This document shows positions 1-64,000 of a DNA stretch of 64,000 nt, one piece after another (within the stretch, counting starts at the first letter, position 1; each line of letters starts with the position of its first letter). Source of the stretch: Cycloclasticus sp. symbiont of Poecilosclerida sp. N. Lineage in GTDB: Bacteria; Pseudomonadota; Gammaproteobacteria; Methylococcales; Cycloclasticaceae. The stretch lies in assembly GCA_002101205.1 (NCBI GenBank), contig LWTM01000074.1, positions 1-64,000 on the forward strand. The letters are read 5' to 3'. The position numbers were made by a program, and so were the translations under genes. The notes beneath the pieces are model-generated. The model had not been told where the DNA came from and ran no database searches. It saw only the letters and a list, made by a program, of their open reading frames with translations.

Positions 1-175
1 TTTGGAGGGCAGGAACGCGCTCTGTTTCAAGGCCAAGATGTTCATCAAGTTCTACATTTAACGCAGTTTCCACCGTGATTCGAGTGAGTATCTGTTGAAA
101 CTCGTTGAGATCTTCTGGTGTCTTGATGTTTTTCGCGGCCACTTGGGCTATCGCTTGTAATTCTTCTCTGTTCAT
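1..175 (-). CDS. IS256-family transposase, N-terminal part (cut by window edge)
   Basis: The reverse strand from an ATG at 175 reads MNREELQAIAQVAAKNIK and continues through about 58 codons to the window edge without a stop. This opening, followed by a segment with ITVETALN and LDEHLG, is the usual N-terminus of IS256-family (mutator-type DDE) transposases, which cut and paste the element. Only the DNA-binding N-terminal region is visible, so I cannot tell whether the gene is intact beyond the window. It lies just beyond the 3' end of msbA and is transcribed in the same direction, away from msbA. Confidence 0.85.
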   Translation of the reverse strand, partial: MNREELQAIAQVAAKNIKTPEDLNEFQQILTRITVETALNVELDEHLGLETERVPALQ

Positions 176-239
176 TTCTACTTATCCTTCTATTTAGGGG
201 GTTAATGATAAGCAATTACACAGAATTTAGTACACTCTC
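1..239 (-). mobile_element. IS256-family insertion sequence, one end
   Basis: The transposase start at 175 is followed by about 60 bp that end near 239 in a stretch reading, on the reverse strand, GAGTGTACTAAATTCTGTG. IS256-family inverted repeats commonly look like this, so I place the outer end of the element at about 239. The partner inverted repeat and the target duplication lie outside the window and cannot be checked. Confidence 0.6.
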
Positions 240-301
240 GCAACAGATGTAAGATAATGTCGAATTCTGTAATGTTTGGCTCAAGTCAAATTTAAAATAC
301 G

Positions 302-2047
302 CTACTGTCTTGGTTTAAATTGAGTTTTATGTAAGTGAGCGTATGTCTCATTCTTAGACAATAGGTGATGATGCGTGCCTGACTCAACTATTTTCCCATT
401 TTTCATAACAAGAATTGTATCGGCATTTTCAATAGTTGATAAGCGATGAGCAATAATAAGAGTTGTCTTGCCATCCATTGCTGTTTCTAGGGCTTCTTGT
501 ATCTTTCTTTCAGACTCTGTATCTAACGCTGAGGTGGCTTCATCTAAAATTAGGACCGGCGCGTCTTTTAGCAAGGCCCTAGCAATGGCGAGTCGCTGCC
601 TTTGTCCGCCAGAAAGCTTCAAGCCGTTTTCGCCAATCAGTGTATCTAGCCCGGCAGGTAATTGTTCAATAAACTCCATCGCGTGCGCTTTTGTTGCGGC
701 TTCAATAACTTGCTCTTTAGAGAAAGAGCCAAGAGAGCCGTAGGCAATATTGCGCTCAATGGTATCGTTAAAAAGCGTGACGTGTTGTGTCACTAATGAA
801 ATATGGCTGCGTAGATTGTTGAGTTCATAGTCGTTTATTTCGACACCATCAAGTAAAATTGAGCCTTGTGTATGGTCATAAAAACGCGGAATAAGGTTGG
901 CGAGTGTTGTTTTTCCACTTCCAGAATGGCCAACTAGAGCAATGGTTTTACCCGCTTCAAGTTTGAAAGAAATATTGTCGAGGATTTGTTTTTCTGAGCT
1001 GTTGTAACGGTAGCTAAGAGCTTTAAATTCTAATGCACCTTGAATGCGTTCGGTGGAGTGGCTGCCCGTATTTTTCTCAATATCTTGATCAAGCACTTCA
1101 AAAACACTTTCAGCTGCGGTGATACCTTTTTGAATGGTGGCGTTGATCTCACTCAATTGGCGGATGGGCCTAGGAATGAGACCAGCTGCTATAATATAGG
1201 CAATGAACTCACCTGTTGTTGCGTCTTTCATTAACAATAAAGCAAGGAAAATGAGGGTGCCAAGAGCAATGCTGATGATGAGTTGTAACACAGGTGTTTG
1301 AATGGCGGAGGTTTTAACCATGCGCATGGATTGTTGGAAACTGTATTTACTGGCGCCATGAAAGCGTTCTTGTTCGTAAGACTCACCACCAAAGCTTTTA
1401 ACAACACGATTACCCACAACCATTTCTGAGGCAACATGGGTTAGGTCGCCCATTGAGCTTTGTATTTTTTTGCTAATGCTGCGGAATCGTTGTGTGGCGA
1501 TTTTAACGACCATGCCAATCAGTGGGGCGATGGCGATAAAGATAAGAGATAGTTTCCAGTTCATGTAAAACAGATAACCAAATAATCCGATAACAGTAAA
1601 ACCTTCTCGAGCGAGAACTTTCACGGCATCGGTTGCGGCGCCTGTTACTTGCTGCACATTGTAGGTGATACGAGAAATTAAATGCCCTGAGCTATTGTCA
1701 TCAAAGAAATAGCTAGGTAACAGCGTGTAATGATCAAATAGCTGGCAACGAAGTGTATGGACAACCTTGTTGGAAACAAGTGCTATAAAATAACTGCCGA
1801 GAAAAGAACCTGCCCCTCGTACAAGAACGATACCAACCGAGGCTAATGGTATCCAATAAATGGTATCGCGCTGATTGCCGTTTAAAGCATCCACCATGTA
1901 TTTCATCAATGCGGCGAACACGGGTTGCGTCGCTGCAAAAATTAGAAAACCGATTAAGCTGAGTGCAAAAATTTTCCAATGAGGCTTAACGTAATCTAGG
2001 AGCCTAAAGTAAATATTGAGGCTAGATGTTTTATCGGGTGTCGTCAC
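302..2047 (-). CDS. msbA: Lipid A export ABC transporter, permease and ATPase (MsbA)
   Basis: This 581-residue half-transporter would flip lipid A-core across the inner membrane as a homodimer. The first 300 residues hold the six-helix permease domain. The C-terminal ATPase has a Walker A motif GHSGSGKTT at about 373, the signature LSGGQRQRLAIARAL near 477, Walker B VLILDEATSALD near 497, and the switch histidine in IIAHRLST. The length matches MsbA. The start is a GTG at 2047 with no strong ribosome-binding site. It is divergent from a truncated waaG copy. The intact waaG lies 7.4 kb away, beyond an inserted cassette, and a truncated second copy of this gene's 5' third lies at 9041–9383. The gene itself looks complete. 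Confidence 0.93.
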   Translation of the reverse strand: MTTPDKTSSLNIYFRLLDYVKPHWKIFALSLIGFLIFAATQPVFAALMKYMVDALNGNQRDTIYWIPLASVGIVLVRGAGSFLGSYFIALVSNKVVHTLRCQLFDHYTLLPSYFFDDNSSGHLISRITYNVQQVTGAATDAVKVLAREGFTVIGLFGYLFYMNWKLSLIFIAIAPLIGMVVKIATQRFRSISKKIQSSMGDLTHVASEMVVGNRVVKSFGGESYEQERFHGASKYSFQQSMRMVKTSAIQTPVLQLIISIALGTLIFLALLLMKDATTGEFIAYIIAAGLIPRPIRQLSEINATIQKGITAAESVFEVLDQDIEKNTGSHSTERIQGALEFKALSYRYNSSEKQILDNISFKLEAGKTIALVGHSGSGKTTLANLIPRFYDHTQGSILLDGVEINDYELNNLRSHISLVTQHVTLFNDTIERNIAYGSLGSFSKEQVIEAATKAHAMEFIEQLPAGLDTLIGENGLKLSGGQRQRLAIARALLKDAPVLILDEATSALDTESERKIQEALETAMDGKTTLIIAHRLSTIENADTILVMKNGKIVESGTHHHLLSKNETYAHLHKTQFKPRQ

Positions 2048-2308
2048 GGTTTATTGTTTAATCAAAGGAAATCCCATTTTAACGCATCCTCACATATGAA
2101 GTTGATGGAATAAAGGTAAAATATAAATTACTTTAATTGCTGGTTGATAGCACTGCGAATTATGCGTTTAGCTTTTGCTTTGTATAAATATTTTCCTTAC
2201 GGCGGATTAGCACGTGACTTTGTGCGTATTGCTAATATCTGTCTTGCAAAGGCTGGAGCAATCACGACAAAGCGGCTGATTCCCATAATCAATTATATGA
2301 AAGTTAGA
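1702..2308. repeat. Long direct repeat, copy A (msbA 5' part–intergenic–waaG 5' part)
   Basis: This stretch is closely similar to 9041–9727. It covers the first ~115 codons of msbA, the msbA–waaG intergenic region and the first part of waaG. The match starts sharply at CAAAGAAATAGCTAGGTAAC (1702 here, 9041 in copy B). In this copy the msbA part belongs to the intact gene, while the waaG part is truncated and has lost about 80 bp between the codons for residues 28 and 56. Scattered mismatches show the duplication is not recent. Confidence 0.9.
2162..2308 (+). pseudogene. waaG 5' fragment with internal deletion
   Basis: From the ATG at 2162 the sequence encodes MRLAFALYKYFPYGGLARDF, the same start as the intact waaG at 9499. 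After the codons for NICL it jumps to sequence matching 9665 onward (GCAAAGGCTGGAGCAATCAC), so about 80 bp are missing and the frame is lost. It ends where an IS5-like element begins. It is a dead remnant of the duplicated LPS glucosyltransferase gene. Confidence 0.9.
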
Positions 2309-3101
2309 TAACTTGAGGCCTCAGCACGTGCACTGGCGGTGCTAGTGCTGACAGTGTAACCCAACAAATCCGCATTAATTTTGTTATAATGCATCATGCA
2401 AAAATCATTCTCAACACAGTCCAACCTATTCTTTTCGACCGCTGACTTAGACCACCCTATTATTCATACGTCAGCTTGAAGTAAAAAAAATCATCATGAA
2501 AGAGAGCCGCATTAATATTATTGACAAGGTGAATGGCGCAGCTAGAGAAGGTGCCATGGGGCACGCAGCGCCGATAGAGGTCGTACAATCTGGTGCAGGC
2601 AATGGCAAAGATGGAAAGCCGACAAAAGATCCTGACGCGGGTTGGCATGTTAAGAATGATAGTCGAGGTAAACCTTTATCAAAACAAGAGCAAGCCCGCA
2701 ACAAAGCCATTGCGGTCACTCGAGCAGGTGGTGAGCGACCTTTTGCCACGTATAAGAGACATTATGGGCTTGGCAGAACACGATTTATGGGGTTGGGTAA
2801 AAATGCAACCGTTTATGGTTTAGCTGCCATGGCTGCGAACATTCGCAAAGGGGCTAAGTTTTTAACGCTTTACGGTATACCAAAGCCAAGTTGTGCGGGG
2901 TAACTGTGTCAAAAATCATGGAAAAGCACTAAAAACAGGAATAAAATCGATTTTTTACGCATTAAATGACCTAAAAACAGCATAATTGACGAAAAACAGG
3001 GGAAGTCTCATGAAGGTGGATAAAGTTGTTGGTTATCCCGCCGGCACGCGTGCTGCCTGCGCCGGCGGTGTAAGTACACGTACTGAGGTCTCAGATAGTT
3101 A
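2309..3101 (+). mobile_element. Internally deleted IS5-like element with long imperfect inverted repeats
   Basis: The left end (2309–2334, TAACTTGAGGCCTCAGCACG) matches the reverse complement of the right end (3072–3101), which reads TAACTATCTGAGACCTCAGT. The match continues imperfectly inward for some tens of bases, to a shared CCAACAA. TTAG occurs just outside both ends and could be a 4-bp target duplication, as is usual for IS5 relatives. Inside are only transposase fragments. The right arm also forms a GC-rich hairpin (CCGCCGGC…GCCGGCGG, 3036–3068). The element sits in the waaG relic, so it arrived after or with the cassette. Confidence 0.7.
2396..2903 (+). pseudogene. IS5-family transposase remnant (N-terminal and C-terminal pieces)
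   Basis: An ATG at 2396 opens a 27-residue piece with FFSTADLDHPIIHT, a typical transposase N-terminus, and stops at 2479. A second frame from 2496 to 2903 holds KPTKDPDAGWHVK, then a jump to the C-terminal end of the DDE domain with RNKAIAVTRAGGERPF and YGLGRTRFMGLGKN, which carries the catalytic glutamate region. The middle of the catalytic domain, including the aspartates, is missing. The protein cannot be active. The family call rests on the C-terminal signature. Confidence 0.75.
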
Positions 3102-3181
3102 GGGAGTAATCAGCATGATGAACATGTATAACATTCAAGCGGAGAGATTCAGCTTTAAATATTCAAACAATGAGAATAAAT

Positions 3182-3964
3182 ATGACTAAGAAAGTATTTG
3201 AAACCAGGATGTTTAGAGCTATTCTGATCTGTGTGCCACTTGTAGCTAATATATGTGCTGCGCAAGAAGTTGATCCAGTATTGGCAGAGGGGAAGAACAA
3301 AACTGTAGCTGCACAGAAATCGCAAAAACGTATTGATAAATTAGCGGCTCAAACGTATGACATTATGCAAGACTTTAAGGTCGTAAATAAGCAACTTGAA
3401 GGGATAAAGGTATATAACGCCCAGCTTGGGAAATACATTCAAAACCAAAAGCAAACAATGCTTGACATTGAATACTCAATTAAAAATACCACGGTCATAG
3501 AGCGACAGATTGTGCCACTATCCTTAAAAATGCTTGATGCGCTAGAGCAATTCATTAATTTAGATTTACCATTCCAGCGCGAAACTCGCTTGACCAGTAT
3601 TGCGCAAGTTAGGGAAAACTTAGGTGTGAGCCGTTTTAGTACTTCAGAAAAATTTCGTCAAGTATTAGAGCTATATGACATAGAGTCTGAATACGGCAAT
3701 ACGATCGATCAATATAGTGGTCTTCTAGAGGTTGAAGGGCTGGAGCAAAAAGTCACTTTTTTACGCGTTGGTCGAATTGCTCTGCTTTATCAGACAAGTA
3801 ACCAAGCTAAGACAGGCGCATGGAGTAAGCAAGAGAAACAATGGCAGGCGTTAGATTCTGGGGAATATCGTTCGGCGACAGCTAAGGCCATTCGTATAGC
3901 AAAAAAACAGGCAGCAGTAGATGTGCTTAATTTGCCTATCGCGTTTCCGGAGGCAGTCAAATGA
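3182..3964 (+). CDS. DUF3450 periplasmic protein of a TonB2-type transducer
   Basis: The product is about 260 residues with a signal peptide (hydrophobic stretch AILICVPLVANICAA) followed by a long helical, probably coiled-coil region (residues 25–110) and the conserved C-terminal half of DUF3450. This family is regularly encoded just upstream of ttpC-exbB-exbD-tonB. Its exact role is unknown; a periplasmic accessory role in TonB energisation is inferred from context. An in-frame ATG lies at 3170, but the ATG at 3182 has a better spaced GAGAA and is preferred. Its stop overlaps the next start by 4 bp (ATGA), indicating translational coupling. Confidence 0.85.
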   Translation: MTKKVFETRMFRAILICVPLVANICAAQEVDPVLAEGKNKTVAAQKSQKRIDKLAAQTYDIMQDFKVVNKQLEGIKVYNAQLGKYIQNQKQTMLDIEYSIKNTTVIERQIVPLSLKMLDALEQFINLDLPFQRETRLTSIAQVRENLGVSRFSTSEKFRQVLELYDIESEYGNTIDQYSGLLEVEGLEQKVTFLRVGRIALLYQTSNQAKTGAWSKQEKQWQALDSGEYRSATAKAIRIAKKQAAVDVLNLPIAFPEAVK

Positions 3965-5337
3965 GAATTATTTCCCGATTACCATATTTAGTATTGATTA
4001 CGTTAAGTGTTGTGTTTTCGAGTAGTGCCTATAGTGCTGATAAGGCCATGTCTCTTGATGAGCTATTGCAAATGGTTCGCAGCGCTAAGGTATCTGAATC
4101 CAAAGAGCATAAAAGGCGTGAACGTGAGTTCCTCGTTGGAAAATCTCAGCAGAAGAGCCTATTAACTAAAGCAAAAGCAGAAAAACGGGCTCATGAGCGA
4201 AAAAGTGAAACACTTGAGAATAACTTTGCGAAGAATGAGTTGGAACTAAAAGCGCTTGACGAACAGCTTCAAAATAAACTGGGTTCTCTAAAAGAATTGT
4301 TTGGACATTTGACGGCTACAGCTGGTGATGCCGTAGCAAGGATGGATCAGTCTATCGTTAGTGCACAGCTGCCTGGACGCACAGCTTCATTAGAGGCCCT
4401 GATTAAAAAAATGAGTAGTAATACGCAATTGCCCAGTTTGGAAGAAATTGAAGGCTTATGGTATGAAATAAACCGTGAAATGGTAGAGGCTGGGAAGGTT
4501 GTTAAATTCCAATCTGAATATATCAATGCGGGTGGTGAGAAGGTTAAAGGTGAAGTGGTCAGAATTGGTAATTTTAACTTGATGTCTGAAGGCGCTTATC
4601 TAACATATTCGACAAAAGAGGGGGTTATTTCGGCTTTACCCCGGCAACCAGCCGGCGCATATCTTGATGCTGCAATTGAACTTCAAACATCAGGGGCAGG
4701 CTTTACTCGAATTGGCATTGATCCGACCGGTCCAAGTGGTGGGGGGCTATTACAGGCTTTGATTGACACACCAACGTTGGTTGAAAAGTGGCACCAAGGT
4801 GGTGAGATTGGCTACATAATTTCTGCTGTGGGCCTGTTAGGTATTTTATTGGCGCTTTGGCGCTTTGTTGTTTTATTTGATATCTCACGCAAGGTAAATG
4901 CGCAGCTGAATTCTAAAACCGTGTCTGCAGACAATCCACTAGGCCGTGTGTTGATGGTAGGAGAGAAGAACTCTAGTTTGGATGCAGAGTCAATGGAGTT
5001 GAAATTAAATGAAAGCATATTACGTGAACGACCAAAGATTGAGTTTGGTCTTTCTTTTTTAAAAATCATCGCTATGGTTGCTCCTCTTGGAGGGTTGCTT
5101 GGCACTGTAACTGGGATGATTGTGGTATTCCAGCAAATTACTATTTTTGGTGCAGGTGACCCAAAAATGATGGCGGGCGGTATTTCACAAGCCTTGGTGA
5201 CTACCGTTCTAGGTTTGATTGTCGCAATTCCTATTGTCCTTATGCACACTTGGGTAAATGGTTATGCTCAACGAATACTGCATATTCTTGATGAGCAAAG
5301 TTTAGGCATAGTCGCTGACCAAATTGAGAAGCCTTAA
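3961..5337 (+). CDS. ttpC: TtpC-like MotA/TolQ/ExbB proton-channel protein with periplasmic coiled coil
   Basis: This 458-residue protein starts with a signal peptide (cleavage probably after SSSAYSA). Residues 30–110 are a charged coiled coil and 110–270 a periplasmic domain. The C-terminal half has three membrane helices (about 283–303, 363–391, 410–430). The last two carry the MotA/TolQ/ExbB signature GGLLGTVTGMI and AIPIVLMHT. TtpC is the extra component of TonB2 systems described in Vibrio, which work with ExbB2/ExbD2/TonB2 in ferric siderophore uptake. The gene overlaps the DUF3450 gene by 4 bp and is 2 bp from exbB, so one operon is clear. The substrate is not shown by the sequence. 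Confidence 0.9.
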   Translation: MRIISRLPYLVLITLSVVFSSSAYSADKAMSLDELLQMVRSAKVSESKEHKRREREFLVGKSQQKSLLTKAKAEKRAHERKSETLENNFAKNELELKALDEQLQNKLGSLKELFGHLTATAGDAVARMDQSIVSAQLPGRTASLEALIKKMSSNTQLPSLEEIEGLWYEINREMVEAGKVVKFQSEYINAGGEKVKGEVVRIGNFNLMSEGAYLTYSTKEGVISALPRQPAGAYLDAAIELQTSGAGFTRIGIDPTGPSGGGLLQALIDTPTLVEKWHQGGEIGYIISAVGLLGILLALWRFVVLFDISRKVNAQLNSKTVSADNPLGRVLMVGEKNSSLDAESMELKLNESILRERPKIEFGLSFLKIIAMVAPLGGLLGTVTGMIVVFQQITIFGAGDPKMMAGGISQALVTTVLGLIVAIPIVLMHTWVNGYAQRILHILDEQSLGIVADQIEKP

Positions 5338-5339
5338 TT

Positions 5340-5864
5340 GTGATTTTTATTCAAGATATCTGGGAAGGCGTACGTGACTTTATGGAGCTTGGGGGCGTTG
5401 TTCTTTGGTTTATTTTTGTGTTGCTTTCTGTAATGTGGACATTGATATTTGAAAGAATATGGTACTACAAAATGGGGCTACAAAAAGAGTTGGATGCCTC
5501 CCTTAGTATATGGAATAAACGTCCAGAACGGAAGTCTAAACGCGCTCATCAGGTGCGAGATAAGTTGCTGTCACAAATAAGTATACGTATTAATCAATAT
5601 CTACCTTTAATAAAAACCCTCGTTGCGTTGTCGCCTCTTTTTGGTCTATTGGGCACGGTAACTGGAATGATTAGTGTATTTGAAACTATGGCGATTACAG
5701 GTGGTGGCGATGCTAAAGCCATGTCAAGCGGCGTTTCTATGGCAACCATTCCTACGATGGCGGGTATGGTAACAGCGCTTTCAGGTGTCTTTGGTTTTAC
5801 ATATATTCAAGGTCTGGCAAAAAAAAAGAAGCGGTTACTAGAAAATCGTCTTACTTTGGAATAA
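5340..5864 (+). CDS. exbB: ExbB-like biopolymer transport proton channel
   Basis: The product has 174 residues, the short ExbB form typical of TonB2 systems. It has a first membrane helix near residues 16–36 (GGVVLWFIFVLLSVM), a cytoplasmic loop, and the TolQ/ExbB signature LFGLLGTVTGMISVFE followed by MATIPTMAGMVTALSG. With ExbD it would form the inner-membrane proton channel that powers TonB. The start is a GTG at 5340, 2 bp after the ttpC stop. A 97-bp gap separates it from exbD. Confidence 0.92.
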   Translation: MIFIQDIWEGVRDFMELGGVVLWFIFVLLSVMWTLIFERIWYYKMGLQKELDASLSIWNKRPERKSKRAHQVRDKLLSQISIRINQYLPLIKTLVALSPLFGLLGTVTGMISVFETMAITGGGDAKAMSSGVSMATIPTMAGMVTALSGVFGFTYIQGLAKKKKRLLENRLTLE

Positions 5865-5961
5865 TTTAGTTGGTTTGTTTATGCTTTGGCATATAGAGCA
5901 TAGGTGTTTTAAGTGGTTAGGTAATAGGGTGTAATGGCACTAGTTTAAATGGATATATTCA

Positions 5962-6363
5962 ATGCGAAAAATTAATTTAAGTCCTAAAGAAGAGGCTCAA
6001 GCAATTGATTTAACGCCCATGCTCGATGTTGTATTTATTATGCTCATTTTTTTTATCGTAACAGCATCATTTATAAAACCGCCCGGTATCGAAGTCAATA
6101 AAGTAAATACAGTAACGGCAGTAACGGCAAAGCCAGCTATTCTTGTTGCTATTAACGAGGCTAATGAAATATGGATTGATAAAGCTGTAATAAAAGACAA
6201 TCTGGTAAAACTTCACTTATTGCGCCTTCATACAGACAACCCAAAGGGCAGTTTGGTTATTCAAATTGATGGGAAGGCAACCGTGGAAAAAATTGCCTTA
6301 GTTGCAGATATTGCACACGAGCTTGGTATTGTTGATGTGTCTGTATCAACTAGTAATGATTAG
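5962..6363 (+). CDS. exbD: ExbD biopolymer transport protein, first copy
   Basis: This 133-residue protein has a short cytoplasmic start, a single membrane helix with the conserved DLTPMLDVVFIMLIFFIVT (the channel aspartate is included), and a periplasmic ExbD domain. It partners with ExbB in the proton channel. The 3' end overlaps the preferred tonB start by 8 bp. A separate ExbD of nearly identical N-terminal design lies at 8477–8875 on the other strand. Confidence 0.92.
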   Translation: MRKINLSPKEEAQAIDLTPMLDVVFIMLIFFIVTASFIKPPGIEVNKVNTVTAVTAKPAILVAINEANEIWIDKAVIKDNLVKLHLLRLHTDNPKGSLVIQIDGKATVEKIALVADIAHELGIVDVSVSTSND

Positions 6364-6976
6364 TTTAGCGGCAAATACGAGTGTGCGATTTGCTTTAGCT
6401 ATTGTGCTAGGTGTCATTGCAGCATCTGTATTGACAGTCCTGATGTATTTACTTATCTCAAGTAACAACGGTGAGCTTGATGAGCAACCAGCCCGAAAAA
6501 TTTCAGATATATGGCAAACAGATAGACAACTTAGCGAAAATTTTACAAAAAATAAGCCTGATAAACCAGACGAGCCGGATAAGCAACCAGAGTTTCCAGA
6601 TCAAAAAGTAGATGTGCAAATGGATATTAATGCGGTGAGCATATCGCCTAATCTAAGTTTAAATCTCGATATAGGACTAGGCGGAGGTTTTGCTCGCGAT
6701 AATGATTACATACCGCTTTATGTTCCGCAGCCGGCATATCCACGTCGGGCGCTCTCACGAAACAAAGAAGGGTATGCAGTCATCGAGGTGATAATTACTA
6801 GCACAGGTAGTGTTCGAGACCCAAAGTTGATTGAAGAGGCACCCTCTAATTATGGTTTTGGACGTTCTGCACTTAAAGCAGCGTTGAAATTAAAATACAC
6901 CCCACGTGTCGTAGATGGAAAGGCAGAGGAAGTACTAGGTGTATTCTATAAATTTACATTTTTGATCGATGGGTAG
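6356..6976 (+). CDS. tonB: TonB energy transducer
   Basis: About 206 residues: an N-terminal membrane anchor (residues 10–34), a proline/acid-rich spacer with KPDKPDEPDKQPEFPDQK, and a C-terminal TonB domain containing YVPQPAYPRRALSRNKEGYA and a conserved aromatic end (FYKFTFLIDG). It would carry proton-motive energy from ExbBD to outer-membrane receptors. A longer frame opens at 6302, but the ATG at 6356, overlapping the exbD stop, places the membrane anchor correctly and is chosen. No TonB-dependent receptor gene is present nearby. Confidence 0.9.
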   Translation: MISLAANTSVRFALAIVLGVIAASVLTVLMYLLISSNNGELDEQPARKISDIWQTDRQLSENFTKNKPDKPDEPDKQPEFPDQKVDVQMDINAVSISPNLSLNLDIGLGGGFARDNDYIPLYVPQPAYPRRALSRNKEGYAVIEVIITSTGSVRDPKLIEEAPSNYGFGRSALKAALKLKYTPRVVDGKAEEVLGVFYKFTFLIDG

Positions 6977-6993
6977 TAAATACGGGGCTTTGA

Positions 6994-8394
6994 ATGTTTA
7001 ATAATTTAATTGTCGGAAAGTTGAATTTAAGCTCTATTGAAGAGCCTAATGCGCTTTGCTTTCGGAGAGACATAACATCTAAGCGAGCTTCTTTTTTTGT
7101 ATTTTTAGCACTAGCTTTAGTGTTTTTGTTGTTCGTCCCAAATGAGGCTTATGCGGAAAAAAAAAGTGATAAAAAGTATGCGAATGTAAAGACGCAAAAG
7201 AGACATTCTGTCGGAAGGAAATGTGGAAAAAAATTAGAAAAATCTCAGGACGAGATGGAAGTTGAGCAATGGATTAAGGCTGAGTCAACTCTTAAGGGGG
7301 CGTTGCCTAAGGTTTGCGGTTCTAGCTATGAAAAGTCTCAAGTGTGGAATTACTTGGCTTACGTTTTCTATTCAAATGGCAAAATTAGCCAGGCTATTGA
7401 CGCGTATAAAAAAGTTATATCAGAACCGGCTACAGACGAGAGAACGAGGGTTAACTCGTATTACTCAATAGCGCAGCTTTTTTTCGTTAAGGAAAATTAC
7501 AGCAAAGCAGCGCAGTTTCTCGAAAAATGGATGAAAGAATCGACGGTAGTTGGAGCCGACGGCAAAATCCTGCTTGCTCAAGCCTATTATCAGCTTAATC
7601 GTAAAAAAGAAGCGCTAAACCTAGTTAATAGAACAATTAAAAATTGGGAAATTAAAGGTAAGGTGCCTAAGGAGAATTGGTGGTCATTACAACGGGTCAT
7701 GTACTACGAAAAAAATAACTATGCGGAAGTTGTTGTTATATTAAAGAAGCTAATAAAACATTATTCAAGAGTTACTTATTGGAAGCAACTAGGCAGTATA
7801 TATGGGGAGCTTAATCAAGATTTGAACCAGTTAATTTCTACAGAGGTTGTGTATTTGTTGGGTGATATAAAAAAGGAAAAGGAGCTGCTCGGGTTTGCGT
7901 CCTTATTTATTGCAGCTGATGCGCCTTACTTAGCTGCGCGGGTGGTTGATAAAGGCATTAGTCAGGGTGTAATTGAGGTTACGGCAAAAAACATGGAGTT
8001 CTTGGGGTATTCATGGGAGCTGGCTCAAAATGGTAAAAAAGCACGTGTTTCGCTTGAAAAGGCTGCCAAACTCTCTGATCAAGGAAAAATTTGGGCTAGG
8101 TTGGCAAACGTATATCTTGATATTGGTGCGGATGCGCAAGCCGTTCAAGCTGCGCGTATGGCAATTAAAAAAGGCGGCTTGAGGCGTAGTGACGTTACTA
8201 ATATGGTGCTGGGTAATGCACAGTTAAACTTACATTGCTACGGTTCGGCTATTAAGGCATTTAGGAAGGCAGCTAAAGATAAACGCAGCAGAAAATCTGC
8301 GAACCAATGGATTCAATACGCAGATAAAGAAAATGGGCGTAGATCAAAGTTGCGTCAAGTTGGGGCTAGTTTAGCTGGCTGTGTTCACGCCTAA
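6994..8394 (+). CDS. TPR-repeat protein of the TonB2-type operon
   Basis: The 466-residue product has an N-terminal hydrophobic segment (about 30–52, ending NEAYA), a lysine-rich linker, then helical tetratricopeptide repeats through most of the rest (for example near VWNYLAYVFYSNGKISQAI and YYSIAQLFFVKENYSKAAQF). It is therefore probably secreted or membrane-anchored, facing the periplasm. A TPR protein commonly closes DUF3450–ttpC–exbB–exbD–tonB operons. It lies 17 bp after tonB and a GGGG stretch precedes the ATG. Its function beyond protein–protein contact cannot be read from the sequence. Confidence 0.82.
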   Translation: MFNNLIVGKLNLSSIEEPNALCFRRDITSKRASFFVFLALALVFLLFVPNEAYAEKKSDKKYANVKTQKRHSVGRKCGKKLEKSQDEMEVEQWIKAESTLKGALPKVCGSSYEKSQVWNYLAYVFYSNGKISQAIDAYKKVISEPATDERTRVNSYYSIAQLFFVKENYSKAAQFLEKWMKESTVVGADGKILLAQAYYQLNRKKEALNLVNRTIKNWEIKGKVPKENWWSLQRVMYYEKNNYAEVVVILKKLIKHYSRVTYWKQLGSIYGELNQDLNQLISTEVVYLLGDIKKEKELLGFASLFIAADAPYLAARVVDKGISQGVIEVTAKNMEFLGYSWELAQNGKKARVSLEKAAKLSDQGKIWARLANVYLDIGADAQAVQAARMAIKKGGLRRSDVTNMVLGNAQLNLHCYGSAIKAFRKAAKDKRSRKSANQWIQYADKENGRRSKLRQVGASLAGCVHA

Positions 8395-8476
8395 TTAGCG
8401 TTTGGAATAAACAGGAAGTCGTTATAGGGCTCTTTCGGCCCGTTATCTCAGAATCGCTTACGCTGTGGCCTAACTT

Positions 8477-8875
8477 TTATTTAATTATGGCCAAAGAAAT
8501 ATCAAAAACACCCGCTTCACGTGCTTGATCAGTTATGCGGATATACACTTTAGATGTTGCTTTTGGGTTTGAATAGATAATTACTTTTGTGTTGGGGTCT
8601 TCAGCGCGTAACCTTTCGACGTTTGCTCGAACAGAGCGTATATCAATACGCCGACCTTCCAACATAATGTCATCGTTCGCGCTTATTTCAAAGACGATAT
8701 TTTTGTTTTCAAGGTTAGGTGGCTGCTCTGTTGTAGGCGGTCTTTGAACTGATAAGGTCTTTTCATCAATGAACGTTGAGGTGACAATAAAAAATATCAG
8801 CATAATAAAGACGACATCCAGCATAGGTGTCAAATCTATTTGTGACTCCTCTTCTTTTCTAGGTCTTAAAGCCAT
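8477..8875 (-). CDS. exbD: ExbD biopolymer transport protein, second orphan copy
   Basis: The 132-residue product carries the ExbD core DLTPMLDVVFIMLIFFIVT followed by a periplasmic domain. A GGAG ribosome-binding site precedes the ATG at 8875. It runs opposite to the TonB2-type operon and has no ExbB next to it. In many gammaproteobacteria an exbB–exbD pair sits in the msbA/lpxK neighbourhood. Here a truncated msbA starts upstream (9041), so this gene may have come with the duplicated msbA segment. It appears intact, and whether it is used is unknown. Confidence 0.88.
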   Translation of the reverse strand: MALRPRKEEESQIDLTPMLDVVFIMLIFFIVTSTFIDEKTLSVQRPPTTEQPPNLENKNIVFEISANDDIMLEGRRIDIRSVRANVERLRAEDPNTKVIIYSNPKATSKVYIRITDQAREAGVFDISLAIIK

Positions 8876-9040
8876 CAGTGCTCCCTAACAATCTAAGCTT
8901 AATATATTAATTGATATTAGCTTATTGGCGGAATTAATTAAAGAAAATGTATGCCCAAAGTAGTAATGTCTGGTTTCTCCAAAGTTAAAATATTCGCTTT
9001 TGACTGGAGGGGAATTAACTTGGATGATTACTATGAGCCA

Positions 9041-9383
9041 CAAAGAAATAGCTAGGTAACAGCGTGTAATGATCAAATGGTTGGCAACGAAGTGTCTGGA
9101 CAACCTTGTTGGAAGCAAGTGCTATGAAATAACTGCCGAAAAAAGAACCTACCTCTCGTTCAAGAGCGATGCCAACTGTGGCTAATGGTATCCAATAAAT
9201 GGCATCACGTTGGTTGTCGTTTAAAACATCCACCATATATTTCATCAATGCGGTGAGCATGGGTTGCGTCGATGCAAAGGTTAGAAAACCGATTAAGCTG
9301 AGTGTAAAAAATTTTCAATGAGGTTTAACGTAATCTAGGAGCCTAAAGTAAATATTGAGGCTAGATGTTTTATCGGGTGTCGT
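9041..9383 (-). pseudogene. msbA 5' fragment (about 115 codons)
   Basis: This matches codons 1–115 of the intact msbA at 302–2047, with scattered substitutions and compensating single-base changes near 9310. It breaks off abruptly at 9041 in unrelated sequence. It lacks the rest of the permease domain and the whole ATPase domain, so it cannot work. It keeps the upstream region shared with waaG. Confidence 0.92.
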
Positions 9384-9727
9384 CACGGTTTATTGTTTAA
9401 TCAAAGGGAATCGCATTTTAATGCATACTCACATATGAAATTGATGGAATAAAGGTAAAATAAATTACTTTAATTGCTGGTTGATAGCCCTGCGAATTAT
9501 GCGTTTAGCTTTTGCTTTGTATAAATATTTTCCTTACGGCGGATTAGCGCGTGACTTTGTGCGTATCGCTAATATCTGTCTTGAAAAAGGATATTTAATC
9601 GATGTTTATGTAATGGAGTGGCAAGGTGATTGTATTCATGGGTTTAATACGCACATTTTGTCCTGCAAAGGCTGGAGCAATCACGGCAAAGTGGCCGATT
9701 TCCATAACCAGTTACATGAAAAGTTAA
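9041..9727. repeat. Long direct repeat, copy B (msbA 5' part–intergenic–waaG 5' part)
   Basis: This is the partner of 1702–2308. Here the waaG part belongs to the intact gene and the msbA part is truncated, the reverse of copy A. Intact msbA, cut waaG, cassette, cut msbA, intact waaG is the order produced by a single-crossover (Campbell-type) insertion of a circle carrying an internal msbA'–waaG' piece. Confidence 0.9.
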
Positions 9728-10629
9728 GTGCGAAAAAATATGATGTTGTTATTGGTTTCAATAAAATTCCAAATATTGATGTGTATTATGCTGCGGACTC
9801 TTGCTATATAGACCGCTTCAAAGAAAAATCATTTTTCCAAACTTTCAATCCACGCTTTAGATTTTATTCGAGTGTGGAGCGTGCGGTTTTCGGCGCTGAC
9901 AGCAAAACGCTTTGCTTAATGATCTCTGATGTGCAAACAGGACTGTTTAAACAGCATTATGGAATTGCTGAAGAAAGGTTGGTGTGTTTGCCACCAGGTA
10001 TAGATTTAAGTCGACGTAGACCTGAAAATGCTGCCGAAATACGGGCTAAGTTTCGTAAAGCACGCCAATTTAATGAACAAGATATTGTGATATTAATGGT
10101 CGGCACGGGCTTTAAAACTAAAGGTGTTGATAGAGCGATAGAGGCGTTGTCATCACTGCCGGATGTATTGTTGTCTAAAACACATTTAATGGTTGTTGGC
10201 GAAGGTAACCTGCCACCTTACGAGCGTTTGGCAGCTGAAAGAAAGGTGGCTGACAAAGTTCACCTTGTGGGTGGGCGAAACGATGTCCCTGCGTTCTTGT
10301 TGGGCTGTGATGTCTTATTGCACCCAGCGCGTAAAGAAAATACGGGCACGGTTATTTTGGAAGCAATGGTGGCCGGTTTGCCGGTGTTGGTGACGGGCGT
10401 GTGTGGCTATGCAAAACATGTCAGAAAATCTCAAGCAGGTGTAGTACTGAATGCCCCTTTTTTACAAGAGGCATTAAATGAACAATTAGCGGCTATGCTG
10501 GCGAGTGATAAAGATAACTGGGCAAAAAATGCCTTGGACTATGCGAGCCAAGAAAATTTATACAGCATGCCAGAAAAAGCAGTAGAAGCCATTGAGTGTG
10601 CTGCGGCGAGCTTAAAGAATGTCGTTTGA
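9499..10629 (+). CDS. waaG: LPS core glucosyltransferase I (WaaG/RfaG)
   Basis: About 376 residues, a GT4-family GT-B glycosyltransferase that adds the first glucose to the heptose of the LPS inner core on the cytoplasmic face. The N-terminus MRLAFALYKYFPYGGLARDF is characteristic of WaaG. The C-terminal nucleotide-sugar domain has LLHPARKENTGTVILEAMVA with the EX7E-type glutamates and a GLPVLVTGVCGY loop. A TTG opens the frame at 9481, but the ATG at 9499 matches the family start. It overlaps waaP by 11 bp, so the two are coupled. Confidence 0.93.
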   Translation: MRLAFALYKYFPYGGLARDFVRIANICLEKGYLIDVYVMEWQGDCIHGFNTHILSCKGWSNHGKVADFHNQLHEKLSAKKYDVVIGFNKIPNIDVYYAADSCYIDRFKEKSFFQTFNPRFRFYSSVERAVFGADSKTLCLMISDVQTGLFKQHYGIAEERLVCLPPGIDLSRRRPENAAEIRAKFRKARQFNEQDIVILMVGTGFKTKGVDRAIEALSSLPDVLLSKTHLMVVGEGNLPPYERLAAERKVADKVHLVGGRNDVPAFLLGCDVLLHPARKENTGTVILEAMVAGLPVLVTGVCGYAKHVRKSQAGVVLNAPFLQEALNEQLAAMLASDKDNWAKNALDYASQENLYSMPEKAVEAIECAAASLKNVV

Positions 10630-11422
10630 AGTAACAGAAAGTTTCAAAAAAAACTGGGGTGCTAATCCTGGTTTTGATGAAGTAATGGCACTTGACGGTG
10701 ATATGTACCGGCAAGTGGCACGGCGTAAAACGTTTAAATTCACACTAAACAACCAAGACTATTTTGCAAAAATTCATAAAGGTGTGGGTTGGGGTGAAAT
10801 TGTCAAAAACCTTTTGCTGGGGCGGCTGCCGGTTTTGGGTGCTGTGAACGAGTATGAGGCGATTAATGCGTTAACAAAAATAGGCATTAAAACGATGACG
10901 TTGGCGGCGTATGGGCGGCGCGGGTGGAATGTTGCGGAATTAGAATCGTTTGTTATTACGGAGTCTTTGGAGCCAGCAGTTAGTTTGGAAGATTTGTCTA
11001 TGGGTTGGGTGAAAAATAAGCCAGACTTGAAACTCAAAAGAGCGTTAATCAGGCACGTTGCGGCAATCACACGGCAATTGCATGATAATGGTATCAATCA
11101 TAGAGACTTATATATTTGTCACTTTTTGTTGAAAGAGTCGGACCTAAAATCGGCTCTTAACGTTGACGAGTTGCCGCTGTATTTAATTGACCTACACCGA
11201 GTGCAAATACGTGACTTCGTGCCGGAGAGGTGGCGAGTTAAAGACTTAGCGGCCTTGTATTTTTCCAGTATGCATATTGGCCTTACCCAGCGTGATTTTT
11301 ATCGTTTTATTAAAGCTTATTCTGGTGAAAGTTTAAGTGCTGAGCTTAATTGTCATGCGGCTCGCTGGAGTGCGGTTTTTACTAAAGGGCAGAAACTTAA
11401 CTCAAAACCAATAAAGGGCTAG
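10619..11422 (+). CDS. waaP: LPS core heptose(I) kinase (WaaP/RfaP)
   Basis: This 267-residue kinase phosphorylates heptose I of the inner core, which strengthens the outer membrane through cation bridging. The kinase-like catalytic loop is NHRDLYICHFLL (catalytic aspartate) and the metal-binding segment is YLIDLHRVQIR. The N-terminal half holds the nucleotide-binding lysine region (YFAKIHKGVGWGE). Its start lies inside the 3' end of waaG. The length and motifs fit the family throughout. Confidence 0.93.
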   Translation: MSFEVTESFKKNWGANPGFDEVMALDGDMYRQVARRKTFKFTLNNQDYFAKIHKGVGWGEIVKNLLLGRLPVLGAVNEYEAINALTKIGIKTMTLAAYGRRGWNVAELESFVITESLEPAVSLEDLSMGWVKNKPDLKLKRALIRHVAAITRQLHDNGINHRDLYICHFLLKESDLKSALNVDELPLYLIDLHRVQIRDFVPERWRVKDLAALYFSSMHIGLTQRDFYRFIKAYSGESLSAELNCHAARWSAVFTKGQKLNSKPIKG

Positions 11423-11807
11423 TTACTCCGGGCTTTAGGTGGCCTTGCAGTCTAGGTCTTCTTTAGTTCTTTCGTCACAATATAAGCGGTGCTCAGGCGG
11501 CCTAAAAAACGTTATTCGTATAAAGCGCACATTTACCAAAAGCGAGAAAGATTTAGTTTATGATTTATGTATGCCTCTTCGAATCTCATCTGTTTTAATC
11601 TCTCGTGAAAACTTGTCTGGTTCAGTATTCAGCCCCCCAAATAGGGATAGAATAAATCTGGACAGGACACGTGCTAATTAATAGGACAGATAATTTACTC
11701 CTAACACCATGCACTAAACCACTTTGCTATCTATATAACACTGTGGCAACATAATCAGTGCTAATTCAATACGCTATACAATAAATACAATACCTGAGGA
11801 GGTGATA
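11423..11807. other. Gene-free stretch with one copy of a dispersed repeat
   Basis: I find no gene in this interval, although an open frame of 80 codons runs through part of it without family features. It contains one copy (11635–11706) of a ~72-bp repeat whose inverted partner is at 30413–30486. The last part holds the leader of the next gene, with GAGGAGG at 11796–11802. Confidence 0.6.
11635..11706 (+). repeat. Dispersed ~72-bp repeat, copy 1
   Basis: The stretch AATAGGGATAGAA…GACAGGACACGTG…TTAATTAATA…GACAG matches the reverse complement of 30413–30486 with only scattered differences. It may be the flank of a REP-associated or IS200-like transposase unit, but no transposase is visible, so the identity is open. 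Confidence 0.65.
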
Positions 11808-12317
11808 ATGATCAAAACATTTGGTTTACTTACTTCGCTAGCACTAGCAGCGCTAGCGACAAACGTTTACGCAGAAAGCGCTTCTGTAACTGAAAAAGTC
11901 GAAATAGCCGCAAGCCCTGCTGCTGTCTGGGCTGCTTCAAAAGACTTTGGCAATCTACACAGCTGGCACCCAGGTATCATCGCATCAACAAACACGAACG
12001 GTAATAACGTAGACAGTGTTCGCGTTTTAGATTTAGGAGGCCCGACAATTACTGAAGAGCTTGTTCGTTTTAACGATGGGCACACAAACTTCACTTATAA
12101 AATCAATGAAGTTGATCCTGCTGTTTTACCTGTTGAGGATTATATCTCTTGGTACGCAGTAAGAGATAACGGCCACGGTGGCTCTTCTGTTGTTTGGATG
12201 GGGCACTTCAACACCATTAACGGCGCAACAGCAGCTGATATTGAAAAGGGCGTAAGTGGCGTTTATCGCGGCGGCCTAGACAACCTAAAAGCAATGTTTG
12301 AAGGTGCTGCTGAATAA
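11808..12317 (+). CDS. Exported SRPBCC (START-like) family protein
   Basis: About 169 residues. A signal peptide (MIKTFGLLTSLALAALATNV, cleavage after VYA) is followed by a complete SRPBCC/polyketide-cyclase-like fold with the typical start VTEKVEIAASPAAVWAASKD and the conserved GNLHSWHPGI segment. Such domains bind hydrophobic ligands; the ligand here is unknown. The strong Shine-Dalgarno site at 11796–11802 fits the ATG at 11808 better than the GTG at 11802. It stands alone and ends in a terminator shared with polA. A periplasmic SRPBCC protein is less common than the cytoplasmic kind. Confidence 0.85.
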   Translation: MIKTFGLLTSLALAALATNVYAESASVTEKVEIAASPAAVWAASKDFGNLHSWHPGIIASTNTNGNNVDSVRVLDLGGPTITEELVRFNDGHTNFTYKINEVDPAVLPVEDYISWYAVRDNGHGGSSVVWMGHFNTINGATAADIEKGVSGVYRGGLDNLKAMFEGAAE

Positions 12318-12336
12318 AACGGCTCTAAACCTAAAT

Positions 12337-12367
12337 AAAGCCCTGCGGCACTACGTAGCGGGGCTTT
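12337..12367. terminator. Bidirectional terminator between the SRPBCC gene and polA
   Basis: The arms AAAGCCCTGC and GCGGGGCTTT form a hairpin around a short loop, followed by a T run on the forward strand and preceded by an A-rich run that gives T residues on the reverse strand. It sits between two convergent genes. Confidence 0.85.
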
Positions 12368-12383
12368 TTATTTCCCGCTAAAT

Positions 12384-15104
12384 TTAGTGCGCCTCATCCC
12401 AGTTTTTACCCACGCCGACATCAACAATTAACGGCACATCCAAGGTTGCCGCAGCGCTCATCTTTTGTTGGATCGTGTCTTTTGCCTGATCTAAACAACT
12501 GTTTTCAACTTCAAACACCAATTCATCGTGCACCTGCATCACCATCCGAACAGCCGGTTTATCTGTTTGAATCCAGTTATCTACCGATAACATCGCTAAC
12601 TTTATAATGTCCGCTGCTGTACCTTGCATCGGTGCATTAATCGCAGTCCTTTCGGCATATTGACGACGCTGCCCATTTTTCGCGTTGATATCAGGTAAAT
12701 ACAAACGTCGACCAAATAAGGTTTCAACATAACCTTGTTCACGCGCCAGTTCACGCGTTTCATCCATGTATTGTTTCACCCTTGGGTAGCGCTCAAAATA
12801 TAAGTTGATATAGCCTTGTGCTGCGCCGCGCTCAATATCCAATTGCTTCGCTAAGCCGAATGCAGACATGCCGTAAATCAAACCAAAGTTAATGGCTTTT
12901 GCTGAACGTCGCTGATGGACTTCCACTTGATCCAAATCAACACCGAACACTTCTGCGGCCGTCGCTTTGTGTACATCAAGTCCGTCTTTAAATGCCTGAA
13001 GTAGCCCCGCATCTTGCGACAAATGGGCCATAATCCGCAGCTCGATTTGGGAATAATCAGCCGCTAAAAACGTGTGGCCCTGCTCTACAACAAACGCCTG
13101 CCGAATTCGACGACCCTCTTCACTTCTAACGGGGATGTTCTGCAAATTCGGGTCTGATGACGACAAACGACCTGTCGCAGCAACCGCCTGGTGATATGAC
13201 GTATGCACTCGCCCCGTCACTGGATCTATTTGTTTGGGCAATTTATCCGTATACGTTGAGCGCAACTTGCTCAAGCTTCTGTGTTCCAAAATCAAACGAG
13301 GTAAAGGAAAGTCGAGTGCCAAGTCCTGCAGTACATTTTCAGCGGTAGACGGCTGCCCTTTCGGCGTTTTTCTCAATACTGGCAGGCTCAGCTTGTCGTA
13401 TAAGATTTCTTGTATCTGCTTTGGCGAAGCTAAATTAAACGGCTGACCCGCCACATCATGCGCTTGCGCTTCTAACGCCTGAATTTTTGCTGTTAACTCG
13501 CTACTTTGTTGAAGTAGCATTGGCGCACAAACCAACACGCCTGATTGCTCCATCCTTGCCAATACAGGTACCAAGGGCATTTCTATATCTTGATAAACTC
13601 TTTTCAACCCTTCCGTTTTTTCTAATTCGGTGAAAAGTTGCTGATGTAAACGCAAGGTAATATCTGCATCTTCCGCAGCATACGGCGCTGCTATTTCCAC
13701 GGGAACCTGATCAAAACAAATTTGCTTTACACCCTTGCCCGCCACCTCTTCATAATGAATGGTTTGCTCACCTAGGTACTTTTCAGCCAACGCATCCATA
13801 TTATGTCGTGTTGCCGTGCTATTAAGTACGTAGGACTCCAACATCGTGTCGTGCTTAATGCCTCGTAGGTGGATACCGTGATTTGCCAACACGTTTGCGT
13901 CATATTTAATATTTTGGCCGACTTTAGAAACGTTTGTTGCTTCTAATAGTGGCTTTAATTTATCCAAAACCCATTGTCTCGATAACTGCTCTGGCGCGCA
14001 GGGGTAATTATGCGCAAGCGGTACATAAGCGGCGTGCCCCGCTTCAACTGAAAACGATACACCCACCACCAAAGCTTTGCTGTAATCCAAATCAGTCGTT
14101 TCTGTATCAAACGCGAATAGCTCGGCTGATGATAGTTTATCTAGCCAAGTATTAAAGCTCTCTTCATCCAATACTGTGTCAACTTTCAGCTCTATCGCAG
14201 GCGGTAGCGACTGTTCTTCAGCGGTATCGGTTTCCTTAGGCGCTGCATTACCCGCTGTATTTAATTGCCTCAACCACGTATTAAACTCAAAATGGCTCAC
14301 CATTTCGTGGAGCTCTTTCACATTCGGTTCAGTGCGCAATAAATCTGTTGGCGCTTCGTTTAACGGCACGTCACAAAGAATCGTTACCAGCTGTTTTGAT
14401 AAAGGAATCGCATCTAAATGATCGCGTAAACTTGCGCCCACTTTGCCCTTTACTTCATCTGCCCTCGCAATGATTTCGTCCAACGAACCGAATTGGTTTA
14501 ACCACTTTGCTGCTGTCTTAGGACCTACCTTTGGCACACCCGGAATGTTGTCGGATGTGTCACCCATTAACGCCAAATAATCAATGATTCGTTCTGGTGG
14601 CACGCCGAATTTTTCTTTTACGCTTTCAACATCTAGCCATTGGTTATTCATCGTGTTGATTAACGAGATGTTCTCCGTCACTATTTGCGCAATATCTTTG
14701 TCGCCCGTTGAAATAATCACCTTTAAACCTGCCGCTTCCGCCTGCACGGCCAGTGTGCCAATCACATCGTCCGCCTCAACGCCCGACTCCATCACTAATG
14801 GCAAGCCCATTGCTTTTATCAGTGCGTACAAGGGCTTTATTTGCTCTCTTAGCTCTTCTGGCATCGCCGATCTGTTCGCTTTATATTCTGTATACATGTC
14901 ATTGCGGAAGGTTTTGCCTGGCGCATCAAATATCACACCGAAATAAGCGTCAGGGTATGTATTCATTAGCTTTTTAAGCATATTCGTTACGCCCAAAATG
15001 GCGTTGGTGTATTCACCTTTTGAATTCGTCAGTAAAGGTAGTGCGTGATAAGCACGGAACAAGTACGAAGAACCGTCCACTAGCACCAAAGTTTTATCCG
15101 TCAT
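12384..15104 (-). CDS. polA: DNA polymerase I
   Basis: This 906-residue enzyme removes RNA primers and fills gaps in replication and repair. Residues 1–290 form the 5'-3' exonuclease (VDGSSYLFRAYHALP, GDKDIAQIV, GDTSDNIPGVPKVGPKTA). A 3'-5' proofreading domain follows, with the intact FDTETTDLD near 330. The polymerase domain has motif A (DYSQIELRIMAHLS) and motif C (VHDELVFEV at about 858). All catalytic residues I looked for are present. ATG at 15104. It is divergent from the LOG-family gene across an 80-bp region containing a 17-bp palindrome. Confidence 0.97.
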   Translation of the reverse strand: MTDKTLVLVDGSSYLFRAYHALPLLTNSKGEYTNAILGVTNMLKKLMNTYPDAYFGVIFDAPGKTFRNDMYTEYKANRSAMPEELREQIKPLYALIKAMGLPLVMESGVEADDVIGTLAVQAEAAGLKVIISTGDKDIAQIVTENISLINTMNNQWLDVESVKEKFGVPPERIIDYLALMGDTSDNIPGVPKVGPKTAAKWLNQFGSLDEIIARADEVKGKVGASLRDHLDAIPLSKQLVTILCDVPLNEAPTDLLRTEPNVKELHEMVSHFEFNTWLRQLNTAGNAAPKETDTAEEQSLPPAIELKVDTVLDEESFNTWLDKLSSAELFAFDTETTDLDYSKALVVGVSFSVEAGHAAYVPLAHNYPCAPEQLSRQWVLDKLKPLLEATNVSKVGQNIKYDANVLANHGIHLRGIKHDTMLESYVLNSTATRHNMDALAEKYLGEQTIHYEEVAGKGVKQICFDQVPVEIAAPYAAEDADITLRLHQQLFTELEKTEGLKRVYQDIEMPLVPVLARMEQSGVLVCAPMLLQQSSELTAKIQALEAQAHDVAGQPFNLASPKQIQEILYDKLSLPVLRKTPKGQPSTAENVLQDLALDFPLPRLILEHRSLSKLRSTYTDKLPKQIDPVTGRVHTSYHQAVAATGRLSSSDPNLQNIPVRSEEGRRIRQAFVVEQGHTFLAADYSQIELRIMAHLSQDAGLLQAFKDGLDVHKATAAEVFGVDLDQVEVHQRRSAKAINFGLIYGMSAFGLAKQLDIERGAAQGYINLYFERYPRVKQYMDETRELAREQGYVETLFGRRLYLPDINAKNGQRRQYAERTAINAPMQGTAADIIKLAMLSVDNWIQTDKPAVRMVMQVHDELVFEVENSCLDQAKDTIQQKMSAAATLDVPLIVDVGVGKNWDEAH

Positions 15105-15135
15105 AAAAAGTATCCAATATTATTTATATTACCGA

Positions 15136-15152
15136 TTATACTGTCAGTATAA
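15136..15152. promoter_or_regulatory. Perfect 17-bp palindrome in the polA/LOG divergent promoter region
   Basis: TTATACTG, one central T, then CAGTATAA form a perfect inverted repeat. Each arm contains a TATACT that could serve as a -10 box for one of the divergent genes, but no good -35 box is seen at proper distance. It could be an operator or facing -10 boxes. Confidence 0.45.
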
Positions 15153-15184
15153 GTAATCATGATATGCAAAACACGAGGTAACTT

Positions 15185-15862
15185 ATGAGCAAGGAAAAAC
15201 GTGAGGCATGGGAGGTATTTCGAATCATTGCCGAGTTCGTTGATGGCTTTGAGCAACTCTCCCAAGTCCGACCCGCCGTTAGCTTATATGGGTCAGCACG
15301 ACTCAATGAAGGCCACCCTGATTATCAACGCGCAAAGGCTATTGCTTTAGCTTTATCCAACGCCGGCTTTTCGGTTATTAGTGGTGGTGGCCCTGGCATT
15401 ATGGAGGCCGCCAATAAGGGCGCATTCAAAGGTTCTTCGTCCAGTATCGGCCTGAACATTCAATTACCACACGAGCCGTATTCAAACCCCTATCAAGACA
15501 TCAGCTTAAATTTTAGGCATTTCTTTGCTCGCAAGGTAATGTTTGTCAAATACGCTAGTGCATACGTCGTATTGCCCGGTGGTTTCGGCACACTTGATGA
15601 ACTGGCCGAAATTCTCACTTTAGTGCAAACAGGAAAATCACGGAAAATTCCTATCATTCTTGTTAACAAAGCCTTTTGGAGCGGTTTGGTCGATTGGTTT
15701 TCAACGACCATGATAGATATGGGTACTATATCCACTGAAGATCTAGGACTTATACAATTTTGCGAAACACCTGATGAAGTTCTAGCCGCTATTTTCGACT
15801 TTTATGAACAGCGTGGTTTTGCGCCGTCTGCCGAAGAAGAGAAGGCATTGCTGGAACTTTGA
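15185..15862 (+). CDS. LOG-family nucleotide 5'-monophosphate nucleosidase (TIGR00730)
   Basis: This 225-residue Rossmann-fold protein shows the family signatures SGGGPGIMEAANKGA and PGGFGTLDELAEILTLVQTGK. Members release the base from nucleoside monophosphates; in bacteria they act as purine/pyrimidine nucleotide nucleosidases or cytokinin-type phosphoribohydrolases. A GAGG site precedes the ATG. The substrate cannot be fixed from sequence. It is 86 bp upstream of the DUF2782 gene and divergent from polA. Confidence 0.88.
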   Translation: MSKEKREAWEVFRIIAEFVDGFEQLSQVRPAVSLYGSARLNEGHPDYQRAKAIALALSNAGFSVISGGGPGIMEAANKGAFKGSSSSIGLNIQLPHEPYSNPYQDISLNFRHFFARKVMFVKYASAYVVLPGGFGTLDELAEILTLVQTGKSRKIPIILVNKAFWSGLVDWFSTTMIDMGTISTEDLGLIQFCETPDEVLAAIFDFYEQRGFAPSAEEEKALLEL

Positions 15863-15948
15863 GAATTTATTATTCCATAGCACAAGGTATGCAAAACTCA
15901 CCTAATAGTGTCATAATTAACGCATTACTTCAGCTCAAAGGAATACTA

Positions 15949-16290
15949 ATGCGCCGCTTCCCCTTTATCGCTCTTGCCTTCTTGCTTTTGTATGTGCCCA
16001 GTGCCTTAGCAGAAAAAATTAAACCCACCGTCGTTCCTGAACCACCTGAGTTACCCGCCCAAATTGTGAGTGGCGAAAGCATGGCTTCAGACATCACTAT
16101 TACTCGTAAGAAAAAAGAAGACATGACTGAGTACAGCGTAAACGGTAGCGTCTACATGGTGAAAATATCGCCTAAAAATGCTCCTGCTTATTACCTGGTT
16201 GATACCGATGGTGATGGCAGCTTAGAAACTCCCCGCTATGAACTTGAAAACGGCATAAACATTCCCCAGTGGTTATTATTAAGCTGGTAA
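15949..16290 (+). CDS. DUF2782 periplasmic protein
   Basis: About 113 residues. A signal peptide (MRRFPFIALAFLLLYVPSAL, cleavage after ALA) is followed by the DUF2782 domain with ITRKKKEDMTEYSVNGSVYM and a calcium-like loop VDTDGDGSLETPRYEL. The open frame begins at 15859, but AAAGGA before the ATG at 15949 and the signal peptide fix the start. The gene lies between polA and thrB in many gammaproteobacteria. Its function is unknown. Confidence 0.88.
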   Translation: MRRFPFIALAFLLLYVPSALAEKIKPTVVPEPPELPAQIVSGESMASDITITRKKKEDMTEYSVNGSVYMVKISPKNAPAYYLVDTDGDGSLETPRYELENGINIPQWLLLSW

Positions 16291-16310
16291 TCATCTAAAA
16301 ATTTCAACAT

Positions 16311-17282
16311 ATGTCTGTCTATACCGTTGTTGAACGCGCTCAGCTCGTCCATCATTTAAAAAGCTACTCCCTGGGTGAATTAATCGATTTTCAAGGCATT
16401 AGCTCCGGCATTGAAAACACAAATTACTTTGTTACTACAACGACTGGCGAATACGTCTTAACGCTTTTTGAAGAATTAAAGGCCGAAGAACTGCCTTATT
16501 TCTTAAACCTCATGGCCTTCGTTTCGGCGAACAACGTGCCTAGCGCTCGACCTATTTGTAATGATAACGACACATATTTATCTACATTAAATGGCAAAGC
16601 CACTACTTTTGTTGAAAAATTGCCCGGTGTCGACGTCGAGTCTCCCAACTCGACCCAATGTGCCGTTATTGGGCACTCCATGGCCAAACTACACCTTTTC
16701 AGTTCGCAACTCAACGCGCATCGTGACAATAACCGGGGCTCAACTTGGCGACAGCAAGCCGCTGAGTTACTCACGCCGCTCGTTGACGAAGACTCCGCCA
16801 ATCTTATCCGCAATGAGCTTGCTTTTCAGGCTTGTTACAACACATTAGCCCTACCTAAGAGCATTATTCACGCAGATCTCTTTAGGGAAAACGCCTTGTT
16901 TTTAGGCGATGAACTATCAGGTATTATAGATTTTTATTACGCCTGTAACGACTACTTGATTTACGATATTGCCGTTGCCGTGAACGACTGGTGCGTTAAC
17001 GTCGATGGCTCGTTAGACCCACGACGATTCAATGCATTTATGCAGGCTTATCAAAAAATTCGTCCTTTAACGGCCAATGAAATTAAAAGCTGGCCAGTTG
17101 CTATAAGAGCCGCTGCTTTTCGTTTTTGGCTGTCTAGACTACGTGACACACACTTCCCTAAAGAAGGCGAAATGACACACTTAAAAGACCCTGACGCAAT
17201 GAAACGTATTTTGTTGGCGCGTATAAACGCTCCCGATAATTGCGCTTTATATCCAAAAGAGACCCTCAAAGCGGCTGATTAA
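16311..17282 (+). CDS. thrB: Homoserine kinase, ThrB2/aminoglycoside-phosphotransferase type
   Basis: 323 residues. This type II homoserine kinase has the APH fold, with the catalytic loop SIIHADLFRENALFLG and the metal-binding IIDFYYACNDYLIYDIA. It phosphorylates L-homoserine in threonine synthesis. The N-terminal FQGISSGIENTNYFVTT segment is the nucleotide-binding region of this family. It follows the DUF2782 gene by 20 bp, the arrangement seen in Pseudomonas and relatives, and is 36 bp upstream of the TRAP genes. Confidence 0.93.
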   Translation: MSVYTVVERAQLVHHLKSYSLGELIDFQGISSGIENTNYFVTTTTGEYVLTLFEELKAEELPYFLNLMAFVSANNVPSARPICNDNDTYLSTLNGKATTFVEKLPGVDVESPNSTQCAVIGHSMAKLHLFSSQLNAHRDNNRGSTWRQQAAELLTPLVDEDSANLIRNELAFQACYNTLALPKSIIHADLFRENALFLGDELSGIIDFYYACNDYLIYDIAVAVNDWCVNVDGSLDPRRFNAFMQAYQKIRPLTANEIKSWPVAIRAAAFRFWLSRLRDTHFPKEGEMTHLKDPDAMKRILLARINAPDNCALYPKETLKAAD

Positions 17283-17318
17283 ACATTAAATCATTCTCCC
17301 TGCTTACAATTCACTTTA

Positions 17319-17822
17319 ATGCTCAAGAAACTCAGCCTTTTTATAGACGCGTTCAACCAACGCATTTCAAATACCGTTGCCTGGTTAACCGTTCTGATGG
17401 TCATCATCATGTTTGCCATCGTCGTTTTGCGTTACGGTTTTAATATCGGTTCCATTGCTGCTCAAGAGTCCATCACCTATATGCACGGCCTTGTTTTTAT
17501 GTTGGCCATTGCGCACACGCTTAAAATAGACGGCCACGTTCGTGTCGATATTTTGTATCACCGCTTGGGGCCTGAGGGCAAAGCTATCGTTAATTTGATT
17601 GGATCGCTCTTACTACTATTACCCGTTTGCGCGGTTGTTATTGTCATTAGTTGGGACTACGTTTCCACATCATGGTCCTACTACGAAGGCTCTAGAGAAG
17701 CCGGCGGCATTGACGGTGTTTTTCTAATCAAATCGCTCATTCCTTTGATGGCTGGCCTGCTGTTTTTACAAGGTATTTCAGAAGTGCTGAAGTCTATTCT
17801 CACCCTAAAGGGTCAACGCTAA
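17319..17822 (+). CDS. dctQ: TRAP transporter small permease (DctQ)
   Basis: 167 residues with four predicted membrane helices (around 19–39, 53–70, 91–113, 137–157) and the DctQ signature RYGFNIGSIAAQE followed by HTLKIDGHVRVDILY. It forms the membrane complex with DctM and takes substrate from the periplasmic DctP. Its stop overlaps the dctM start by one base. The partner binding protein lies downstream on the opposite strand. Confidence 0.93.
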   Translation: MLKKLSLFIDAFNQRISNTVAWLTVLMVIIMFAIVVLRYGFNIGSIAAQESITYMHGLVFMLAIAHTLKIDGHVRVDILYHRLGPEGKAIVNLIGSLLLLLPVCAVVIVISWDYVSTSWSYYEGSREAGGIDGVFLIKSLIPLMAGLLFLQGISEVLKSILTLKGQR

Positions 17823-19198
17823 TGGACGGCGGCATCGCTCTGTGGATGTTCGGCGCTGTCTTCATTGTTTTACTGATGGGCTATCCTGTTGCTATCAGCT
17901 TAGCGGGGACGGCGCTAGCTTTTGCCCTTGCTGGCGACTATTTCGACACCTTTGATTCAGCTTTTTTAGAGGCCTTGCCCAATCGTCTATTCGGCATTAT
18001 TGGAAATGGCACCTTGATCGCCGTGCCACTGTTTGTTTTTATGGGCGTGATGCTTGAGAAATCAAAAGTCGCTGAAGACTTGCTTGAAAACATGAGCAAG
18101 CTTTTTGGCGGCTTGCGCGGCGGGCTAGGGTATTCGGTGATACTCGTGGGCATGTTAATGGCTGCCAGTACAGGCATAGTGGGCGCAACCGTCGTAACAA
18201 TGGGTTTGTTATCTTTACCGACTATGCTCAAAAGAAACTACGACCCTGCTCTAGCCTGCGGCACTATTTGCGCGTCAGGAACGCTGGGGCAAATCATTCC
18301 GCCGTCCATCGTTCTGGTCTTATTGGGCGATGTTATTTCATCCGCTTACCAACAAGCTCAGCTGAATATGGGTATCTTTTCACCTGAAACCGTTTCTGTT
18401 GGTGACCTATTCGCAGGCGCACTTATTCCCGGCATGATATTGGTCGCTTTATACATACTATACTTAGCTGGCCTTGCTTTTTTTAAGTCCAGTTCATGCC
18501 CCGCTTTGTCCCAACAAGCGTCTAGCGAAGGCTTAGCAATGGATTTACTAAAAGGCTTAGTCCCGCCACTTGTTCTTATTATTGCTGTACTCGGCTCTAT
18601 TATTGGAGGCATAGCCACCCCGACAGAGGCTGCATCCGTTGGCGCTGTAGGCGCCACGTTTTTAGCTTATCTAAAAAAACAGCTAACGATTAAACAATTA
18701 AAAGACGTGGCACAAAGCACCACTCAAGTCACCAGCATGGTGTTTTTTATTCTGATTGGCGCATCATTATTTTCTCTGGTCTTTAGGGGTTTTGGCGGCG
18801 ATGAGTTAATAGAGGACCTATTATCTGACTTGCCAGGCGGCGTCTTTGGCGCAATGCTCGTCGTCATGTTAGTGATGTTTTTATTGGGGTTTGTTTTAGA
18901 CTTTATTGAAATAACCTTCGTTGTCGTGCCCATCGTTGCGCCCATCTTATTGGCGATGGGCATCGACCCTGTCTGGCTCGGCATTATGATTGCGCTAAAT
19001 CTACAAACATCTTTTCTAACGCCACCTTTTGGCTTTGCACTGTTCTATTTACGCGGTGTTGCACCAGCATCCATTAAAACCAGTCAAATATACAAAGGTG
19101 TTATGCCTTTTATTTTAATTCAGCTCTTTTTACTGGGCCTATTGGCCATCTGGCCTGATTTAGCGACTTGGTTACCAACGGTCATTTATGGCGATTAA
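17822..19198 (+). CDS. dctM: TRAP transporter large permease (DctM)
   Basis: 458 residues, about 12 membrane helices. It has the DctM family features GNGTLIAVPLFVFMGVMLEK, the GTLGQIIPPSIVLVLLGDV segment, and LNLQTSFLTPPFGFALFYLR near the C-terminus. It is the sodium-coupled transport subunit. It shares an ATG/TAA overlap with dctQ. The last codons overlap the beginning of a methyltransferase-like relic, suggesting that rearrangement happened right behind this gene. Confidence 0.94.
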   Translation: MDGGIALWMFGAVFIVLLMGYPVAISLAGTALAFALAGDYFDTFDSAFLEALPNRLFGIIGNGTLIAVPLFVFMGVMLEKSKVAEDLLENMSKLFGGLRGGLGYSVILVGMLMAASTGIVGATVVTMGLLSLPTMLKRNYDPALACGTICASGTLGQIIPPSIVLVLLGDVISSAYQQAQLNMGIFSPETVSVGDLFAGALIPGMILVALYILYLAGLAFFKSSSCPALSQQASSEGLAMDLLKGLVPPLVLIIAVLGSIIGGIATPTEAASVGAVGATFLAYLKKQLTIKQLKDVAQSTTQVTSMVFFILIGASLFSLVFRGFGGDELIEDLLSDLPGGVFGAMLVVMLVMFLLGFVLDFIEITFVVVPIVAPILLAMGIDPVWLGIMIALNLQTSFLTPPFGFALFYLRGVAPASIKTSQIYKGVMPFILIQLFLLGLLAIWPDLATWLPTVIYGD

Positions 19199-19355
19199 CC
19201 TCATTGACCGTTTACAAATACCCGCTGTTTTTCTAGATGATATTCGTCGGCGTATTAATGTCGGCGGCGTTTTAGCCATCTTGTCACCTTATACATGGCT
19301 ACAATAATTCTCTCCAAAAGAAAATTGGCTAGGGGGTATTTAGAGACGGCGAGCC
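19188..19355 (+). pseudogene. Relic of a putative 4-mercaptohistidine N1-methyltransferase (ovothiol-type)
   Basis: Reading from 19188, the frame encodes AINLIDRLQIPAVFLDDI, then GGVLAILSPYTWLQ, a stop at the place of an acidic residue, then FSPKENWLGGI and a second stop. The combination NLIDRL…SPYTWLEEF…PKENWLGG is what I know from the putative 4-mercaptohistidine N1-methyltransferases linked to ovothiol synthesis (OvoA). The N-terminal SAM-binding half is missing, cut off at the 3' end of dctM, and two in-frame stops kill the rest. Family recall, not a search, supports this call. Confidence 0.7.
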
Positions 19356-19414
19356 GTTTTCAACGTAGCTTTGGCCAATTGAGTATTTGGAGTGGGCTTT
19401 TTAAAGTGACTACG

Positions 19415-20500
19415 TTATAACAATCGCGCTCGCATAAACGCGTATTCAGATACCTCTGACCAACGCATGGCTTGTTGTTGAAAGCCATTGTATGAGGCGT
19501 ATACTTTTTTCGAAAAACTGTCCCTATCTATAATTTCTTGAACCACGGTATGCGATAAGCCGTGAAGTTTTTTCAATACGTCGTCCGGTAACGGCTTTAA
19601 GACGACCTTATGTTTATTAACCAAGGTACCTAGTGCCATATTGTTTTTAGCCGTAAATTCAGAAATCATATCCATATTCGCATCTTTACAAGCGTGCTTC
19701 ACTATCGCTTGTAAATCAGACGGTAACTGCACAAACGCGTCTTTATTGATAAATGTTTCAAGGGTTGAGCCCGGCTCATGCCAACCTGGGTAATAATAAT
19801 TCTTCGCGGCTTTATATAGGCCAAACGCCATATCGTTATATGGCCCGACCCATTCGGTCGCGTCAATGGCGCCTGATTGTAAGGACGTAAAAATCTCACC
19901 CCCAGGTAAACTAACCGGCGTTCCGCCTGCGCGTTTTAGCACTTCTCCGCCCAAGCCGGGAATACGCATTTTTAAGCCCTTAAGGTCATCAACTGAGTTT
20001 ATTTCTTTACGAAACCAGCCCGCCATTTGCACACCCGTGTTACCAGCCGCAGTCGGGATAAGGTTAAAACGGTCATACAGCTCTTCCCATAGTGCGATGC
20101 CACCGCCGTAATACAACCAGCCGTTCACTTCTTGCGCAGTCATCCCAAAAGGTATCGCCGTAAAAAACTGCGCGGCCTCGCTTTTCCCTTTCCAATAATA
20201 AGCCGCACCGTGTCCCATTTGAGCTGTGCCGCGAGATACCGCGTCAAAGGCTTCAAACGCGGGCACAAACTCATTTGCGCCGTATACTTTTATACGAATT
20301 CTTCCACCGCTCATTTGCTCTATCGTTTTAGCTAAATAGTTTGCATTGGTGCCCAGCACAGGAAAGTTTTTTGGCCAAGTGGTCACCATTTTCCATTTAA
20401 ATTCAGGCTTCGCTGCAAAAGCTTCTGCACCCGTTACCATTGAACCCACTGCTAACGCGCCCATGCCTGTTTTTTTTATAAAATCACGACGTTTAATCAT
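19415..20500 (-). CDS. dctP: TRAP transporter substrate-binding protein (DctP/TakP-like), Tat-exported
   Basis: 361 residues. The N-terminus has a twin-arginine signal (KRRDFIKKTGMGALAVGSM). The mature part opens with KWKMVTTWPKNFPVLG and contains MGHGAAYYWKGKSEAAQFF and the conserved arginine region LKGLKMRIPGLGGEV, which binds the substrate carboxylate. The pattern resembles the 2-oxoacid-binding TakP group, so a carboxylic acid is the likely substrate. It is convergent with dctQM, unlike the usual co-directional order. The debris between them explains this as a local rearrangement. Confidence 0.9.
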   Translation of the reverse strand: MIKRRDFIKKTGMGALAVGSMVTGAEAFAAKPEFKWKMVTTWPKNFPVLGTNANYLAKTIEQMSGGRIRIKVYGANEFVPAFEAFDAVSRGTAQMGHGAAYYWKGKSEAAQFFTAIPFGMTAQEVNGWLYYGGGIALWEELYDRFNLIPTAAGNTGVQMAGWFRKEINSVDDLKGLKMRIPGLGGEVLKRAGGTPVSLPGGEIFTSLQSGAIDATEWVGPYNDMAFGLYKAAKNYYYPGWHEPGSTLETFINKDAFVQLPSDLQAIVKHACKDANMDMISEFTAKNNMALGTLVNKHKVVLKPLPDDVLKKLHGLSHTVVQEIIDRDSFSKKVYASYNGFQQQAMRWSEVSEYAFMRARLL

Positions 20501-20666
20501 CCAGCCCTCTGTTGTGTTTTCTTGTTTGAAGATTGTCTATACTACCGCCTATGCACGCGCCTGAGAAGAGGTGCGACACTACAAAACAACCTGTTTACTA
20601 GCATTTTTTTAGCTCACCCTTTTTCATCCATGTTATTGAACCTAAGTCAGGAAAAGTACATCCATA

Positions 20667-20694
20667 TTGACAGCGTAACTCAATGGGTTACAAT
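20667..20694 (+). promoter_or_regulatory. Sigma-70-type promoter of the higBA relic
   Basis: TTGACA at 20667–20672 and TACAAT at 20689–20694 are separated by 16 bp, close to the consensus. It points at the dead higB gene. Confidence 0.65.
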
Positions 20695-20709
20695 TAGTGC
20701 CATAATAGC

Positions 20710-20733
20710 TAACCCTTATTTACATAAGGGTTA
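20710..20733. promoter_or_regulatory. Operator-like perfect palindrome upstream of the higBA relic
   Basis: TAACCCTTAT, four bases, then ATAAGGGTTA form a perfect 10-bp inverted repeat, starting 15 bp after the -10 box. HigA antitoxins bind such palindromes in their own promoter, so this is probably the former autoregulatory operator. Confidence 0.6.
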
Positions 20734-20745
20734 GGAGCGTTGCTA

Positions 20746-20941
20746 GAATATTAGTAAACCGTCTCGTATTCAAGCAAAACATGCCAAACGTTTAAGCTTA
20801 ATACTCACCAGCCTTGACCGAGCAGAAAGCTCTCAAGATATGGATTCGCTAGACGTAAAACATTTGGTTCGTTTCTATCGACGGTCACTGGAGAGTAACT
20901 TTTCGATTCATAGGTCGAAATACAGAGATAGTAAATTATGA
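20746..20941 (+). pseudogene. higB toxin relic (RelE/HigB superfamily)
   Basis: The frame ending at 20941 reads SRIQAKHAKRLSLILTSLD then RAESSQDMDSLD, which matches the middle of HigB host-inhibition toxins (IQAKHA…L..LD.A….DM..PG). The N-terminal third is missing. The end, which should read HWSVTVSGNWRVTFRF, is rearranged to RRSLESNFSIHRS. The RNase toxin is dead. Confidence 0.75.
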
Positions 20942-20960
20942 GGGTTGTCACTAATTCACT

Positions 20961-21250
20961 ATGCACAACCTAGCACATCTAGGTGAGGTCTTAAAAAAGC
21001 TAGTAATTCCCCCTTTAGAACTCACTATTATCAATGTATCAGCGCACCTAAATATTAGTCGCAAAACACTATAAAAAGTTTTAAATGGTAGAGACGCAAT
21101 AACCCCGAAAATGGCATTACGTTTAGAATTTGTATTTAACAAACCCTCTGCCTACCACTGACTACGCTTACAAAATGCTTATGGTCTTTGGCGGGCACGC
21201 CAAATAAATCTGATTTGCACGTCCAGCCTTATCGTTCTTACTACGCGTAG
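20961..21250 (+). pseudogene. higA antitoxin relic (XRE-type)
   Basis: From the ATG at 20961 the frame reads HLGEVLKKLVIPPLELTI, then INVSAHLNISRKTL, stop, KVLNGRDAITPKMALRLE and VFNKPSAYH, stop, LRLQNAYGLWRARQ, with a frameshift before HVQPYRS. This is a near-complete HigA antitoxin (helix-turn-helix DNA-binding family) with two in-frame stops and one frameshift. It follows the higB relic, the normal higBA order. Confidence 0.88.
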
Positions 21251-21332
21251 AGGCTTAACCAATAGGTCAAAGGCACGCGAAAAAGACCCGCGAGCTTTAC
21301 CTTAAACAGCAAGACAACAACGAGGTGGCAAC

Positions 21333-21569
21333 ATGAAGCTTGATGAAAACGAACTTGATGAACTAAATGTTCTTTTGCAATTTGATTTATCGAACACGCA
21401 ACAAGGCATAAAAATTCACAATGATGCAGAAACAAATGTCACTAAGGCGGCTGCACGATTGTTTGAAAAAGGTTTAATTGATCAGCTAGACGGTGGTTAC
21501 TTAACCCCCCTTGGCATAACGACAGCTGAACACGCGAATGCTATTGCAGGCCTGCTGACAACCAGTTAA
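21333..21569 (+). CDS. TIGR02647 family small protein
   Basis: 78 residues with ELDELNVLLQFDLSNTQQGI and GLIDQLDGGYLTPLGITTAE, which I recognise as the conserved TIGR02647 family of gammaproteobacteria. It looks like a small helical, winged-helix-like protein, but its role is not known. GAGG precedes the ATG. It lies between the toxin–antitoxin relic and ubiI, convergent with ubiI. Confidence 0.8.
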   Translation: MKLDENELDELNVLLQFDLSNTQQGIKIHNDAETNVTKAAARLFEKGLIDQLDGGYLTPLGITTAEHANAIAGLLTTS

Positions 21570-21571
21570 GC

Positions 21572-22753
21572 TCATAAGCCCATCGCGTGCCTGCAAATTT
21601 TATTTTTAAGCAGCGTAGAGCTATTCACAACACCCATACCCGAGTTTCTCGCCAGTTGAACCAGTATTTCATCAGCGCCAAACAAGCGCTTAAAGCCATC
21701 CATAACTCCCATCATCAATAAGTTATCGCCTTTGCGTTGCCGCTCATATCTTCGTAGTACTTGCCGACTGAATATGTCCCGTCCTTTTTTATGTGCCTGC
21801 ACAATAACTGCCGCTAACGTTACCGCATCCGTCAAACCCAAATTCGCACCCTGGCCTGCTAATGGGTGAATGGTGTGAATCGCATCGCCTATTAACACTA
21901 CTCGTTGCCGACTATATTCAGGTGAAAATTGCATTTTTAATGCAAACGCGCCGCGCGCGCCCATTGACTCAAAGTGACCTAACCTATATTCAGACGCTTC
22001 GGCTAAGGCATCACAAAACTCAGCGTCGGATAGTTTCAAATAAGCTTCCGTCGTTGTCGATTTTGACGTCCAAACAATAGAAATCAAGCCGTCGCGCAGC
22101 GGCAATAACGCCAGCGGCCCTTCAGGCAAGAATCGTTGCCAGGCAGTATTTTCGTGCGACTGTTCTGGTTTTACCGTCGCAACCAGTGCTTTTTGATCAT
22201 AGTCCCAGCCGTAATTCTCAATACCACTAAGCTGCCTTATTTTGGAGTTTAAGCCGTCTGCGCCGATTAATAATTCTGCGTGTATTCGCGTACTATTGGA
22301 CAGCTTAATATCCACACCATTATCGTCGATATCAAAACTTTCTAGTTGCGTCGATGTGAATAACTCACAAGACTCCAGATTACTTAGTTTTTTCCAAATA
22401 GCCGAAACAGTAACTCGATTTTCCACCACGCTGCCCATTTGCGCTTCGCCTGCATCGGCGGAGTCTATGCCTATCTCGCCGCTACCAAAGTGATCCCAAA
22501 CAAACATTTTTTGCATTGCCTGCTGACCCGACTCAACAACATCGCTCCATACGCCTAGCGACTTAAATACATTAATAGATGCCATTGTTAGCGCTGAAAC
22601 GCGTAAGTCATATGTATCGCCTGGCCAATCATCCATAGGGTTCCCTGCATCAATAAGCACAACAGACAGCCCTTTTTCAGCAAGCAAGCAAGCCGCCGTT
22701 GCGCCTACCACGCCACCGCCAACAATCGCTACTTGATATGTTTTATTTGTCAT
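21572..22753 (-). CDS. ubiI: FAD-dependent ubiquinone-biosynthesis hydroxylase (UbiI/VisC type)
   Basis: 393 residues. Flavin monooxygenase of the UbiH/UbiI/UbiF group with an N-terminal dinucleotide fold (VAIVGGGVVGATAACLLAEKG), the mid-domain LIGADGLNSKIR, and the second FAD motif GDAIHTIHPLAGQGANLGL. It hydroxylates the prenylated ring on the way to ubiquinone. The pepP–ubiH–ubiI order points to UbiI (C5 position), but the exact ring position is inferred from order rather than residues. Its start overlaps the ubiH stop by one base. Confidence 0.9.
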   Translation of the reverse strand: MTNKTYQVAIVGGGVVGATAACLLAEKGLSVVLIDAGNPMDDWPGDTYDLRVSALTMASINVFKSLGVWSDVVESGQQAMQKMFVWDHFGSGEIGIDSADAGEAQMGSVVENRVTVSAIWKKLSNLESCELFTSTQLESFDIDDNGVDIKLSNSTRIHAELLIGADGLNSKIRQLSGIENYGWDYDQKALVATVKPEQSHENTAWQRFLPEGPLALLPLRDGLISIVWTSKSTTTEAYLKLSDAEFCDALAEASEYRLGHFESMGARGAFALKMQFSPEYSRQRVVLIGDAIHTIHPLAGQGANLGLTDAVTLAAVIVQAHKKGRDIFSRQVLRRYERQRKGDNLLMMGVMDGFKRLFGADEILVQLARNSGMGVVNSSTLLKNKICRHAMGL

Positions 22754-23949
22754 TAAACGACGTTTAACCTTGCCAAGCGCGAGCCTAAACCCATTGTTTG
22801 ACGCGCAAATTGGTTTTTCAACACGGGTGCCTTATCCAGCATCAGCAGTCCACTATTTCGCAGGACGCTCAATAGAGCATTATTGGTAGAAAACAGTTTG
22901 ATAACATTGTCAGTAAACCCTATTATCAGCATTTGATCCGTTTTCCTTCGCTGCACATAAGTATCAAGAATATGTTCAACATTGAAGCTTTCATGTGACA
23001 TCAATGTATCCGCCAATATAGCCGCGTCGCGCAAACCAAGGTTAAAGCTTTGTCCTGCCACGGGGTGCAGTTGATGCGCTGCATTGCCAATTAACACAAC
23101 TCTATCCGCTGTGTTGTTGGGCGTGTACGACAAGTTCAACGGGAATGCTTGGCATTCGCCGGATAAAGATAATTCGCCCAACCACTGGCCAAAACGTGAC
23201 TGCAGTCTTTGTGAGAAACCATCATTTGATAGCTTTATGACCTGCTCTGCAAGCGCCGTTGACATCGTCCAAACTAGCGAATACAAGCCATCAAAGTGCG
23301 GCAACATCGCTATCGGCCCCTCGGATGTAAAGCGCTCGTAAGCTACGCTGTAATCATCCGATTCAACCTTAATGAGCCCTGTGATGGCTTGCTGATTGTA
23401 GGCGTATTCTTTTAACTCAAAGCAGCCCTTCTCGCGCACCTTTGACATGCCACCATCGGCTGCCACCAATAACTGGCACGACAGAGTTTTCTCTTGTCCG
23501 TCTAAATTTATCGTTACATCTGCACCACCTTGGTGAACCACATAGTCAACAAGGCTTGCTGGGCACAAATAATCAATAGCTTTGTTCGTTAAACTTTCAA
23601 TAACCACCGCTTCTATTTGCGCCGCCTCAACGACATAGCCCAACGCTTCAACATTTTGTGACACTGCTGACAGACGCGTTTTGCCGAAATGTCCTTTATC
23701 CGATACATGAATATACTCGATGGACATTGCTGCATCGTTAACTTGCCGCCAAATATCGAGTTGCTCAAAAATGCATCGACTACCCCAAGAAAGCGCAATC
23801 GCTCGTTTACCCGCACTATCCGACTGCTTTGCAGAAAACTCACAAGCTTCGACGATGGCAACACGCAAGCGTGATTGGCTTAATGCCAAGCCTAAGCAAC
23901 CGCCCACCATGCCGCCGCCAATAATGATTACGTCATAATCATGCGACAC
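22753..23949 (-). CDS. ubiH: 2-octaprenyl-6-methoxyphenol hydroxylase (UbiH)
   Basis: 398 residues with the FAD fold IIIGGGMVGGCLGLALSQS, VAADGGMSKVREKG and the second flavin motif GNAAHQLHPVAGQSFNLGLRD. UbiH hydroxylates the C4 position in ubiquinone synthesis. The start is a GTG at 23949 that overlaps the pepP stop by 11 bp, so pepP, ubiH and ubiI form one operon. The motif HPVAGQSFNLG has serine where glycine is usual, a small deviation. Confidence 0.92.
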   Translation of the reverse strand: MSHDYDVIIIGGGMVGGCLGLALSQSRLRVAIVEACEFSAKQSDSAGKRAIALSWGSRCIFEQLDIWRQVNDAAMSIEYIHVSDKGHFGKTRLSAVSQNVEALGYVVEAAQIEAVVIESLTNKAIDYLCPASLVDYVVHQGGADVTINLDGQEKTLSCQLLVAADGGMSKVREKGCFELKEYAYNQQAITGLIKVESDDYSVAYERFTSEGPIAMLPHFDGLYSLVWTMSTALAEQVIKLSNDGFSQRLQSRFGQWLGELSLSGECQAFPLNLSYTPNNTADRVVLIGNAAHQLHPVAGQSFNLGLRDAAILADTLMSHESFNVEHILDTYVQRRKTDQMLIIGFTDNVIKLFSTNNALLSVLRNSGLLMLDKAPVLKNQFARQTMGLGSRLARLNVV

Positions 23950-25264
23950 GCGCGGCCTCCATCAACTCTTCAATATCGTTTATTTCTTTGGGTGCTCCTT
24001 GCGTTAACACCTCATGACCTTTTTTAGTGACCAACACGTCGTCTTCAATACGAACACCAATGCCGCGCCACTTTTTATCGACTTCTGTGGCGTTAGGCTG
24101 AATATATAAGCCTGGCTCTATCGTTAGCACCATACCCGGCTCTAACAAGCGCCATTGCTTATTTATTTTATAATCACCCACGTCGTGAACATCCATGCCT
24201 AGCCAATGTCCGGTTCGGTGCATATAGTAAGGCTTGTAGGCCTCATTTTTAATCAGCGTTGGCACGTGGCCTTTTAACAAACCAAATTTCACCAACCCTT
24301 TTGTTAACACTTTAACGGCAGCTTCATGTGGATCGTTCCAGTGATTACCTGGCTTAACCTGCTTAATCGCAGCGTATTGTGCATCTAGAACCAGTTGATA
24401 CAGCGCCCTTTGCTCGCCACTAAAGACGCCGTTAATAGGAAAAGTTCGCGTAATATCCGATGCATATTTTTGCCATTCGCAACCTGCATCAATCAACAAA
24501 AGGTCACCGTCATTCAACTTCGAATTATTGTCCGTATAGTGGAGGATACAGCCATTTTCCCCACCCGCGACGATGGATGGATAGGCTTCAGATTGGGCAC
24601 CATTGCTCATAAAGCAATGTTTCATTTCTGCGTCGATTTGATACTCAAACACATTAGGGCGCGTACGCTGCATCGCAATTTTATGCGCCTTAACAGATAT
24701 TTTTGCTGCCTTCTTCATCTGCTTAATTTCATTCACAGATTTTATGAGCCGCATTTCATGCAGCAAATGGTCGGAAGAAATAAATTCTGCTGGTGCACAA
24801 ACACCCGCTCTAGAACGACCGCGTACTTTTTGCGACCAGTCCATTAGCTGCTGGTCAAATTCTAGCTGAGTGCCCATCGGAAAATATAAACGGCTTTTGT
24901 CCTCTAACAAACCCGGCAAAATATCATCTATATCGTCTATCGGAAAGGCATCATCCACCGCGTAATCTTTAACTGCGCCTTCAAGGCCCGCGCTTGCACC
25001 CACCCACAAAGCCGTCTTCTCATCAAACTCACGACAAAATAAAACGTACTCGCCCTGTTCACGGCCTGGCACGAAAACAATGACCGCTTCAGGCTCATCA
25101 AACCCGCTTAAATAGAAAAAGTCACTGTTTTGGCGGAAGGGAAAGTCAACGTCGCTATTGCGTTGCATAATCGAGCTGCTAGCGAGAACCGCTATATTTC
25201 CATTGCCGACCATCCGAATAAATTGCTTACGGCGGCGTGCGAATTCTTTTTGCTCTTTTAACAC
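23939..25264 (-). CDS. pepP: Xaa-Pro aminopeptidase (PepP)
   Basis: 441 residues. An N-terminal AMP_N domain (RNSDVDFPFRQNSDFFYLSG) precedes the creatinase-fold M24 metallopeptidase domain. Metal ligands are visible in LLIDAGCEWQKYASDITRTF (two aspartates), YMHRTGHWLGMDVHD (histidine), LTIEPGLY (glutamate) and GIGVRIEDDVLVT (glutamate). It removes N-terminal residues that precede proline. The start is a GTG at 25264. It is 19 bp downstream of the ygfB gene, in one operon with ubiH and ubiI. Confidence 0.95.
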   Translation of the reverse strand: MLKEQKEFARRRKQFIRMVGNGNIAVLASSSIMQRNSDVDFPFRQNSDFFYLSGFDEPEAVIVFVPGREQGEYVLFCREFDEKTALWVGASAGLEGAVKDYAVDDAFPIDDIDDILPGLLEDKSRLYFPMGTQLEFDQQLMDWSQKVRGRSRAGVCAPAEFISSDHLLHEMRLIKSVNEIKQMKKAAKISVKAHKIAMQRTRPNVFEYQIDAEMKHCFMSNGAQSEAYPSIVAGGENGCILHYTDNNSKLNDGDLLLIDAGCEWQKYASDITRTFPINGVFSGEQRALYQLVLDAQYAAIKQVKPGNHWNDPHEAAVKVLTKGLVKFGLLKGHVPTLIKNEAYKPYYMHRTGHWLGMDVHDVGDYKINKQWRLLEPGMVLTIEPGLYIQPNATEVDKKWRGIGVRIEDDVLVTKKGHEVLTQGAPKEINDIEELMEAARVA

Positions 25265-25283
25265 AATCTAGCCTTTGTAAAAA

Positions 25284-25862
25284 TCAGTGAATCGTCGGCT
25301 CATCATCGTCATATTCCCCTGACGGCTGAAGTTCTAGCAATAGCATATGAACACCAACGCGAACGTACTCATGCAATTCCATAAATGCTTGCTCATCGGT
25401 ATCGTCAGTATTATCTGAATCCAGTCTTGAAATTTCCATAAGGTCCCGCAGTATACTGCGGCTTCCCTCTTCCCAATCCTTATCGTCACCAACACCCATA
25501 TACGCTATACCGTATAAAAAACCTTGGCACCATTCGCTTAACGCGCTAGCACGTACGGAAATACACTCATCATCGTCGGGCAGTAACAAATCAAAAATAA
25601 ACTCGTCAGCTTCTAATAACTCCCGCGTTCCTTGAAACAAATCCATCAACGATTGCTTGTTGTCGTCCGCTATCGAATCAATCTGTTCATCGGTGTCAAA
25701 AAGAGCCGTCAACCAACGACTAAACTGCGCATCAAAGCGTACACAAAGCATGCCCACAGCCAAACCATGCGTCTCCGAAACGCCCATGTTTGCATCATTT
25801 TCTTCTAGCAGCAACTGCAGATTTTCATGTCCACCCAAACGTTCCACTTCTATACCCCGCAC
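25284..25862 (-). CDS. ygfB: YgfB/UPF0149 family protein
   Basis: About 192 residues with the UPF0149 pattern SETHGLAVGMLCVRF near the N-terminus and EWCQGFLYGIAYMG in the middle. The C-terminus is acidic. It precedes pepP as in E. coli and Pseudomonas. The family has been tied to expression control of cell-wall amidase genes in Pseudomonas; the role here is untested. The GTG at 25862 is the only start that keeps the family N-terminus. An IS1595 terminus begins 10 bp upstream, so the promoter and perhaps the first codons were reshaped by that insertion. Confidence 0.87.
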   Translation of the reverse strand: MRGIEVERLGGHENLQLLLEENDANMGVSETHGLAVGMLCVRFDAQFSRWLTALFDTDEQIDSIADDNKQSLMDLFQGTRELLEADEFIFDLLLPDDDECISVRASALSEWCQGFLYGIAYMGVGDDKDWEEGSRSILRDLMEISRLDSDNTDDTDEQAFMELHEYVRVGVHMLLLELQPSGEYDDDEPTIH

Positions 25863-25872
25863 AAATGAATGA

Positions 25873-26145
25873 GGGTCATGACAAGTTCAGCGGCTCTTTT
25901 TTGAACATTTTGAGCAAAATATTGTATAGACCTTGTTCTCGATTATTAAATCTAAACCCACTCTGTTTAAGATGTAAATTGAACATACCTTTATCCATTC
26001 CTTTAAACTTCATCCGTCGTATTTTAGCATAGCGCAGAACGCCTCAATTCCACATATAATCCGCTGTAACGTTCATGCTGAGCAGTTAGGGACCATCTCA
26101 GTATAAACCTTGCCTTCTGTTTTAAGTAGCTTTCATCACTTTCCA
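25873..26145 (-). mobile_element. IS1595-family relic, copy 1 (internally deleted)
   Basis: The reverse strand encodes ESDESYLKQ, then a deletion, KVYTEMVPNCSA, stop, TLQRII, another deletion, then MKFKGMDKGMFNLHLKQSGF and FNNREQGLYNILLKMFKK. This is the C-terminal half of an IS1595 (ISXO2-like) DDE transposase. The outer end GGGTCATGACAAGTTCAG (25873–25890) resembles the termini of the copies at 52973 and 61552. The junction at DESYLKQK is shared with the copy near 61740, so both derive from one deleted ancestor. I see nothing definite from here to 26400. Confidence 0.8.
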
Positions 26146-26417
26146 TTTCAAACACGCCATAAATTCCATCGTGAGTTAAAAAATCACGTACTTTATCTGC
26201 CTAAAAATCAACTCGCCTACCTTCCGACGCCAATGTTTAGATGTTTTTTTACGGGCTCTTTATAAACAGACAAGATAATGGTCGTTTGCAATAATCAACT
26301 TGAACATTAATCGCTAAAGTCGTGTTCGTACTAGTTAGAAGAAAATAGCTACTTATCGAAAGAACTCAGATAGAATAAAGGTCTATTTGCACACCTAACA
26401 ATAATTAAGAGAAGGCT

Positions 26418-27020
26418 ATGATTAAATGCATCAATAAACTTCAATCCATGCTTGATTCTACACGTTCTATCGATTTTTTAGCGCCGCTTGCGCTTAGATT
26501 GTATTTAGCGCCTATTTTTTGGATGGCCGGCACGAAAAAACTCGGTGCCTTTGACAGTACAGTTGATTGGTTCGGTAATGCAGATTATGGCCTTGGCTTA
26601 CCTTTCCCTTACTTAATGGCAGGAGCCGCTACCTGGGTTGAAATCATTGGCGCTATTTTCTTATTGGTCGGTTTTGCTGTGCGCTGGGTTTCAATTCCAT
26701 TAATGATCACGATGGCTATTGCAGCCGTTACTGTTCACATTCAAAATGGTTGGTTAGCCATTGCTGAGCCCAGTGGTTTCTTTGCAAACGAACGAACTAG
26801 CGCCGCAGCCGAAAAACTGAGTATTGCGAAAGATATTTTACGTGAGCACGGTAATTACAACTGGTTAACTGATAACGGAAGTCTTGTCATTCTCAATAAC
26901 GGCATTGAGTTTTCAGCGACCTACTTCATCATGTTGCTCGTGCTCTTTTTTATTGGTGCTGGAAAATATATAAGCCTTGACCACTGGCTTCTCAAAAAAT
27001 TTAAAACGCTAACCGGGTAA
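26418..27020 (+). CDS. DoxX family membrane protein (HvfX-like)
   Basis: 200 residues with four predicted helices and the DoxX pattern LALRLYLAPIFWMAGTKKL. DoxX proteins are inner-membrane proteins with loosely defined redox-linked roles. HvfX members are often next to bufferin/HvfABC genes, but none is here. A GAGAAGG site precedes the ATG at 26418. The gene stands alone between IS debris and a convergent sirtuin gene. Confidence 0.82.
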   Translation: MIKCINKLQSMLDSTRSIDFLAPLALRLYLAPIFWMAGTKKLGAFDSTVDWFGNADYGLGLPFPYLMAGAATWVEIIGAIFLLVGFAVRWVSIPLMITMAIAAVTVHIQNGWLAIAEPSGFFANERTSAAAEKLSIAKDILREHGNYNWLTDNGSLVILNNGIEFSATYFIMLLVLFFIGAGKYISLDHWLLKKFKTLTG

Positions 27021-27070
27021 AACCAACGGCTTTGTACATCCGTGCCTACAGGCATCGGGTGAAAACTGCT

Positions 27071-27769
27071 CTATTTTAAATCATTTAAAAACGCCACTAC
27101 CACTTCTGTAGCGGGGCCATAAATTTTTTCCTTAAACGCTGATTCCACAAGCGAAGGTTGCAAGCTTAGTTCCACAGTATGCGCGCCACTTTGCTTCGCC
27201 ACTTGTACAAACCCTGCTGCTGGGTACACGTTCCCCGATGTTCCTATCGACAAGAATAAGTCACAGGTACCAATAGCGTCATATATCTCATCCATTTGAT
27301 AGGGCATTTCACCAAACCAAACAATATCCGGGCGTAAGTTGTTTTCTTCTTGACAGCACTCACACTTAGTTTCAATACTCAGCTCACGCATTATCGAAAA
27401 GCGCTGCTGAGTTACTTTACAAAAGCACTTTAATAACTCGCCGTGCATATGAATGATATTTTTTGTGCCCCCACGCTCGTGAAGATTATCTATATTCTGC
27501 GTAACAATCAAAACGTCTACGTTCTTATTCGCCTCCAATTCGGCTAGTGCCTCATGCGCCTTATTCGGCTTCATCTCATCACTCAATAATTGTTCTCTAC
27601 GCCTATTATAAAAACGATGAACTAACAGGGGATCACGCTCAAAGCCTTCAGGTGTAGCAACATCTTCTATACGATGCTCTTCCCACAAGCCATCGCTAGC
27701 TCTAAACGTTTCAATACCTGACTCTGCGGAAATGCCCGCTCCCGTTAAAACAACAATAGACTTCCTCAT
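27071..27769 (-). CDS. SIR2-family NAD-dependent protein deacylase (CobB-like)
   Basis: 232 residues. The sirtuin motifs are clear: [14 protein letters not shown] (NAD binding), [23 protein letters not shown] with the catalytic histidine, a zinc site CFC…CECC, and [15 protein letters not shown]. Sirtuins remove acyl groups from lysines using NAD. The short form without N-terminal extension fits class III (CobB short form), with possible desuccinylase activity. It lies alone, convergent with the DoxX gene. Confidence 0.92.
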
Positions 27770-28198
27770 TCAACACCTCGCTGTAACCTTGCTTATAACT
27801 CTTGTGTAAATACATAGCCTTCGAGGGTGTAAAGAGACTGTTTAACTGCCCCGCTTTAAATATGAGCAACTAACTGCGCCTCAAGCTCACATGAAACGCC
27901 CTTACACAGCAATATTTATTGATAATACGCACTTAAGATTATCAAATACATTGTCATTAACGGCTATTTTTTCTGTTTAATGTCCAGCGATTCTAATGGA
28001 TAACGATATTCTGACTCTATCGCCCCGTTGTGCATGGAAAAGTTGCATTAACCGCACCATTATTCTAACGGCATCACAGAACGTTGTTTCTAGCCATAGT
28101 GAGGCGATGATTAATGCTTTCATCTTAGCACTTTATAACGAGGCATAAAAAAGGGCCGGCAAAACCGACCCTTTTAAACGACTTAATAAAAATAGTAA
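27770..28198. other. Gene-free stretch between the sirtuin gene and EF-G
   Basis: No gene is supported here. A reverse-strand open frame of 48 codons near 28110 (MKALIIASLWLETTFCDAV) has no recognised family. The end of the interval holds the EF-G terminator (28147–28175). Confidence 0.5.
28147..28175 (-). terminator. Terminator of the EF-G gene
   Basis: On the reverse strand AAAAGGGTCGG, a TTTTG loop, then CCGGCCCTTTT with a T run makes a strong hairpin terminator 24 bp after the EF-G stop. Confidence 0.88.
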
Positions 28199-30283
28199 TT
28201 ACTTACTTTCTTCGCGCTCTTTAGCTTCTTTAATCACTTCTTCAGCTACGTTTTTAGGACACGGCATATAGTGAACAAATTCCATAGAGAACTGACCACG
28301 GCCTGATGTCATCGTACGCAAGTCACCAATGTAGCCAAACATTTCGCTTAGTGGAACTTCTGCTTTAATACGTACCCCCGTTGCGCCTGCATCTTGTGAT
28401 TTGATCATGCCACGACGACGGTTAAGGTCACCAATAACATCACCCACGTGATCATCTGGTGTAAACACGTCTACTTTCATAATCGGCTCCATCAATTGAA
28501 CACCCGCTTTAGGCATCGATTGACGATAAGCACCATTCGCCGCTAATTCAAACGCTACAGCAGAGGAGTCAACCGCGTGGAAACCACCGTCTAACAAAGT
28601 TACTTTAACGTCCACACAGGGGTAGCCTGCAAGCACACCTTTGTCCATACGTTTTTTGAAGCCTTTTTCAACCGCAGGCCAGTACTCTCGTGGTACGTTA
28701 CCGCCGGTTACTTTAGATTCAAAACTAAAGCCCTCGCCTGTTTCTGCTGGCTCTAGGATATAGTCAATTTTACCAAACTGACCAGAACCACCTGATTGCT
28801 TCTTGTGCGTGTAGCTGTCTTCTAGAACCTTAGTAATTGTTTCTCGGTATGCTACTTGTGGCTTACCAACACTTACATCAACACCGTGAGTACGCTTAAG
28901 AATATCAATTTTAATATCTAAGTGAAGCTCACCCATACCTTTAAGGATGGTCTCACCACTGTCTTCGTCTGTTTCAACGTGGAAGGAGGGGTCTTCTTTG
29001 ATCATTTTACCGATCGCAATGCCCATTTTTTCTGAACCACCTTTGTCTTTAGGTGATACAGCAATAGAGATAACAGGGTCTGGGAAAACCATTGGTTCTA
29101 GTGTTGCTGGGTTTTTAGGGTCACATAATGTGTGGCCCGTTTGTACGTCTTTCATGCCCACAACCGCGATGATGTCGCCCGCCGTTGCACCCGTTAATTC
29201 AATACGCTCATCGGCGTGCATTTCTACCAAACGCCCAATGCGTTCTGTTTTGCCTGTGAATGTATTTAAAACGGTGTCACCTTTGTTCATGACGCCTGAG
29301 TAAACACGGATAAAGGTTAGCGCGCCAAACCGATCATCCATGATTTTAAATGCTAACGCACGTAACGGCTTCTCTGGGTCAACAATAGCAAACTCACCTG
29401 TTTCGTTACCCTCATCATCTGTTTCAGGCTGAGGTTTCACTTCCATTGGGTTAGGAAGGTAATCCACAACCGCGTCCAATACTAGTTGAATACCTTTGTT
29501 TTTAAAGGCTGAACCACAATATGTTGGGAAGAAATCAAGGGCAATTGTTCCCTTGCGGATGCAACGTTTAATGTCATCCACCGGTGGCTCTTCACCTTCA
29601 AGGTACATTTCCATTAGGTCGTCGTCCTGCTCAACTGCCATTTCGATAAGCTTTTCGCGGTACTCTTCCATTTTCTCGAGCATGTCTGCTGGCGGCTCTT
29701 CAACTTTGAAGTTCTCCGGTAGGCCAGAGTCATCCCATATATGAGCTTTACGCGTTAACAAGTCAACCACGCCAACAAAATCATCTTCTATCCCTATGGG
29801 CAACACCATTACTATTGGGTTTGCATCAAGCACTTTTTCAACTTGATTGACCACACGATAGAAATCAGCGCCCATACGGTCTAGCTTATTAACAAAAATA
29901 ACGCGCGCTACTTCTGATTCATTCGCATAACGCCAGTTTGTTTCTGATTGAGGCTCCACGCCACCAGAACCACAAAACACACCGATACCGCCATCAAGAA
30001 CTTTTAACGAACGATACACCTCAATAGTGAAATCAACGTGCCCCGGTGTATCGATGATATTCATACGGTGGCCTTCCCACTCGCACGAAGTTGCAGCTGA
30101 CTGAATGGTTATTCCACGTTCGGCTTCTTGCTCCATGAAATCGGTTGTCGCTTCACCATCGTGAACCTCGCCTGTTTTATGAATTTTGCCGGTTAATTTT
30201 AAGATGCGTTCTGTCGTGGTGGTTTTACCCGCATCCACGTGGGCGAAAATACCAATGTTTCTGTATTTGCTTAAGTCAGTCAT
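28199..30283 (-). CDS. fusA: Translation elongation factor G (stand-alone copy)
   Basis: 694 residues. The G domain has [30 protein letters not shown] and [10 protein letters not shown]. Domains II–V follow with the family motif [19 protein letters not shown] catalyses ribosome translocation. It is a monocistronic gene, not next to rpsL, rpsG or tuf as in the str operon, so it may be a second, FusA2/FusB-type EF-G like that known in Pseudomonas. The window cannot show whether another copy exists. Confidence 0.93.
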
Positions 30284-30412
30284 AGGTCTGCAATTATATT
30301 TAAGTTAATAAAAGTCTTGGCAATCCTAAAGAAAGCCAATAGAAGTTTTGTTGTAATGAACCCCCTATTGTATCACTGATTTTCATTTTATAGATAGCGT
30401 CACTTGCCCAAT

Positions 30413-30486
30413 GTTAGAAGTAAATGATCTGTCTTATTAATTAACACGTGACCTGTCTTGATTTGTTCTATCCCTATTAGGGGCTG
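30413..30486 (-). repeat. Dispersed ~72-bp repeat, copy 2
   Basis: The reverse complement begins TAATAGGGATAGAACAAATC, continues AAGACAGGTCACGTG and TTAATTAATAAGACAG, and matches 11635–11706 nearly base for base. No transposase lies beside either copy. Confidence 0.65.
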
Positions 30487-30729
30487 TGGAATTGGCACGG
30501 TTGGGCATATAGTGGAGATTTAGACGCTGCCTTCTTAGACCCATTTTACCCGGTGATGCAGTAAAGGTTCCTGCTACAATTGATTAAATAGAACAAAGAG
30601 ATAACGGCGCTTATGCGCGCCGCTAGCTGACCTGTATATGTGGTGAAACAGTGGTTGTTAGGGGCTACGCCGTTACTAAAATATAGAGCAATAGCGCGTT
30701 GGTGTTTTTACTCAATAGGTAAGCGGAAT

Positions 30730-30760
30730 CCTATCGGCATGTTTTTTTAACTCCGATAGG
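30730..30760 (-). terminator. Hairpin behind the enoyl-CoA hydratase gene
   Basis: CCTATCGG and CCGATAGG form an 8-bp stem around a 15-base loop just after the gene's stop. There is no T run at the base in the reverse direction, so it may be a weak terminator or only an RNA-stabilising hairpin. Confidence 0.4.
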
Positions 30761-30765
30761 GCCTG

Positions 30766-31530
30766 TCATTCTTTTGACTTGTTTAAAAAAGCCGCCATCA
30801 TATTTTTTGCATCATCCGTATCGAAAAGTGGGATAAAGGTTTCACGTTCAAGCTTTAACCCCTCTTCTAATGTTGTATTAATTGCCTTGTTAACACATGC
30901 TTTGCCTGCACGAACTGCTAACGGTGCACGCCCAGCTAATTGCTTAGCTAATTCAATCGTTTCAGCTTCGATTTTTCCAGGCTCAATAACACGGCTTACA
31001 ATACCGCGTTGCAAAGCTTCTTCTGCCAACATGCTGCGACCATTCATAACCATTTCCATGGCTAATGATTTGCCGATAATTCTGGCGACACGTTGTGTGC
31101 CGCCTGCTCCAGGGATAACGCCTAAATTAATTTCAGGTAAAGCGAATTTTGCACCAGTAGATGCCAATAAAATATCGCATTGTAGTGCGAGTTCAAAGCC
31201 ACCGCCTAATGCCATGCCAGAGACAGCACAAACGGTTGGTTTGCTGAAAGTAGAAAGGGCTCTCCAGCCCGTAGACGCCTCAACCATAGCCAACATTTCT
31301 TCACCGCTGATGCCAACCATTTCAGCAATATCTGCGCCGGCTGCGAATGCTTTTTCAGAGCCAGTAATAATGACGGCTCTTATCGCATCATCTTGTTCAA
31401 ACTGATCAAGCGCCGAGCCTAGCTCTGTCAATAATGTTGAATTAAGCGCGTTATATTGACGTGGCCGATTTAGCCTAATCAGAGCAACGCCTTCAGCCGG
31501 GGCTTCAATTAAAAGTGTTTCAAAATCCAT
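30766..31530 (-). CDS. Enoyl-CoA hydratase
   Basis: 254 residues of the crotonase fold, including ALGGGFELALQCDILLAS (oxyanion hole) and LPEINLGVIPGAGGTQR (two catalytic glutamates). It hydrates 2-enoyl-CoA in beta-oxidation. It is 9 bp downstream of the dehydrogenase gene, the last gene of the ligase–thiolase–dehydrogenase–hydratase operon. The substrate chain length is not readable. Confidence 0.93.
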   Translation of the reverse strand: MDFETLLIEAPAEGVALIRLNRPRQYNALNSTLLTELGSALDQFEQDDAIRAVIITGSEKAFAAGADIAEMVGISGEEMLAMVEASTGWRALSTFSKPTVCAVSGMALGGGFELALQCDILLASTGAKFALPEINLGVIPGAGGTQRVARIIGKSLAMEMVMNGRSMLAEEALQRGIVSRVIEPGKIEAETIELAKQLAGRAPLAVRAGKACVNKAINTTLEEGLKLERETFIPLFDTDDAKNMMAAFLNKSKE

Positions 31531-31539
31531 ATCAGCACC

Positions 31540-32310
31540 TTATTTTGCGGCCATGCGAATAGCGCCATCAAGACGAACAACTTCACCATTAAGTACGACA
31601 TTGCCAATCATATGCCCTACGAGGGCAGCATATTCAGACGGCTTACCTAAACGTGGTGGGAAGGGCACCTGTTGGCCTAATGATATGCGGGTCTCTTCAG
31701 GCAAACCGGCAAGCATCGGTGTTTCAAAAATACCTGGAGCGATGGTGTTAACACGAATTCCATAGCGAGCGAGCTCTCTTGCAATAGGTAATGCCATGCC
31801 TACCACGCCAGATTTTGATGCAGAGTAACTGGCTTGACCAATTTGGCCATCAAATGCTGCAACAGAAGCAGTATTAATAATAATGCCACGTTCCCCGTCA
31901 TCCGTTGGCTCATTACTTGTCATGGCCTGCGCCGCTAAGCGAATGACGTTAAAAGTACCCACTAAGTTAACGTTAATGCCTTTTGCAAATAAATCGAGCG
32001 GGTGAGGGTTGCCGTCTCGGTCTAATACCTTGCCTATCACTGCAATGCCTGCGGCATTAATAACACCGTGTACACCCGTAAACTCAGTTTTAGCAACTTC
32101 AATAGCGGCTAGAACATCGGCTTCAGATGTTACGTCCGTTTTAACAAAACGACTTTTAGCACCAAGCTCAGCTTCTTTAGCTTTTCCCGTTTCTTCATTC
32201 ACATCAAGAATTACAACATTTGCGCCTTTCTCAACTAGCATCGATGCCGTTGCACCACCTAAACCAGAGCCACCACCGGTCACTAAAAAAGTTCTGTTTT
32301 CGTAATTCAT
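31540..32310 (-). CDS. SDR-type 3-hydroxyacyl-CoA dehydrogenase (HSD17B10-like)
   Basis: 256 residues. Short-chain dehydrogenase with the NAD motif [15 protein letters not shown], the catalytic [10 protein letters not shown] and a serine in [10 protein letters not shown]. The overall pattern, with [15 protein letters not shown] near the end, is that of type-2 3-hydroxyacyl-CoA dehydrogenases. It oxidises 3-hydroxyacyl-CoA to 3-ketoacyl-CoA, the step between the hydratase and the thiolase encoded next to it. Confidence 0.92.
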
Positions 32311-32347
32311 TATGTCTCCTTAATTTATATAGTCTGAAAGTGTTCTC

Positions 32348-33520
32348 CTAAACACGTTCAATAATAGTGGCTGTTGCCATGCCTAAACCTATGCACATTG
32401 ATTGCAGTGCGAATTGCCCATCGGTTGCCTCTAAACCAGCAACCATTTTTGCAATTAAACCCGCGCCGGTGCCGCCTAATGGGTGCCCATGAGCAATAGC
32501 GCCGCCCCATGGGTTTACTTTTTCTGGCGTAGGCTTTATTTCTTTCACCCATGCCAGTGCAACGGTAGCAAAGGCCTCATTAATTTCAAACCAATCAATA
32601 TCATCCACGGTTAAACCTGCTTTTTTTAGGGCAAGCTGAGTGGCAGCAATAGGACCGTCCAATTGTAATACGGGGTCACTACCGACAACAACACGAGCAC
32701 GAAAGCGTGCTTTTGGAGTCAAGCCGTCGGCTATAGCGATTTCCTTATGAGCAATAAGAATGGCTGCGGCACCATCAGATCGTTGACTTGCGTTACCGGC
32801 GGTAACAACGCCATTACCCTTTGGGCGGAAAACGGTTTTTAAAGAGCCTAATTTTATAGGGTCAACAGAGGCTCTAATGCCTTCGTCAGCGTTTAATACG
32901 ATTGCATTACCTTCTGCATCAACGCCTGCTGTTGGAATGATCTCTTTGTTCAGCCCCGCTTCTTTTGCTTTTTGTGCTTTGGCATGGCTTTCAATCGCAA
33001 AACTGTCGACGTCATTCCGTGTGATGGCCCATTTTTCAGCCATTAACTCAGCGCTAACGCCTTGGTGTACCAGTGGATATTTTGTCAATAATTTTTCCCC
33101 CATAGGGCCAAAGCCTGTATAGGGTTTACCAGGGTTCATGTCTGTTAACATTTCAACGCGGGTCATGTTTTCCACGCCACAAGCAATGGTGTAATTGGCA
33201 TCGCCAGCATCAATAACTTGCGATGCAAAATGGGTCGCTTGTTGACCAGAGCCACAAAAGCGATTTAAGGTGACCGCAGGGACGGTAATAGGAAAATCTG
33301 CAAGCAATGAAGCCTGACGTGCAACATCTGCTGCTTGTTCGCCAATTTGAGTCACTGCGCCGGCAATAATGTCGTCAACACGGCCTTTCTCTAGGCCCGT
33401 TTTGTCCATTAAACCCGATAATGCTCCAGCCAATAATTCATTCGCCGGTGTCTTTCTATAGGCGCCGTTATAACGCCCAAATGGCGTGCGAATTGCTTCA
33501 ATAATAACTGAATCTTTCAT
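32348..33520 (-). CDS. Acetyl-CoA acyltransferase / thiolase
   Basis: 390 residues. Thiolase with the nucleophilic cysteine in [14 protein letters not shown], the catalytic histidine in [16 protein letters not shown], and the C-terminal cysteine in MCIGLGMA. It cleaves 3-ketoacyl-CoA to acetyl-CoA. It is 37 bp from the dehydrogenase and 46 bp from the ligase gene, all on one strand. Confidence 0.94.
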
Positions 33521-33566
33521 TCGTTTTCCTTTGCTTTAGTCTGTTGTTTAAAGTGAGGTGTTGGTG

Positions 33567-35189
33567 TTATTTCCAAATCCATCCTTCATAGATTTTACGT
33601 AATTCTTTTTTCAAAAATTTACCGGTAGATGTTTTAGGTATTTCACTTAGCGTTTCAACATCATCGGGTAGCCAGGTTTTGTGAAACTTACCTTTTAAGA
33701 AACTGTGCACATCTGTTTTGCTAACACTCTTCCCTTCTTTTACGACAATAACGGCTAAAGGACGTTCATCCCATTTTGGATGAGCGACGGCAATAACAGC
33801 CGCTTCAATAACATCAGGGTGATCCATAATGGCATTTTCGAGGTCAACTGAACTTATCCATTCACCGCCAGATTTAACCAAATCTTTGGTGCGATCAGTT
33901 AGTTTAATGAACCCCTCGGGATCAATCGTTGCAACATCGCCTGTTCTTAACCAACCATCACTCGTGAACTTGTCTAGCTGGCTACCTTCTTTGTGGTAAG
34001 CGCCTGTGATCCATGGGCCTCGTACTTGTATTTCACCCTGAGCTTCACCATCCCAACTCTGCAATGAGCCCTCATCATCCATAATTCTGACTTCCACGAA
34101 GGGCAGGGGGACGCCTTGTTTTACCCTTATTTTATATTGTTCATCTTCAGATAAATCAGACATGCCACTTTTCAATATGCCGATGGATGCAAGAGGCGAT
34201 GTTTCTGTCATGCCCCAAGCTTGAATGATTTTCATATCAAAGCTATCAAAAACGCGGAATAAGCTTTCTGGAATGGCGGCCCCACCAACAGCCATACGCA
34301 TATTAGGGGCGGTTTTCCAGCGCGTTGGCTCAGCTTCTAATGCTTGCTTAATGGTCATCCAAATAGTCGGCACGCCTGCGCTTAGTGTTACTTGCTCTTG
34401 CTCGTATAGGTCCATCAAGCTTTCTGCATCTAGGTGTGGCCCCGGGAATACTAATTTTGCACCAGCCATGACAGCGGTATAAGGCAAACCCCAAGCATTA
34501 GCATGGAACATAGGAACAACGGGAGTAACGACGTCGCATTGGTTAATAGCTAAAGCGCTGCCCAAAGCTTCAGCCATAGAATGCAAAACTGTTGACCGGT
34601 GACTGTATACAACACCCTTAGGTCGACCCGTTGTACCAGATGTGTAGCACATGCCTAATGCATCATTTTCATCAATTTCGGGATATTCAAACTCGCTTGA
34701 CCCTGTTTCTAGAAAGTCTTCATAGTTAATGAACTCGTCGCTAATCTCTGCGCCACAAAGTGGTACGACAATGACTTTTTTAAACGATGTTTTATCTTTA
34801 ATCTGCTCGTATAAAGGTAATAAAACATCATCAAGAATTAATATTTGATCTTCAGCGTGGTTAACGATGTAGCTAATGTCGTCAGGCAATAAGCGTAAAT
34901 TAAGCGTGTGTAGTACCGCGCCTGTACAGGGAATTCCCATATAGCACTCTAAATGCGCATAGTGATTCCACATAAGCGTGGCAACGCAATCACCTTTTTT
35001 TATACCGGCTTGAGTTAGTGCAGAGGCTAGTTTCTTTGCGCGGCGCTGTATCGTCAAATAGTTTGTTCGGTGGAGTGTTTTGTCGGGAAGTCGAGAAACA
35101 ACATCTATGGTTGGAAAGTAAAGCCCAATACGTTCTAGCATATGGGGTAATGTTAATGGGAAATCCATCATTGTACTTTTAGTAGACAT
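33567..35189 (-). CDS. Acyl-CoA synthetase (AMP-forming, AlkK/FadD-like)
   Basis: 540 residues, adenylate-forming superfamily. The P-loop [18 protein letters not shown], the AWGMTETSP motif and the [15 protein letters not shown] hinge are intact, and the C-terminal lysine is in [12 protein letters not shown]. It activates a fatty or related acid to its CoA ester. The resemblance is to medium-chain ligases of the AlkK type; the substrate is inferred. It is first in the operon and divergent from a TetR regulator 62 bp away. Confidence 0.92.
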
Positions 35190-35251
35190 TTGTTTTTTTC
35201 ACTTCTATACTTACATTTATACAAATAACCAAGCAAGCGCTAGGTAATAAA

Positions 35252-35833
35252 ATGACTATACCTAAACAATCTGCACGGCGCAAGGAGCTAACCACGGTCG
35301 CTGCAAAACTATTTAAAAAACATTCATTTGATAGGACAACAGTTCGTATGCTGGCATCCGAAGCCGGTATTAAATCTGGTAGCCTGTTTTATCACTATAG
35401 AAACAAAGAAGAAATATTATTTGCAGTTATCAAACAGGGTTTATTAAGTTCGTTGGAGACTATTAAGAAAGAAACAAGCAAAGCAGTCACTGTTGAAGAG
35501 AAGCTGCAAGCTTTGATATTAGGGCAGCTGAAGGCTCTGCATGGCAAAAACAAAGATGCTCATATCGTGTCGATATCCGAATGGCGCTCACTGAATAAGC
35601 AATCTCGTCAGTCCTTAATCGACATACGTGATGAGTATGAGGCATATTGGCAAGGTATTATTGATCTAGCTATTGCTGGTGGTGTATTGAAAGGAGATGC
35701 AAAGTTGCAAAAGCTGTTTATTCTTGGTGCGCTTAACTGGACGACTCAGTGGTATAAGAAAGACCACAGCAAGTCTATAGATGAAATTGCTAAGGAGTGC
35801 TTTGAGTCTGTAACAACTGGGCGTCTAAATTAA
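35252..35833 (+). CDS. TetR/AcrR-family regulator
   Basis: 193 residues with an N-terminal helix-turn-helix (FDRTTVRMLASEAGIKSGSL then FYHYRNKEEILFAVI), and a C-terminal TetR_C-type ligand domain. It is divergent from the acyl-CoA ligase gene with only 62 bp between starts, so it very likely represses or controls the beta-oxidation operon in response to an acyl-CoA. Confidence 0.9.
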   Translation: MTIPKQSARRKELTTVAAKLFKKHSFDRTTVRMLASEAGIKSGSLFYHYRNKEEILFAVIKQGLLSSLETIKKETSKAVTVEEKLQALILGQLKALHGKNKDAHIVSISEWRSLNKQSRQSLIDIRDEYEAYWQGIIDLAIAGGVLKGDAKLQKLFILGALNWTTQWYKKDHSKSIDEIAKECFESVTTGRLN

Positions 35834-36498
35834 AAATAGCATGCAAAAAGACGGTTATTAATTTCAATGGGGTGGTTGTTTTTGAGTCTTTTTTTGGGAA
35901 TTACATACTTAAATCTACAAGCGTACCGCCGGCACTTCCTTCGGTCGTAGCGGGTGCTGGAAGTACAAAACAGATTAAACCCCTTCCTCTCATCGCCACG
36001 TTTACTGTCAGCACGCGTGATTTTTCTCAATCTTAGATGGCTTTATTTGCTTCTTTTGCATTAGCAGTTGAGGCTTTAAAATAATTTTCTTTCAATTTTA
36101 TTAAATCCATTTTTTATCTCCAAAAACTCAATTTCTGCTCTTTCGCCCAACTCTCAAACGCCTCAGCAATCTGTTTTAAATCGTGCTTTTGGATGAGGTG
36201 ATTGTGTTCATCTGATTTACGCTCGCCGTTTTGCTCGGTTTCCCATACTTCATCACCAGAATTATCTTTGCCTGAATTTTCGCTGACTGCCATAAAAAAT
36301 AGGATGATCGTCTATTTTTGGATTGATTTCATCGTGCCATTTTTGCACAAATAACACACTGGTTTTTGTGCCAGTATGCGGATAGAAACAGCTATATGTC
36401 TCTCAAAGAAGCCGAACAGATCTCTCTCGCTTTGATTAAGGTTCAACAAAATCCGTTTTATCGTTTAAAATAAGTACTCTCTAATTCAAGCTATCATC
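35834..36498. other. Debris of a restriction–modification locus upstream of pyrE
   Basis: No intact gene. On the reverse strand lie a methylase C-terminus (36114–36440), a 25-codon frame starting MDLIKLKENYFKASTANAKE (36033–36110), and a segment (35930–36030) that partly matches 38985–39060. The hairpin arms CCGGCAC/GTGCTGG are at 35930–35965. Confidence 0.6.
36114..36440 (-). pseudogene. N-6 DNA methylase (HsdM/type IIG-like) C-terminal relic
   Basis: The reverse strand reads YPHTGTKTSVLFVQKW and HDEINPKIDDHPIFY, then after a frameshift MAVSENSGKDNSGDEVWETE and AEAFESWAKEQKLSFWR, stop at 36114. This is the C-terminal tail of N-6 DNA methylases of type I/IIG restriction systems (PHTGTKTSVLF is characteristic). 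The SAM-binding and NPPY-bearing core is gone. Confidence 0.75.
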
Positions 36499-37140
36499 AT
36501 GAAAGATTACCAACAGCAGTTTATTAAATTCGCTCTCGAGTGCGAGGTTCTTAAGTTTGGCAAATTCACTTTGAAATCAGGCCGCATTAGCCCTTACTTT
36601 TTCAACACCGGGCTTTTTAATACCGGCGAGCGCTTGCGCAAACTGGGGCAGTTCTACGTACACGCATTAATTGATTCTGGCATTAATTACGACATGCTAT
36701 ATGGGCCGGCCTACAAAGGCATTCCGCTTGTTTGTGCGGTCGGTATCGGGTTTTCTGAGTTATCTAATGGCGATATTCCGTATGTGTTTAACCGAAAAGA
36801 AGTCAAAGACCACGGCGAAGGCGGCTTACTGGTAGGTGCGGACTTAAGTGGCAAGGTGCTTATTATTGATGATGTTATTAGCGCAGGTACATCGGTGCGG
36901 GAATCTGTTGATATTATTCGCAACGCCAACGCTGAACCTGCTGGCGTATTGATTTCTTTAAACAGACAAGAAAAAGGCCGGGGCGAAACATCCGCCATTG
37001 ATGATATTGAAAAAAACTACGAATTCAAAGTGGCATCGATTATTTGCTTAAGCGATATTATTAGTTACTTAGAACAATCGGCTGACGAGCAGCGCCTAGA
37101 TGCTATTTTAAAATACCGCGAACGATACGGCACTGATTAA
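36499..37140 (+). CDS. pyrE: Orotate phosphoribosyltransferase
   Basis: 213 residues. It carries the PRPP-binding motif [16 protein letters not shown] and the family region [16 protein letters not shown]. It converts orotate and PRPP to OMP in pyrimidine synthesis. It ends 4 bp into the 3' end of the convergent small AOR-cluster gene. It is intact despite the debris upstream. Confidence 0.95.
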
Positions 37141-37397
37141 CCGCCGCCTTTGTGAAACCTGCTTAAGAATAGTTTCATAAACTGCTCCTGTTCGACCTCG
37201 CCCATTTCAGAAAAATTAAAATTAACATCTAGCTTTGGTAACCGCGCTGCGGCAATTCGCCTAACACCTTCATCACCTAGCGTTACAAAAGCTTTTTGCC
37301 CCATTAACGTAAAGCTAATGTCATTACCTTGCCGTTGATAATCTAGCTTATTCTGGCTATTCAGTAGCGCAATAAACTCTTTCCTTGAAAAGCCCAT
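37137..37397 (-). CDS. Small unknown protein of the aldehyde oxidoreductase cluster
   Basis: About 86 residues from the ATG at 37397 ([20 protein letters not shown]), acidic in the middle, ending [14 protein letters not shown]. An open frame extends to 37457 and overlaps moaD. No conserved family came to mind, but similar small genes follow aor-moaD in other bacteria, and it is the last gene of the operon. Upstream starts are possible: AAAGGA at about 37417 would favour a non-ATG start. The function is unknown; cofactor handling is only a guess from context. Confidence 0.65.
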
Positions 37398-37432
37398 CTC
37401 TAGCGAAAAGACCGTTCCTTTATACAAGGCTA

Positions 37433-37690
37433 TTAACCACCAGCAACAGGCGGCCAAAAACCTAAAATATCACCTTCTGACAAAACCATTTCATCGCGTG
37501 TTTCAGCCTCTAGATAAACACCATTGAGCAACACAATGTGAATCACATTGCGTGGCAATTTCAAGTCATCAATAAGATAACCAACCGTTGTGCTGTCTGT
37601 TATTTTGTAATCAAAGCCATGTGACTTCGTGCTTTTAACAGGCAAGTAGTCCATCAAACTCGCAAATAGCTTTACTGTGATTTTACTCAC
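37433..37690 (-). CDS. MoaD/ThiS-family sulfur carrier
   Basis: 85 residues with the ubiquitin-like fold and the C-terminal VAGG that becomes thiocarboxylated. It would give sulfur to molybdopterin/tungstopterin. It overlaps the FAD-oxidoreductase stop (GTG start at 37690) and precedes the small unknown gene. With a moaA in the same cluster, it suggests a dedicated cofactor branch for the tungsten enzyme. Confidence 0.88.
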   Translation of the reverse strand: MSKITVKLFASLMDYLPVKSTKSHGFDYKITDSTTVGYLIDDLKLPRNVIHIVLLNGVYLEAETRDEMVLSEGDILGFWPPVAGG

Positions 37691-38958
37691 TATCTAATCG
37701 CTGCTGATTGCGTAGAGGCTAAATAAGCAGGCATTAACTGTAAGGGATCGCGCATTAATTTGTCTTTCCATTTTCCAAGAGGGATTTCGGCTTGTATTAA
37801 CCCACGTATAATGCCAACGTGTTGTGTGTGGCCAATGCCCGTTGCGCCAATCAACACGTCGCCATCAAACTGCAGGTTGATGTAGCGCCATTTATCTTTT
37901 TCAACTAATTGGCAGCTATGGCCCCCTTCAACACCTTGCCACATACCAAAGGAGCAAGAAATCAACCCCATTGTATCAAGGATGTTCATATTGATTGTTC
38001 CACCACTTTCCGCACGGTTTAAACCCGCCATGTTTTGCGCAGCGATTAAACCGTGCTCCACAGCTGTGGGTTGAATAGCCTGCACTGCATATTCGCCGGT
38101 ACAAAAGTCTTTGCCTTGCGCCACGTCGCCCGCCGCATAAATATCGGCAATATTAGTTTGCATGTCTTTATCAACAATAATACCATCATCCACGGTTAAA
38201 CCTGAGCCCTCTAAAAAGTCTACGCAAGGTCGCACACCCGTCGCTGTAATCACTAAATCAGCGTCCAGCTGTGTGATACCTTCTTGCGTTTTAACACTCA
38301 CTTTAAAGGTATGCGCGCCGTCCGCTCTTTTAATCTCAGTCACCTGTCCATTGGTAAACACATCAATATCTTTATACTCACACCAGTCTTTAATCATATT
38401 GCCCGCGATACTGTCCATCATTCGTGGCACCATGCGGTCTTCCATTTCAACAACCGTTAAATCCACATCGCGACGGGCTAAGGCTTCTAAAATAATACAC
38501 GCAATAAAGCCTGCACCAATTTGAATAACCTTTGCCCCAGGCTTTGCTAAGGCCGCAATCGCACGGGCATCTTCCAATGTCCAGCATGAATGCACACCAG
38601 GCTCACCAATACCTGGAATCGGCGGAGAAACCGGCCGTGAACCTGAGGCAATCAATAGCTTGTCGTAAGTCTCCGTTGCCCCCGTGCTTAGCTGTACGGA
38701 TTTATTAGCTGAATCTATTTTTTCAACACGCGCATTCACTAGCTTGATGTTTAAACGCTCGAAATGCCCAGCTTTATGGCGTAAATGCGTTCCCTCTTCT
38801 TTGATGTTACCGATGAGGTGATACGGAATGGCCATTCTTGAATACGGTGCTTCTAGCTCATCGCCAAGGATGGTTATAGAGGCGGAGGGGTCAAGTTTTC
38901 TGATCTGTTCTGCTGCGGTCACGCCCGACGGGCCCGCGCCTATAATTAGATGTTTCAT
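37690..38958 (-). CDS. aorC: FAD-dependent NAD(P)H oxidoreductase subunit of AOR
   Basis: 422 residues. Two dinucleotide-binding motifs (IIGAGPSGVTAAEQIRKLD and VIQIGAGFIACIILEALARR) and the FAD motif DIYAAGDVAQ show a pyridine nucleotide-disulfide-type flavoprotein. In Aromatoleum-type AOR complexes such a subunit (AorC) passes electrons between the ferredoxin-like subunit and NAD. It is co-directional with aor but separated from it by about 960 bp of debris. AAAGGTAG precedes the ATG at 38958, and a copy of this start region lies at 39803–39827. Confidence 0.85.
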   Translation of the reverse strand: MKHLIIGAGPSGVTAAEQIRKLDPSASITILGDELEAPYSRMAIPYHLIGNIKEEGTHLRHKAGHFERLNIKLVNARVEKIDSANKSVQLSTGATETYDKLLIASGSRPVSPPIPGIGEPGVHSCWTLEDARAIAALAKPGAKVIQIGAGFIACIILEALARRDVDLTVVEMEDRMVPRMMDSIAGNMIKDWCEYKDIDVFTNGQVTEIKRADGAHTFKVSVKTQEGITQLDADLVITATGVRPCVDFLEGSGLTVDDGIIVDKDMQTNIADIYAAGDVAQGKDFCTGEYAVQAIQPTAVEHGLIAAQNMAGLNRAESGGTINMNILDTMGLISCSFGMWQGVEGGHSCQLVEKDKWRYINLQFDGDVLIGATGIGHTQHVGIIRGLIQAEIPLGKWKDKLMRDPLQLMPAYLASTQSAAIR

Positions 38959-38975
38959 GTCACTACCTTTGAAAT
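38951..38975. repeat. 25-bp direct repeat, copy 1 (aorC start region)
   Basis: TGTTTCATGTCACTACCTTT followed by GAAAT. It contains the aorC start codon and ribosome-binding site on the reverse strand. The second copy at 39803–39827 differs at only one base in the last five. Together they flank an ~830-bp block of debris. Confidence 0.8.
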
Positions 38976-39000
38976 GGAGATTATATACCTACAAAACACA

Positions 39001-39153
39001 TTAAACCCTTTCTTCTAATTGCCATTTTTGGTTACTCTCAGCCTTTGTTGGTTTCTTATTTTTATACTTAACTTTACCGCCGGCACATGTGTCTTTAGGT
39101 TTTGACAGTAACACCTCTTTTAAGGTTTTTTCTACTTGTTTTAAGGTTGTCAT
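39001..39153 (-). CDS. Short open frame behind the restriction relic
   Basis: 50 residues, opening MTTLKQVEKTLKEVLLSKPK, then DTCAGGKVKYKNKKP and ending QLEERV. Lysine-rich, no recognised domain. It follows the specificity-protein relic on the same strand and its 3' end partly matches 35950–36010. It is unclear whether it is a real gene or a fragment of a longer one. Confidence 0.35.
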   Translation of the reverse strand: MTTLKQVEKTLKEVLLSKPKDTCAGGKVKYKNKKPTKAESNQKWQLEERV

Positions 39154-39161
39154 AGTGATTT

Positions 39162-39435
39162 AGGGTAGGGTAGTGATTTTATGTAGTATTCCATAAATTG
39201 CCAGTCCAGTTGGTTGTTTTTTATGGGTAGTTTTAGTTTGTTTAATTCTTGCTTGAGAAAATTTTCTACCATAACCAGATCTATATTTTTCTAAATTAAG
39301 TATTATTGTTAAAAATAATGCAATGTATTTATTCATTTTGAAATTTGGAATGAGTTTTTCTACGTGATCTGATACTGAAAAATTCAAACATTGATAAAAG
39401 CAACTTCCTACAGTTGCACTATCTATGGTTAGACA
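39162..39435 (-). pseudogene. Restriction–modification specificity/type IIG C-terminal relic
   Basis: The reverse strand encodes CFYQCLNFSVSDHVEKLIPN, then FKMNKYIALFLTIILN and YGRKFSQARIKQTK, then in another frame LPIKNNQLDWQFMEYYIKSL. FKxNKYIALFL…YGRKF…IKLP…PDWQFMEDYIKSL is the usual tail of restriction specificity-type proteins. One frameshift and a missing N-terminus make it dead. It is joined at about 39430 to a transposase relic. Confidence 0.65.
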
Positions 39436-39810
39436 ATTAGCCTTTTCTGTAACCACGATGATTTTTGTGTAATACCCAGTTCTTTACTTAGTTGTAGGCT
39501 TGACACGCCTTTTCTTGAGGTTAGCATAGTGTAGATAGCAACTACTCATTTTTGAGTGGGTATTTTTGATGCGTGCATAACAGTATTGGTTTTTACTGTA
39601 AAAGCTTTTCCGCAATCTTTATGCCAGTAAGTGTGCTTTTTAGATTTGTATTTACCTTATATTATCAATACCGCCACAACGAGGACATACTGGCTCTTTA
39701 TCCCATCTGGTTTTTTCTAGCTACTGGATAGATTTATGTTCGGTTGGAAATTCTTTTAACAATTCCATTATGCCAACTGTCTTTGCGCGCGCCGGCGGTG
39801 CTTGTTTCAT
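39430..39810 (-). pseudogene. IS1595-family transposase N-terminal relic (zinc ribbon)
   Basis: From an ATG at 39810 the reverse strand reads MKQAPPARAKTVGIMELLKE and FPTEHKSIQ, stop, LEKTRWDKEPVCPRCGGIDN, then in other frames KSKKHTYWHKDCGKAFTV and RKGVSSLQLSKELGITQKSS. This is the zinc-ribbon and helix-turn-helix start of an IS1595/ISXO2-like transposase, broken by stops and frameshifts. Its ribosome-binding site and first codons match those of aorC. The DDE domain is missing. Confidence 0.8.
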
Positions 39811-39827
39811 GTCACTACCTTTGGAAT
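39803..39827. repeat. 25-bp direct repeat, copy 2
   Basis: TGTTTCATGTCACTACCTTT followed by GGAAT, nearly identical to 38951–38975. It includes an orphan start codon with its ribosome-binding site that now opens the transposase relic. Confidence 0.8.
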
Positions 39828-39862
39828 TATTAAACTCGAATCTGCGCGTATTAAAGTATTAA

Positions 39863-39891
39863 AAAAGGCGAATCAAACAGATTCGCCTTTT
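39863..39891 (-). terminator. Terminator of the aldehyde oxidoreductase gene
   Basis: AAAGGCGAATC, a short AAACA loop, then GATTCGCCTTT make an 11-bp stem with T runs on both strands, about 25 bp after the AOR stop. It would separate AOR transcription from aorC, as the insertion has also done. Confidence 0.88.
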
Positions 39892-39916
39892 TATATCTCG
39901 CTAAAGCTAACTTACA

Positions 39917-41776
39917 TTAAAGCCCTAAACGCGCTTTAGTTTCAGCCGTTACATCGCCTTCAGCAGACCAGCCACGTTCAGCATAGTATTCAGGTAACAT
40001 GATATCTAAACCGTTAACTTTACCTTTCGCAGGGCCAGATGTTGCAGGCTCTGTTACCATTCTTGGAGGCAATTTATCAGCCGCACCACCTTGACCGGCC
40101 GCATCATTGTATAGACGCTCTAAGTTCCAAATACGTTCGCCAATTTCGCCCAAACGCTCTACTGTCCAGTCACCTTCACAGGCCGCATTTAGCTGAGGAG
40201 CAACGTCTTCTAATGACCATGCAAATGATGTGAAAATACAAATACCAGCAGAGTCGAAAGCGGCTGTTGCATTTTGGAACGCAATTTGTAATCCCGCTTT
40301 ACCTTCCGTTTCCAATGGATCTGTTTTGACGGGAATGCCCAATACTTCAGACGCCACTGTATAACCCCGCAAGTGACAAGCGCCACGGTTAGATGTTGCA
40401 TAACCTAAGCCCATGCCTTGAATGCCACGAGGGTCGTACGCTGGGAATTCTTGACTACGAACTGTCATTGAAAGCTCAGGGCGACCATGTTTAGCACAGA
40501 AACGCGCTGAACCTTGGCCAAGCTCTTGGCCGAAGCCTTCACCCTTAGCAACAAGCTCAACACATTTAATCATCGCCTCAGCATTGCCAAAGTTCAGTTC
40601 AATACCCCCTGTGTCTTTAGTGGTGATGACACCTTCTTCGAACAGTTCCATTGCCGCCGCAATGGTTGAACCTAATGAAATAGGGTCTAAGCCTTGCTCA
40701 TTACAAACGAACTGCGCATAAGTTAACGCATCAAGGTCGTCAATGCCGGTATCACTGCCTAACGCCCAAGCCGCTTCATACTCAAGCCCACCTGAATTAC
40801 CATGATAACTATGGTGTAAGTCCTCTTTATTTTGTACTGAGAAATGCTGTGGATCAATCGTTGAGATACGGCCACATGAAATAGTACAAGCAAAACAACC
40901 TGCGTTTCTAGTGAGGTTAGGTTTACCATCACTATCGCGGGGCTCAAGCATCGCTTCACCTGATATTTTAGATGCACCGGCAAACACACTGTCTTTGTAG
41001 TTATGTGTTGGTTGCGCACCCATTTCGTTAATAACGTTCATTAACACTTGTGTGCCTAATGCTGGTAGACCTTCGCCTGTAACCGCATTTTCAGCCAATA
41101 CTTTCTTCGCCGCTGTTGTTGCTTCAAAGAACGCCTTAGGGTCTTCAACATTAACGCCTTTACTGCCACGGATAGCCACAGCTTTAACGTTTTTAGAGCC
41201 CATCACAGTGCCTACGCCTGAACGACCAGCCGCACGATGCAAGTCATTGATAATCGCTGAGTAAAGCACTCCTTTTTCACCAGAAACACCAATCGCAGCA
41301 ATACGCAATTGAGGGTCTTGATGTTTAGCGTGCAACCACTCATCCGTTTCCCATACTGATTTACCCCAAATTTCATCCGCAGGTAAAATTTCAGCTTTGT
41401 CGTCATTAATGCTGATGTAAACAGGTGTTGGCGACTTACCTTCTAAAATAACCATATCCCAGCCCGCGCATTTCATTTCGTTGCCGAAGAAACCACCTGA
41501 GTTAGAACAAGCCACCGCATTGGTTAGTGGGCTTTTTGTCACCACTGAATAACGACCCGCTGTAGATGCCATTGTGCCGGTTAAAGGGCCTGTGATCATA
41601 TACATGGTGTTTTCAGGTGAAAGAGGATCGGTTGTTGGCGGCACTTCTTCTGTTAAATATTTTGTAGCTAAGCCGCGCTGACCTAGAAACTGCTCAACCC
41701 ATTCCATGTTTAATGGCTCTGGCGTACAGGTTCCTTTTGTTAAATTAATTCGTAATACTTTTTTTGTCCAAGACAT
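39917..41776 (-). CDS. aorB: Tungsten-type aldehyde:ferredoxin oxidoreductase
   Basis: 619 residues. The N-terminal AOR domain opens with SWTKKVLRINLTKGTCTPEP and contains GPLTGTMASTAGRYSVVTKS and AAGRSGVGTVMGSKNVKAVA. The 4Fe-4S ligands are seen as CFACTISC (CxxCxxxC) with a fourth cysteine in SAGICIFTSF. The enzyme oxidises aldehydes to acids with a tungsten-bis-pterin cofactor, passing electrons to ferredoxin and then to the FAD subunit. A GGAGAG site precedes the ATG. The neighbours (moaA, ferredoxin, FAD subunit, moaD) fit AOR complexes of facultative anaerobes and aromatic degraders. Confidence 0.93.
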   Translation of the reverse strand: MSWTKKVLRINLTKGTCTPEPLNMEWVEQFLGQRGLATKYLTEEVPPTTDPLSPENTMYMITGPLTGTMASTAGRYSVVTKSPLTNAVACSNSGGFFGNEMKCAGWDMVILEGKSPTPVYISINDDKAEILPADEIWGKSVWETDEWLHAKHQDPQLRIAAIGVSGEKGVLYSAIINDLHRAAGRSGVGTVMGSKNVKAVAIRGSKGVNVEDPKAFFEATTAAKKVLAENAVTGEGLPALGTQVLMNVINEMGAQPTHNYKDSVFAGASKISGEAMLEPRDSDGKPNLTRNAGCFACTISCGRISTIDPQHFSVQNKEDLHHSYHGNSGGLEYEAAWALGSDTGIDDLDALTYAQFVCNEQGLDPISLGSTIAAAMELFEEGVITTKDTGGIELNFGNAEAMIKCVELVAKGEGFGQELGQGSARFCAKHGRPELSMTVRSQEFPAYDPRGIQGMGLGYATSNRGACHLRGYTVASEVLGIPVKTDPLETEGKAGLQIAFQNATAAFDSAGICIFTSFAWSLEDVAPQLNAACEGDWTVERLGEIGERIWNLERLYNDAAGQGGAADKLPPRMVTEPATSGPAKGKVNGLDIMLPEYYAERGWSAEGDVTAETKARLGL

Positions 41777-41818
41777 AATCTCTCTCCAAATTTTATTTGT
41801 TTTATACGATTAAAAGAC

Positions 41819-42286
41819 TTATTTAGCTGGCACTGCTTTTGCAGCGTAATCTTTCATTTTGTCGTAACCCGTCCAATTTGCATCTTGATAAGTAATCGCA
41901 TCTGTTGGACATGCTTTTGCACATTCTGGGTCGCCGCCACAAAGGTCACATTTGATGACTTTGCCGCTATCCGCGTTGTAGTTAACTGTGCCGAATGGGC
42001 ACGCAATCGTGCAAACTTTACAGCCCACACATAAATCATTAACGATTTCTTTTGCGCCGGTTTCTTTGTTTAACGTAATCGCTTCAACTGGGCAGGCGTG
42101 CATACACCAGGCCTCGTCACACTGAGTACAGGTATAAGGTACGAAGATCCCCTCGTCATGGAATGGGAAAATCTTGATTCTTGACTTAGTCGGGTTGAAT
42201 ACACCTTCACCTTCATAAGAACAAGCCATTTCACATTGCAAACAACCTGTACACTTGTTTGCATCAATTACTAATGACATTTGCAT
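41819..42286 (-). CDS. aorA: Four-cluster 4Fe-4S ferredoxin subunit of AOR
   Basis: About 155 residues with four cysteine-rich clusters, including CTGCLQCEMAC, CTQCDEAWCMHACP, CVGCKVCTIACPFG and CDLCGGDPECAKACP, like HycB/DmsB-type electron-transfer proteins. It would link AOR to the FAD subunit. Three starts are possible (42289, 42286, 42280). AAGGAGG at 42294–42300 is spaced 7 bp from the ATG at 42286, which is chosen. Confidence 0.92.
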   Translation of the reverse strand: MQMSLVIDANKCTGCLQCEMACSYEGEGVFNPTKSRIKIFPFHDEGIFVPYTCTQCDEAWCMHACPVEAITLNKETGAKEIVNDLCVGCKVCTIACPFGTVNYNADSGKVIKCDLCGGDPECAKACPTDAITYQDANWTGYDKMKDYAAKAVPAK

Positions 42287-42340
42287 CACACACCCTCCTT
42301 TGGGTTATTTTATTATTAATTTACTTTCTCACACATTAAC

Positions 42341-43357
42341 TTAACCACCCGTCACACTCATATGTCTAAAAATGACCGGTTGTTCCGTAATATCAAAATC
42401 ATGCCCTTTAGGCTTGATGTCCATAGACCCTATTAGAGCCTGTTTAACTTTATTTAAATCTGTTGGATTTGCACGTAACACACGCTTCAAATCTATTGAG
42501 TGTTCTTGCCCCAAACACAATAACAATAGACCCGATGCCGTTACTCGCACTCTGTTGCACGTGTCACAAAAGTTATGACTGTGCGGCGAAATAAAACCCA
42601 CCAAATTCTCGTGGCCTGCAACACCATAATATTTTGCAGGTCCACCCGTGTTTTTAGTACTCGACACTAATTCGAATTGAGTTTCAATGTCCCGCTTAAT
42701 CTCATCACTCGAATAATATGCTTCTTCTCGTGAATGGCTGTCAATCGAGCCTAGTGGCATTTCCTCAATGAAACTAATATCTAGCCCTTCTTGCATAGCG
42801 TATTGCACTAAGTCATTCACTTCATCGTGATTTCTATTTTTCAAAATCACAGCGTTTAGTTTGATTTTCTCAAACCCCGCTTTTTTTGCAGCTTGAATGC
42901 CTTTTAAGACAACATTCAAATCACCTACGCGCGTTATTTTCTTAAACTTGCCTGCATCTAGACTATCTAAACTAATATTGATGCGTTTTACGCCAGCGTC
43001 TTTTAAGGGTTGTGCTAATTTCACCAGTTGTGAGCCGTTCGTCGTGATAACAAGCTCATCTAAACCTTCTAGCTGTGAAATCTCAGCCAATAAAGCCACG
43101 ACGTTTTTTCTTACTAAGGGCTCACCGCCAGTAATACGAATTTTAGTCACACCCATCTCAACAAAAGCACGTGATAGACGAGAGATTTCTTCAAGCGTTA
43201 AAACTTGCTCGCGAGGTAAGAATTCCATGTCTTCGCTCATGCAATAAACACAACGAAAATCGCATCGGTCGGTAACAGATATCCTTACATAAGTCACCTG
43301 ACGACCAAATTTATCAATTAATTTATTAGTGTTTATGGTTGGCGAAACGGTATTCAT
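42341..43357 (-). CDS. moaA: GTP 3',8-cyclase MoaA
   Basis: 338 residues. Radical-SAM cluster CDFRCVYCMSED (CxxxCxxC), the C-terminal 4Fe-4S ligands in CDTCNRVRVTASGLLLLC, and the C-terminal GG seen in MoaA. It starts pterin cofactor synthesis from GTP. It is first in the aor operon, so this copy may mainly serve the tungsten enzyme; a general moa copy would have to be sought elsewhere in the genome. A Fur-like box lies about 80 bp upstream. Confidence 0.95.
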   Translation of the reverse strand: MNTVSPTINTNKLIDKFGRQVTYVRISVTDRCDFRCVYCMSEDMEFLPREQVLTLEEISRLSRAFVEMGVTKIRITGGEPLVRKNVVALLAEISQLEGLDELVITTNGSQLVKLAQPLKDAGVKRINISLDSLDAGKFKKITRVGDLNVVLKGIQAAKKAGFEKIKLNAVILKNRNHDEVNDLVQYAMQEGLDISFIEEMPLGSIDSHSREEAYYSSDEIKRDIETQFELVSSTKNTGGPAKYYGVAGHENLVGFISPHSHNFCDTCNRVRVTASGLLLLCLGQEHSIDLKRVLRANPTDLNKVKQALIGSMDIKPKGHDFDITEQPVIFRHMSVTGG

Positions 43358-43437
43358 ATCACTACGCTAAAGCTCCTCATATAATTATCCACTCACTTTT
43401 CATGAAGTTATTTAATTGTTGGGAATCATTCTTAAAA

Positions 43438-43456
43438 AGCAATAATTCTCATTACT
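43438..43456 (-). promoter_or_regulatory. Fur-like box upstream of moaA
   Basis: The reverse strand reads AGTAATGAGAATTATTGCT, which shares the TAATGAgAATtATT core of the Fur consensus. It sits in the likely moaA promoter region, which would tie the iron-sulfur-rich aor operon to iron supply. This is a by-eye match only. Confidence 0.4.
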
Positions 43457-44068
43457 ATTAACAACTTACCGCTTGTTTTTAGATTGAATGTATACCATAC
43501 ACCAATTCAAATTTAGAGGTCAATCTTTACTTACATACTCCAATCTACAAAGAGGGCTTCATCAGCATTTCAAAAGTGCCGACAAACCTTTTAAGCCTCA
43601 TTTTTAACCGATGCGGCCATGGCAAAGAAGAGTGAGTCAAACATCTATTCCTCTGTCTCTTACCGTCGGCAATCAGTGCTTAACTGAGTTATTTTGGCCA
43701 GGTCCGTTGTTTTTGTTCGGCTTTGGGTTAAATAGGCGGTGGTTAAAAGGCCTTCAGTGCAACAAGCATTGGTAATGTTCGATGTTGCGCCCACTATTCT
43801 GGTAATAATTGGCGGATTAAGGCAAACAAGTTAAAAGAAAGTGAACGGATTAAAAAGCACCGTGCGTTGGCGCTAAAGTCTGAGCATGGCAATGCATAAG
43901 CTGGCGATCATACGACAAGGTTTAACGAGGGCTTACAGGGGCTCGCATTCTTTACCTGTGCGCGTTTTCGATTATAAAGGTGGGGGCTCAAATAAGCGGC
44001 CCTGATGTGATTTTTTACCCGCATCATCAATCAAGATTATAAAAATTATTGAAATCTTACATAACAAG

Positions 44069-44083
44069 GCACCAAAAGGGTGC
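44069..44083. promoter_or_regulatory. NtrC-like binding site upstream of glnL
   Basis: GCACCAAAAGGGTGC is a good match to the NtrC half-site pair GCACC–N4-5–GGTGC. It directly abuts TATAAT (44085–44090). In E. coli an NtrC site overlaps the glnL promoter and represses it, and the same arrangement fits here. Confidence 0.6.
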
Positions 44084-44175
44084 GTATAATATTCAGCAGG
44101 CAACCATTTTTGCTTTATATTCATAGTCTTTGGCGCGAATACCGCTTTGGCGTAGTAATTGCAATTCCTATTTAG

Positions 44176-45231
44176 ATGATTAAACAAACCTACAGACCCG
44201 ACTTAATTATGGACCAATTATCCATCGGTGTCGTCGTGTTTAATCATCACGATGAGTTGCTTTGTATGAACAATGCCGCAGAAGAGTTACTTGATATAAG
44301 TGAGCGCAAAGCTGTGGGCATGCAGGTAGAACGGTTATTTGGCGCACCGGGTGCTGAAATTAAGAAAAGCTTAGGTCGCTGTCGAGATGAAGACGAAACA
44401 TTAACAGAGCACTTAGTGCCTTTTAGTGGCCCATCGACAATCAAAAAAAACATTAGCTTATCGATGACCTCTCTTGCGCATGATGGTGTGCTGGTAGAGA
44501 TTATGGACCTTAATCATTATTTGCAAATAAATAATGATGAGAAGCTCTTGTCTCAAAATGAGTTAGCCATGGACATGTTGCGCGGTCTGGCGCATGAGAT
44601 AAAAAACCCCTTAGGTGGCATACGGGGGGCAGCGCAGCTTCTTTCTAAAGAACTCAAGAGTGAATACAGCGATTATATTCACGTCATTATTGACGAGGCA
44701 GACCGTCTAAGAACTCTCGTTGATAGCATGCTGGGTTCGTCAGAACTACCAAACCATCAAGAGACTAATATCCACGCTATTATGGAGCGGGTCAGGCAAT
44801 TAGTAGAAGCAGAGGTTAGCGAGCAGATAGTTATACAGCCTGATTATGACCCGAGCATCCCTAATATAACCGCAGATAAAGACCAATTAATTCAAGCGTT
44901 GCTCAACGTTGTCCGAAATGCGACGCAAGCTGTTAAAGGGAGCGGAACGGTCATCCTTAAAACGCGTATTCACCGTAACTTCACCATTGGGGGGGTGACG
45001 CATAAACTCGCCGTGAAAATCGACGTGATTGATGACGGTTGTGGGATTGCTGAGAATATGAGAACAAAGATATTTTACCCCATGGTAACGGGCCGAACAG
45101 ACGGTACCGGCTTAGGCTTGTCTATAGCACAAAAAAACGTACAGCGGCATAACGGCATTATTGAGGTCAGCTGTGAGCCAGAAAGGACGGTGTTTTCAAC
45201 AATATTACCGATAGAGAAAAAGCATGGATGA
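44176..45231 (+). CDS. glnL: Nitrogen regulation sensor kinase NtrB
   Basis: 351 residues. An N-terminal PAS-like sensor (VVFNHHDELLCMNNAAEELL) is followed by the histidine-kinase H box RGLAHEIKNPLGGIRGAAQL and the ATP-binding motifs NVVRNATQAVKG, DDGCGIAENM and GRTDGTGLGLS. It phosphorylates or dephosphorylates NtrC in response to PII. It overlaps glnG by 8 bp. No glnA lies upstream, unlike in enterics. Confidence 0.95.
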   Translation: MIKQTYRPDLIMDQLSIGVVVFNHHDELLCMNNAAEELLDISERKAVGMQVERLFGAPGAEIKKSLGRCRDEDETLTEHLVPFSGPSTIKKNISLSMTSLAHDGVLVEIMDLNHYLQINNDEKLLSQNELAMDMLRGLAHEIKNPLGGIRGAAQLLSKELKSEYSDYIHVIIDEADRLRTLVDSMLGSSELPNHQETNIHAIMERVRQLVEAEVSEQIVIQPDYDPSIPNITADKDQLIQALLNVVRNATQAVKGSGTVILKTRIHRNFTIGGVTHKLAVKIDVIDDGCGIAENMRTKIFYPMVTGRTDGTGLGLSIAQKNVQRHNGIIEVSCEPERTVFSTILPIEKKHG

Positions 45232-46630
45232 TACTATTTCGGTCTGGGTCGTTGATGATGACAGATCTATACGATGGGTATTAGAAACCGCCCTAAAGAG
45301 GGAAGGCTATAATGTTACAAGCTTTGAAGGCGCAGAAAAAATTTTAGCGTTATTAGCAAAACAAGCCCCTGACGTCTTGCTTACCGATATTCGCATGCCC
45401 GGCAAAGGGGGTATTGAGCTATTAGTCGAGATACAAGAGCAACACCCAAACTTACCCGTGATCGTAATGACGGCGCACTCCGATATGGACAGCGCGATAT
45501 CAGCGTACGATGGAGGCGCCTTTGAATACTTGCCAAAACCATTTGACGTCGATGAGATGGTCAACCAAGTTGAGCGCGCGTATTCGTATAATAAAAGCAA
45601 ATCAAGAGAACCGACGATAACGGGCTTAGTCAATACATCTGTGTCAGATATTATTGGTAGTGCGCCTGCGATGCAAACGGTTTTTAGAGCCATTGGTCGC
45701 TTGTCCCGCTCAAATATAACCGTGATGGTTAATGGTGAATCGGGGACGGGAAAAGAGTTAGTCGCTAAAGCGCTACATCAACACAGCCGAAGGAAAAACG
45801 AGCCTTTTATAGCGCTGAATATGGCGGCTATCCCGAAAGATTTATTAGAGTCAGAGTTATTTGGGCATGAGAAGGGTGCGTTTACGGGCGCAACTAGTCG
45901 ACGAAAAGGTCGTTTTGAACAGGCCGATGGCGGCACATTGTTTTTAGACGAAATTGGCGACATGCCTGCAGATATGCAAACGCGGTTATTGCGCGTGCTA
46001 TCAGATGGTGAGTTTTTCTCGGTGGGAGGGCATAAGTCCATTAATGTTGACGTTAGAATCATCGCGGCAACACACCAGGGCCTAGAAAAGCTAGTTGAAG
46101 AAAAGCGTTTTAGAGAAGATTTATTCCATCGCTTGAATGTTGTTCGAATCAAAATCCCGCCGGTTAGAGAGCGCCGAGAAGATATACCGTTATTATTTAA
46201 TTACTTTTTGATCAAGGCGGCGCAAGAACTTGGGGACGACGTAAAGACCTTGGACGATAAAGCGATGGACTATTTATCGGGCCTGTCTTGGACGGGGAAT
46301 GTGCGGCAAATTGAAAACACCTGCCACTTGCTAACAGCGATGTGCCCGAGCAATACGATTCGGCTAGAAGATTTGCCAGAAGAGCTTAGCGCGGCGAGAG
46401 AAGAATCTAAACGAATAGATGCTGACTGGCTAGAGGCGGCAAAAAAAGACATTGATAGGCGTTTGTCGCTTGGAGAGCCAGACATCGCTAAGCGCGTGGT
46501 GTCATCGATAGAAAAAGTGTTAATACTTCAGGCGCTTGAAGTGACGAAAGGACGTCGGCAAGAGGCTGCTAAGTTACTGGGTTTTGGACGAAATACCTTA
46601 ACCAGAAAAATAAAAGAGTTTAGCGCTTAA
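45224..46630 (+). CDS. glnG: Nitrogen regulation response regulator NtrC
   Basis: 468 residues. The receiver has the phospho-acceptor aspartate in DVLLTDIRMPGKGG. The AAA+ sigma-54 activator domain has GESGTGKELVAKALH, the GAFTGA loop and GTLFLDEIGDMP. The C-terminal Fis-type helix-turn-helix is GRRQEAAKLLGFGRNTLTRK. It activates sigma-54 promoters of nitrogen-assimilation genes. All functional motifs are intact. Confidence 0.96.
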   Translation: MDDTISVWVVDDDRSIRWVLETALKREGYNVTSFEGAEKILALLAKQAPDVLLTDIRMPGKGGIELLVEIQEQHPNLPVIVMTAHSDMDSAISAYDGGAFEYLPKPFDVDEMVNQVERAYSYNKSKSREPTITGLVNTSVSDIIGSAPAMQTVFRAIGRLSRSNITVMVNGESGTGKELVAKALHQHSRRKNEPFIALNMAAIPKDLLESELFGHEKGAFTGATSRRKGRFEQADGGTLFLDEIGDMPADMQTRLLRVLSDGEFFSVGGHKSINVDVRIIAATHQGLEKLVEEKRFREDLFHRLNVVRIKIPPVRERREDIPLLFNYFLIKAAQELGDDVKTLDDKAMDYLSGLSWTGNVRQIENTCHLLTAMCPSNTIRLEDLPEELSAAREESKRIDADWLEAAKKDIDRRLSLGEPDIAKRVVSSIEKVLILQALEVTKGRRQEAAKLLGFGRNTLTRKIKEFSA

Positions 46631-46643
46631 ATCTGGCGGGGCT

Positions 46644-47573
46644 TTAGTAATCTAAAGTTCCGATCAAATCTGTCAAATGGTCGATTTTGTGCTCATCTAG
46701 ATAGGCGACAATACCGCTGTTAATTTTTTTGCTCAGTAGAGGGTCATAAAACAAGCCCGTTCCTAAGCCGATGGCGCTGGCGCCAGCAATAATGAATTCT
46801 AGGGCATCGTTAACGGTTGTGACGCCACCTTGGCCGATGATCGGAATACCGTGTGCCTTGCAGACTTGATGTACTTGGTGCACCTTCAATAAGGCAATCG
46901 GTTTAATCGCGGGGCCAGATAGCCCACCTTGTACATTGCCGATAACCGGTGTTCGTGTTTTCGTATCAATGGCCATTCCCATGAGTGTATTGACAGCGGC
47001 AAAGGCATCACTGCCCGCCTCAATACAGCGGCGTGCGCTTTGTGCAATATCGGTCTGATTGGGAGATAGTTTCGTAATAATGGGCTTTTTAGTCGCCGCG
47101 CGACACGCCTCGACAACGCGAGCAGACATGTCGGGGTCATTACCAAAGGTGACGCCACCTTCTTTAACATTTGGGCATGAAATGTTTATCTCAATCGCAT
47201 CAATGGGTGATTGATCGAATAACCGTGTTACCTCAGCATACTCTTCAATGGTCGAGCCTGAAACATTTGCAATAAATCGAGTTTCATTAAAATCCAAAGC
47301 AGGCAGAATATCGTTAACGACTTTATGTGCCCCTGGGTTTTGTAGACCAATAGCGTTTAACATGCCAGACGGCGTTTCATAAACACGGTGTGTCGGGTTG
47401 CCAAGCCGAGCTTGTAAGGTTGTACCTTTCAAACAAACAGCGCCAATATCTTGGTGCGAAAATCCATCCACGCGGGTGTATTCTTGGCCAAACCCAACAC
47501 AGCCAGAAAGCAACACGATAGGCGTTTGGAACTGCATACCGCAGAAGGAAGAAGCTAATTTAGACTGAGACAT
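46644..47573 (-). CDS. pyrD: Dihydroorotate dehydrogenase, class 1B-like catalytic subunit
   Basis: 309 residues. The TIM-barrel has the catalytic cysteine in IEINISCPNVKEGG and the FMN-binding segments KLSPNQTDIAQSARR, VNTLMGMAIDTKTR and IIGQGGVTTVNDALEF. A cysteine base and this length mark the class 1B form, which normally needs the FAD/Fe-S subunit PyrK. Most gammaproteobacteria instead have the membrane-bound class 2 enzyme. No pyrK is nearby, so the electron partner is unknown. Convergent with glnG. Confidence 0.88.
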   Translation of the reverse strand: MSQSKLASSFCGMQFQTPIVLLSGCVGFGQEYTRVDGFSHQDIGAVCLKGTTLQARLGNPTHRVYETPSGMLNAIGLQNPGAHKVVNDILPALDFNETRFIANVSGSTIEEYAEVTRLFDQSPIDAIEINISCPNVKEGGVTFGNDPDMSARVVEACRAATKKPIITKLSPNQTDIAQSARRCIEAGSDAFAAVNTLMGMAIDTKTRTPVIGNVQGGLSGPAIKPIALLKVHQVHQVCKAHGIPIIGQGGVTTVNDALEFIIAGASAIGLGTGLFYDPLLSKKINSGIVAYLDEHKIDHLTDLIGTLDY

Positions 47574-47634
47574 TTGATTAACGATAGTGAGATAATGTAT
47601 AAATTATACCAGTTAACGTAATCGTCATATCGCC

Positions 47635-48111
47635 ATGATCCACGTCGTTTTATTTGAGCCAGAAATACCGCCGAATACAGGCAATGTTATGCGCCTTTGT
47701 GCGAACACAGGCGTACAGCTGAGTTTAATTCACCCCTTGGGCTTTGAAATAAATGATAAGCGGCTAAGACGAGCGGGCATGGATTACCGAGACGTCGCGA
47801 ATGTAAAAGAGTATCAAAGCTTTGATGCGTTTTTACAGCTTGAAAAGCCGAAGAAAGTTTATGCTTTCTCACGCTTTGCACAAAGTCATTATGCGAAGGT
47901 ACGTTATGAAGTGGGGGACGCCTTGGTTTTTGGCCCTGAAACACGCGGCTTACCCAAAAATTTAATTGAATCGCTACCGGCGAACCAGCGCGTGTTAATC
48001 CCTATGCAAGAGGGCAATAGAAGCCTTAATTTATCCAACTCGGTTGCCGTTGCTGTTTATGAGGCCTGGCGGCAGAACGATTTTAATTGGCAAGGGTCGG
48101 AGCTAGCCTAA
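47635..48111 (+). CDS. trmL: tRNA (cytidine/uridine-34-2'-O)-methyltransferase TrmL
   Basis: 158 residues of the SPOUT fold with VLFEPEIPPNTGNVMRLCAN, the knot region LVFGPETRGLPKNLIE and IPMQEGNRSLNLSNSVAVAV. It methylates the wobble ribose of tRNA-Leu species. It overlaps the 3' end of the convergent gpsA by 9 bp. Confidence 0.95.
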   Translation: MIHVVLFEPEIPPNTGNVMRLCANTGVQLSLIHPLGFEINDKRLRRAGMDYRDVANVKEYQSFDAFLQLEKPKKVYAFSRFAQSHYAKVRYEVGDALVFGPETRGLPKNLIESLPANQRVLIPMQEGNRSLNLSNSVAVAVYEAWRQNDFNWQGSELA

Positions 48112-49113
48112 CGGGGCACCTGTTTTTTGCGCCCGCGTTAGCAGGTACCTAACGGCAACGTCGGGAGACAGTCCGTCATATAAAATTCGATAAACTTGGC
48201 TGCAAATCGGGACATCAAGAGATTGCTTTTGGCAGATAGCATGGACCTCCCGCGCAGCATGAATACCCTCTACTTCTTGACCGATACTATTTTTCGCTTC
48301 AGCAACAGTTTTTCCTTGCCCAAGCTGTAGACCAAGGCGGCGGTTACGAGACTTATTATCTGTACAAGTTAAGACGAGATCGCCCATACCAGCCAAGCCC
48401 AAAAAAGAACTTTCGGAGCAGGCGTAAATTTTGCCTAACTGAACTATTTCTGTTAAACCCAGCGTAATTAAAGCGGCGCGTGCGTTTGCACCATAGCCTA
48501 AGCCATCGGAAATCCCGGCGGCAATGGCTAAGATATTTTTCATTGAACCCGCTATTTCGGCACTTACAATACTCATACTCGGGAAGGCCAAAAATCTAGG
48601 CGACCTTATCGTATTGGCAACCTGTGTGGCAATGGCAATATCGGGCGAAGCAACGATAACAGCGGTGGGCAAACCCTGGGCAACCTCTAGCGCAAAACTG
48701 GGGCCAGATATTAGAGCAATAGGCATATTTTCACCTAACGTTTCAAGAGCAACTTCATGTGTCAATAAGCCGCTGCCGGTTTCGAACCCTTTAGTTACCC
48801 AGGTAAGGATGGTGTCTTTGGCTAGGTGTGGCTGGCATTTCAATAATGTCTCTCTAAATGCGTAACTAGGTACAGCAACCATTAGAAATGTGTGTTCACT
48901 AACGGTGAGCGCTAAGTCGCCTGAAACAGACAACGTGTCAGGAAAATCTGTCCCTGGAAGAAATTCATTATTGCAGTGGTCTTGCGTTAATTTTTCAACA
49001 TGCGCCGGGTCATGTCCCCACAAGGTAATCTGGTGGCCGCAACGAGCCATCATAATGGCCATTGCCGTGCCCCAAGAGCCGGCGCCTAGCACCGCTATTT
49101 TTTTTGGCATCAT
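48103..49113 (-). CDS. gpsA: Glycerol-3-phosphate dehydrogenase [NAD(P)+]
   Basis: 336 residues with the NAD motif IAVLGAGSWGTAMAIMMARC, the ALISGPSFALEVAQG loop, and the catalytic-domain sequence GLAGMGDLVLTCTDNKSRNR. It makes sn-glycerol-3-phosphate for phospholipids. It is 8 bp downstream of secB, a classic secB–gpsA operon. Confidence 0.96.
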   Translation of the reverse strand: MMPKKIAVLGAGSWGTAMAIMMARCGHQITLWGHDPAHVEKLTQDHCNNEFLPGTDFPDTLSVSGDLALTVSEHTFLMVAVPSYAFRETLLKCQPHLAKDTILTWVTKGFETGSGLLTHEVALETLGENMPIALISGPSFALEVAQGLPTAVIVASPDIAIATQVANTIRSPRFLAFPSMSIVSAEIAGSMKNILAIAAGISDGLGYGANARAALITLGLTEIVQLGKIYACSESSFLGLAGMGDLVLTCTDNKSRNRRLGLQLGQGKTVAEAKNSIGQEVEGIHAAREVHAICQKQSLDVPICSQVYRILYDGLSPDVAVRYLLTRAQKTGAPLG

Positions 49114-49121
49114 TGTTTGTT

Positions 49122-49586
49122 TTAGTTTAGCCTAGTTGAACCGTCTTGCTGGGCATGTTGTTGTGCGTAAAGGGCATCAAAGTTAACAGGGTTCAGTAGC
49201 ATCGGCGGGAAACCACCTTTAGTGACAATTTCAGATACAACTTCACGCAAATAAGGGAATAAAACACTCGGGCAAAAACTGCCTAAAAGAGGCCCCATTT
49301 CAGCTTCAGGAAACGCCTTAACAGCAAAAACACCGACTTGTGTTACTTCAACGAGGTAGGCTGTTTTGCCCTCGTTTTTAGCGGCAATGGTCGCAGTGAT
49401 AGACACCTCAAATAAATCTTGCGGTGCTTTTTTAGTGTTACTGTTTAAATTGATGTCCATGGTGGGCTTCCACGGTTGTGTGAAAATGAAAGGAGCATTA
49501 GGGGACTCAAAAGAAATATCTTTTACAAAAAGCTTTTGAATAGAAAATTGTTTTTCGTGTGATGTGACAGGTTCTGTAGAGGCCAT
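49122..49586 (-). CDS. secB: Protein-export chaperone SecB
   Basis: 154 residues with the typical SecB core FSIQKLFVKDISFESPNAPF and LFPYLREVVSEIVTKGGFPP followed by MLLNPVNFDALYAQQ. It keeps preproteins unfolded for SecA. It lies in the rhodanese–secB–gpsA operon, 21 bp after the rhodanese gene. Confidence 0.96.
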   Translation of the reverse strand: MASTEPVTSHEKQFSIQKLFVKDISFESPNAPFIFTQPWKPTMDINLNSNTKKAPQDLFEVSITATIAAKNEGKTAYLVEVTQVGVFAVKAFPEAEMGPLLGSFCPSVLFPYLREVVSEIVTKGGFPPMLLNPVNFDALYAQQHAQQDGSTRLN

Positions 49587-49607
49587 GAGTTGTCTCGCTC
49601 TTAAATG

Positions 49608-50033
49608 TTATTTTTTAACCAGCGGCATGTTGGCATCTTGCCAAGCTTGTATACCACCGCTTATAGCGAATACGTTTGTGAAGCCTTGCTTACTCAATAT
49701 CTTACACGCTTCATCTGCTCGCATACCTGTTTTGCAATAAAAAAGCAGTGGTCTACCGCCGTATTTATTGAGCTTGTCTGAGCTGTCTTTAATGTCCGGC
49801 AGTGGAATTAAAATAGCATCGGATATGTGGCCATTGTTAAATTCTGATTTATTCCGGGTATCAATGACCACCGCATCGTCGCGATTGATAAGGCCAATTG
49901 CTTCAGGCGGTGATACCTGTTTGTATTTGCGGGTAACGTCACTAAAAACAGTTTGTAGTAATAAAATAATAACAATAAGCAAAGCAACAAAGAGTAAGCT
50001 GTGATTCGTTACAAATTCAATATAGATATCCAT
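49608..50033 (-). CDS. Membrane-anchored rhodanese-like protein (YibN type)
   Basis: 141 residues. One N-terminal membrane helix (LLFVALLIVIILLLQTVF) precedes a single rhodanese domain with VIDTRNKSEFNNGHI and the active-site cysteine in LLFYCKTGMRADEACKIL. It probably handles sulfane sulfur at the membrane. Its place ahead of secB is common in gammaproteobacteria. It is divergent from gpmI. Confidence 0.92.
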   Translation of the reverse strand: MDIYIEFVTNHSLLFVALLIVIILLLQTVFSDVTRKYKQVSPPEAIGLINRDDAVVIDTRNKSEFNNGHISDAILIPLPDIKDSSDKLNKYGGRPLLFYCKTGMRADEACKILSKQGFTNVFAISGGIQAWQDANMPLVKK

Positions 50034-50182
50034 CTTGGGTTTGGCCCTATGTTGTAAGAGATGTTAGCAGAACTTAGCTGACGATTTTTATACCTTAATC
50101 GTGCGGATATAAAAAGGCAGATATTGTAAAATGCTGATGTATCAAGCACGTATTATAGCAAGCAAATTATGGAGATAGCATT

Positions 50183-51736
50183 TTGAAACAAGATTTAGCG
50201 AAACGCCCCATTGTTTTGATGGTTTTGGATGGCTTCGGGTACTCCGAATCAGATGAGTTTAATGCCATCAATGCGGCGCACACGCCAACGTGGGATAATT
50301 TGTGGGCAACGCGGCCAAAGGCGCTGCTGGATTGTTCTGGCTCGGCGGTTGGGCTACCTGATTTGCAAATGGGCAACTCCGAAGTAGGGCATTTACATTT
50401 AGGTGCCGGTCGTTTATTGGCGCAAACACTCACCCTGCTCAATAACGAAGTCAAATCAGAAGATTTCAAAAAGAACGCCGTGCTTTGCAATGTGGTTGAA
50501 GGCGTTGTGAAAAAACACAAAGCCTTACATGTGATTGGCTTATTGTCACCAGGTGGGGTGCACAGTCACGAAGATCATATTCAAGCGATGTTAGAAATGG
50601 CGGCTGAAAAGGGCGTTAAAAAGCTGTATTTACACGCCATTTTAGACGGCCGCGATACGCCGCCACAAAGCGCACGAGCGTCCTTAGAAAAAATGGACGC
50701 AACCTTTAAGCGCTTAGGCGTCGGCGAAACGGTTTCTCTAATCGGCAGATTTTATGCCATGGACAGGGATAATCGTTGGGACCGCGTTCAATTAGCCTAC
50801 GATTTATTCACCTCCGCTACAGCACAATACGTGGCAGATAGTGCCGTGAGCGGACTACAGTCGTCCTATGCGCGCGAAGAGTTTGACGAGTTTGTTTTAC
50901 CCACCCGCATCTGTGCACAAGGTGAAGACGCCGTCTGTATAGAAGACGGCGATAGCGTCGTTTTTATGAACTTTAGAGCGGATAGAACGCGTGAGATAAC
51001 ACGCGCGTTAACACAAACCTCTTTTGATGATTTCAAACGTAATACCACGCCGGTGTTAGATCAATATGTTTGTTTAACGCAATACCACGCAGACTTTGAT
51101 TTGCCTGTCGCCTACCCACCCACCTCGGTTGACAATGGCTTCGGTGAAGTGCTCGCGAAAAAAGGCTTAAAGCAACTGCGTATTGCCGAAACGGAAAAAT
51201 ACGCGCACGTGACGTTTTTCTTTAACGGCGGCGTAGATAAGCCAAACGAAGGTGAAGACAGAATACTGGTCCCATCGCCGAGCGTTAAAACCTATGACTT
51301 ACAACCTCAAATGAGTGCGCCAGAATTAACCGACAAGCTGGTTGAGGCGGTTGAATCAAAAAAATATGACGCGATTATCACCAACTACGCCAATTGCGAT
51401 ATGGTGGGGCATACGGGCAATTTTGATGCGACAGTTAAAGCAGTAGAAACGATTGATATCTGTATTGCGCGTTTGCTCGAAGCGCTTAGCAAAGTGGGCG
51501 GCGAGGTTTTCATCACCGCCGATCACGGCAATGCCGAGCAGATGGCTGATGCACAAACAGGACAAAGCCACACCGCGCATACCACGAACCAGGTGCCTTT
51601 CGTTTATGTGGGCCGTCCGGCAACGCTGAGTAGCAGCGGTAATTTAGCCGACGTTGCACCGACCTTATTAAGGGCAATGGGCGTTGCGCCTCCCAAAGAA
51701 ATGAGCGGCTCAAGTCTGCTGCATTTAGGCAAATAA
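50183..51736 (+). CDS. gpmI: 2,3-bisphosphoglycerate-independent phosphoglycerate mutase
   Basis: 517 residues with the metal/serine centre VLMVLDGFGYSE and MGNSEVGHLHLGAGR (nucleophile serine), the HAILDGRDTPPQSA loop and ITADHGNAEQMAD. It interconverts 3- and 2-phosphoglycerate in glycolysis. The start is a TTG at 50183, supported by GGAG 8 bp upstream. It leads the gpmI–envC–ctpA group. Confidence 0.95.
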   Translation: MKQDLAKRPIVLMVLDGFGYSESDEFNAINAAHTPTWDNLWATRPKALLDCSGSAVGLPDLQMGNSEVGHLHLGAGRLLAQTLTLLNNEVKSEDFKKNAVLCNVVEGVVKKHKALHVIGLLSPGGVHSHEDHIQAMLEMAAEKGVKKLYLHAILDGRDTPPQSARASLEKMDATFKRLGVGETVSLIGRFYAMDRDNRWDRVQLAYDLFTSATAQYVADSAVSGLQSSYAREEFDEFVLPTRICAQGEDAVCIEDGDSVVFMNFRADRTREITRALTQTSFDDFKRNTTPVLDQYVCLTQYHADFDLPVAYPPTSVDNGFGEVLAKKGLKQLRIAETEKYAHVTFFFNGGVDKPNEGEDRILVPSPSVKTYDLQPQMSAPELTDKLVEAVESKKYDAIITNYANCDMVGHTGNFDATVKAVETIDICIARLLEALSKVGGEVFITADHGNAEQMADAQTGQSHTAHTTNQVPFVYVGRPATLSSSGNLADVAPTLLRAMGVAPPKEMSGSSLLHLGK

Positions 51737-51752
51737 TCAAGGGGTGCTTTGC

Positions 51753-52916
51753 GTGAATAGACGAACAGTGAAATACGCTGCGAGTGTTTTTTTACTGCTG
51801 CTGTCGACGCTGCTTATTGCGTCACCACAAAGTGAACAAAAAAAGCAACTCGACGCGCTGCGTGATCGTATGCAGCAGGTTGAGAAAACACTGCGGTTAA
51901 AACAACGCACGCAAACGCAAGAAGAGAAACAGCTGAGGCAAATCGATAAACGGCTTAACGCCTCATCCAAAAAGCTCCACGTGTTAAATAAAAAACTGGC
52001 GGTGACACGCAAGAATATTAACGGGCTTCACGTCGAGCAAAAAGTATTAAAGAAAGGTATAAATAAGCAGAAAAGCTTATTGGGCAAACAAATGAAATCA
52101 GCCTATTTAATGGGGCAGCAGCAGCGGGTCAAAATGTTGCTAAACCAAGAAGAGCCAGACCGCATGAGCCGGGTCATGCAGTATTACGATTACTTTAACC
52201 AAGCTCGACTTAAAAGCGTTAAACAACTAGAGTCAGATATAGCCGTCTTATTGTTGGTTGAAGAAAAACTTGCCGGCAAGCAACACGAACTTACCTCCTT
52301 TGTTAGTGCGAAACGCTTAGAAAACGAAACACTCGCTAAAGCCAAAAAACAACGAAAAGCCGCCTTATCTCAGTTAAATCGACAAATAAAAACATCCTCG
52401 CAAGAATTAGCCGAACTGAAAGAAAATGAAAAACGCCTAACAAATTTGTTAGCTAGCATTCAACAAGCAGTTAACAACATTCCCGTGCCTACACAAGCAA
52501 GCAAACCGTTTAGAGTCTTAAAAGGAAAAATGAACTGGCCGACAAAAGGACGAATCCTTAAACGCTTTGGCAGCGCTAGAAAATCAGGCCGCTATGACGG
52601 CGTGGTTATTTCAGCAAACGAGGGCGCCGCCATTCGCTCCATTTCAAACGGGCGGGTTGTTTACGCCGATTGGTTGCGCGGTTATGGTTTGTTAATGATA
52701 ATTGATCATGGTGCAAACTACATGAGCCTTTACGCCTTTAACGAAGGGCTATATAAAGAAGCTGGCGATTGGGTCCGGCGCGACGAAACAATCGGTACTG
52801 TCGGTGTTAGTGGCGGTCAGAATAAAGCAGGACTATACTTCAGCATTAGAAAAAATGGTAAACCCGTGAACCCCGTTCATTGGTGTAAAACCGTTAGAAA
52901 GGGGCGGGTTGGATGA
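51753..52916 (+). CDS. envC: Murein hydrolase activator EnvC
   Basis: About 387 residues. A signal peptide (YAASVFLLLLSTLLIAS) is followed by a long coiled coil (25–240) and a C-terminal LytM domain. Zinc ligands are lost: the usual H-D pair reads GRYDGVVIS, and the HxH reads LYAFNEG. That fits EnvC, which activates amidases at division rather than cutting murein itself. The GTG at 51753 has AAGGGG 8 bp upstream and is preferred to the GTG at 51744. It is followed by an IS1595 relic, which separates it from ctpA. Confidence 0.9.
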   Translation: MNRRTVKYAASVFLLLLSTLLIASPQSEQKKQLDALRDRMQQVEKTLRLKQRTQTQEEKQLRQIDKRLNASSKKLHVLNKKLAVTRKNINGLHVEQKVLKKGINKQKSLLGKQMKSAYLMGQQQRVKMLLNQEEPDRMSRVMQYYDYFNQARLKSVKQLESDIAVLLLVEEKLAGKQHELTSFVSAKRLENETLAKAKKQRKAALSQLNRQIKTSSQELAELKENEKRLTNLLASIQQAVNNIPVPTQASKPFRVLKGKMNWPTKGRILKRFGSARKSGRYDGVVISANEGAAIRSISNGRVVYADWLRGYGLLMIIDHGANYMSLYAFNEGLYKEAGDWVRRDETIGTVGVSGGQNKAGLYFSIRKNGKPVNPVHWCKTVRKGRVG

Positions 52917-52972
52917 AATTTGTTGGGACGCTAAAAGTGATCACTGTTTTTTTGCCTTTACAAACACACTTT

Positions 52973-53485
52973 GGGTTATGACAAGTTAAGCATGGGTATT
53001 ATCATGCTCTAAAGTAGTGTTATCACTATAAAAAACAAGTATACGAACCGTTCGCGCATTTCAAAGAAGTTGTTCGAGAACTTATTCGGTACTTTCTATC
53101 AACTTAAGCGCCCGCTAAATAGCTAACGTTACTTAGCCGCAAACTACCAACACTTAATCTGACGGCGGATAATACGGAGAAAGGCCGATATCAATAGCGT
53201 TATTCATTTTGATGGTTGCGCGGTTATAATCGATTTTGGTTATAAAAAGTGTTTTAGAGTTCATCATGGACAACATGAGTTTTTTAGAGGCGCAGTCATC
53301 GCAAGGGAATTGAGTCGTTGTGGGACTATGCTAAAATACGACGGGTGAAGTTTAGAATAATGGATAACGGTCTGTTCAATCGACACCTTAAACAGAGTGA
53401 GTTTAGATTTAATAATCGAGAGCAAGGTCTATACAATGCTTTGCTCAAAAGGTTCAAAGAAGAGCCCCTTAACTTGTCATAACCC
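52973..53485 (+). mobile_element. IS1595-family relic, copy 2, with both terminal repeats
   Basis: Both ends are present: GGGTTATGACAAGTTAAG (52973–52990) and its exact inverse CTTAACTTGTCATAACCC (53468–53485). The forward strand encodes pieces of the DDE domain, VHHGQHEFF, SHRKGIESLWDYAKIRRVKF and HLKQSEFRFNNREQGLYN, ending KEEPLNLS. About half of a normal element is missing and frames are broken. It lies between envC and ctpA and pushes ctpA out of the operon. Confidence 0.88.
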
Positions 53486-53508
53486 TTAATTTATTTTATG
53501 GAGAACAA

Positions 53509-54804
53509 ATGAATTTTTTACATAAAACACTGCCCGTCTTATTGATCGGTGCGTTACTGGGCATCATGGTGAGCGTGGGAGGCTCGATATTGGCGGAAAA
53601 GGAGCACGTAAAGGGCTCGTTACCGCTGGATGATTTGAAAGCTTTCTCGGAAGTGTTTGGACAAATAAAAGCCTCGTATGTGGAAGAGGTCAGTGATCAC
53701 GACTTACTTGAGAGCGCGATAGAGGGCATGTTGGCGGGGCTTGATCCACACTCAACGTATTTAGACGAAAAAGACTTTAAAGACTTACGCGAAGGAACGC
53801 GTGGCGAGTTTGGTGGTTTAGGCATCGAAGTGGGTATGGAAGATGGCTTTGTTAAAGTGATCACGCCGATTGATGATACGCCAGCATTTGAGGCGGGTGT
53901 CGAGGCGGGCGACTTGGTGATTCGCTTAAATGAAAAACCCGTGAAGGGGATGTCGCTGGCTGATGCGGTAAAAATTATGCGCGGCAAGCCGGGCACAGAC
54001 ATTGTGTTAACCATTATTAGAGAGGGCGAGCCAAAGCCGCTGAAGATTTCTATTACGCGTGCTGTCATTAAAGTGGTGAGCGTTAAAAATAGAATGCTGG
54101 AGCCAGGCTATGGTTATGTGCGCATCGCAAGTTTCCAAACACGCACCGGCGCGAATTTCAACGATGCCTTATCTCAGCTGAAAAAAGAAAACGAAAACGA
54201 CGAACTTAAAGGTTTGGTATTAGACTTGCGCAACAATCCAGGCGGTTTGTTAAAAGCGGCGGTTGCGGTGAGTGATGCTTTTTTAGATAAAGGCTTGATT
54301 GTGTATACAGAGGGCCGTATTCAGCATTCTAAAATGCGTTTTAAAGCCAACCCAAATGATGCATTAAACGGTGCGCCCATTGTTGTATTAGTTAATGGTG
54401 GCTCTGCGTCGGCATCTGAAATTGTAGCCGGTGCGCTTCAAGACCATAAACGCGCGGTGATTATGGGGCAACAAAGCTTTGGCAAAGGTTCGGTTCAAAC
54501 GGTTTTAGAGAACGGTCGAGGTGGCGCGATTAAGTTAACGACGGCGCGTTACTTTACGCCATCAGGCCGTTCGATTCAGGCTGAAGGTATTACGCCAGAC
54601 GTTATTTTATTGAAAGTAAAGCTCGAGAAGCTAGATGAAGATGAAGATTTTGTTTTTATTAAAGAAAAAGATTTAACCAAGCATTTAGAAAACGCAGATG
54701 CTGAGGAGTCAGCAGCTGAAAAGCCTGAAAAACGGTCGAGTGATGATTACCCCTTAAATGCGGCATTGAACCTACTTAAAGGCATTAATATTCTAAGGAA
54801 GTAA
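53509..54804 (+). CDS. ctpA: Carboxy-terminal processing protease (S41, CtpA)
   Basis: 431 residues. An N-terminal membrane anchor/signal (LPVLLIGALLGIMVSVGGS) precedes a PDZ domain (about 95–180) and the S41 domain with the catalytic serine in NGGSASASEIVAGALQD and lysine in GQQSFGKGSVQT. It trims periplasmic proteins, including peptidoglycan hydrolases. GGAGAAC precedes the ATG. The IS1595 end is only 24 bp upstream, so the promoter must now lie in or before that relic. Confidence 0.95.
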   Translation: MNFLHKTLPVLLIGALLGIMVSVGGSILAEKEHVKGSLPLDDLKAFSEVFGQIKASYVEEVSDHDLLESAIEGMLAGLDPHSTYLDEKDFKDLREGTRGEFGGLGIEVGMEDGFVKVITPIDDTPAFEAGVEAGDLVIRLNEKPVKGMSLADAVKIMRGKPGTDIVLTIIREGEPKPLKISITRAVIKVVSVKNRMLEPGYGYVRIASFQTRTGANFNDALSQLKKENENDELKGLVLDLRNNPGGLLKAAVAVSDAFLDKGLIVYTEGRIQHSKMRFKANPNDALNGAPIVVLVNGGSASASEIVAGALQDHKRAVIMGQQSFGKGSVQTVLENGRGGAIKLTTARYFTPSGRSIQAEGITPDVILLKVKLEKLDEDEDFVFIKEKDLTKHLENADAEESAAEKPEKRSSDDYPLNAALNLLKGINILRK

Positions 54805-54813
54805 GGAGGTTAG

Positions 54814-55266
54814 CTAGACTGTTTGCGGCTGATAAAACACGTTGTGTTCGGCAAGTTTTTCCAATGCTAGAAGGGCGTTTTTTTCATTCGCCAAAAAGAG
54901 CGAGCTAAAGCCGACACGGGTTAAATAAAGCGCTTGATCAGGAAGAATGTCACCGACCGCTCTAATGTCTTGAGTATAGCCATATTTTTGTCGCAAGTTT
55001 TTTGCTAGAGAGTAACCGCGACCATCAACGAAGGATGGGAAGTTAATCGCAATGAGCGCAAAGTGTTGCAGATCGTCGGTGACGTTTGTCATGTCTGCAT
55101 CCCCCTCAAGTGTTAGCCCAAAGGTAAGTTTTTGCGAGATAAGAGACGCTTTGTTTTCCTGCCAACAGGCCAAATCAATGATGCAGTAGTCTTGCTTAGG
55201 GACGCTTTCGTCCGCGTGGACGTGCCAAGCGTCAGCAACAATTTTGTTGCCTTTAATCAGCGGCAT
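54814..55266 (-). CDS. DUF934 protein next to sulfite reductase
   Basis: About 150 residues beginning MPLIKGNKIVADAWHVHADE, with the conserved FPSFVDGRGYSLAKNLRQKYG and DQALYLTRVGF. DUF934 genes follow cysI in Pseudomonas and relatives and are thought to support sulfite reduction, but the reaction is unproven. The longer frame to 55449 lies inside cysI; the ATG at 55266, overlapping the cysI stop by 14 bp, is the natural start. Confidence 0.9.
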   Translation of the reverse strand: MPLIKGNKIVADAWHVHADESVPKQDYCIIDLACWQENKASLISQKLTFGLTLEGDADMTNVTDDLQHFALIAINFPSFVDGRGYSLAKNLRQKYGYTQDIRAVGDILPDQALYLTRVGFSSLFLANEKNALLALEKLAEHNVFYQPQTV

Positions 55267-56896
55267 ATACTTTTTCCTTAAACGGCGCCAACCCAATGCG
55301 ATTAAGCGTGCCAGAAAAACTCTCACGTCCTGCGCGATTTGTTTTGTACACCTGAATAATGTCGTCAATAGCATCGATAACGGCGTCTTTAGCAATCGCT
55401 TTACCGAGGCGGTCGCCCAGCTTGCTTTGCCCACTATCTGATCCGCCAAGGGTTAATTGATACCATTGCTCGCCTTTTTTATCCACGCCTAAAATGCCGA
55501 TTTCACCAATACTATGATGGCCGCAACCGTTCATACAGCCAGACATTTTAAGGCTAACGTCGCCTATATCGACGGCATCATCTTTAAAACGCTGAGTTAT
55601 ACCGTCAGCAATATCAATAGAGCTGGCGTTGGCAAGGCTACAAAAATCAAGGCCCGGGCAGCAAATCATATCCGTGATGGTGCCGATATTAACGGTGGCG
55701 AGTTTTGCTTTGTCTAGCTGTTGCCAAAGAGCATATAAGTCAACAGACTTAACATCCGTGAATGCTAGGTTTTGGTCGTGCGTTGTTCTAATTTGCCCAA
55801 AGCTGTATTGCTCAGCTAAGTCGGCAATAAGGTTCATTTGCTTGCCCGTCACGTCGCCCGGTGGGCACCCGGGAGCCTTTAGGGATAAAAACACGATGCG
55901 ATAGCCATGTTGCTTGTGATCTTTCGTGTTTTGTTTAAACCACCGGCGAAACAGACCACTGTCAGATGTGGGCTGAGTGGGCTGACTATCATCACAACGT
56001 TCGTAATTTAAAGATACAAAACGATCCTTGACGCGCTGAATATCATCCTGTTTAAGTACTAAGTCGCCATATCGAATGGACGCCCATTCGGTTTCTACCT
56101 GTTCTTTGAATTTCTCTAAGCCGGTTGCGCGCACAAGAATTTTGATGCGAGATTTGTATTTATTATCACGACGACCCAAGCGATTATAAGTACGCAAAAT
56201 GGCTTCGAGATAAGCCAATATATCGGCTTCAGCAATAAACTCCGCAATAGTTTGGCCAATAACCGGTGTGCGGCCTAAGCCGCCGCCAACGAGGACTTCA
56301 AAACCAATGTCACCCTGCGAGTTTTTTCTCATATGCAGACCAATATCGTGCACCTGAACGGCTGCTCGATCTTTTGGCGAACCGCTGACGGCGATTTTAA
56401 ATTTACGCGGTAAGTACGAAAATTCGGGGTGCAAGGTTGACCATTGACGGATAATTTCGCAATAGGGCCTTGGGTCTTCAACTTCATCGGCACAAACACC
56501 CGCCAATGGGTCGCAGGTAATGTTTCGAATGCAATTGCCGCTACTTTGAATGGCGTGCATTTGTACGCGGGCTAAGTCAGCAAGAATATCCGGCACGCTT
56601 TCAAGTGCAGGCCAATTAAACTGGATGTTTTGCCGCGTTGTAAAGTGGCCATAATCCTTGTCATATTTATGCGCAATATGAGCCAACATACGCAGTTGTT
56701 TACTTGATAATAAACCGTACGGTATGTTGACGCGCAACATAGGCGCGTGTGTTTGTATATAGAGCCCATTCATCAAGCGCAGAGGACGAAACTGCTCTTG
56801 CGTTAAATCGCCTCTTAAAAACCGTTGGGTTTGATCGCGAAACTGCTCAACACGTTTGTCGATGAGAGTTTGATCAAATTCATTATACAAGTACAT
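55253..56896 (-). CDS. cysI: Ferredoxin/NADPH-type sulfite reductase hemoprotein (CysI)
   Basis: 547 residues. The siroheme/4Fe-4S ligands are visible as CPGLDFC (CxxxxxC) and CMNGC (CxxxC) followed by GHHSIGEIG. The two ferredoxin-like half-domains have FTTRQNIQFNWP and IRTTHDQNLAFTDV. It reduces sulfite to sulfide. No cysJ is near, and with the DUF934 gene behind it the enzyme is probably the Pseudomonas-type CysI. It is divergent from metX. Confidence 0.93.
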   Translation of the reverse strand: MYLYNEFDQTLIDKRVEQFRDQTQRFLRGDLTQEQFRPLRLMNGLYIQTHAPMLRVNIPYGLLSSKQLRMLAHIAHKYDKDYGHFTTRQNIQFNWPALESVPDILADLARVQMHAIQSSGNCIRNITCDPLAGVCADEVEDPRPYCEIIRQWSTLHPEFSYLPRKFKIAVSGSPKDRAAVQVHDIGLHMRKNSQGDIGFEVLVGGGLGRTPVIGQTIAEFIAEADILAYLEAILRTYNRLGRRDNKYKSRIKILVRATGLEKFKEQVETEWASIRYGDLVLKQDDIQRVKDRFVSLNYERCDDSQPTQPTSDSGLFRRWFKQNTKDHKQHGYRIVFLSLKAPGCPPGDVTGKQMNLIADLAEQYSFGQIRTTHDQNLAFTDVKSVDLYALWQQLDKAKLATVNIGTITDMICCPGLDFCSLANASSIDIADGITQRFKDDAVDIGDVSLKMSGCMNGCGHHSIGEIGILGVDKKGEQWYQLTLGGSDSGQSKLGDRLGKAIAKDAVIDAIDDIIQVYKTNRAGRESFSGTLNRIGLAPFKEKVYAAD

Positions 56897-57010
56897 GTTA
56901 TTATCGTGACCTAAGGCGGTAGAAAATATATTTAAGCGGACAAATATAAAGCAGCCCTCTTATAATTAAAAACAATATTAACTGATATTTATATAACTTA
57001 AAAGAATATT

Positions 57011-58150
57011 TTGTCTAAAATAGCAACAGATTCTGTCGGTGTTGTGCGGCCACAATCGCTACATTTTGACGAGCCTTTAGAGCTCGTCAGCGGTAAAACA
57101 ATTGAGCAATATGAGATTGTTTACGAAACATATGGCGTGTTAAACGCGCAAGCGGATAATGCGGTTTTGGTTTGTCATGCGCTATCGACAGACCATCATG
57201 CGGCGGGGTATCACAGCGAAGAAGACTCTAAGCCTGGTTGGTGGGAGATTTGTATAGGCCCAGGTAAGCCGATTGATACGAACAAGTTTTTTGTCGTATC
57301 GCCCAGTAATTTAGGCCACTGTAGTGGTTCCACCGGTCCGCAGAGTATAGACCCTAAAACGAATAAAGCATACGGCCCTGATTTCCCCATCGTCACGGTC
57401 ATCGATTGGGTGAATTATCAAAAGCGCTTGGCAGACAGGTTGGGCATTAAGCAATGGGCGGCGGTTGCAGGTGGAAGCCTAGGTGGAATGCAAGCATTGC
57501 AATGGGCGGTTCAATTCCCCGATATGTTACGGCAGTGTGTTGTCATCGCTTGTGCGGCAAAACTATCGGCGCAGAACATTGCCTTTAATGCGGTGGCAAG
57601 GCGGGCGATTATGAGTGACCCTGATTTTCACGATGGGCGATATTATGATCATGCTACTGTGCCCGCGAGCGGATTAAAAACAGCGAGGATGTTGGGGCAT
57701 ATCACCTATCTATCGGATGACGCGATGGGTGACAAGTTTGGACGTGAGCTAAAAGGGGAAAAGCTAAATTATGATTATGGGATAGAGTTTCAAGTAGAAA
57801 GTTATTTGCGCTATCAGGGCGAGTCCTTTGTTGATAGGTTTGATGCGAATACCTATCTGTTGATGACTAAAGCGCTGGATTATTTTGATCTTGCGGGAAA
57901 AGAAGGCGGAAATTTAGCGGCTGTATTTGAGAAAGTGAAGGCAAAATTTTTTTTAGCGTCCTTTGCAACCGATTGGCGCTTTTCACCGGCGCGATCGCGA
58001 GAAATTGTCAGCGCGTTAACCGACGCAAAACGTGATGTGTGTTATTTGGAATTTGCATCAAACCACGGGCACGATGCGTTTTTAGTGAAAAACGATCACT
58101 ATATCGACGCATTTAGAGCTTATATGCAAAATATCGAGGTGTCTAAGTGA
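57011..58150 (+). CDS. metX: Homoserine O-acyltransferase (MetX)
   Basis: 379 residues, alpha/beta hydrolase fold. The nucleophile serine is in [15 protein letters not shown], the catalytic aspartate in [16 protein letters not shown] and histidine in [11 protein letters not shown]. It acylates homoserine for methionine synthesis. Gammaproteobacterial MetX enzymes often use succinyl-CoA instead of acetyl-CoA, so the acyl donor is left open. The start is a TTG at 57011 with only a weak ribosome-binding site. It overlaps metW by 4 bp. Confidence 0.93.
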
Positions 58151-58749
58151 GCGCTTTAAGACCTGAATTGCAAAAAATATGTGAATGGGTCAAGCCCGGT
58201 TCTCGGGTCCTTGATTTGGGTTGCGGTGATGGTTCCTTATTGCATTGGTTGCAAACAAACCGCCAGACAACGGGTTATGGTGTTGAAATCAACCGACAGA
58301 ATATTCTTAGTTGCCTTAAAAAGAACGTCAATATTATTCAGGCAGATTTAGATGCGGGGCTAACAGACTTCGAAGACGCATCGTTCGATTACGTTATTAT
58401 GACGCAAGCCCTACAGGCGCTTCAGCGTCCAGATAAAACCTTGGCTGAAATGGCGCGGGTGGGTAGAAAAAGCATCGTAACGTTCCCCAATTTTGGCTTG
58501 TGGAAGCATCGGCTCTATTTGTCTACAAAAGGGCGTATGCCCGTATCTAAAGCTTTGCCTGCGCAGTGGTATGACACTCAGAACATACACTTATGTACAG
58601 TGAAAGATTTTGAGCGTTTTTGTGAACAACAGGCGATGATAGTTTCTAAAAAAGACTTTGTTGATTACGAACACCGACCCGCGACACTGATGAAATTATG
58701 GCCAAATTTGTTTGGAGAAGTTGCTTTATATCAAATCAATGGGAAATAA
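58147..58749 (+). CDS. metW: Methionine biosynthesis protein MetW
   Basis: 200 residues with the SAM-methyltransferase motif [17 protein letters not shown] and a conserved MetW region [20 protein letters not shown]. It is always coupled to metX and thought to support its activity. The GTG start at 58147 overlaps the metX stop (GTGA). No methylated substrate is known for MetW. Confidence 0.94.
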
Positions 58750-58750
58750 A

Positions 58751-59188
58751 ATGATTAACCGACTTTGCTTGTTGATGTTATTTGTAATACCAACGTATAG
58801 CGTGGCGGACAATGCCTATGATTTTGGCGAGTATATCGTTTATTACAACGCATTTACCGCAGACACCTTGCCGCCTCAAATGGCGACGGCTTACGGCATA
58901 CTGCGCAGTAAGTACAAAGGCGTTTTGAACCTCTCTATTCAAAAAAAACAGCGCCCGGGTGCGTTGTCACAACCCACTAAGGCCAAAGTGACGGTGCAAG
59001 CTTCAAATCTCGTTGGTCAGCTCAAGACGCTTGATTTTAGACGTATAACTGAAGGCAAGGCCATTTACTACATCGGCGAGTTTAGGGTGTCTAACAAAGA
59101 GCGAGTCACGTTCAAGGTTAGCTTGAAACCAGAAGGGGAACTTAGGCCGTTAGAGTTTAAGTTTACTCAGCAGTTTTATATCGATTAG
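58751..59188 (+). CDS. DUF4426 periplasmic protein
   Basis: About 145 residues with a signal peptide (MINRLCLLMLFVIPTYSVAD) and the DUF4426 pattern YDFGEYIVYYNAFTADTLPP with ATAYGILRSKYKGVLNLSI. It follows metW in many gammaproteobacteria. Its role is unknown. The longer frame from 58712 lies in metW; the ATG at 58751 with the signal peptide is chosen. Confidence 0.88.
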   Translation: MINRLCLLMLFVIPTYSVADNAYDFGEYIVYYNAFTADTLPPQMATAYGILRSKYKGVLNLSIQKKQRPGALSQPTKAKVTVQASNLVGQLKTLDFRRITEGKAIYYIGEFRVSNKERVTFKVSLKPEGELRPLEFKFTQQFYID

Positions 59189-59192
59189 AGCC

Positions 59193-60758
59193 TTAGCCTG
59201 ATTTAAGCGTAAAGTCGGATAAGTGTACATGCTTATTCGCCCAAACAATCAAGATTAAAACAGGCGCTCCGATTAAAGCGGTGATGATGAAAAACTGCTC
59301 ATAGCCGAGCGATTCGACGATAGAGCCTGAATACCCCCCCAATACTTTGGGTAGCAAGGTCATCAGGGAGCTGAAAATGGCGTATTGAACCGCCGTGAAA
59401 GACACGTTGGTTAGACTGGATAAAAAAGCGATGAAGGCGGCACTGGCAAGGCCGGCAGATAAATTATCAGCGGAAATCACTAAATAAAGCATGGGAATGT
59501 TGTAGCCAACCTGTGCAAGCAACATGAATAATAAATTGGTTAAAGCCGATAATGCCGCGCCCAGGAATAAGATTCGCATGACGCCAAAACGTAACACGAG
59601 AATACCGCCCAAAAAACCACCTGTAATGGTCATAAGCAGACCATATGTTTTAACGACACTGGCAATTTCTGGCTTGCTGAAGCCTAGGTCTAAATAAAAG
59701 AGATTAGAAATAACGCCAAGTACGATATCTGAAATTCGATACAAACCAATAAGTGCCAATAGCAACCAGGATAATAAAAGACCGTAGCGCTGGAAAAAAT
59801 CTTTAATCGGCTCGATATAGCTTTTGAAAACGATGGAATGCGAAATAAAACCCCTAGAGACTAAAACTTTAGCGCAGAGACCCGCGGCTAAAATACCAAG
59901 CCCTAAACGAAAGAATTCCACGACGAAACTTGCCAGCGGCCTGTTTGCTAGAACCGAAGACAAGGCGCCTTTAGAAATATTCGTTAGGCCGGAGCTGACG
60001 TAGTAGACGCCGATAAAACTCGTTATGGCAAGCGCGAATAACAACAGAAGTTGTAAATGCTCAGATGTATCATGCAGAACAAGGTTGTCGTTTCGTTTAT
60101 AAGGCTCATCGACTATAAGCGTGGTAATAATGCCAATAAGCATCATTGCGGCCATACAAAAATAGGTTACCTGCCAAGCGACATAACTATAATCCCCCAA
60201 ACTAGAACCGAAAAAGCTCGCCAACAATAGCGCGCCAGCTCCGGATATAATCATGCCGATGCGATAACCTGCAATATAGCTTGATGACATCAGTGCCTGT
60301 AATTTGTTCTCGGCAGATTCAATACGGTAAGCGTCGATAACGATATCTTGCGTTGCAGAAGAAAACCCCAGTAAAACAGCGGCAAAGGCTATCAAAAAAA
60401 GGCTGTCTTGAGCGGGGTCTAATGAAGCCATTAGAACAATCGCCATTATAATCATGAGTTGAGAAAATAAAATCCAGCCACGACGCTGGCCTAAGTGCTT
60501 ACTTAATAGAGGCAACGGTAATTTATCGACTAAGGGCGCCCAAACGAATTTGAAGGAATAACCTAAAGCAGCCCAGCTAAAATAAGTGACGGTTGCGGTC
60601 TCAATGCCTGCTTCGCGCATCCATAACCCCAAAGAAGAGAATATAAGCAATAAGGGAATCCCTGCGGAAATGCCTAAAAACAGCATCGTCACAACCGGTG
60701 GTTGCGAAAAGGCGCGTAATGAATCTTGCCAGCTTATTTGCGGTGTAAATAGAGCCAC
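59193..60758 (-). CDS. ampG: AmpG-like muropeptide/MFS permease
   Basis: 521 residues with 12–14 predicted helices. The N-terminal region SAGIPLLLIFSSLGLWMREA and FVWAPLVDKLPLPLLSKHLG followed by QRRGWILFSQL is the AmpG signature. It imports anhydro-muropeptides for cell-wall recycling. The start is a GTG at 60758, 2 bp after xthA, so the two are coupled. Confidence 0.92.
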   Translation of the reverse strand: MALFTPQISWQDSLRAFSQPPVVTMLFLGISAGIPLLLIFSSLGLWMREAGIETATVTYFSWAALGYSFKFVWAPLVDKLPLPLLSKHLGQRRGWILFSQLMIIMAIVLMASLDPAQDSLFLIAFAAVLLGFSSATQDIVIDAYRIESAENKLQALMSSSYIAGYRIGMIISGAGALLLASFFGSSLGDYSYVAWQVTYFCMAAMMLIGIITTLIVDEPYKRNDNLVLHDTSEHLQLLLLFALAITSFIGVYYVSSGLTNISKGALSSVLANRPLASFVVEFFRLGLGILAAGLCAKVLVSRGFISHSIVFKSYIEPIKDFFQRYGLLLSWLLLALIGLYRISDIVLGVISNLFYLDLGFSKPEIASVVKTYGLLMTITGGFLGGILVLRFGVMRILFLGAALSALTNLLFMLLAQVGYNIPMLYLVISADNLSAGLASAAFIAFLSSLTNVSFTAVQYAIFSSLMTLLPKVLGGYSGSIVESLGYEQFFIITALIGAPVLILIVWANKHVHLSDFTLKSG

Positions 60759-60760
60759 TG

Positions 60761-61537
60761 TTAGAGACCTGGTATGTCGTAATCAATAATCAGTGGCGCG
60801 TGGTCGGAAAAGCGTTGGTCCTTATAAATTGATGCACCACGGACAGTATTTTGGAGATTGCTCGAAATCACATGGTAATCAATGCGCCAACCGGTGTTAT
60901 TTGCCCAAGCCTGGCCCCTGTTTGACCACCACGTATATTGGTCCGCTTCTTGATTATGCATTCTGAAGGCATCTGCCCAACCTTCGTCGCCGAACAGTCC
61001 ATCCATCCAAGCGCGTTCTTCGGGCAAAAAGCCAGAGTTTTTTTGATTGCCGCGCCAGTTCTTGATATCTATCTTCTTGTGGGCAATGTTCCAGTCGCCG
61101 CAGATAATATGTTTTTTCCCATCAGCTTGTTTCTTTCGTAACACAGGGATGAAACGATTCATCAAATCATATTTGAACACTTGTCGCTGTTCTTTAGATG
61201 AGCCTGAGGGCATATAAATAGATGACACACAAAGATCACCAAAACGCGCTTCAATAAAGCGCCCTTCGCAGTCAAAATCATCCCAGCCAATGCCTTTCGT
61301 AATGCTGTCCGGTTTTTGTTTAGAAAAAACAGCCACGCCGCTATAGCCTTTTTTTTTAGCACAATGATAATACGTGTGATAATTGCTCGGCCAGAACACA
61401 TCGCTTGTGAGTTGGTCTTCTTGCGCTTTGATTTCTTGTAAACAAAGCACGTCCGCGTCCAGCTCCTTCATCCAATCAAAAAAGCCTTTCCTTTCACCTG
61501 CACGGATGCCATTTACATTAAGAGAAACTATTTTCAT
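60761..61537 (-). CDS. xthA: Exodeoxyribonuclease III
   Basis: 258 residues of the AP-endonuclease/EEP fold with IVSLNVNGIRAGERKGFFDW, LCLQEIKAQEDQL (metal glutamate), ICGDWNIAHKKIDIKN and the SDHAPLIIDYD end (catalytic D-H). It repairs abasic sites. It overlaps nothing upstream; IS1595 debris begins 15 bp before its ATG, so its promoter lies in or beyond the relic. Confidence 0.95.
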   Translation of the reverse strand: MKIVSLNVNGIRAGERKGFFDWMKELDADVLCLQEIKAQEDQLTSDVFWPSNYHTYYHCAKKKGYSGVAVFSKQKPDSITKGIGWDDFDCEGRFIEARFGDLCVSSIYMPSGSSKEQRQVFKYDLMNRFIPVLRKKQADGKKHIICGDWNIAHKKIDIKNWRGNQKNSGFLPEERAWMDGLFGDEGWADAFRMHNQEADQYTWWSNRGQAWANNTGWRIDYHVISSNLQNTVRGASIYKDQRFSDHAPLIIDYDIPGL

Positions 61538-61551
61538 GGGCAGTTATTTTT

Positions 61552-61835
61552 GGGTTATGACAAGTTAAGGGGCTCTTTTTTGAATATTTTGAGCAAAATA
61601 TTGATAAACCTTGCTCTCGATTATTAAATCTAAACTCACTCTGTTTAAGGTGTAATTTGAACATACCTTTAAACTTCAACAATCGTATTTTAGCATAGCC
61701 TACAACGACTCAATATAAACTTTACCTTCTGTTTTAAGTCGCTTTCATCAACTTTAACTTGTCCTGCTAAAGGCGAAAATTCTTGCTCACAAAAGAATTT
61801 TCCATTATTTGTGTTGCCGCCCAAAAAGTCGAAAT
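61552..61835 (-). mobile_element. IS1595-family relic, copy 3 (one end)
   Basis: The terminus GGGTTATGACAAGTTAAG is at 61552–61569. The reverse strand reads FSPLAGQVKVDESDLKQ, then the same deletion as copy 1, and HLKQSEF-like sequence to the end. Frames are broken. The other terminus is not found, so this copy is truncated on its right side. Confidence 0.82.
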
Positions 61836-61959
61836 AAAAAGGCTGTGTGGAACGTACTAATGGTACTAGCCGTTATGAGTTCTATCCATTTTTTGTTGGT
61901 GCCAACAATTATGAAAGAACCTTAACGGTATCAGCACTTAACATTGATTTAGAAAAACC

Positions 61960-62049
61960 CCTCGGTGTTATAACTACTATCGTCCTCACGATAGTTTGGC
62001 TTTGATGACGCCAATGGCGTATTATCAACACATCAAAGAGGCCGCCTAA
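61960..62049 (+). pseudogene. IS3-family transposase C-terminal relic
   Basis: The frame encodes CYNYYRPHDSLALMTPMAYY then QHIKEAA and a stop. The YNxxRPH(D/S)SL…TPxxY pattern is the end of rve-type integrases of IS3/IS481 elements. Nothing else of the element is visible. Confidence 0.75.
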
Positions 62050-62183
62050 ATGTCCTAAATGTAGTGAACCCAATCAAAACCTTGACCTGGCGTACAAAAA
62101 TCAGTATTTTGTCGAGTTCGGTTGTGGGTTGTAATTGGATTTCTTTTGCCGCCTATAAAAGCATCTAACTTTTGGAGAGTCGT

Positions 62184-63977
62184 GTGGAATTAAGTGGCGG
62201 TGAAATCGTCATCCAGTCCTTGAAAGATGAGGGCGTGGAATACGTGTTTGGGTACCCAGGCGGGTGCGTCCTACATATTTATGATGCTATTTTCCAGCAA
62301 CAGGATGTTAAACACGTACTTGTTCGTCACGAACAAGGTGCAACACATGCGGCCGATGGATACGCACGCTCGTCAGGCAAGCCGGGCGTAGTACTAGTAA
62401 CATCAGGCCCAGGCGCAACCAATGCAGTAACCGGCATAGCCACCGCGTATATGGACTCAATTCCACTGGTGGTTATAACCGGGCAAGTTCCAAGAGCTGT
62501 TATTGGTACGGATGCCTTCCAAGAAGTGGATACGGTGGGTATTACGCGCCCGTGCGTGAAGCATAACTTCCTTGTCAAAGATGTTGCAGATATTGCTGAA
62601 ACGATGAAGAAGGCTTTTTTCTTAGCAACATCTGGTCGCCCAGGCCCCGTGGTGGTTGATATTCCTAAAGATATTACGGACCCGAATGTCAAAGTCCCTT
62701 ACCGATACCCCGAAGAAGTGAACATGCGCTCATATAAGCCAACCGTTAGCGGTAATATTGGCCAGACAAGAAAAGCGGTCGCGTTTATTAAAGAAGCTAA
62801 ACGCCCGGTTATATACAGTGGCGGCGGTGTTGTTTTAGGTGAAGCAAGCGAAGAGTTAAGACGCCTAAGTCGAACATTAAATTTTCCAGTGACACAAACA
62901 TTGATGGGCCTAGGTGCCTTCCCAGGCACTGATTCACAATTTGTTGGTATGCTGGGCATGCACGGCACCTATGAAGCAAATATGGCCATGCATGGCAGTG
63001 ATTTAATTATTGCTATTGGTGCGCGTTTCGATGACCGCGTGACGGGTAAAATCACAGAGTTTTGCCCGAATGCAAAAATCATTCATATTGATGTGGACCC
63101 GGCCTCTATTTCAAAAACAATTACGGTAGATGTGCCCATTGTTGGGCAAGTTAAGCCCATTTTATTGGATATGTTGGCTCAGATTGAAAGCCTTGGTGAA
63201 ACGTTTGATCGTGAGCGCATAAGCGCGTGGTGGAGTCAAATAGACGAGTGGCGCGCGATGGATTGCATGGCCTATGACAAAAAAACAAGTACGATTAAAC
63301 CGCAATACGTTATTGAACAGTTATATAAGGTGACGAACGGAGACGCGTTTGTTACCTCTGATGTGGGCCAGCACCAAATGTTTGCAGCGCAGTTTTACCC
63401 GTTTGATAAACCGCGTCGTTGGATTAATTCCGGTGGCTTGGGCACAATGGGTTTTGGCTTGCCTGCGGCAATGGGCGTTAAATTTGCAAACCCAGATGCT
63501 GATGTTGCCTGCGTAACAGGTGAGGGCAGTATTCAAATGTGTCTGCAAGAGCTGTCGACGATGTTGCAATACGATACGCCTGTTAAAATCATCAACTTAA
63601 ACAACGGCTACTTGGGCATGGTGCGCCAGTGGCAAGAGTTCACCTATAAAGGCCGTTATTCGCATTCTTATATGGACGCGTTACCTGACTTTAAAAAACT
63701 AGCCGAAGCTTACGGACACGTCGGTATGCAAATCACTAAAAAAACAGACGTTGAGCCTGCTTTACGTGAAGCGTTTGCTATGAAAGACCGTACGGTGTTT
63801 ATGGACTTCCTCACGGATAGCAAAGAAAACGTATACCCAATGATAGAAGCAGGTAAAGCGCATAATAATATGGTGATGGCGCCTAGTTCAAAATTTAAAG
63901 CTGACACGGCGCAAAGCTCTTTATCTTCTGCTTCAGTGAAACGTATGCCCGATGGGCATAAAAAGGCGGCGCTATGA
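62184..63977 (+). CDS. ilvB: Acetolactate synthase large subunit
   Basis: About 597 residues. The ThDP/FAD enzyme motifs are complete: VFGYPGGCVLHIYDA, VRHEQGATHAADGYARSSGK (glutamate), SGPGATNAVTGIATAY, and the Mg/ThDP site GEGSIQMCLQELSTMLQ with NNGYLGMVRQWQ. It makes acetolactate for valine, leucine and isoleucine. The GTG at 62184, 6 bp after GGAG, is preferred over the TTG at 62172. It overlaps ilvH by 4 bp. Confidence 0.96.
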   Translation: MELSGGEIVIQSLKDEGVEYVFGYPGGCVLHIYDAIFQQQDVKHVLVRHEQGATHAADGYARSSGKPGVVLVTSGPGATNAVTGIATAYMDSIPLVVITGQVPRAVIGTDAFQEVDTVGITRPCVKHNFLVKDVADIAETMKKAFFLATSGRPGPVVVDIPKDITDPNVKVPYRYPEEVNMRSYKPTVSGNIGQTRKAVAFIKEAKRPVIYSGGGVVLGEASEELRRLSRTLNFPVTQTLMGLGAFPGTDSQFVGMLGMHGTYEANMAMHGSDLIIAIGARFDDRVTGKITEFCPNAKIIHIDVDPASISKTITVDVPIVGQVKPILLDMLAQIESLGETFDRERISAWWSQIDEWRAMDCMAYDKKTSTIKPQYVIEQLYKVTNGDAFVTSDVGQHQMFAAQFYPFDKPRRWINSGGLGTMGFGLPAAMGVKFANPDADVACVTGEGSIQMCLQELSTMLQYDTPVKIINLNNGYLGMVRQWQEFTYKGRYSHSYMDALPDFKKLAEAYGHVGMQITKKTDVEPALREAFAMKDRTVFMDFLTDSKENVYPMIEAGKAHNNMVMAPSSKFKADTAQSSLSSASVKRMPDGHKKAAL

Positions 63978-64000
63978 GTAGGCAGCATATAATTTCGGTT
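63974..64000 (+). CDS. ilvH: Acetolactate synthase small subunit, start (cut by window edge)
   Basis: The last nine codons read MSRQHIISV, the usual beginning of IlvH/IlvN regulatory subunits, and the ATG overlaps the ilvB stop (ATGA). The rest of the gene, including the ACT domain, is outside the window. Confidence 0.85.

Follow-up and report, generated by a model that had tools for sequence, protein, structure and literature searches.

In Vibrio, the six genes of the TonB2 energy-transduction system are given in the order ttpB2-ttpC2-exbB2-exbD2-tonB2-ttpD2 in the operon description of PMC6957404, and the Vibrio TonB3 operon starts with a receptor gene; TonB3-type systems of Vibrio and Teredinibacter are treated in PMC6957404 and PMC10734418. 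We found, within the msbA-waaG gene pair of a Cycloclasticus symbiont genome, a block which, judged by gene order and predicted domains, is a known six-gene system of this TonB2/TonB3 type accompanied by an inverted exbD. The window referred to below is the whole stretch of 64,000 nucleotides that was analysed. The symbiont is a relative of marine hydrocarbon degraders.

The block's cargo amounts to seven open reading frames, of which one is an inverted exbD and the other six form a single line on the forward strand: a ttpB-like gene (3170–3964; Pfam DUF3450, E=1.9e-72), a ttpC-like gene encoding an ExbB-like protein with a long N-terminal part (3961–5337; Pfam MotA_ExbB, and placed by a tree), exbB (5340–5864; Pfam MotA_ExbB), a first exbD (5962–6363; Pfam ExbD), tonB (6353–6976; Pfam TonB_C, E=4e-12) and a ttpD-like gene for a TPR protein (6994–8394; Pfam TPR). 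The start of tonB is uncertain, a GTG at 6353 giving 207 aa and the open reading frame tool choosing a TTG at 6302. The extra exbD lies at 8477–8875 on the reverse strand (Pfam ExbD). The initial annotation had called the cassette TonB2-type, and both the six-gene order ttpB-ttpC-exbB-exbD-tonB-ttpD and the Pfam domains fit a TonB2/TonB3-type (ttp) system. Set against the Vibrio TonB2 operon as it is described in PMC6957404, the six genes stand in identical order, with a DUF3450 protein first, at the position of TtpB2, and a TPR protein last, like TtpD2. The window differs in its extra inverted exbD, in its msbA-waaG location and in a Fur-consensus match upstream of ttpB of only 11/19, the best match there and likewise in G011, a relative with the same cassette, neither being convincing as a Fur box. 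Among 16 other loci, 13 likewise had the complete six-gene order, two of these having two exbD, and the remaining 3 were cut by contig ends.

The inverted exbD was found in the window and in G011, and was not seen in 12 of the 16 other loci, those whose stretch extends more than 2 kb past ttpD. We considered that it might be the scar of a cut exbB-exbD operon and rejected this, since G011 carries the same gene at the same place; the inverted exbD therefore belongs to the cassette. The G011 cassette is moreover preceded by a TonB-dependent receptor gene, as in the TonB3 operon of Vibrio, whereas the window has no receptor gene at the operon head and an IS5-like remnant in its place. The symbiont's own genome has four Plug-domain hits, and none of their regions matched the G011 receptor at E≤1e-20.

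The 6.7-kb block is enclosed by direct copies of a segment made up of the 5′ end of msbA, the spacer and the 5′ end of waaG, with one complete gene on each side. On the left, an intact gene for a 581-aa ABC transporter (302–2047, reverse strand; Pfam ABC_membrane and ABC_tran; 62-85% identity in 13 relatives), which we take to be msbA as first annotated, is followed by a cut waaG′ (2162–2308, forward strand), and the left copy of the segment spans 1702–2308. On the right, the second copy (9041–9727) contains a cut msbA′ reaching 9386 with one internal stop, and leads into an intact waaG (9481–10629, forward strand; Pfam Glycos_transf_1, glycosyltransferase family 4 type, the name being that of the initial annotation). 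The open reading frame list thus reproduces, with its coordinates, the order first read from the letters: intact msbA, cut waaG, cassette, cut msbA, intact waaG. Self-BLAST of the two copies also bore out the claim that they match over about 600 bp with scattered differences: 1702–2250 and 9041–9587 share 92.5% identity along 549 bp, with 39 mismatches and one gap (E=0), and 2240–2306 and 9659–9726 are 86.8% identical over 68 bp (E=4e-16 in a 14-kb search). This is the longest repeat that self-BLAST detected in the window. Alignment with outgroups placed a loss of about 80 bp in the left waaG copy, between the two matching pieces.

A genome in 77 contigs with a contamination estimate of 1.24% invites the suspicion of an assembly artefact or a strain chimera. 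The two copies, however, differ by 7.5%, with an excess of changes in the cut msbA′, and the contig holds intact msbA, intact waaG and also the gene found after waaG in relatives. An 11-bp overlap, such as that at the right join described below, is not long enough to lead an assembler astray. We regard an artefact as very unlikely.

The search of relatives for an uninterrupted junction, proposed with the initial annotation, was successful: msbA and waaG are adjacent in 12 of the 13 sister genomes examined, G011 among them, and the insertion is therefore derived in the window's lineage. The count leaves out G007, G012, G013 and G015, which had no msbA match at E≤1e-100; the sole examined relative without waaG beside msbA was G003, whose contig ends 4.7 kb further on.

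Both edges of the block carry IS sequence. At the left lies an IS5-like remnant (2314–3093, forward strand) with a C-terminal transposase frame (2496–2903; Pfam DDE) and inverted ends GAGRCCTCAG...; it matched the NCBIfam IS5 model at E=4.5e-13, short of the family cut-off. Many decayed pieces of this element occur in the same genome, with at least 77 matching, self included, when 40 of 73 candidates were scored. At the right lies the 5′ end of an ISNCY-like element (8950–9051, forward strand), 87% identical to C76:172603-172704, and the transposase is truncated within its initial codons. The N-terminus of the C76 copy reached 23 bits (E=3e-5) with the NCBIfam ISNCY model, against a cut-off of 250. 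ISNCY-like pieces were detected in the symbiont's own genome (4), in G003 (1) and in G004 (1), and the element was not found in the remaining 15 genomes, including G011.

At the right join the start of the ISNCY-like transposase is fused to msbA′ at 11 bp that both share, CAAAGAAATAG (9041–9051): the window tracks the ISNCY-like copy until this sequence and msbA from there on. The left join adjoins the IS5-like remnant and is blurred by it; no clear microhomology was found there, and either join could have arisen by a later deletion. The presence of IS sequence on the two edges would be expected had a composite or other IS-mediated transposition brought the cassette in, but the elements belong to different families and the right one is present only as a stub. 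A composite transposon, which would carry copies of one IS at its two ends and a short target duplication, was rejected on the difference of families. Target duplications made by IS elements are far shorter than 0.6-0.7 kb, the extent of the flanking duplication here, and nothing but a doubtful AGATA recurs on the two sides of the IS5-like remnant, with no clear short duplication. Transposition is hardly credible as the source of this arrangement.

We polarised the msbA differences between the copies: the cut copy carries 16 derived changes and the intact copy 7, and 7 others are mixed. Of the changes derived in cut msbA′, 13 are replacements (one a stop) and 3 are silent; they thus show no excess of silent donor differences, and a donor from a diverged strain is not favoured. 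The intact msbA has changed as well, by 4 replacements and 3 silent changes. Differences are spread unevenly, with 8 in the central 265 bp and 30 in the outer 284 bp of msbA, and the longest difference-free run is 83 bp (p about 0.06); constraint or gene conversion could account for this. For waaG, the alignment gave 7 left-derived differences against 1 right-derived. Of the former, however, 4 sit in the last five aligned bases, where a single gap removes them, leaving 3 against 1 plus the 80-bp loss. The initial annotation had proposed that the redundant halves decayed. The cut msbA′ has decayed; the waaG evidence from the alignment is thin, and the argument for decay rests on msbA.

A full TtpC was found in just one of the 17 other genomes of the genus, G011, at 74% identity. 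Of 369 genomes in a class-wide sample, 75 gave a match, the symbiont's among them, with 53% for the best of the others, and a 31-sequence tree joined the window and G011 proteins as sisters with support 1.0. The two cassettes are alike in all seven genes, their order and their orientation, and their proteins are 67-78% identical (70.6% for the ttpB-like gene, 73.8% for the ttpC-like gene and 78.4% for the inverted exbD). Chromosomal ExbB/ExbD and TolQ/TolR pairs are 82-90% identical between the same genomes, LPS genes 64-67% and a TolA-like protein 67%. The cassette proteins have diverged further than the ExbB/ExbD and TolQ/TolR pairs but not further than the LPS genes or the TolA-like protein; being no closer than the chromosomal Exb and Tol proteins, they do not favour a recent exchange with the G011 lineage.

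The initial annotation had explained the locus by integration of a circle through a single Campbell-type crossover, the circle bearing the cassette together with an internal msbA′-waaG′ piece. Intact, cut, insert, cut and intact in direct orientation fit that geometry exactly, and the derived insertion with its duplicated junction stood up; the circle itself found no support. None of the block's open reading frames of at least 80 aa has a role in plasmid or phage maintenance or in mobility, apart from the IS remnant. Absent plasmid genes are not fatal to circle integration, since the present joins may be secondary deletions. Cassette relatives do occur on plasmids: 96 records matched TtpC, 22 of them covering at least 80% of it, several being Pseudoalteromonas replicons of 0.7-1.3 Mb. 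All 96 are less than 60% identical, however, the best among 10 listed reaching 46.7%, so the plasmid search suggested at the outset returned relatives and no close copy. Phage records numbered 7, with coverage of at most 36%, and a scan of viral contigs, able to reach only close relatives, gave no match. A circle could possibly be built from the lineage's own DNA, yet making it would require the same two illegitimate joins plus the crossover, and the differences in cut msbA′ resemble decay rather than donor divergence. We consider circle integration rather unlikely.

The G011 cassette suggests where this one may have come from. Together with its receptor it forms part of an acyl-CoA catabolic locus. 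The two are placed there between the genes for an acyl-CoA dehydrogenase and a ligase, which directly adjoin in G006, G007 and G014. The window itself contains, at 30766–35833, genes that we named by eye as enoyl-CoA hydratase, SDR, thiolase, acyl-CoA ligase and TetR (identity to G011 84% for thiolase, 86% for ligase and 65% for TetR), and G006, G007 and G009 have all five in this order. This locus ends after TetR without a cassette, as the surviving half of a G011-type locus; the best match in the symbiont's genome to the acyl-CoA dehydrogenase of the G011 locus was 39%. No source copy of the cassette was found in the symbiont's own genome, so an origin at the 35.8-kb locus is suggested only by analogy with G011. 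Since G006, whose msbA is 84% identical, has the catabolic locus without the cassette, vertical inheritance requires several losses, and separate acquisition by the window and G011 lineages is possible.

In the window, the truncated catabolic locus is found about 25 kb from msbA-waaG on the same side. This would suit a larger tandem duplication from msbA to a cassette elsewhere on the same chromosome arm, joined between ISNCY and msbA′, after which the first copy would have lost the stretch from waaG′ to the cassette and the second copy its cassette. Such a route needs nothing beyond duplication and deletion at short repeats. However, the G011 orientation after TetR would put the exbD end facing waaG, which is wrong for a direct tandem duplication. 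Furthermore, about 0.92 Mb separates the two loci in G006, and their present nearness may therefore be recent. We hold this route to be doubtful.

The best reading, which we put forward tentatively, is an illegitimate, duplicative insertion of the cassette into msbA-waaG within its own lineage. The cassette inserted would be of the same form as the receptor-linked one in the G011 catabolic locus, and an own-lineage source is inferred. By a putative template switch, a replication or repair intermediate would most likely have departed from waaG at about 2308 and, once the IS-flanked cassette had been copied, have resumed in msbA about 0.6-0.7 kb behind the point of departure, through the 11 bp common to the ISNCY-like transposase and msbA. 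Full msbA would remain on one side and full waaG on the other, and the insert would therefore have cost neither gene. The redundant halves would decay afterwards and the cassette stay intact. Rearrangements with junction microhomology of more than 10 bp are described in Salmonella in the junction data of PMC3411829, where no junction lay near IS200 copies. A literature search on Cycloclasticus symbionts returned nothing that could be linked to the locus, and we make no claim of its absence from print. The parts are known; the instance is new.

The cassette has kept its reading frames, with 0 stops across 5502 coding bases, and comparison with that of G011 gave 0.16-0.23 differences per site for replacements and 0.67-0.84 for silent changes, as for frames under selection. 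In simulations, random change at 4.6% would give it a mean of 9 stops, with 0 of 200 runs stop-free, and change at 2% a mean of 4 stops, with 1 of 200 stop-free. These patterns suggest that the cassette continues to function. The relocation may even have been adaptive: after loss of the receptor and half the catabolic locus, the orphan energiser would be kept by selection for another TonB's work, and its site behind the surviving copy of the waaG promoter region would tie it to envelope synthesis. The symbiont's genome had no match of a 283-292-aa TonB type present in 15 of 17 relatives. We judge this scenario quite unlikely.

Taken together, the locus offers a readable case of a multi-gene block entering an important envelope gene pair with neither gene broken, the flanking duplication serving as the spare. 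The decaying half provides a rough neutral clock, and the unbroken cassette, set against it, points to selection. The tie between this orphan TonB system and the catabolic locus of a relative suggests what the system may once have served.

The window covers the opening 64 kb of contig C74. Self-BLAST of the window revealed a direct repeat (left copy 1702-2308, right copy 9041-9727) of 549 bp at 92.5% plus 68 bp at 86.8% identity. Intact msbA (302-2047, reverse strand) lies on the outer side of the left copy, and intact waaG (9481-10629, forward strand) on that of the right copy. This bears out the duplicated msbA-waaG junction that the initial annotation had described around an insert. Alignment of the cut waaG (waaG′) in the left copy revealed an internal loss of ~80 bp. 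A search for msbA (E≤1e-100) found the gene in 14 of the 18 genus genomes, including the window's own genome (1.9 Mb in 77 contigs, 98.24% complete, 1.24% contaminated). Surroundings were fetched in the 13 others, and in 12 of these waaG starts close to the msbA start, the uninterrupted junction predicted for relatives. On sequence comparison, the cassette at msbA-waaG is a derived insertion. In one relative (G003; L031, 8494-11059), msbA is followed by ORFs resembling, by eye, NTPase pieces, and the contig ends without any waaG having appeared; the junction may have been interrupted independently here.

Seven open reading frames make up the cargo: ttpB (DUF3450), ttpC (MotA/ExbB, with a long N-terminal region), exbB, exbD, tonB, ttpD (a TPR protein) and an additional exbD in inverted orientation. 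The order of the first six equals that of the six-gene TonB2/TonB3 operons described for Vibrio (PMC6957404) and Teredinibacter (PMC10734418). TtpC matches occurred in 75 of 369 class-sample genomes, the window's own included. Among 16 loci fetched from 16 of these genomes, 13 carry all six genes in order; the other three (L123, L128, L129) are truncated by contig ends and show the same order over the part they cover. No inverted exbD was found past ttpD in the 12 stretches reaching >2 kb beyond it, L120 ending too soon to judge. Two loci, L130 and L134 (G184 and G198), have two in-line exbD genes within the cassette, and the window's inverted exbD may represent one of these in a new position.

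Within the genus, full TtpC was present in just 2 of 18 genomes (58-100% complete), the window's and G011 (80% complete), at 74% identity. The best other match in the class sample, whose listing lacks G011, reached 53%, and a 31-sequence tree placed the two as sisters with support 1.0. In G011 the receptor comes first and then the cassette with its inverted exbD, followed by genes for acyl-CoA dehydrogenase, aldehyde dehydrogenase, TetR, ligase and thiolase (catabolic neighbours named by eye). In G006, G007 and G014 the same acyl-CoA dehydrogenase directly adjoins the ligase that in G011 stands beyond the receptor; G009 is without that ligase and its second dehydrogenase is shortened, and in G015 the contig ends at this point. 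The window keeps part of this locus at 30.8-35.8 kb (enoyl-CoA hydratase, SDR, thiolase, ligase, TetR), ending after TetR in other sequence and a pyrE-like ORF. The dehydrogenase, 79-87% identical in G006, G007, G009, G014 and G015, has a best match of 39% in the window's genome, similar to G003, G004 and G005 (38-41%), and none of the regions around the four receptor hits in the window's genome matched the G011 receptor at E≤1e-20. The cassette thus persists apart from the kind of locus holding it elsewhere. We infer that it may once have lain within the catabolic locus in the window's own lineage.

At the right join, 8950-9051 is 87% identical to 172603-172704 of contig C76, the start of an ISNCY-like element (first codons MITMSHKEI; weak family match, E=3e-5). 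The agreement stops at CAAAGAAATAG, from where the sequence is that of msbA; CAAAGAAATAG is also present in intact msbA (1702-1712). Chance would seldom yield 11 bp in agreement at a specified join (order 1e-6 to 1e-5, an uncontrolled hand estimate). At the left join, waaG′ breaks off near 2307, and 2314-3093 is taken up by an IS5-like remnant whose flanks have only AGATA in common, a doubtful match. The much decayed IS5-like family has 77 matching pieces in the 1.9-Mb genome, self counted, many of them decayed, and its GC-rich inverted ends also give short, isolated matches. The pattern hints at a past burst of IS activity and at erosion of the genome. Self-BLAST also revealed a three-copy repeat of ~160-190 bp at 84-87% identity (25863-26051, 53306-53496, 61552-61714), the 53-kb copy being inverted.

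Two illegitimate joins are required under every model. A template switch, or an illegitimate insertion equivalent to one, would need nothing beyond these two and is tentatively favoured, at slightly below an even chance. Campbell integration, in which a circle carrying the cassette crosses over into the junction, is retained as an alternative, but would need two illegitimate joins to make the circle and the crossover on top. Tandem duplication followed by deletion is likewise retained, but a second cassette must then be lost later, and G011 does not suggest the required orientation. All of these readings are limited by the possibility that a later deletion produced one or other of the joins now visible.

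The 49 substitutions between junction copies were sorted using G004, G005 and G006 as outgroups. In msbA (30 substitutions), 16 were derived in the cut copy (msbA′), 7 in the intact copy and 7 were mixed; in waaG (13), the cut copy had 7 derived changes and the intact copy 1, while 3 were derived in neither and 2 were mixed, 4 of the 7 lying within the last five aligned bases, where one gap removes them and leaves 3 versus 1. The spacer (6) had 3 right-derived, 2 left-derived and 1 neither. The excess in msbA′ agrees with the proposed decay of this redundant half. With codons judged in the intact copy, the msbA′ changes comprised 13 replacements (one a stop) versus 3 silent, and those of intact msbA 4 versus 3, a msbA′ pattern that is as expected from neutral decay of an initially identical copy. 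Random change simulated at a rough decay rate of 4.6% (16 in 346 bp) gave a mean of 9 stops in the cassette and no stop-free run in 200; at 2%, the mean was 4 and 1 of 200 runs was stop-free. The actual cassette has none. Differences number 30 in 284 bp of the outer msbA part versus 8 in 265 bp in the middle, where the sparser changes could reflect constraint acting on the promoter region that the genes share, or subsequent gene conversion.

Of 17 relatives, 15 have a listed TonB of a type whose open frame spans 283-292 aa; of the other two, G008 has a 148-aa frame and G013 none. This type is also not listed for the window's genome, which may be incomplete and whose entries are a 221-aa TonB frame, the cassette TonB and a TolA-like hit. 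The 283-292-aa type adjoins a gshB-like ORF (named by eye) in G006 and G004.

The cassette is of a known kind and the rearrangement of a known class; the instance is new. Its interest lies in an intact gene on either side, a rough built-in clock and an orphaned energiser.
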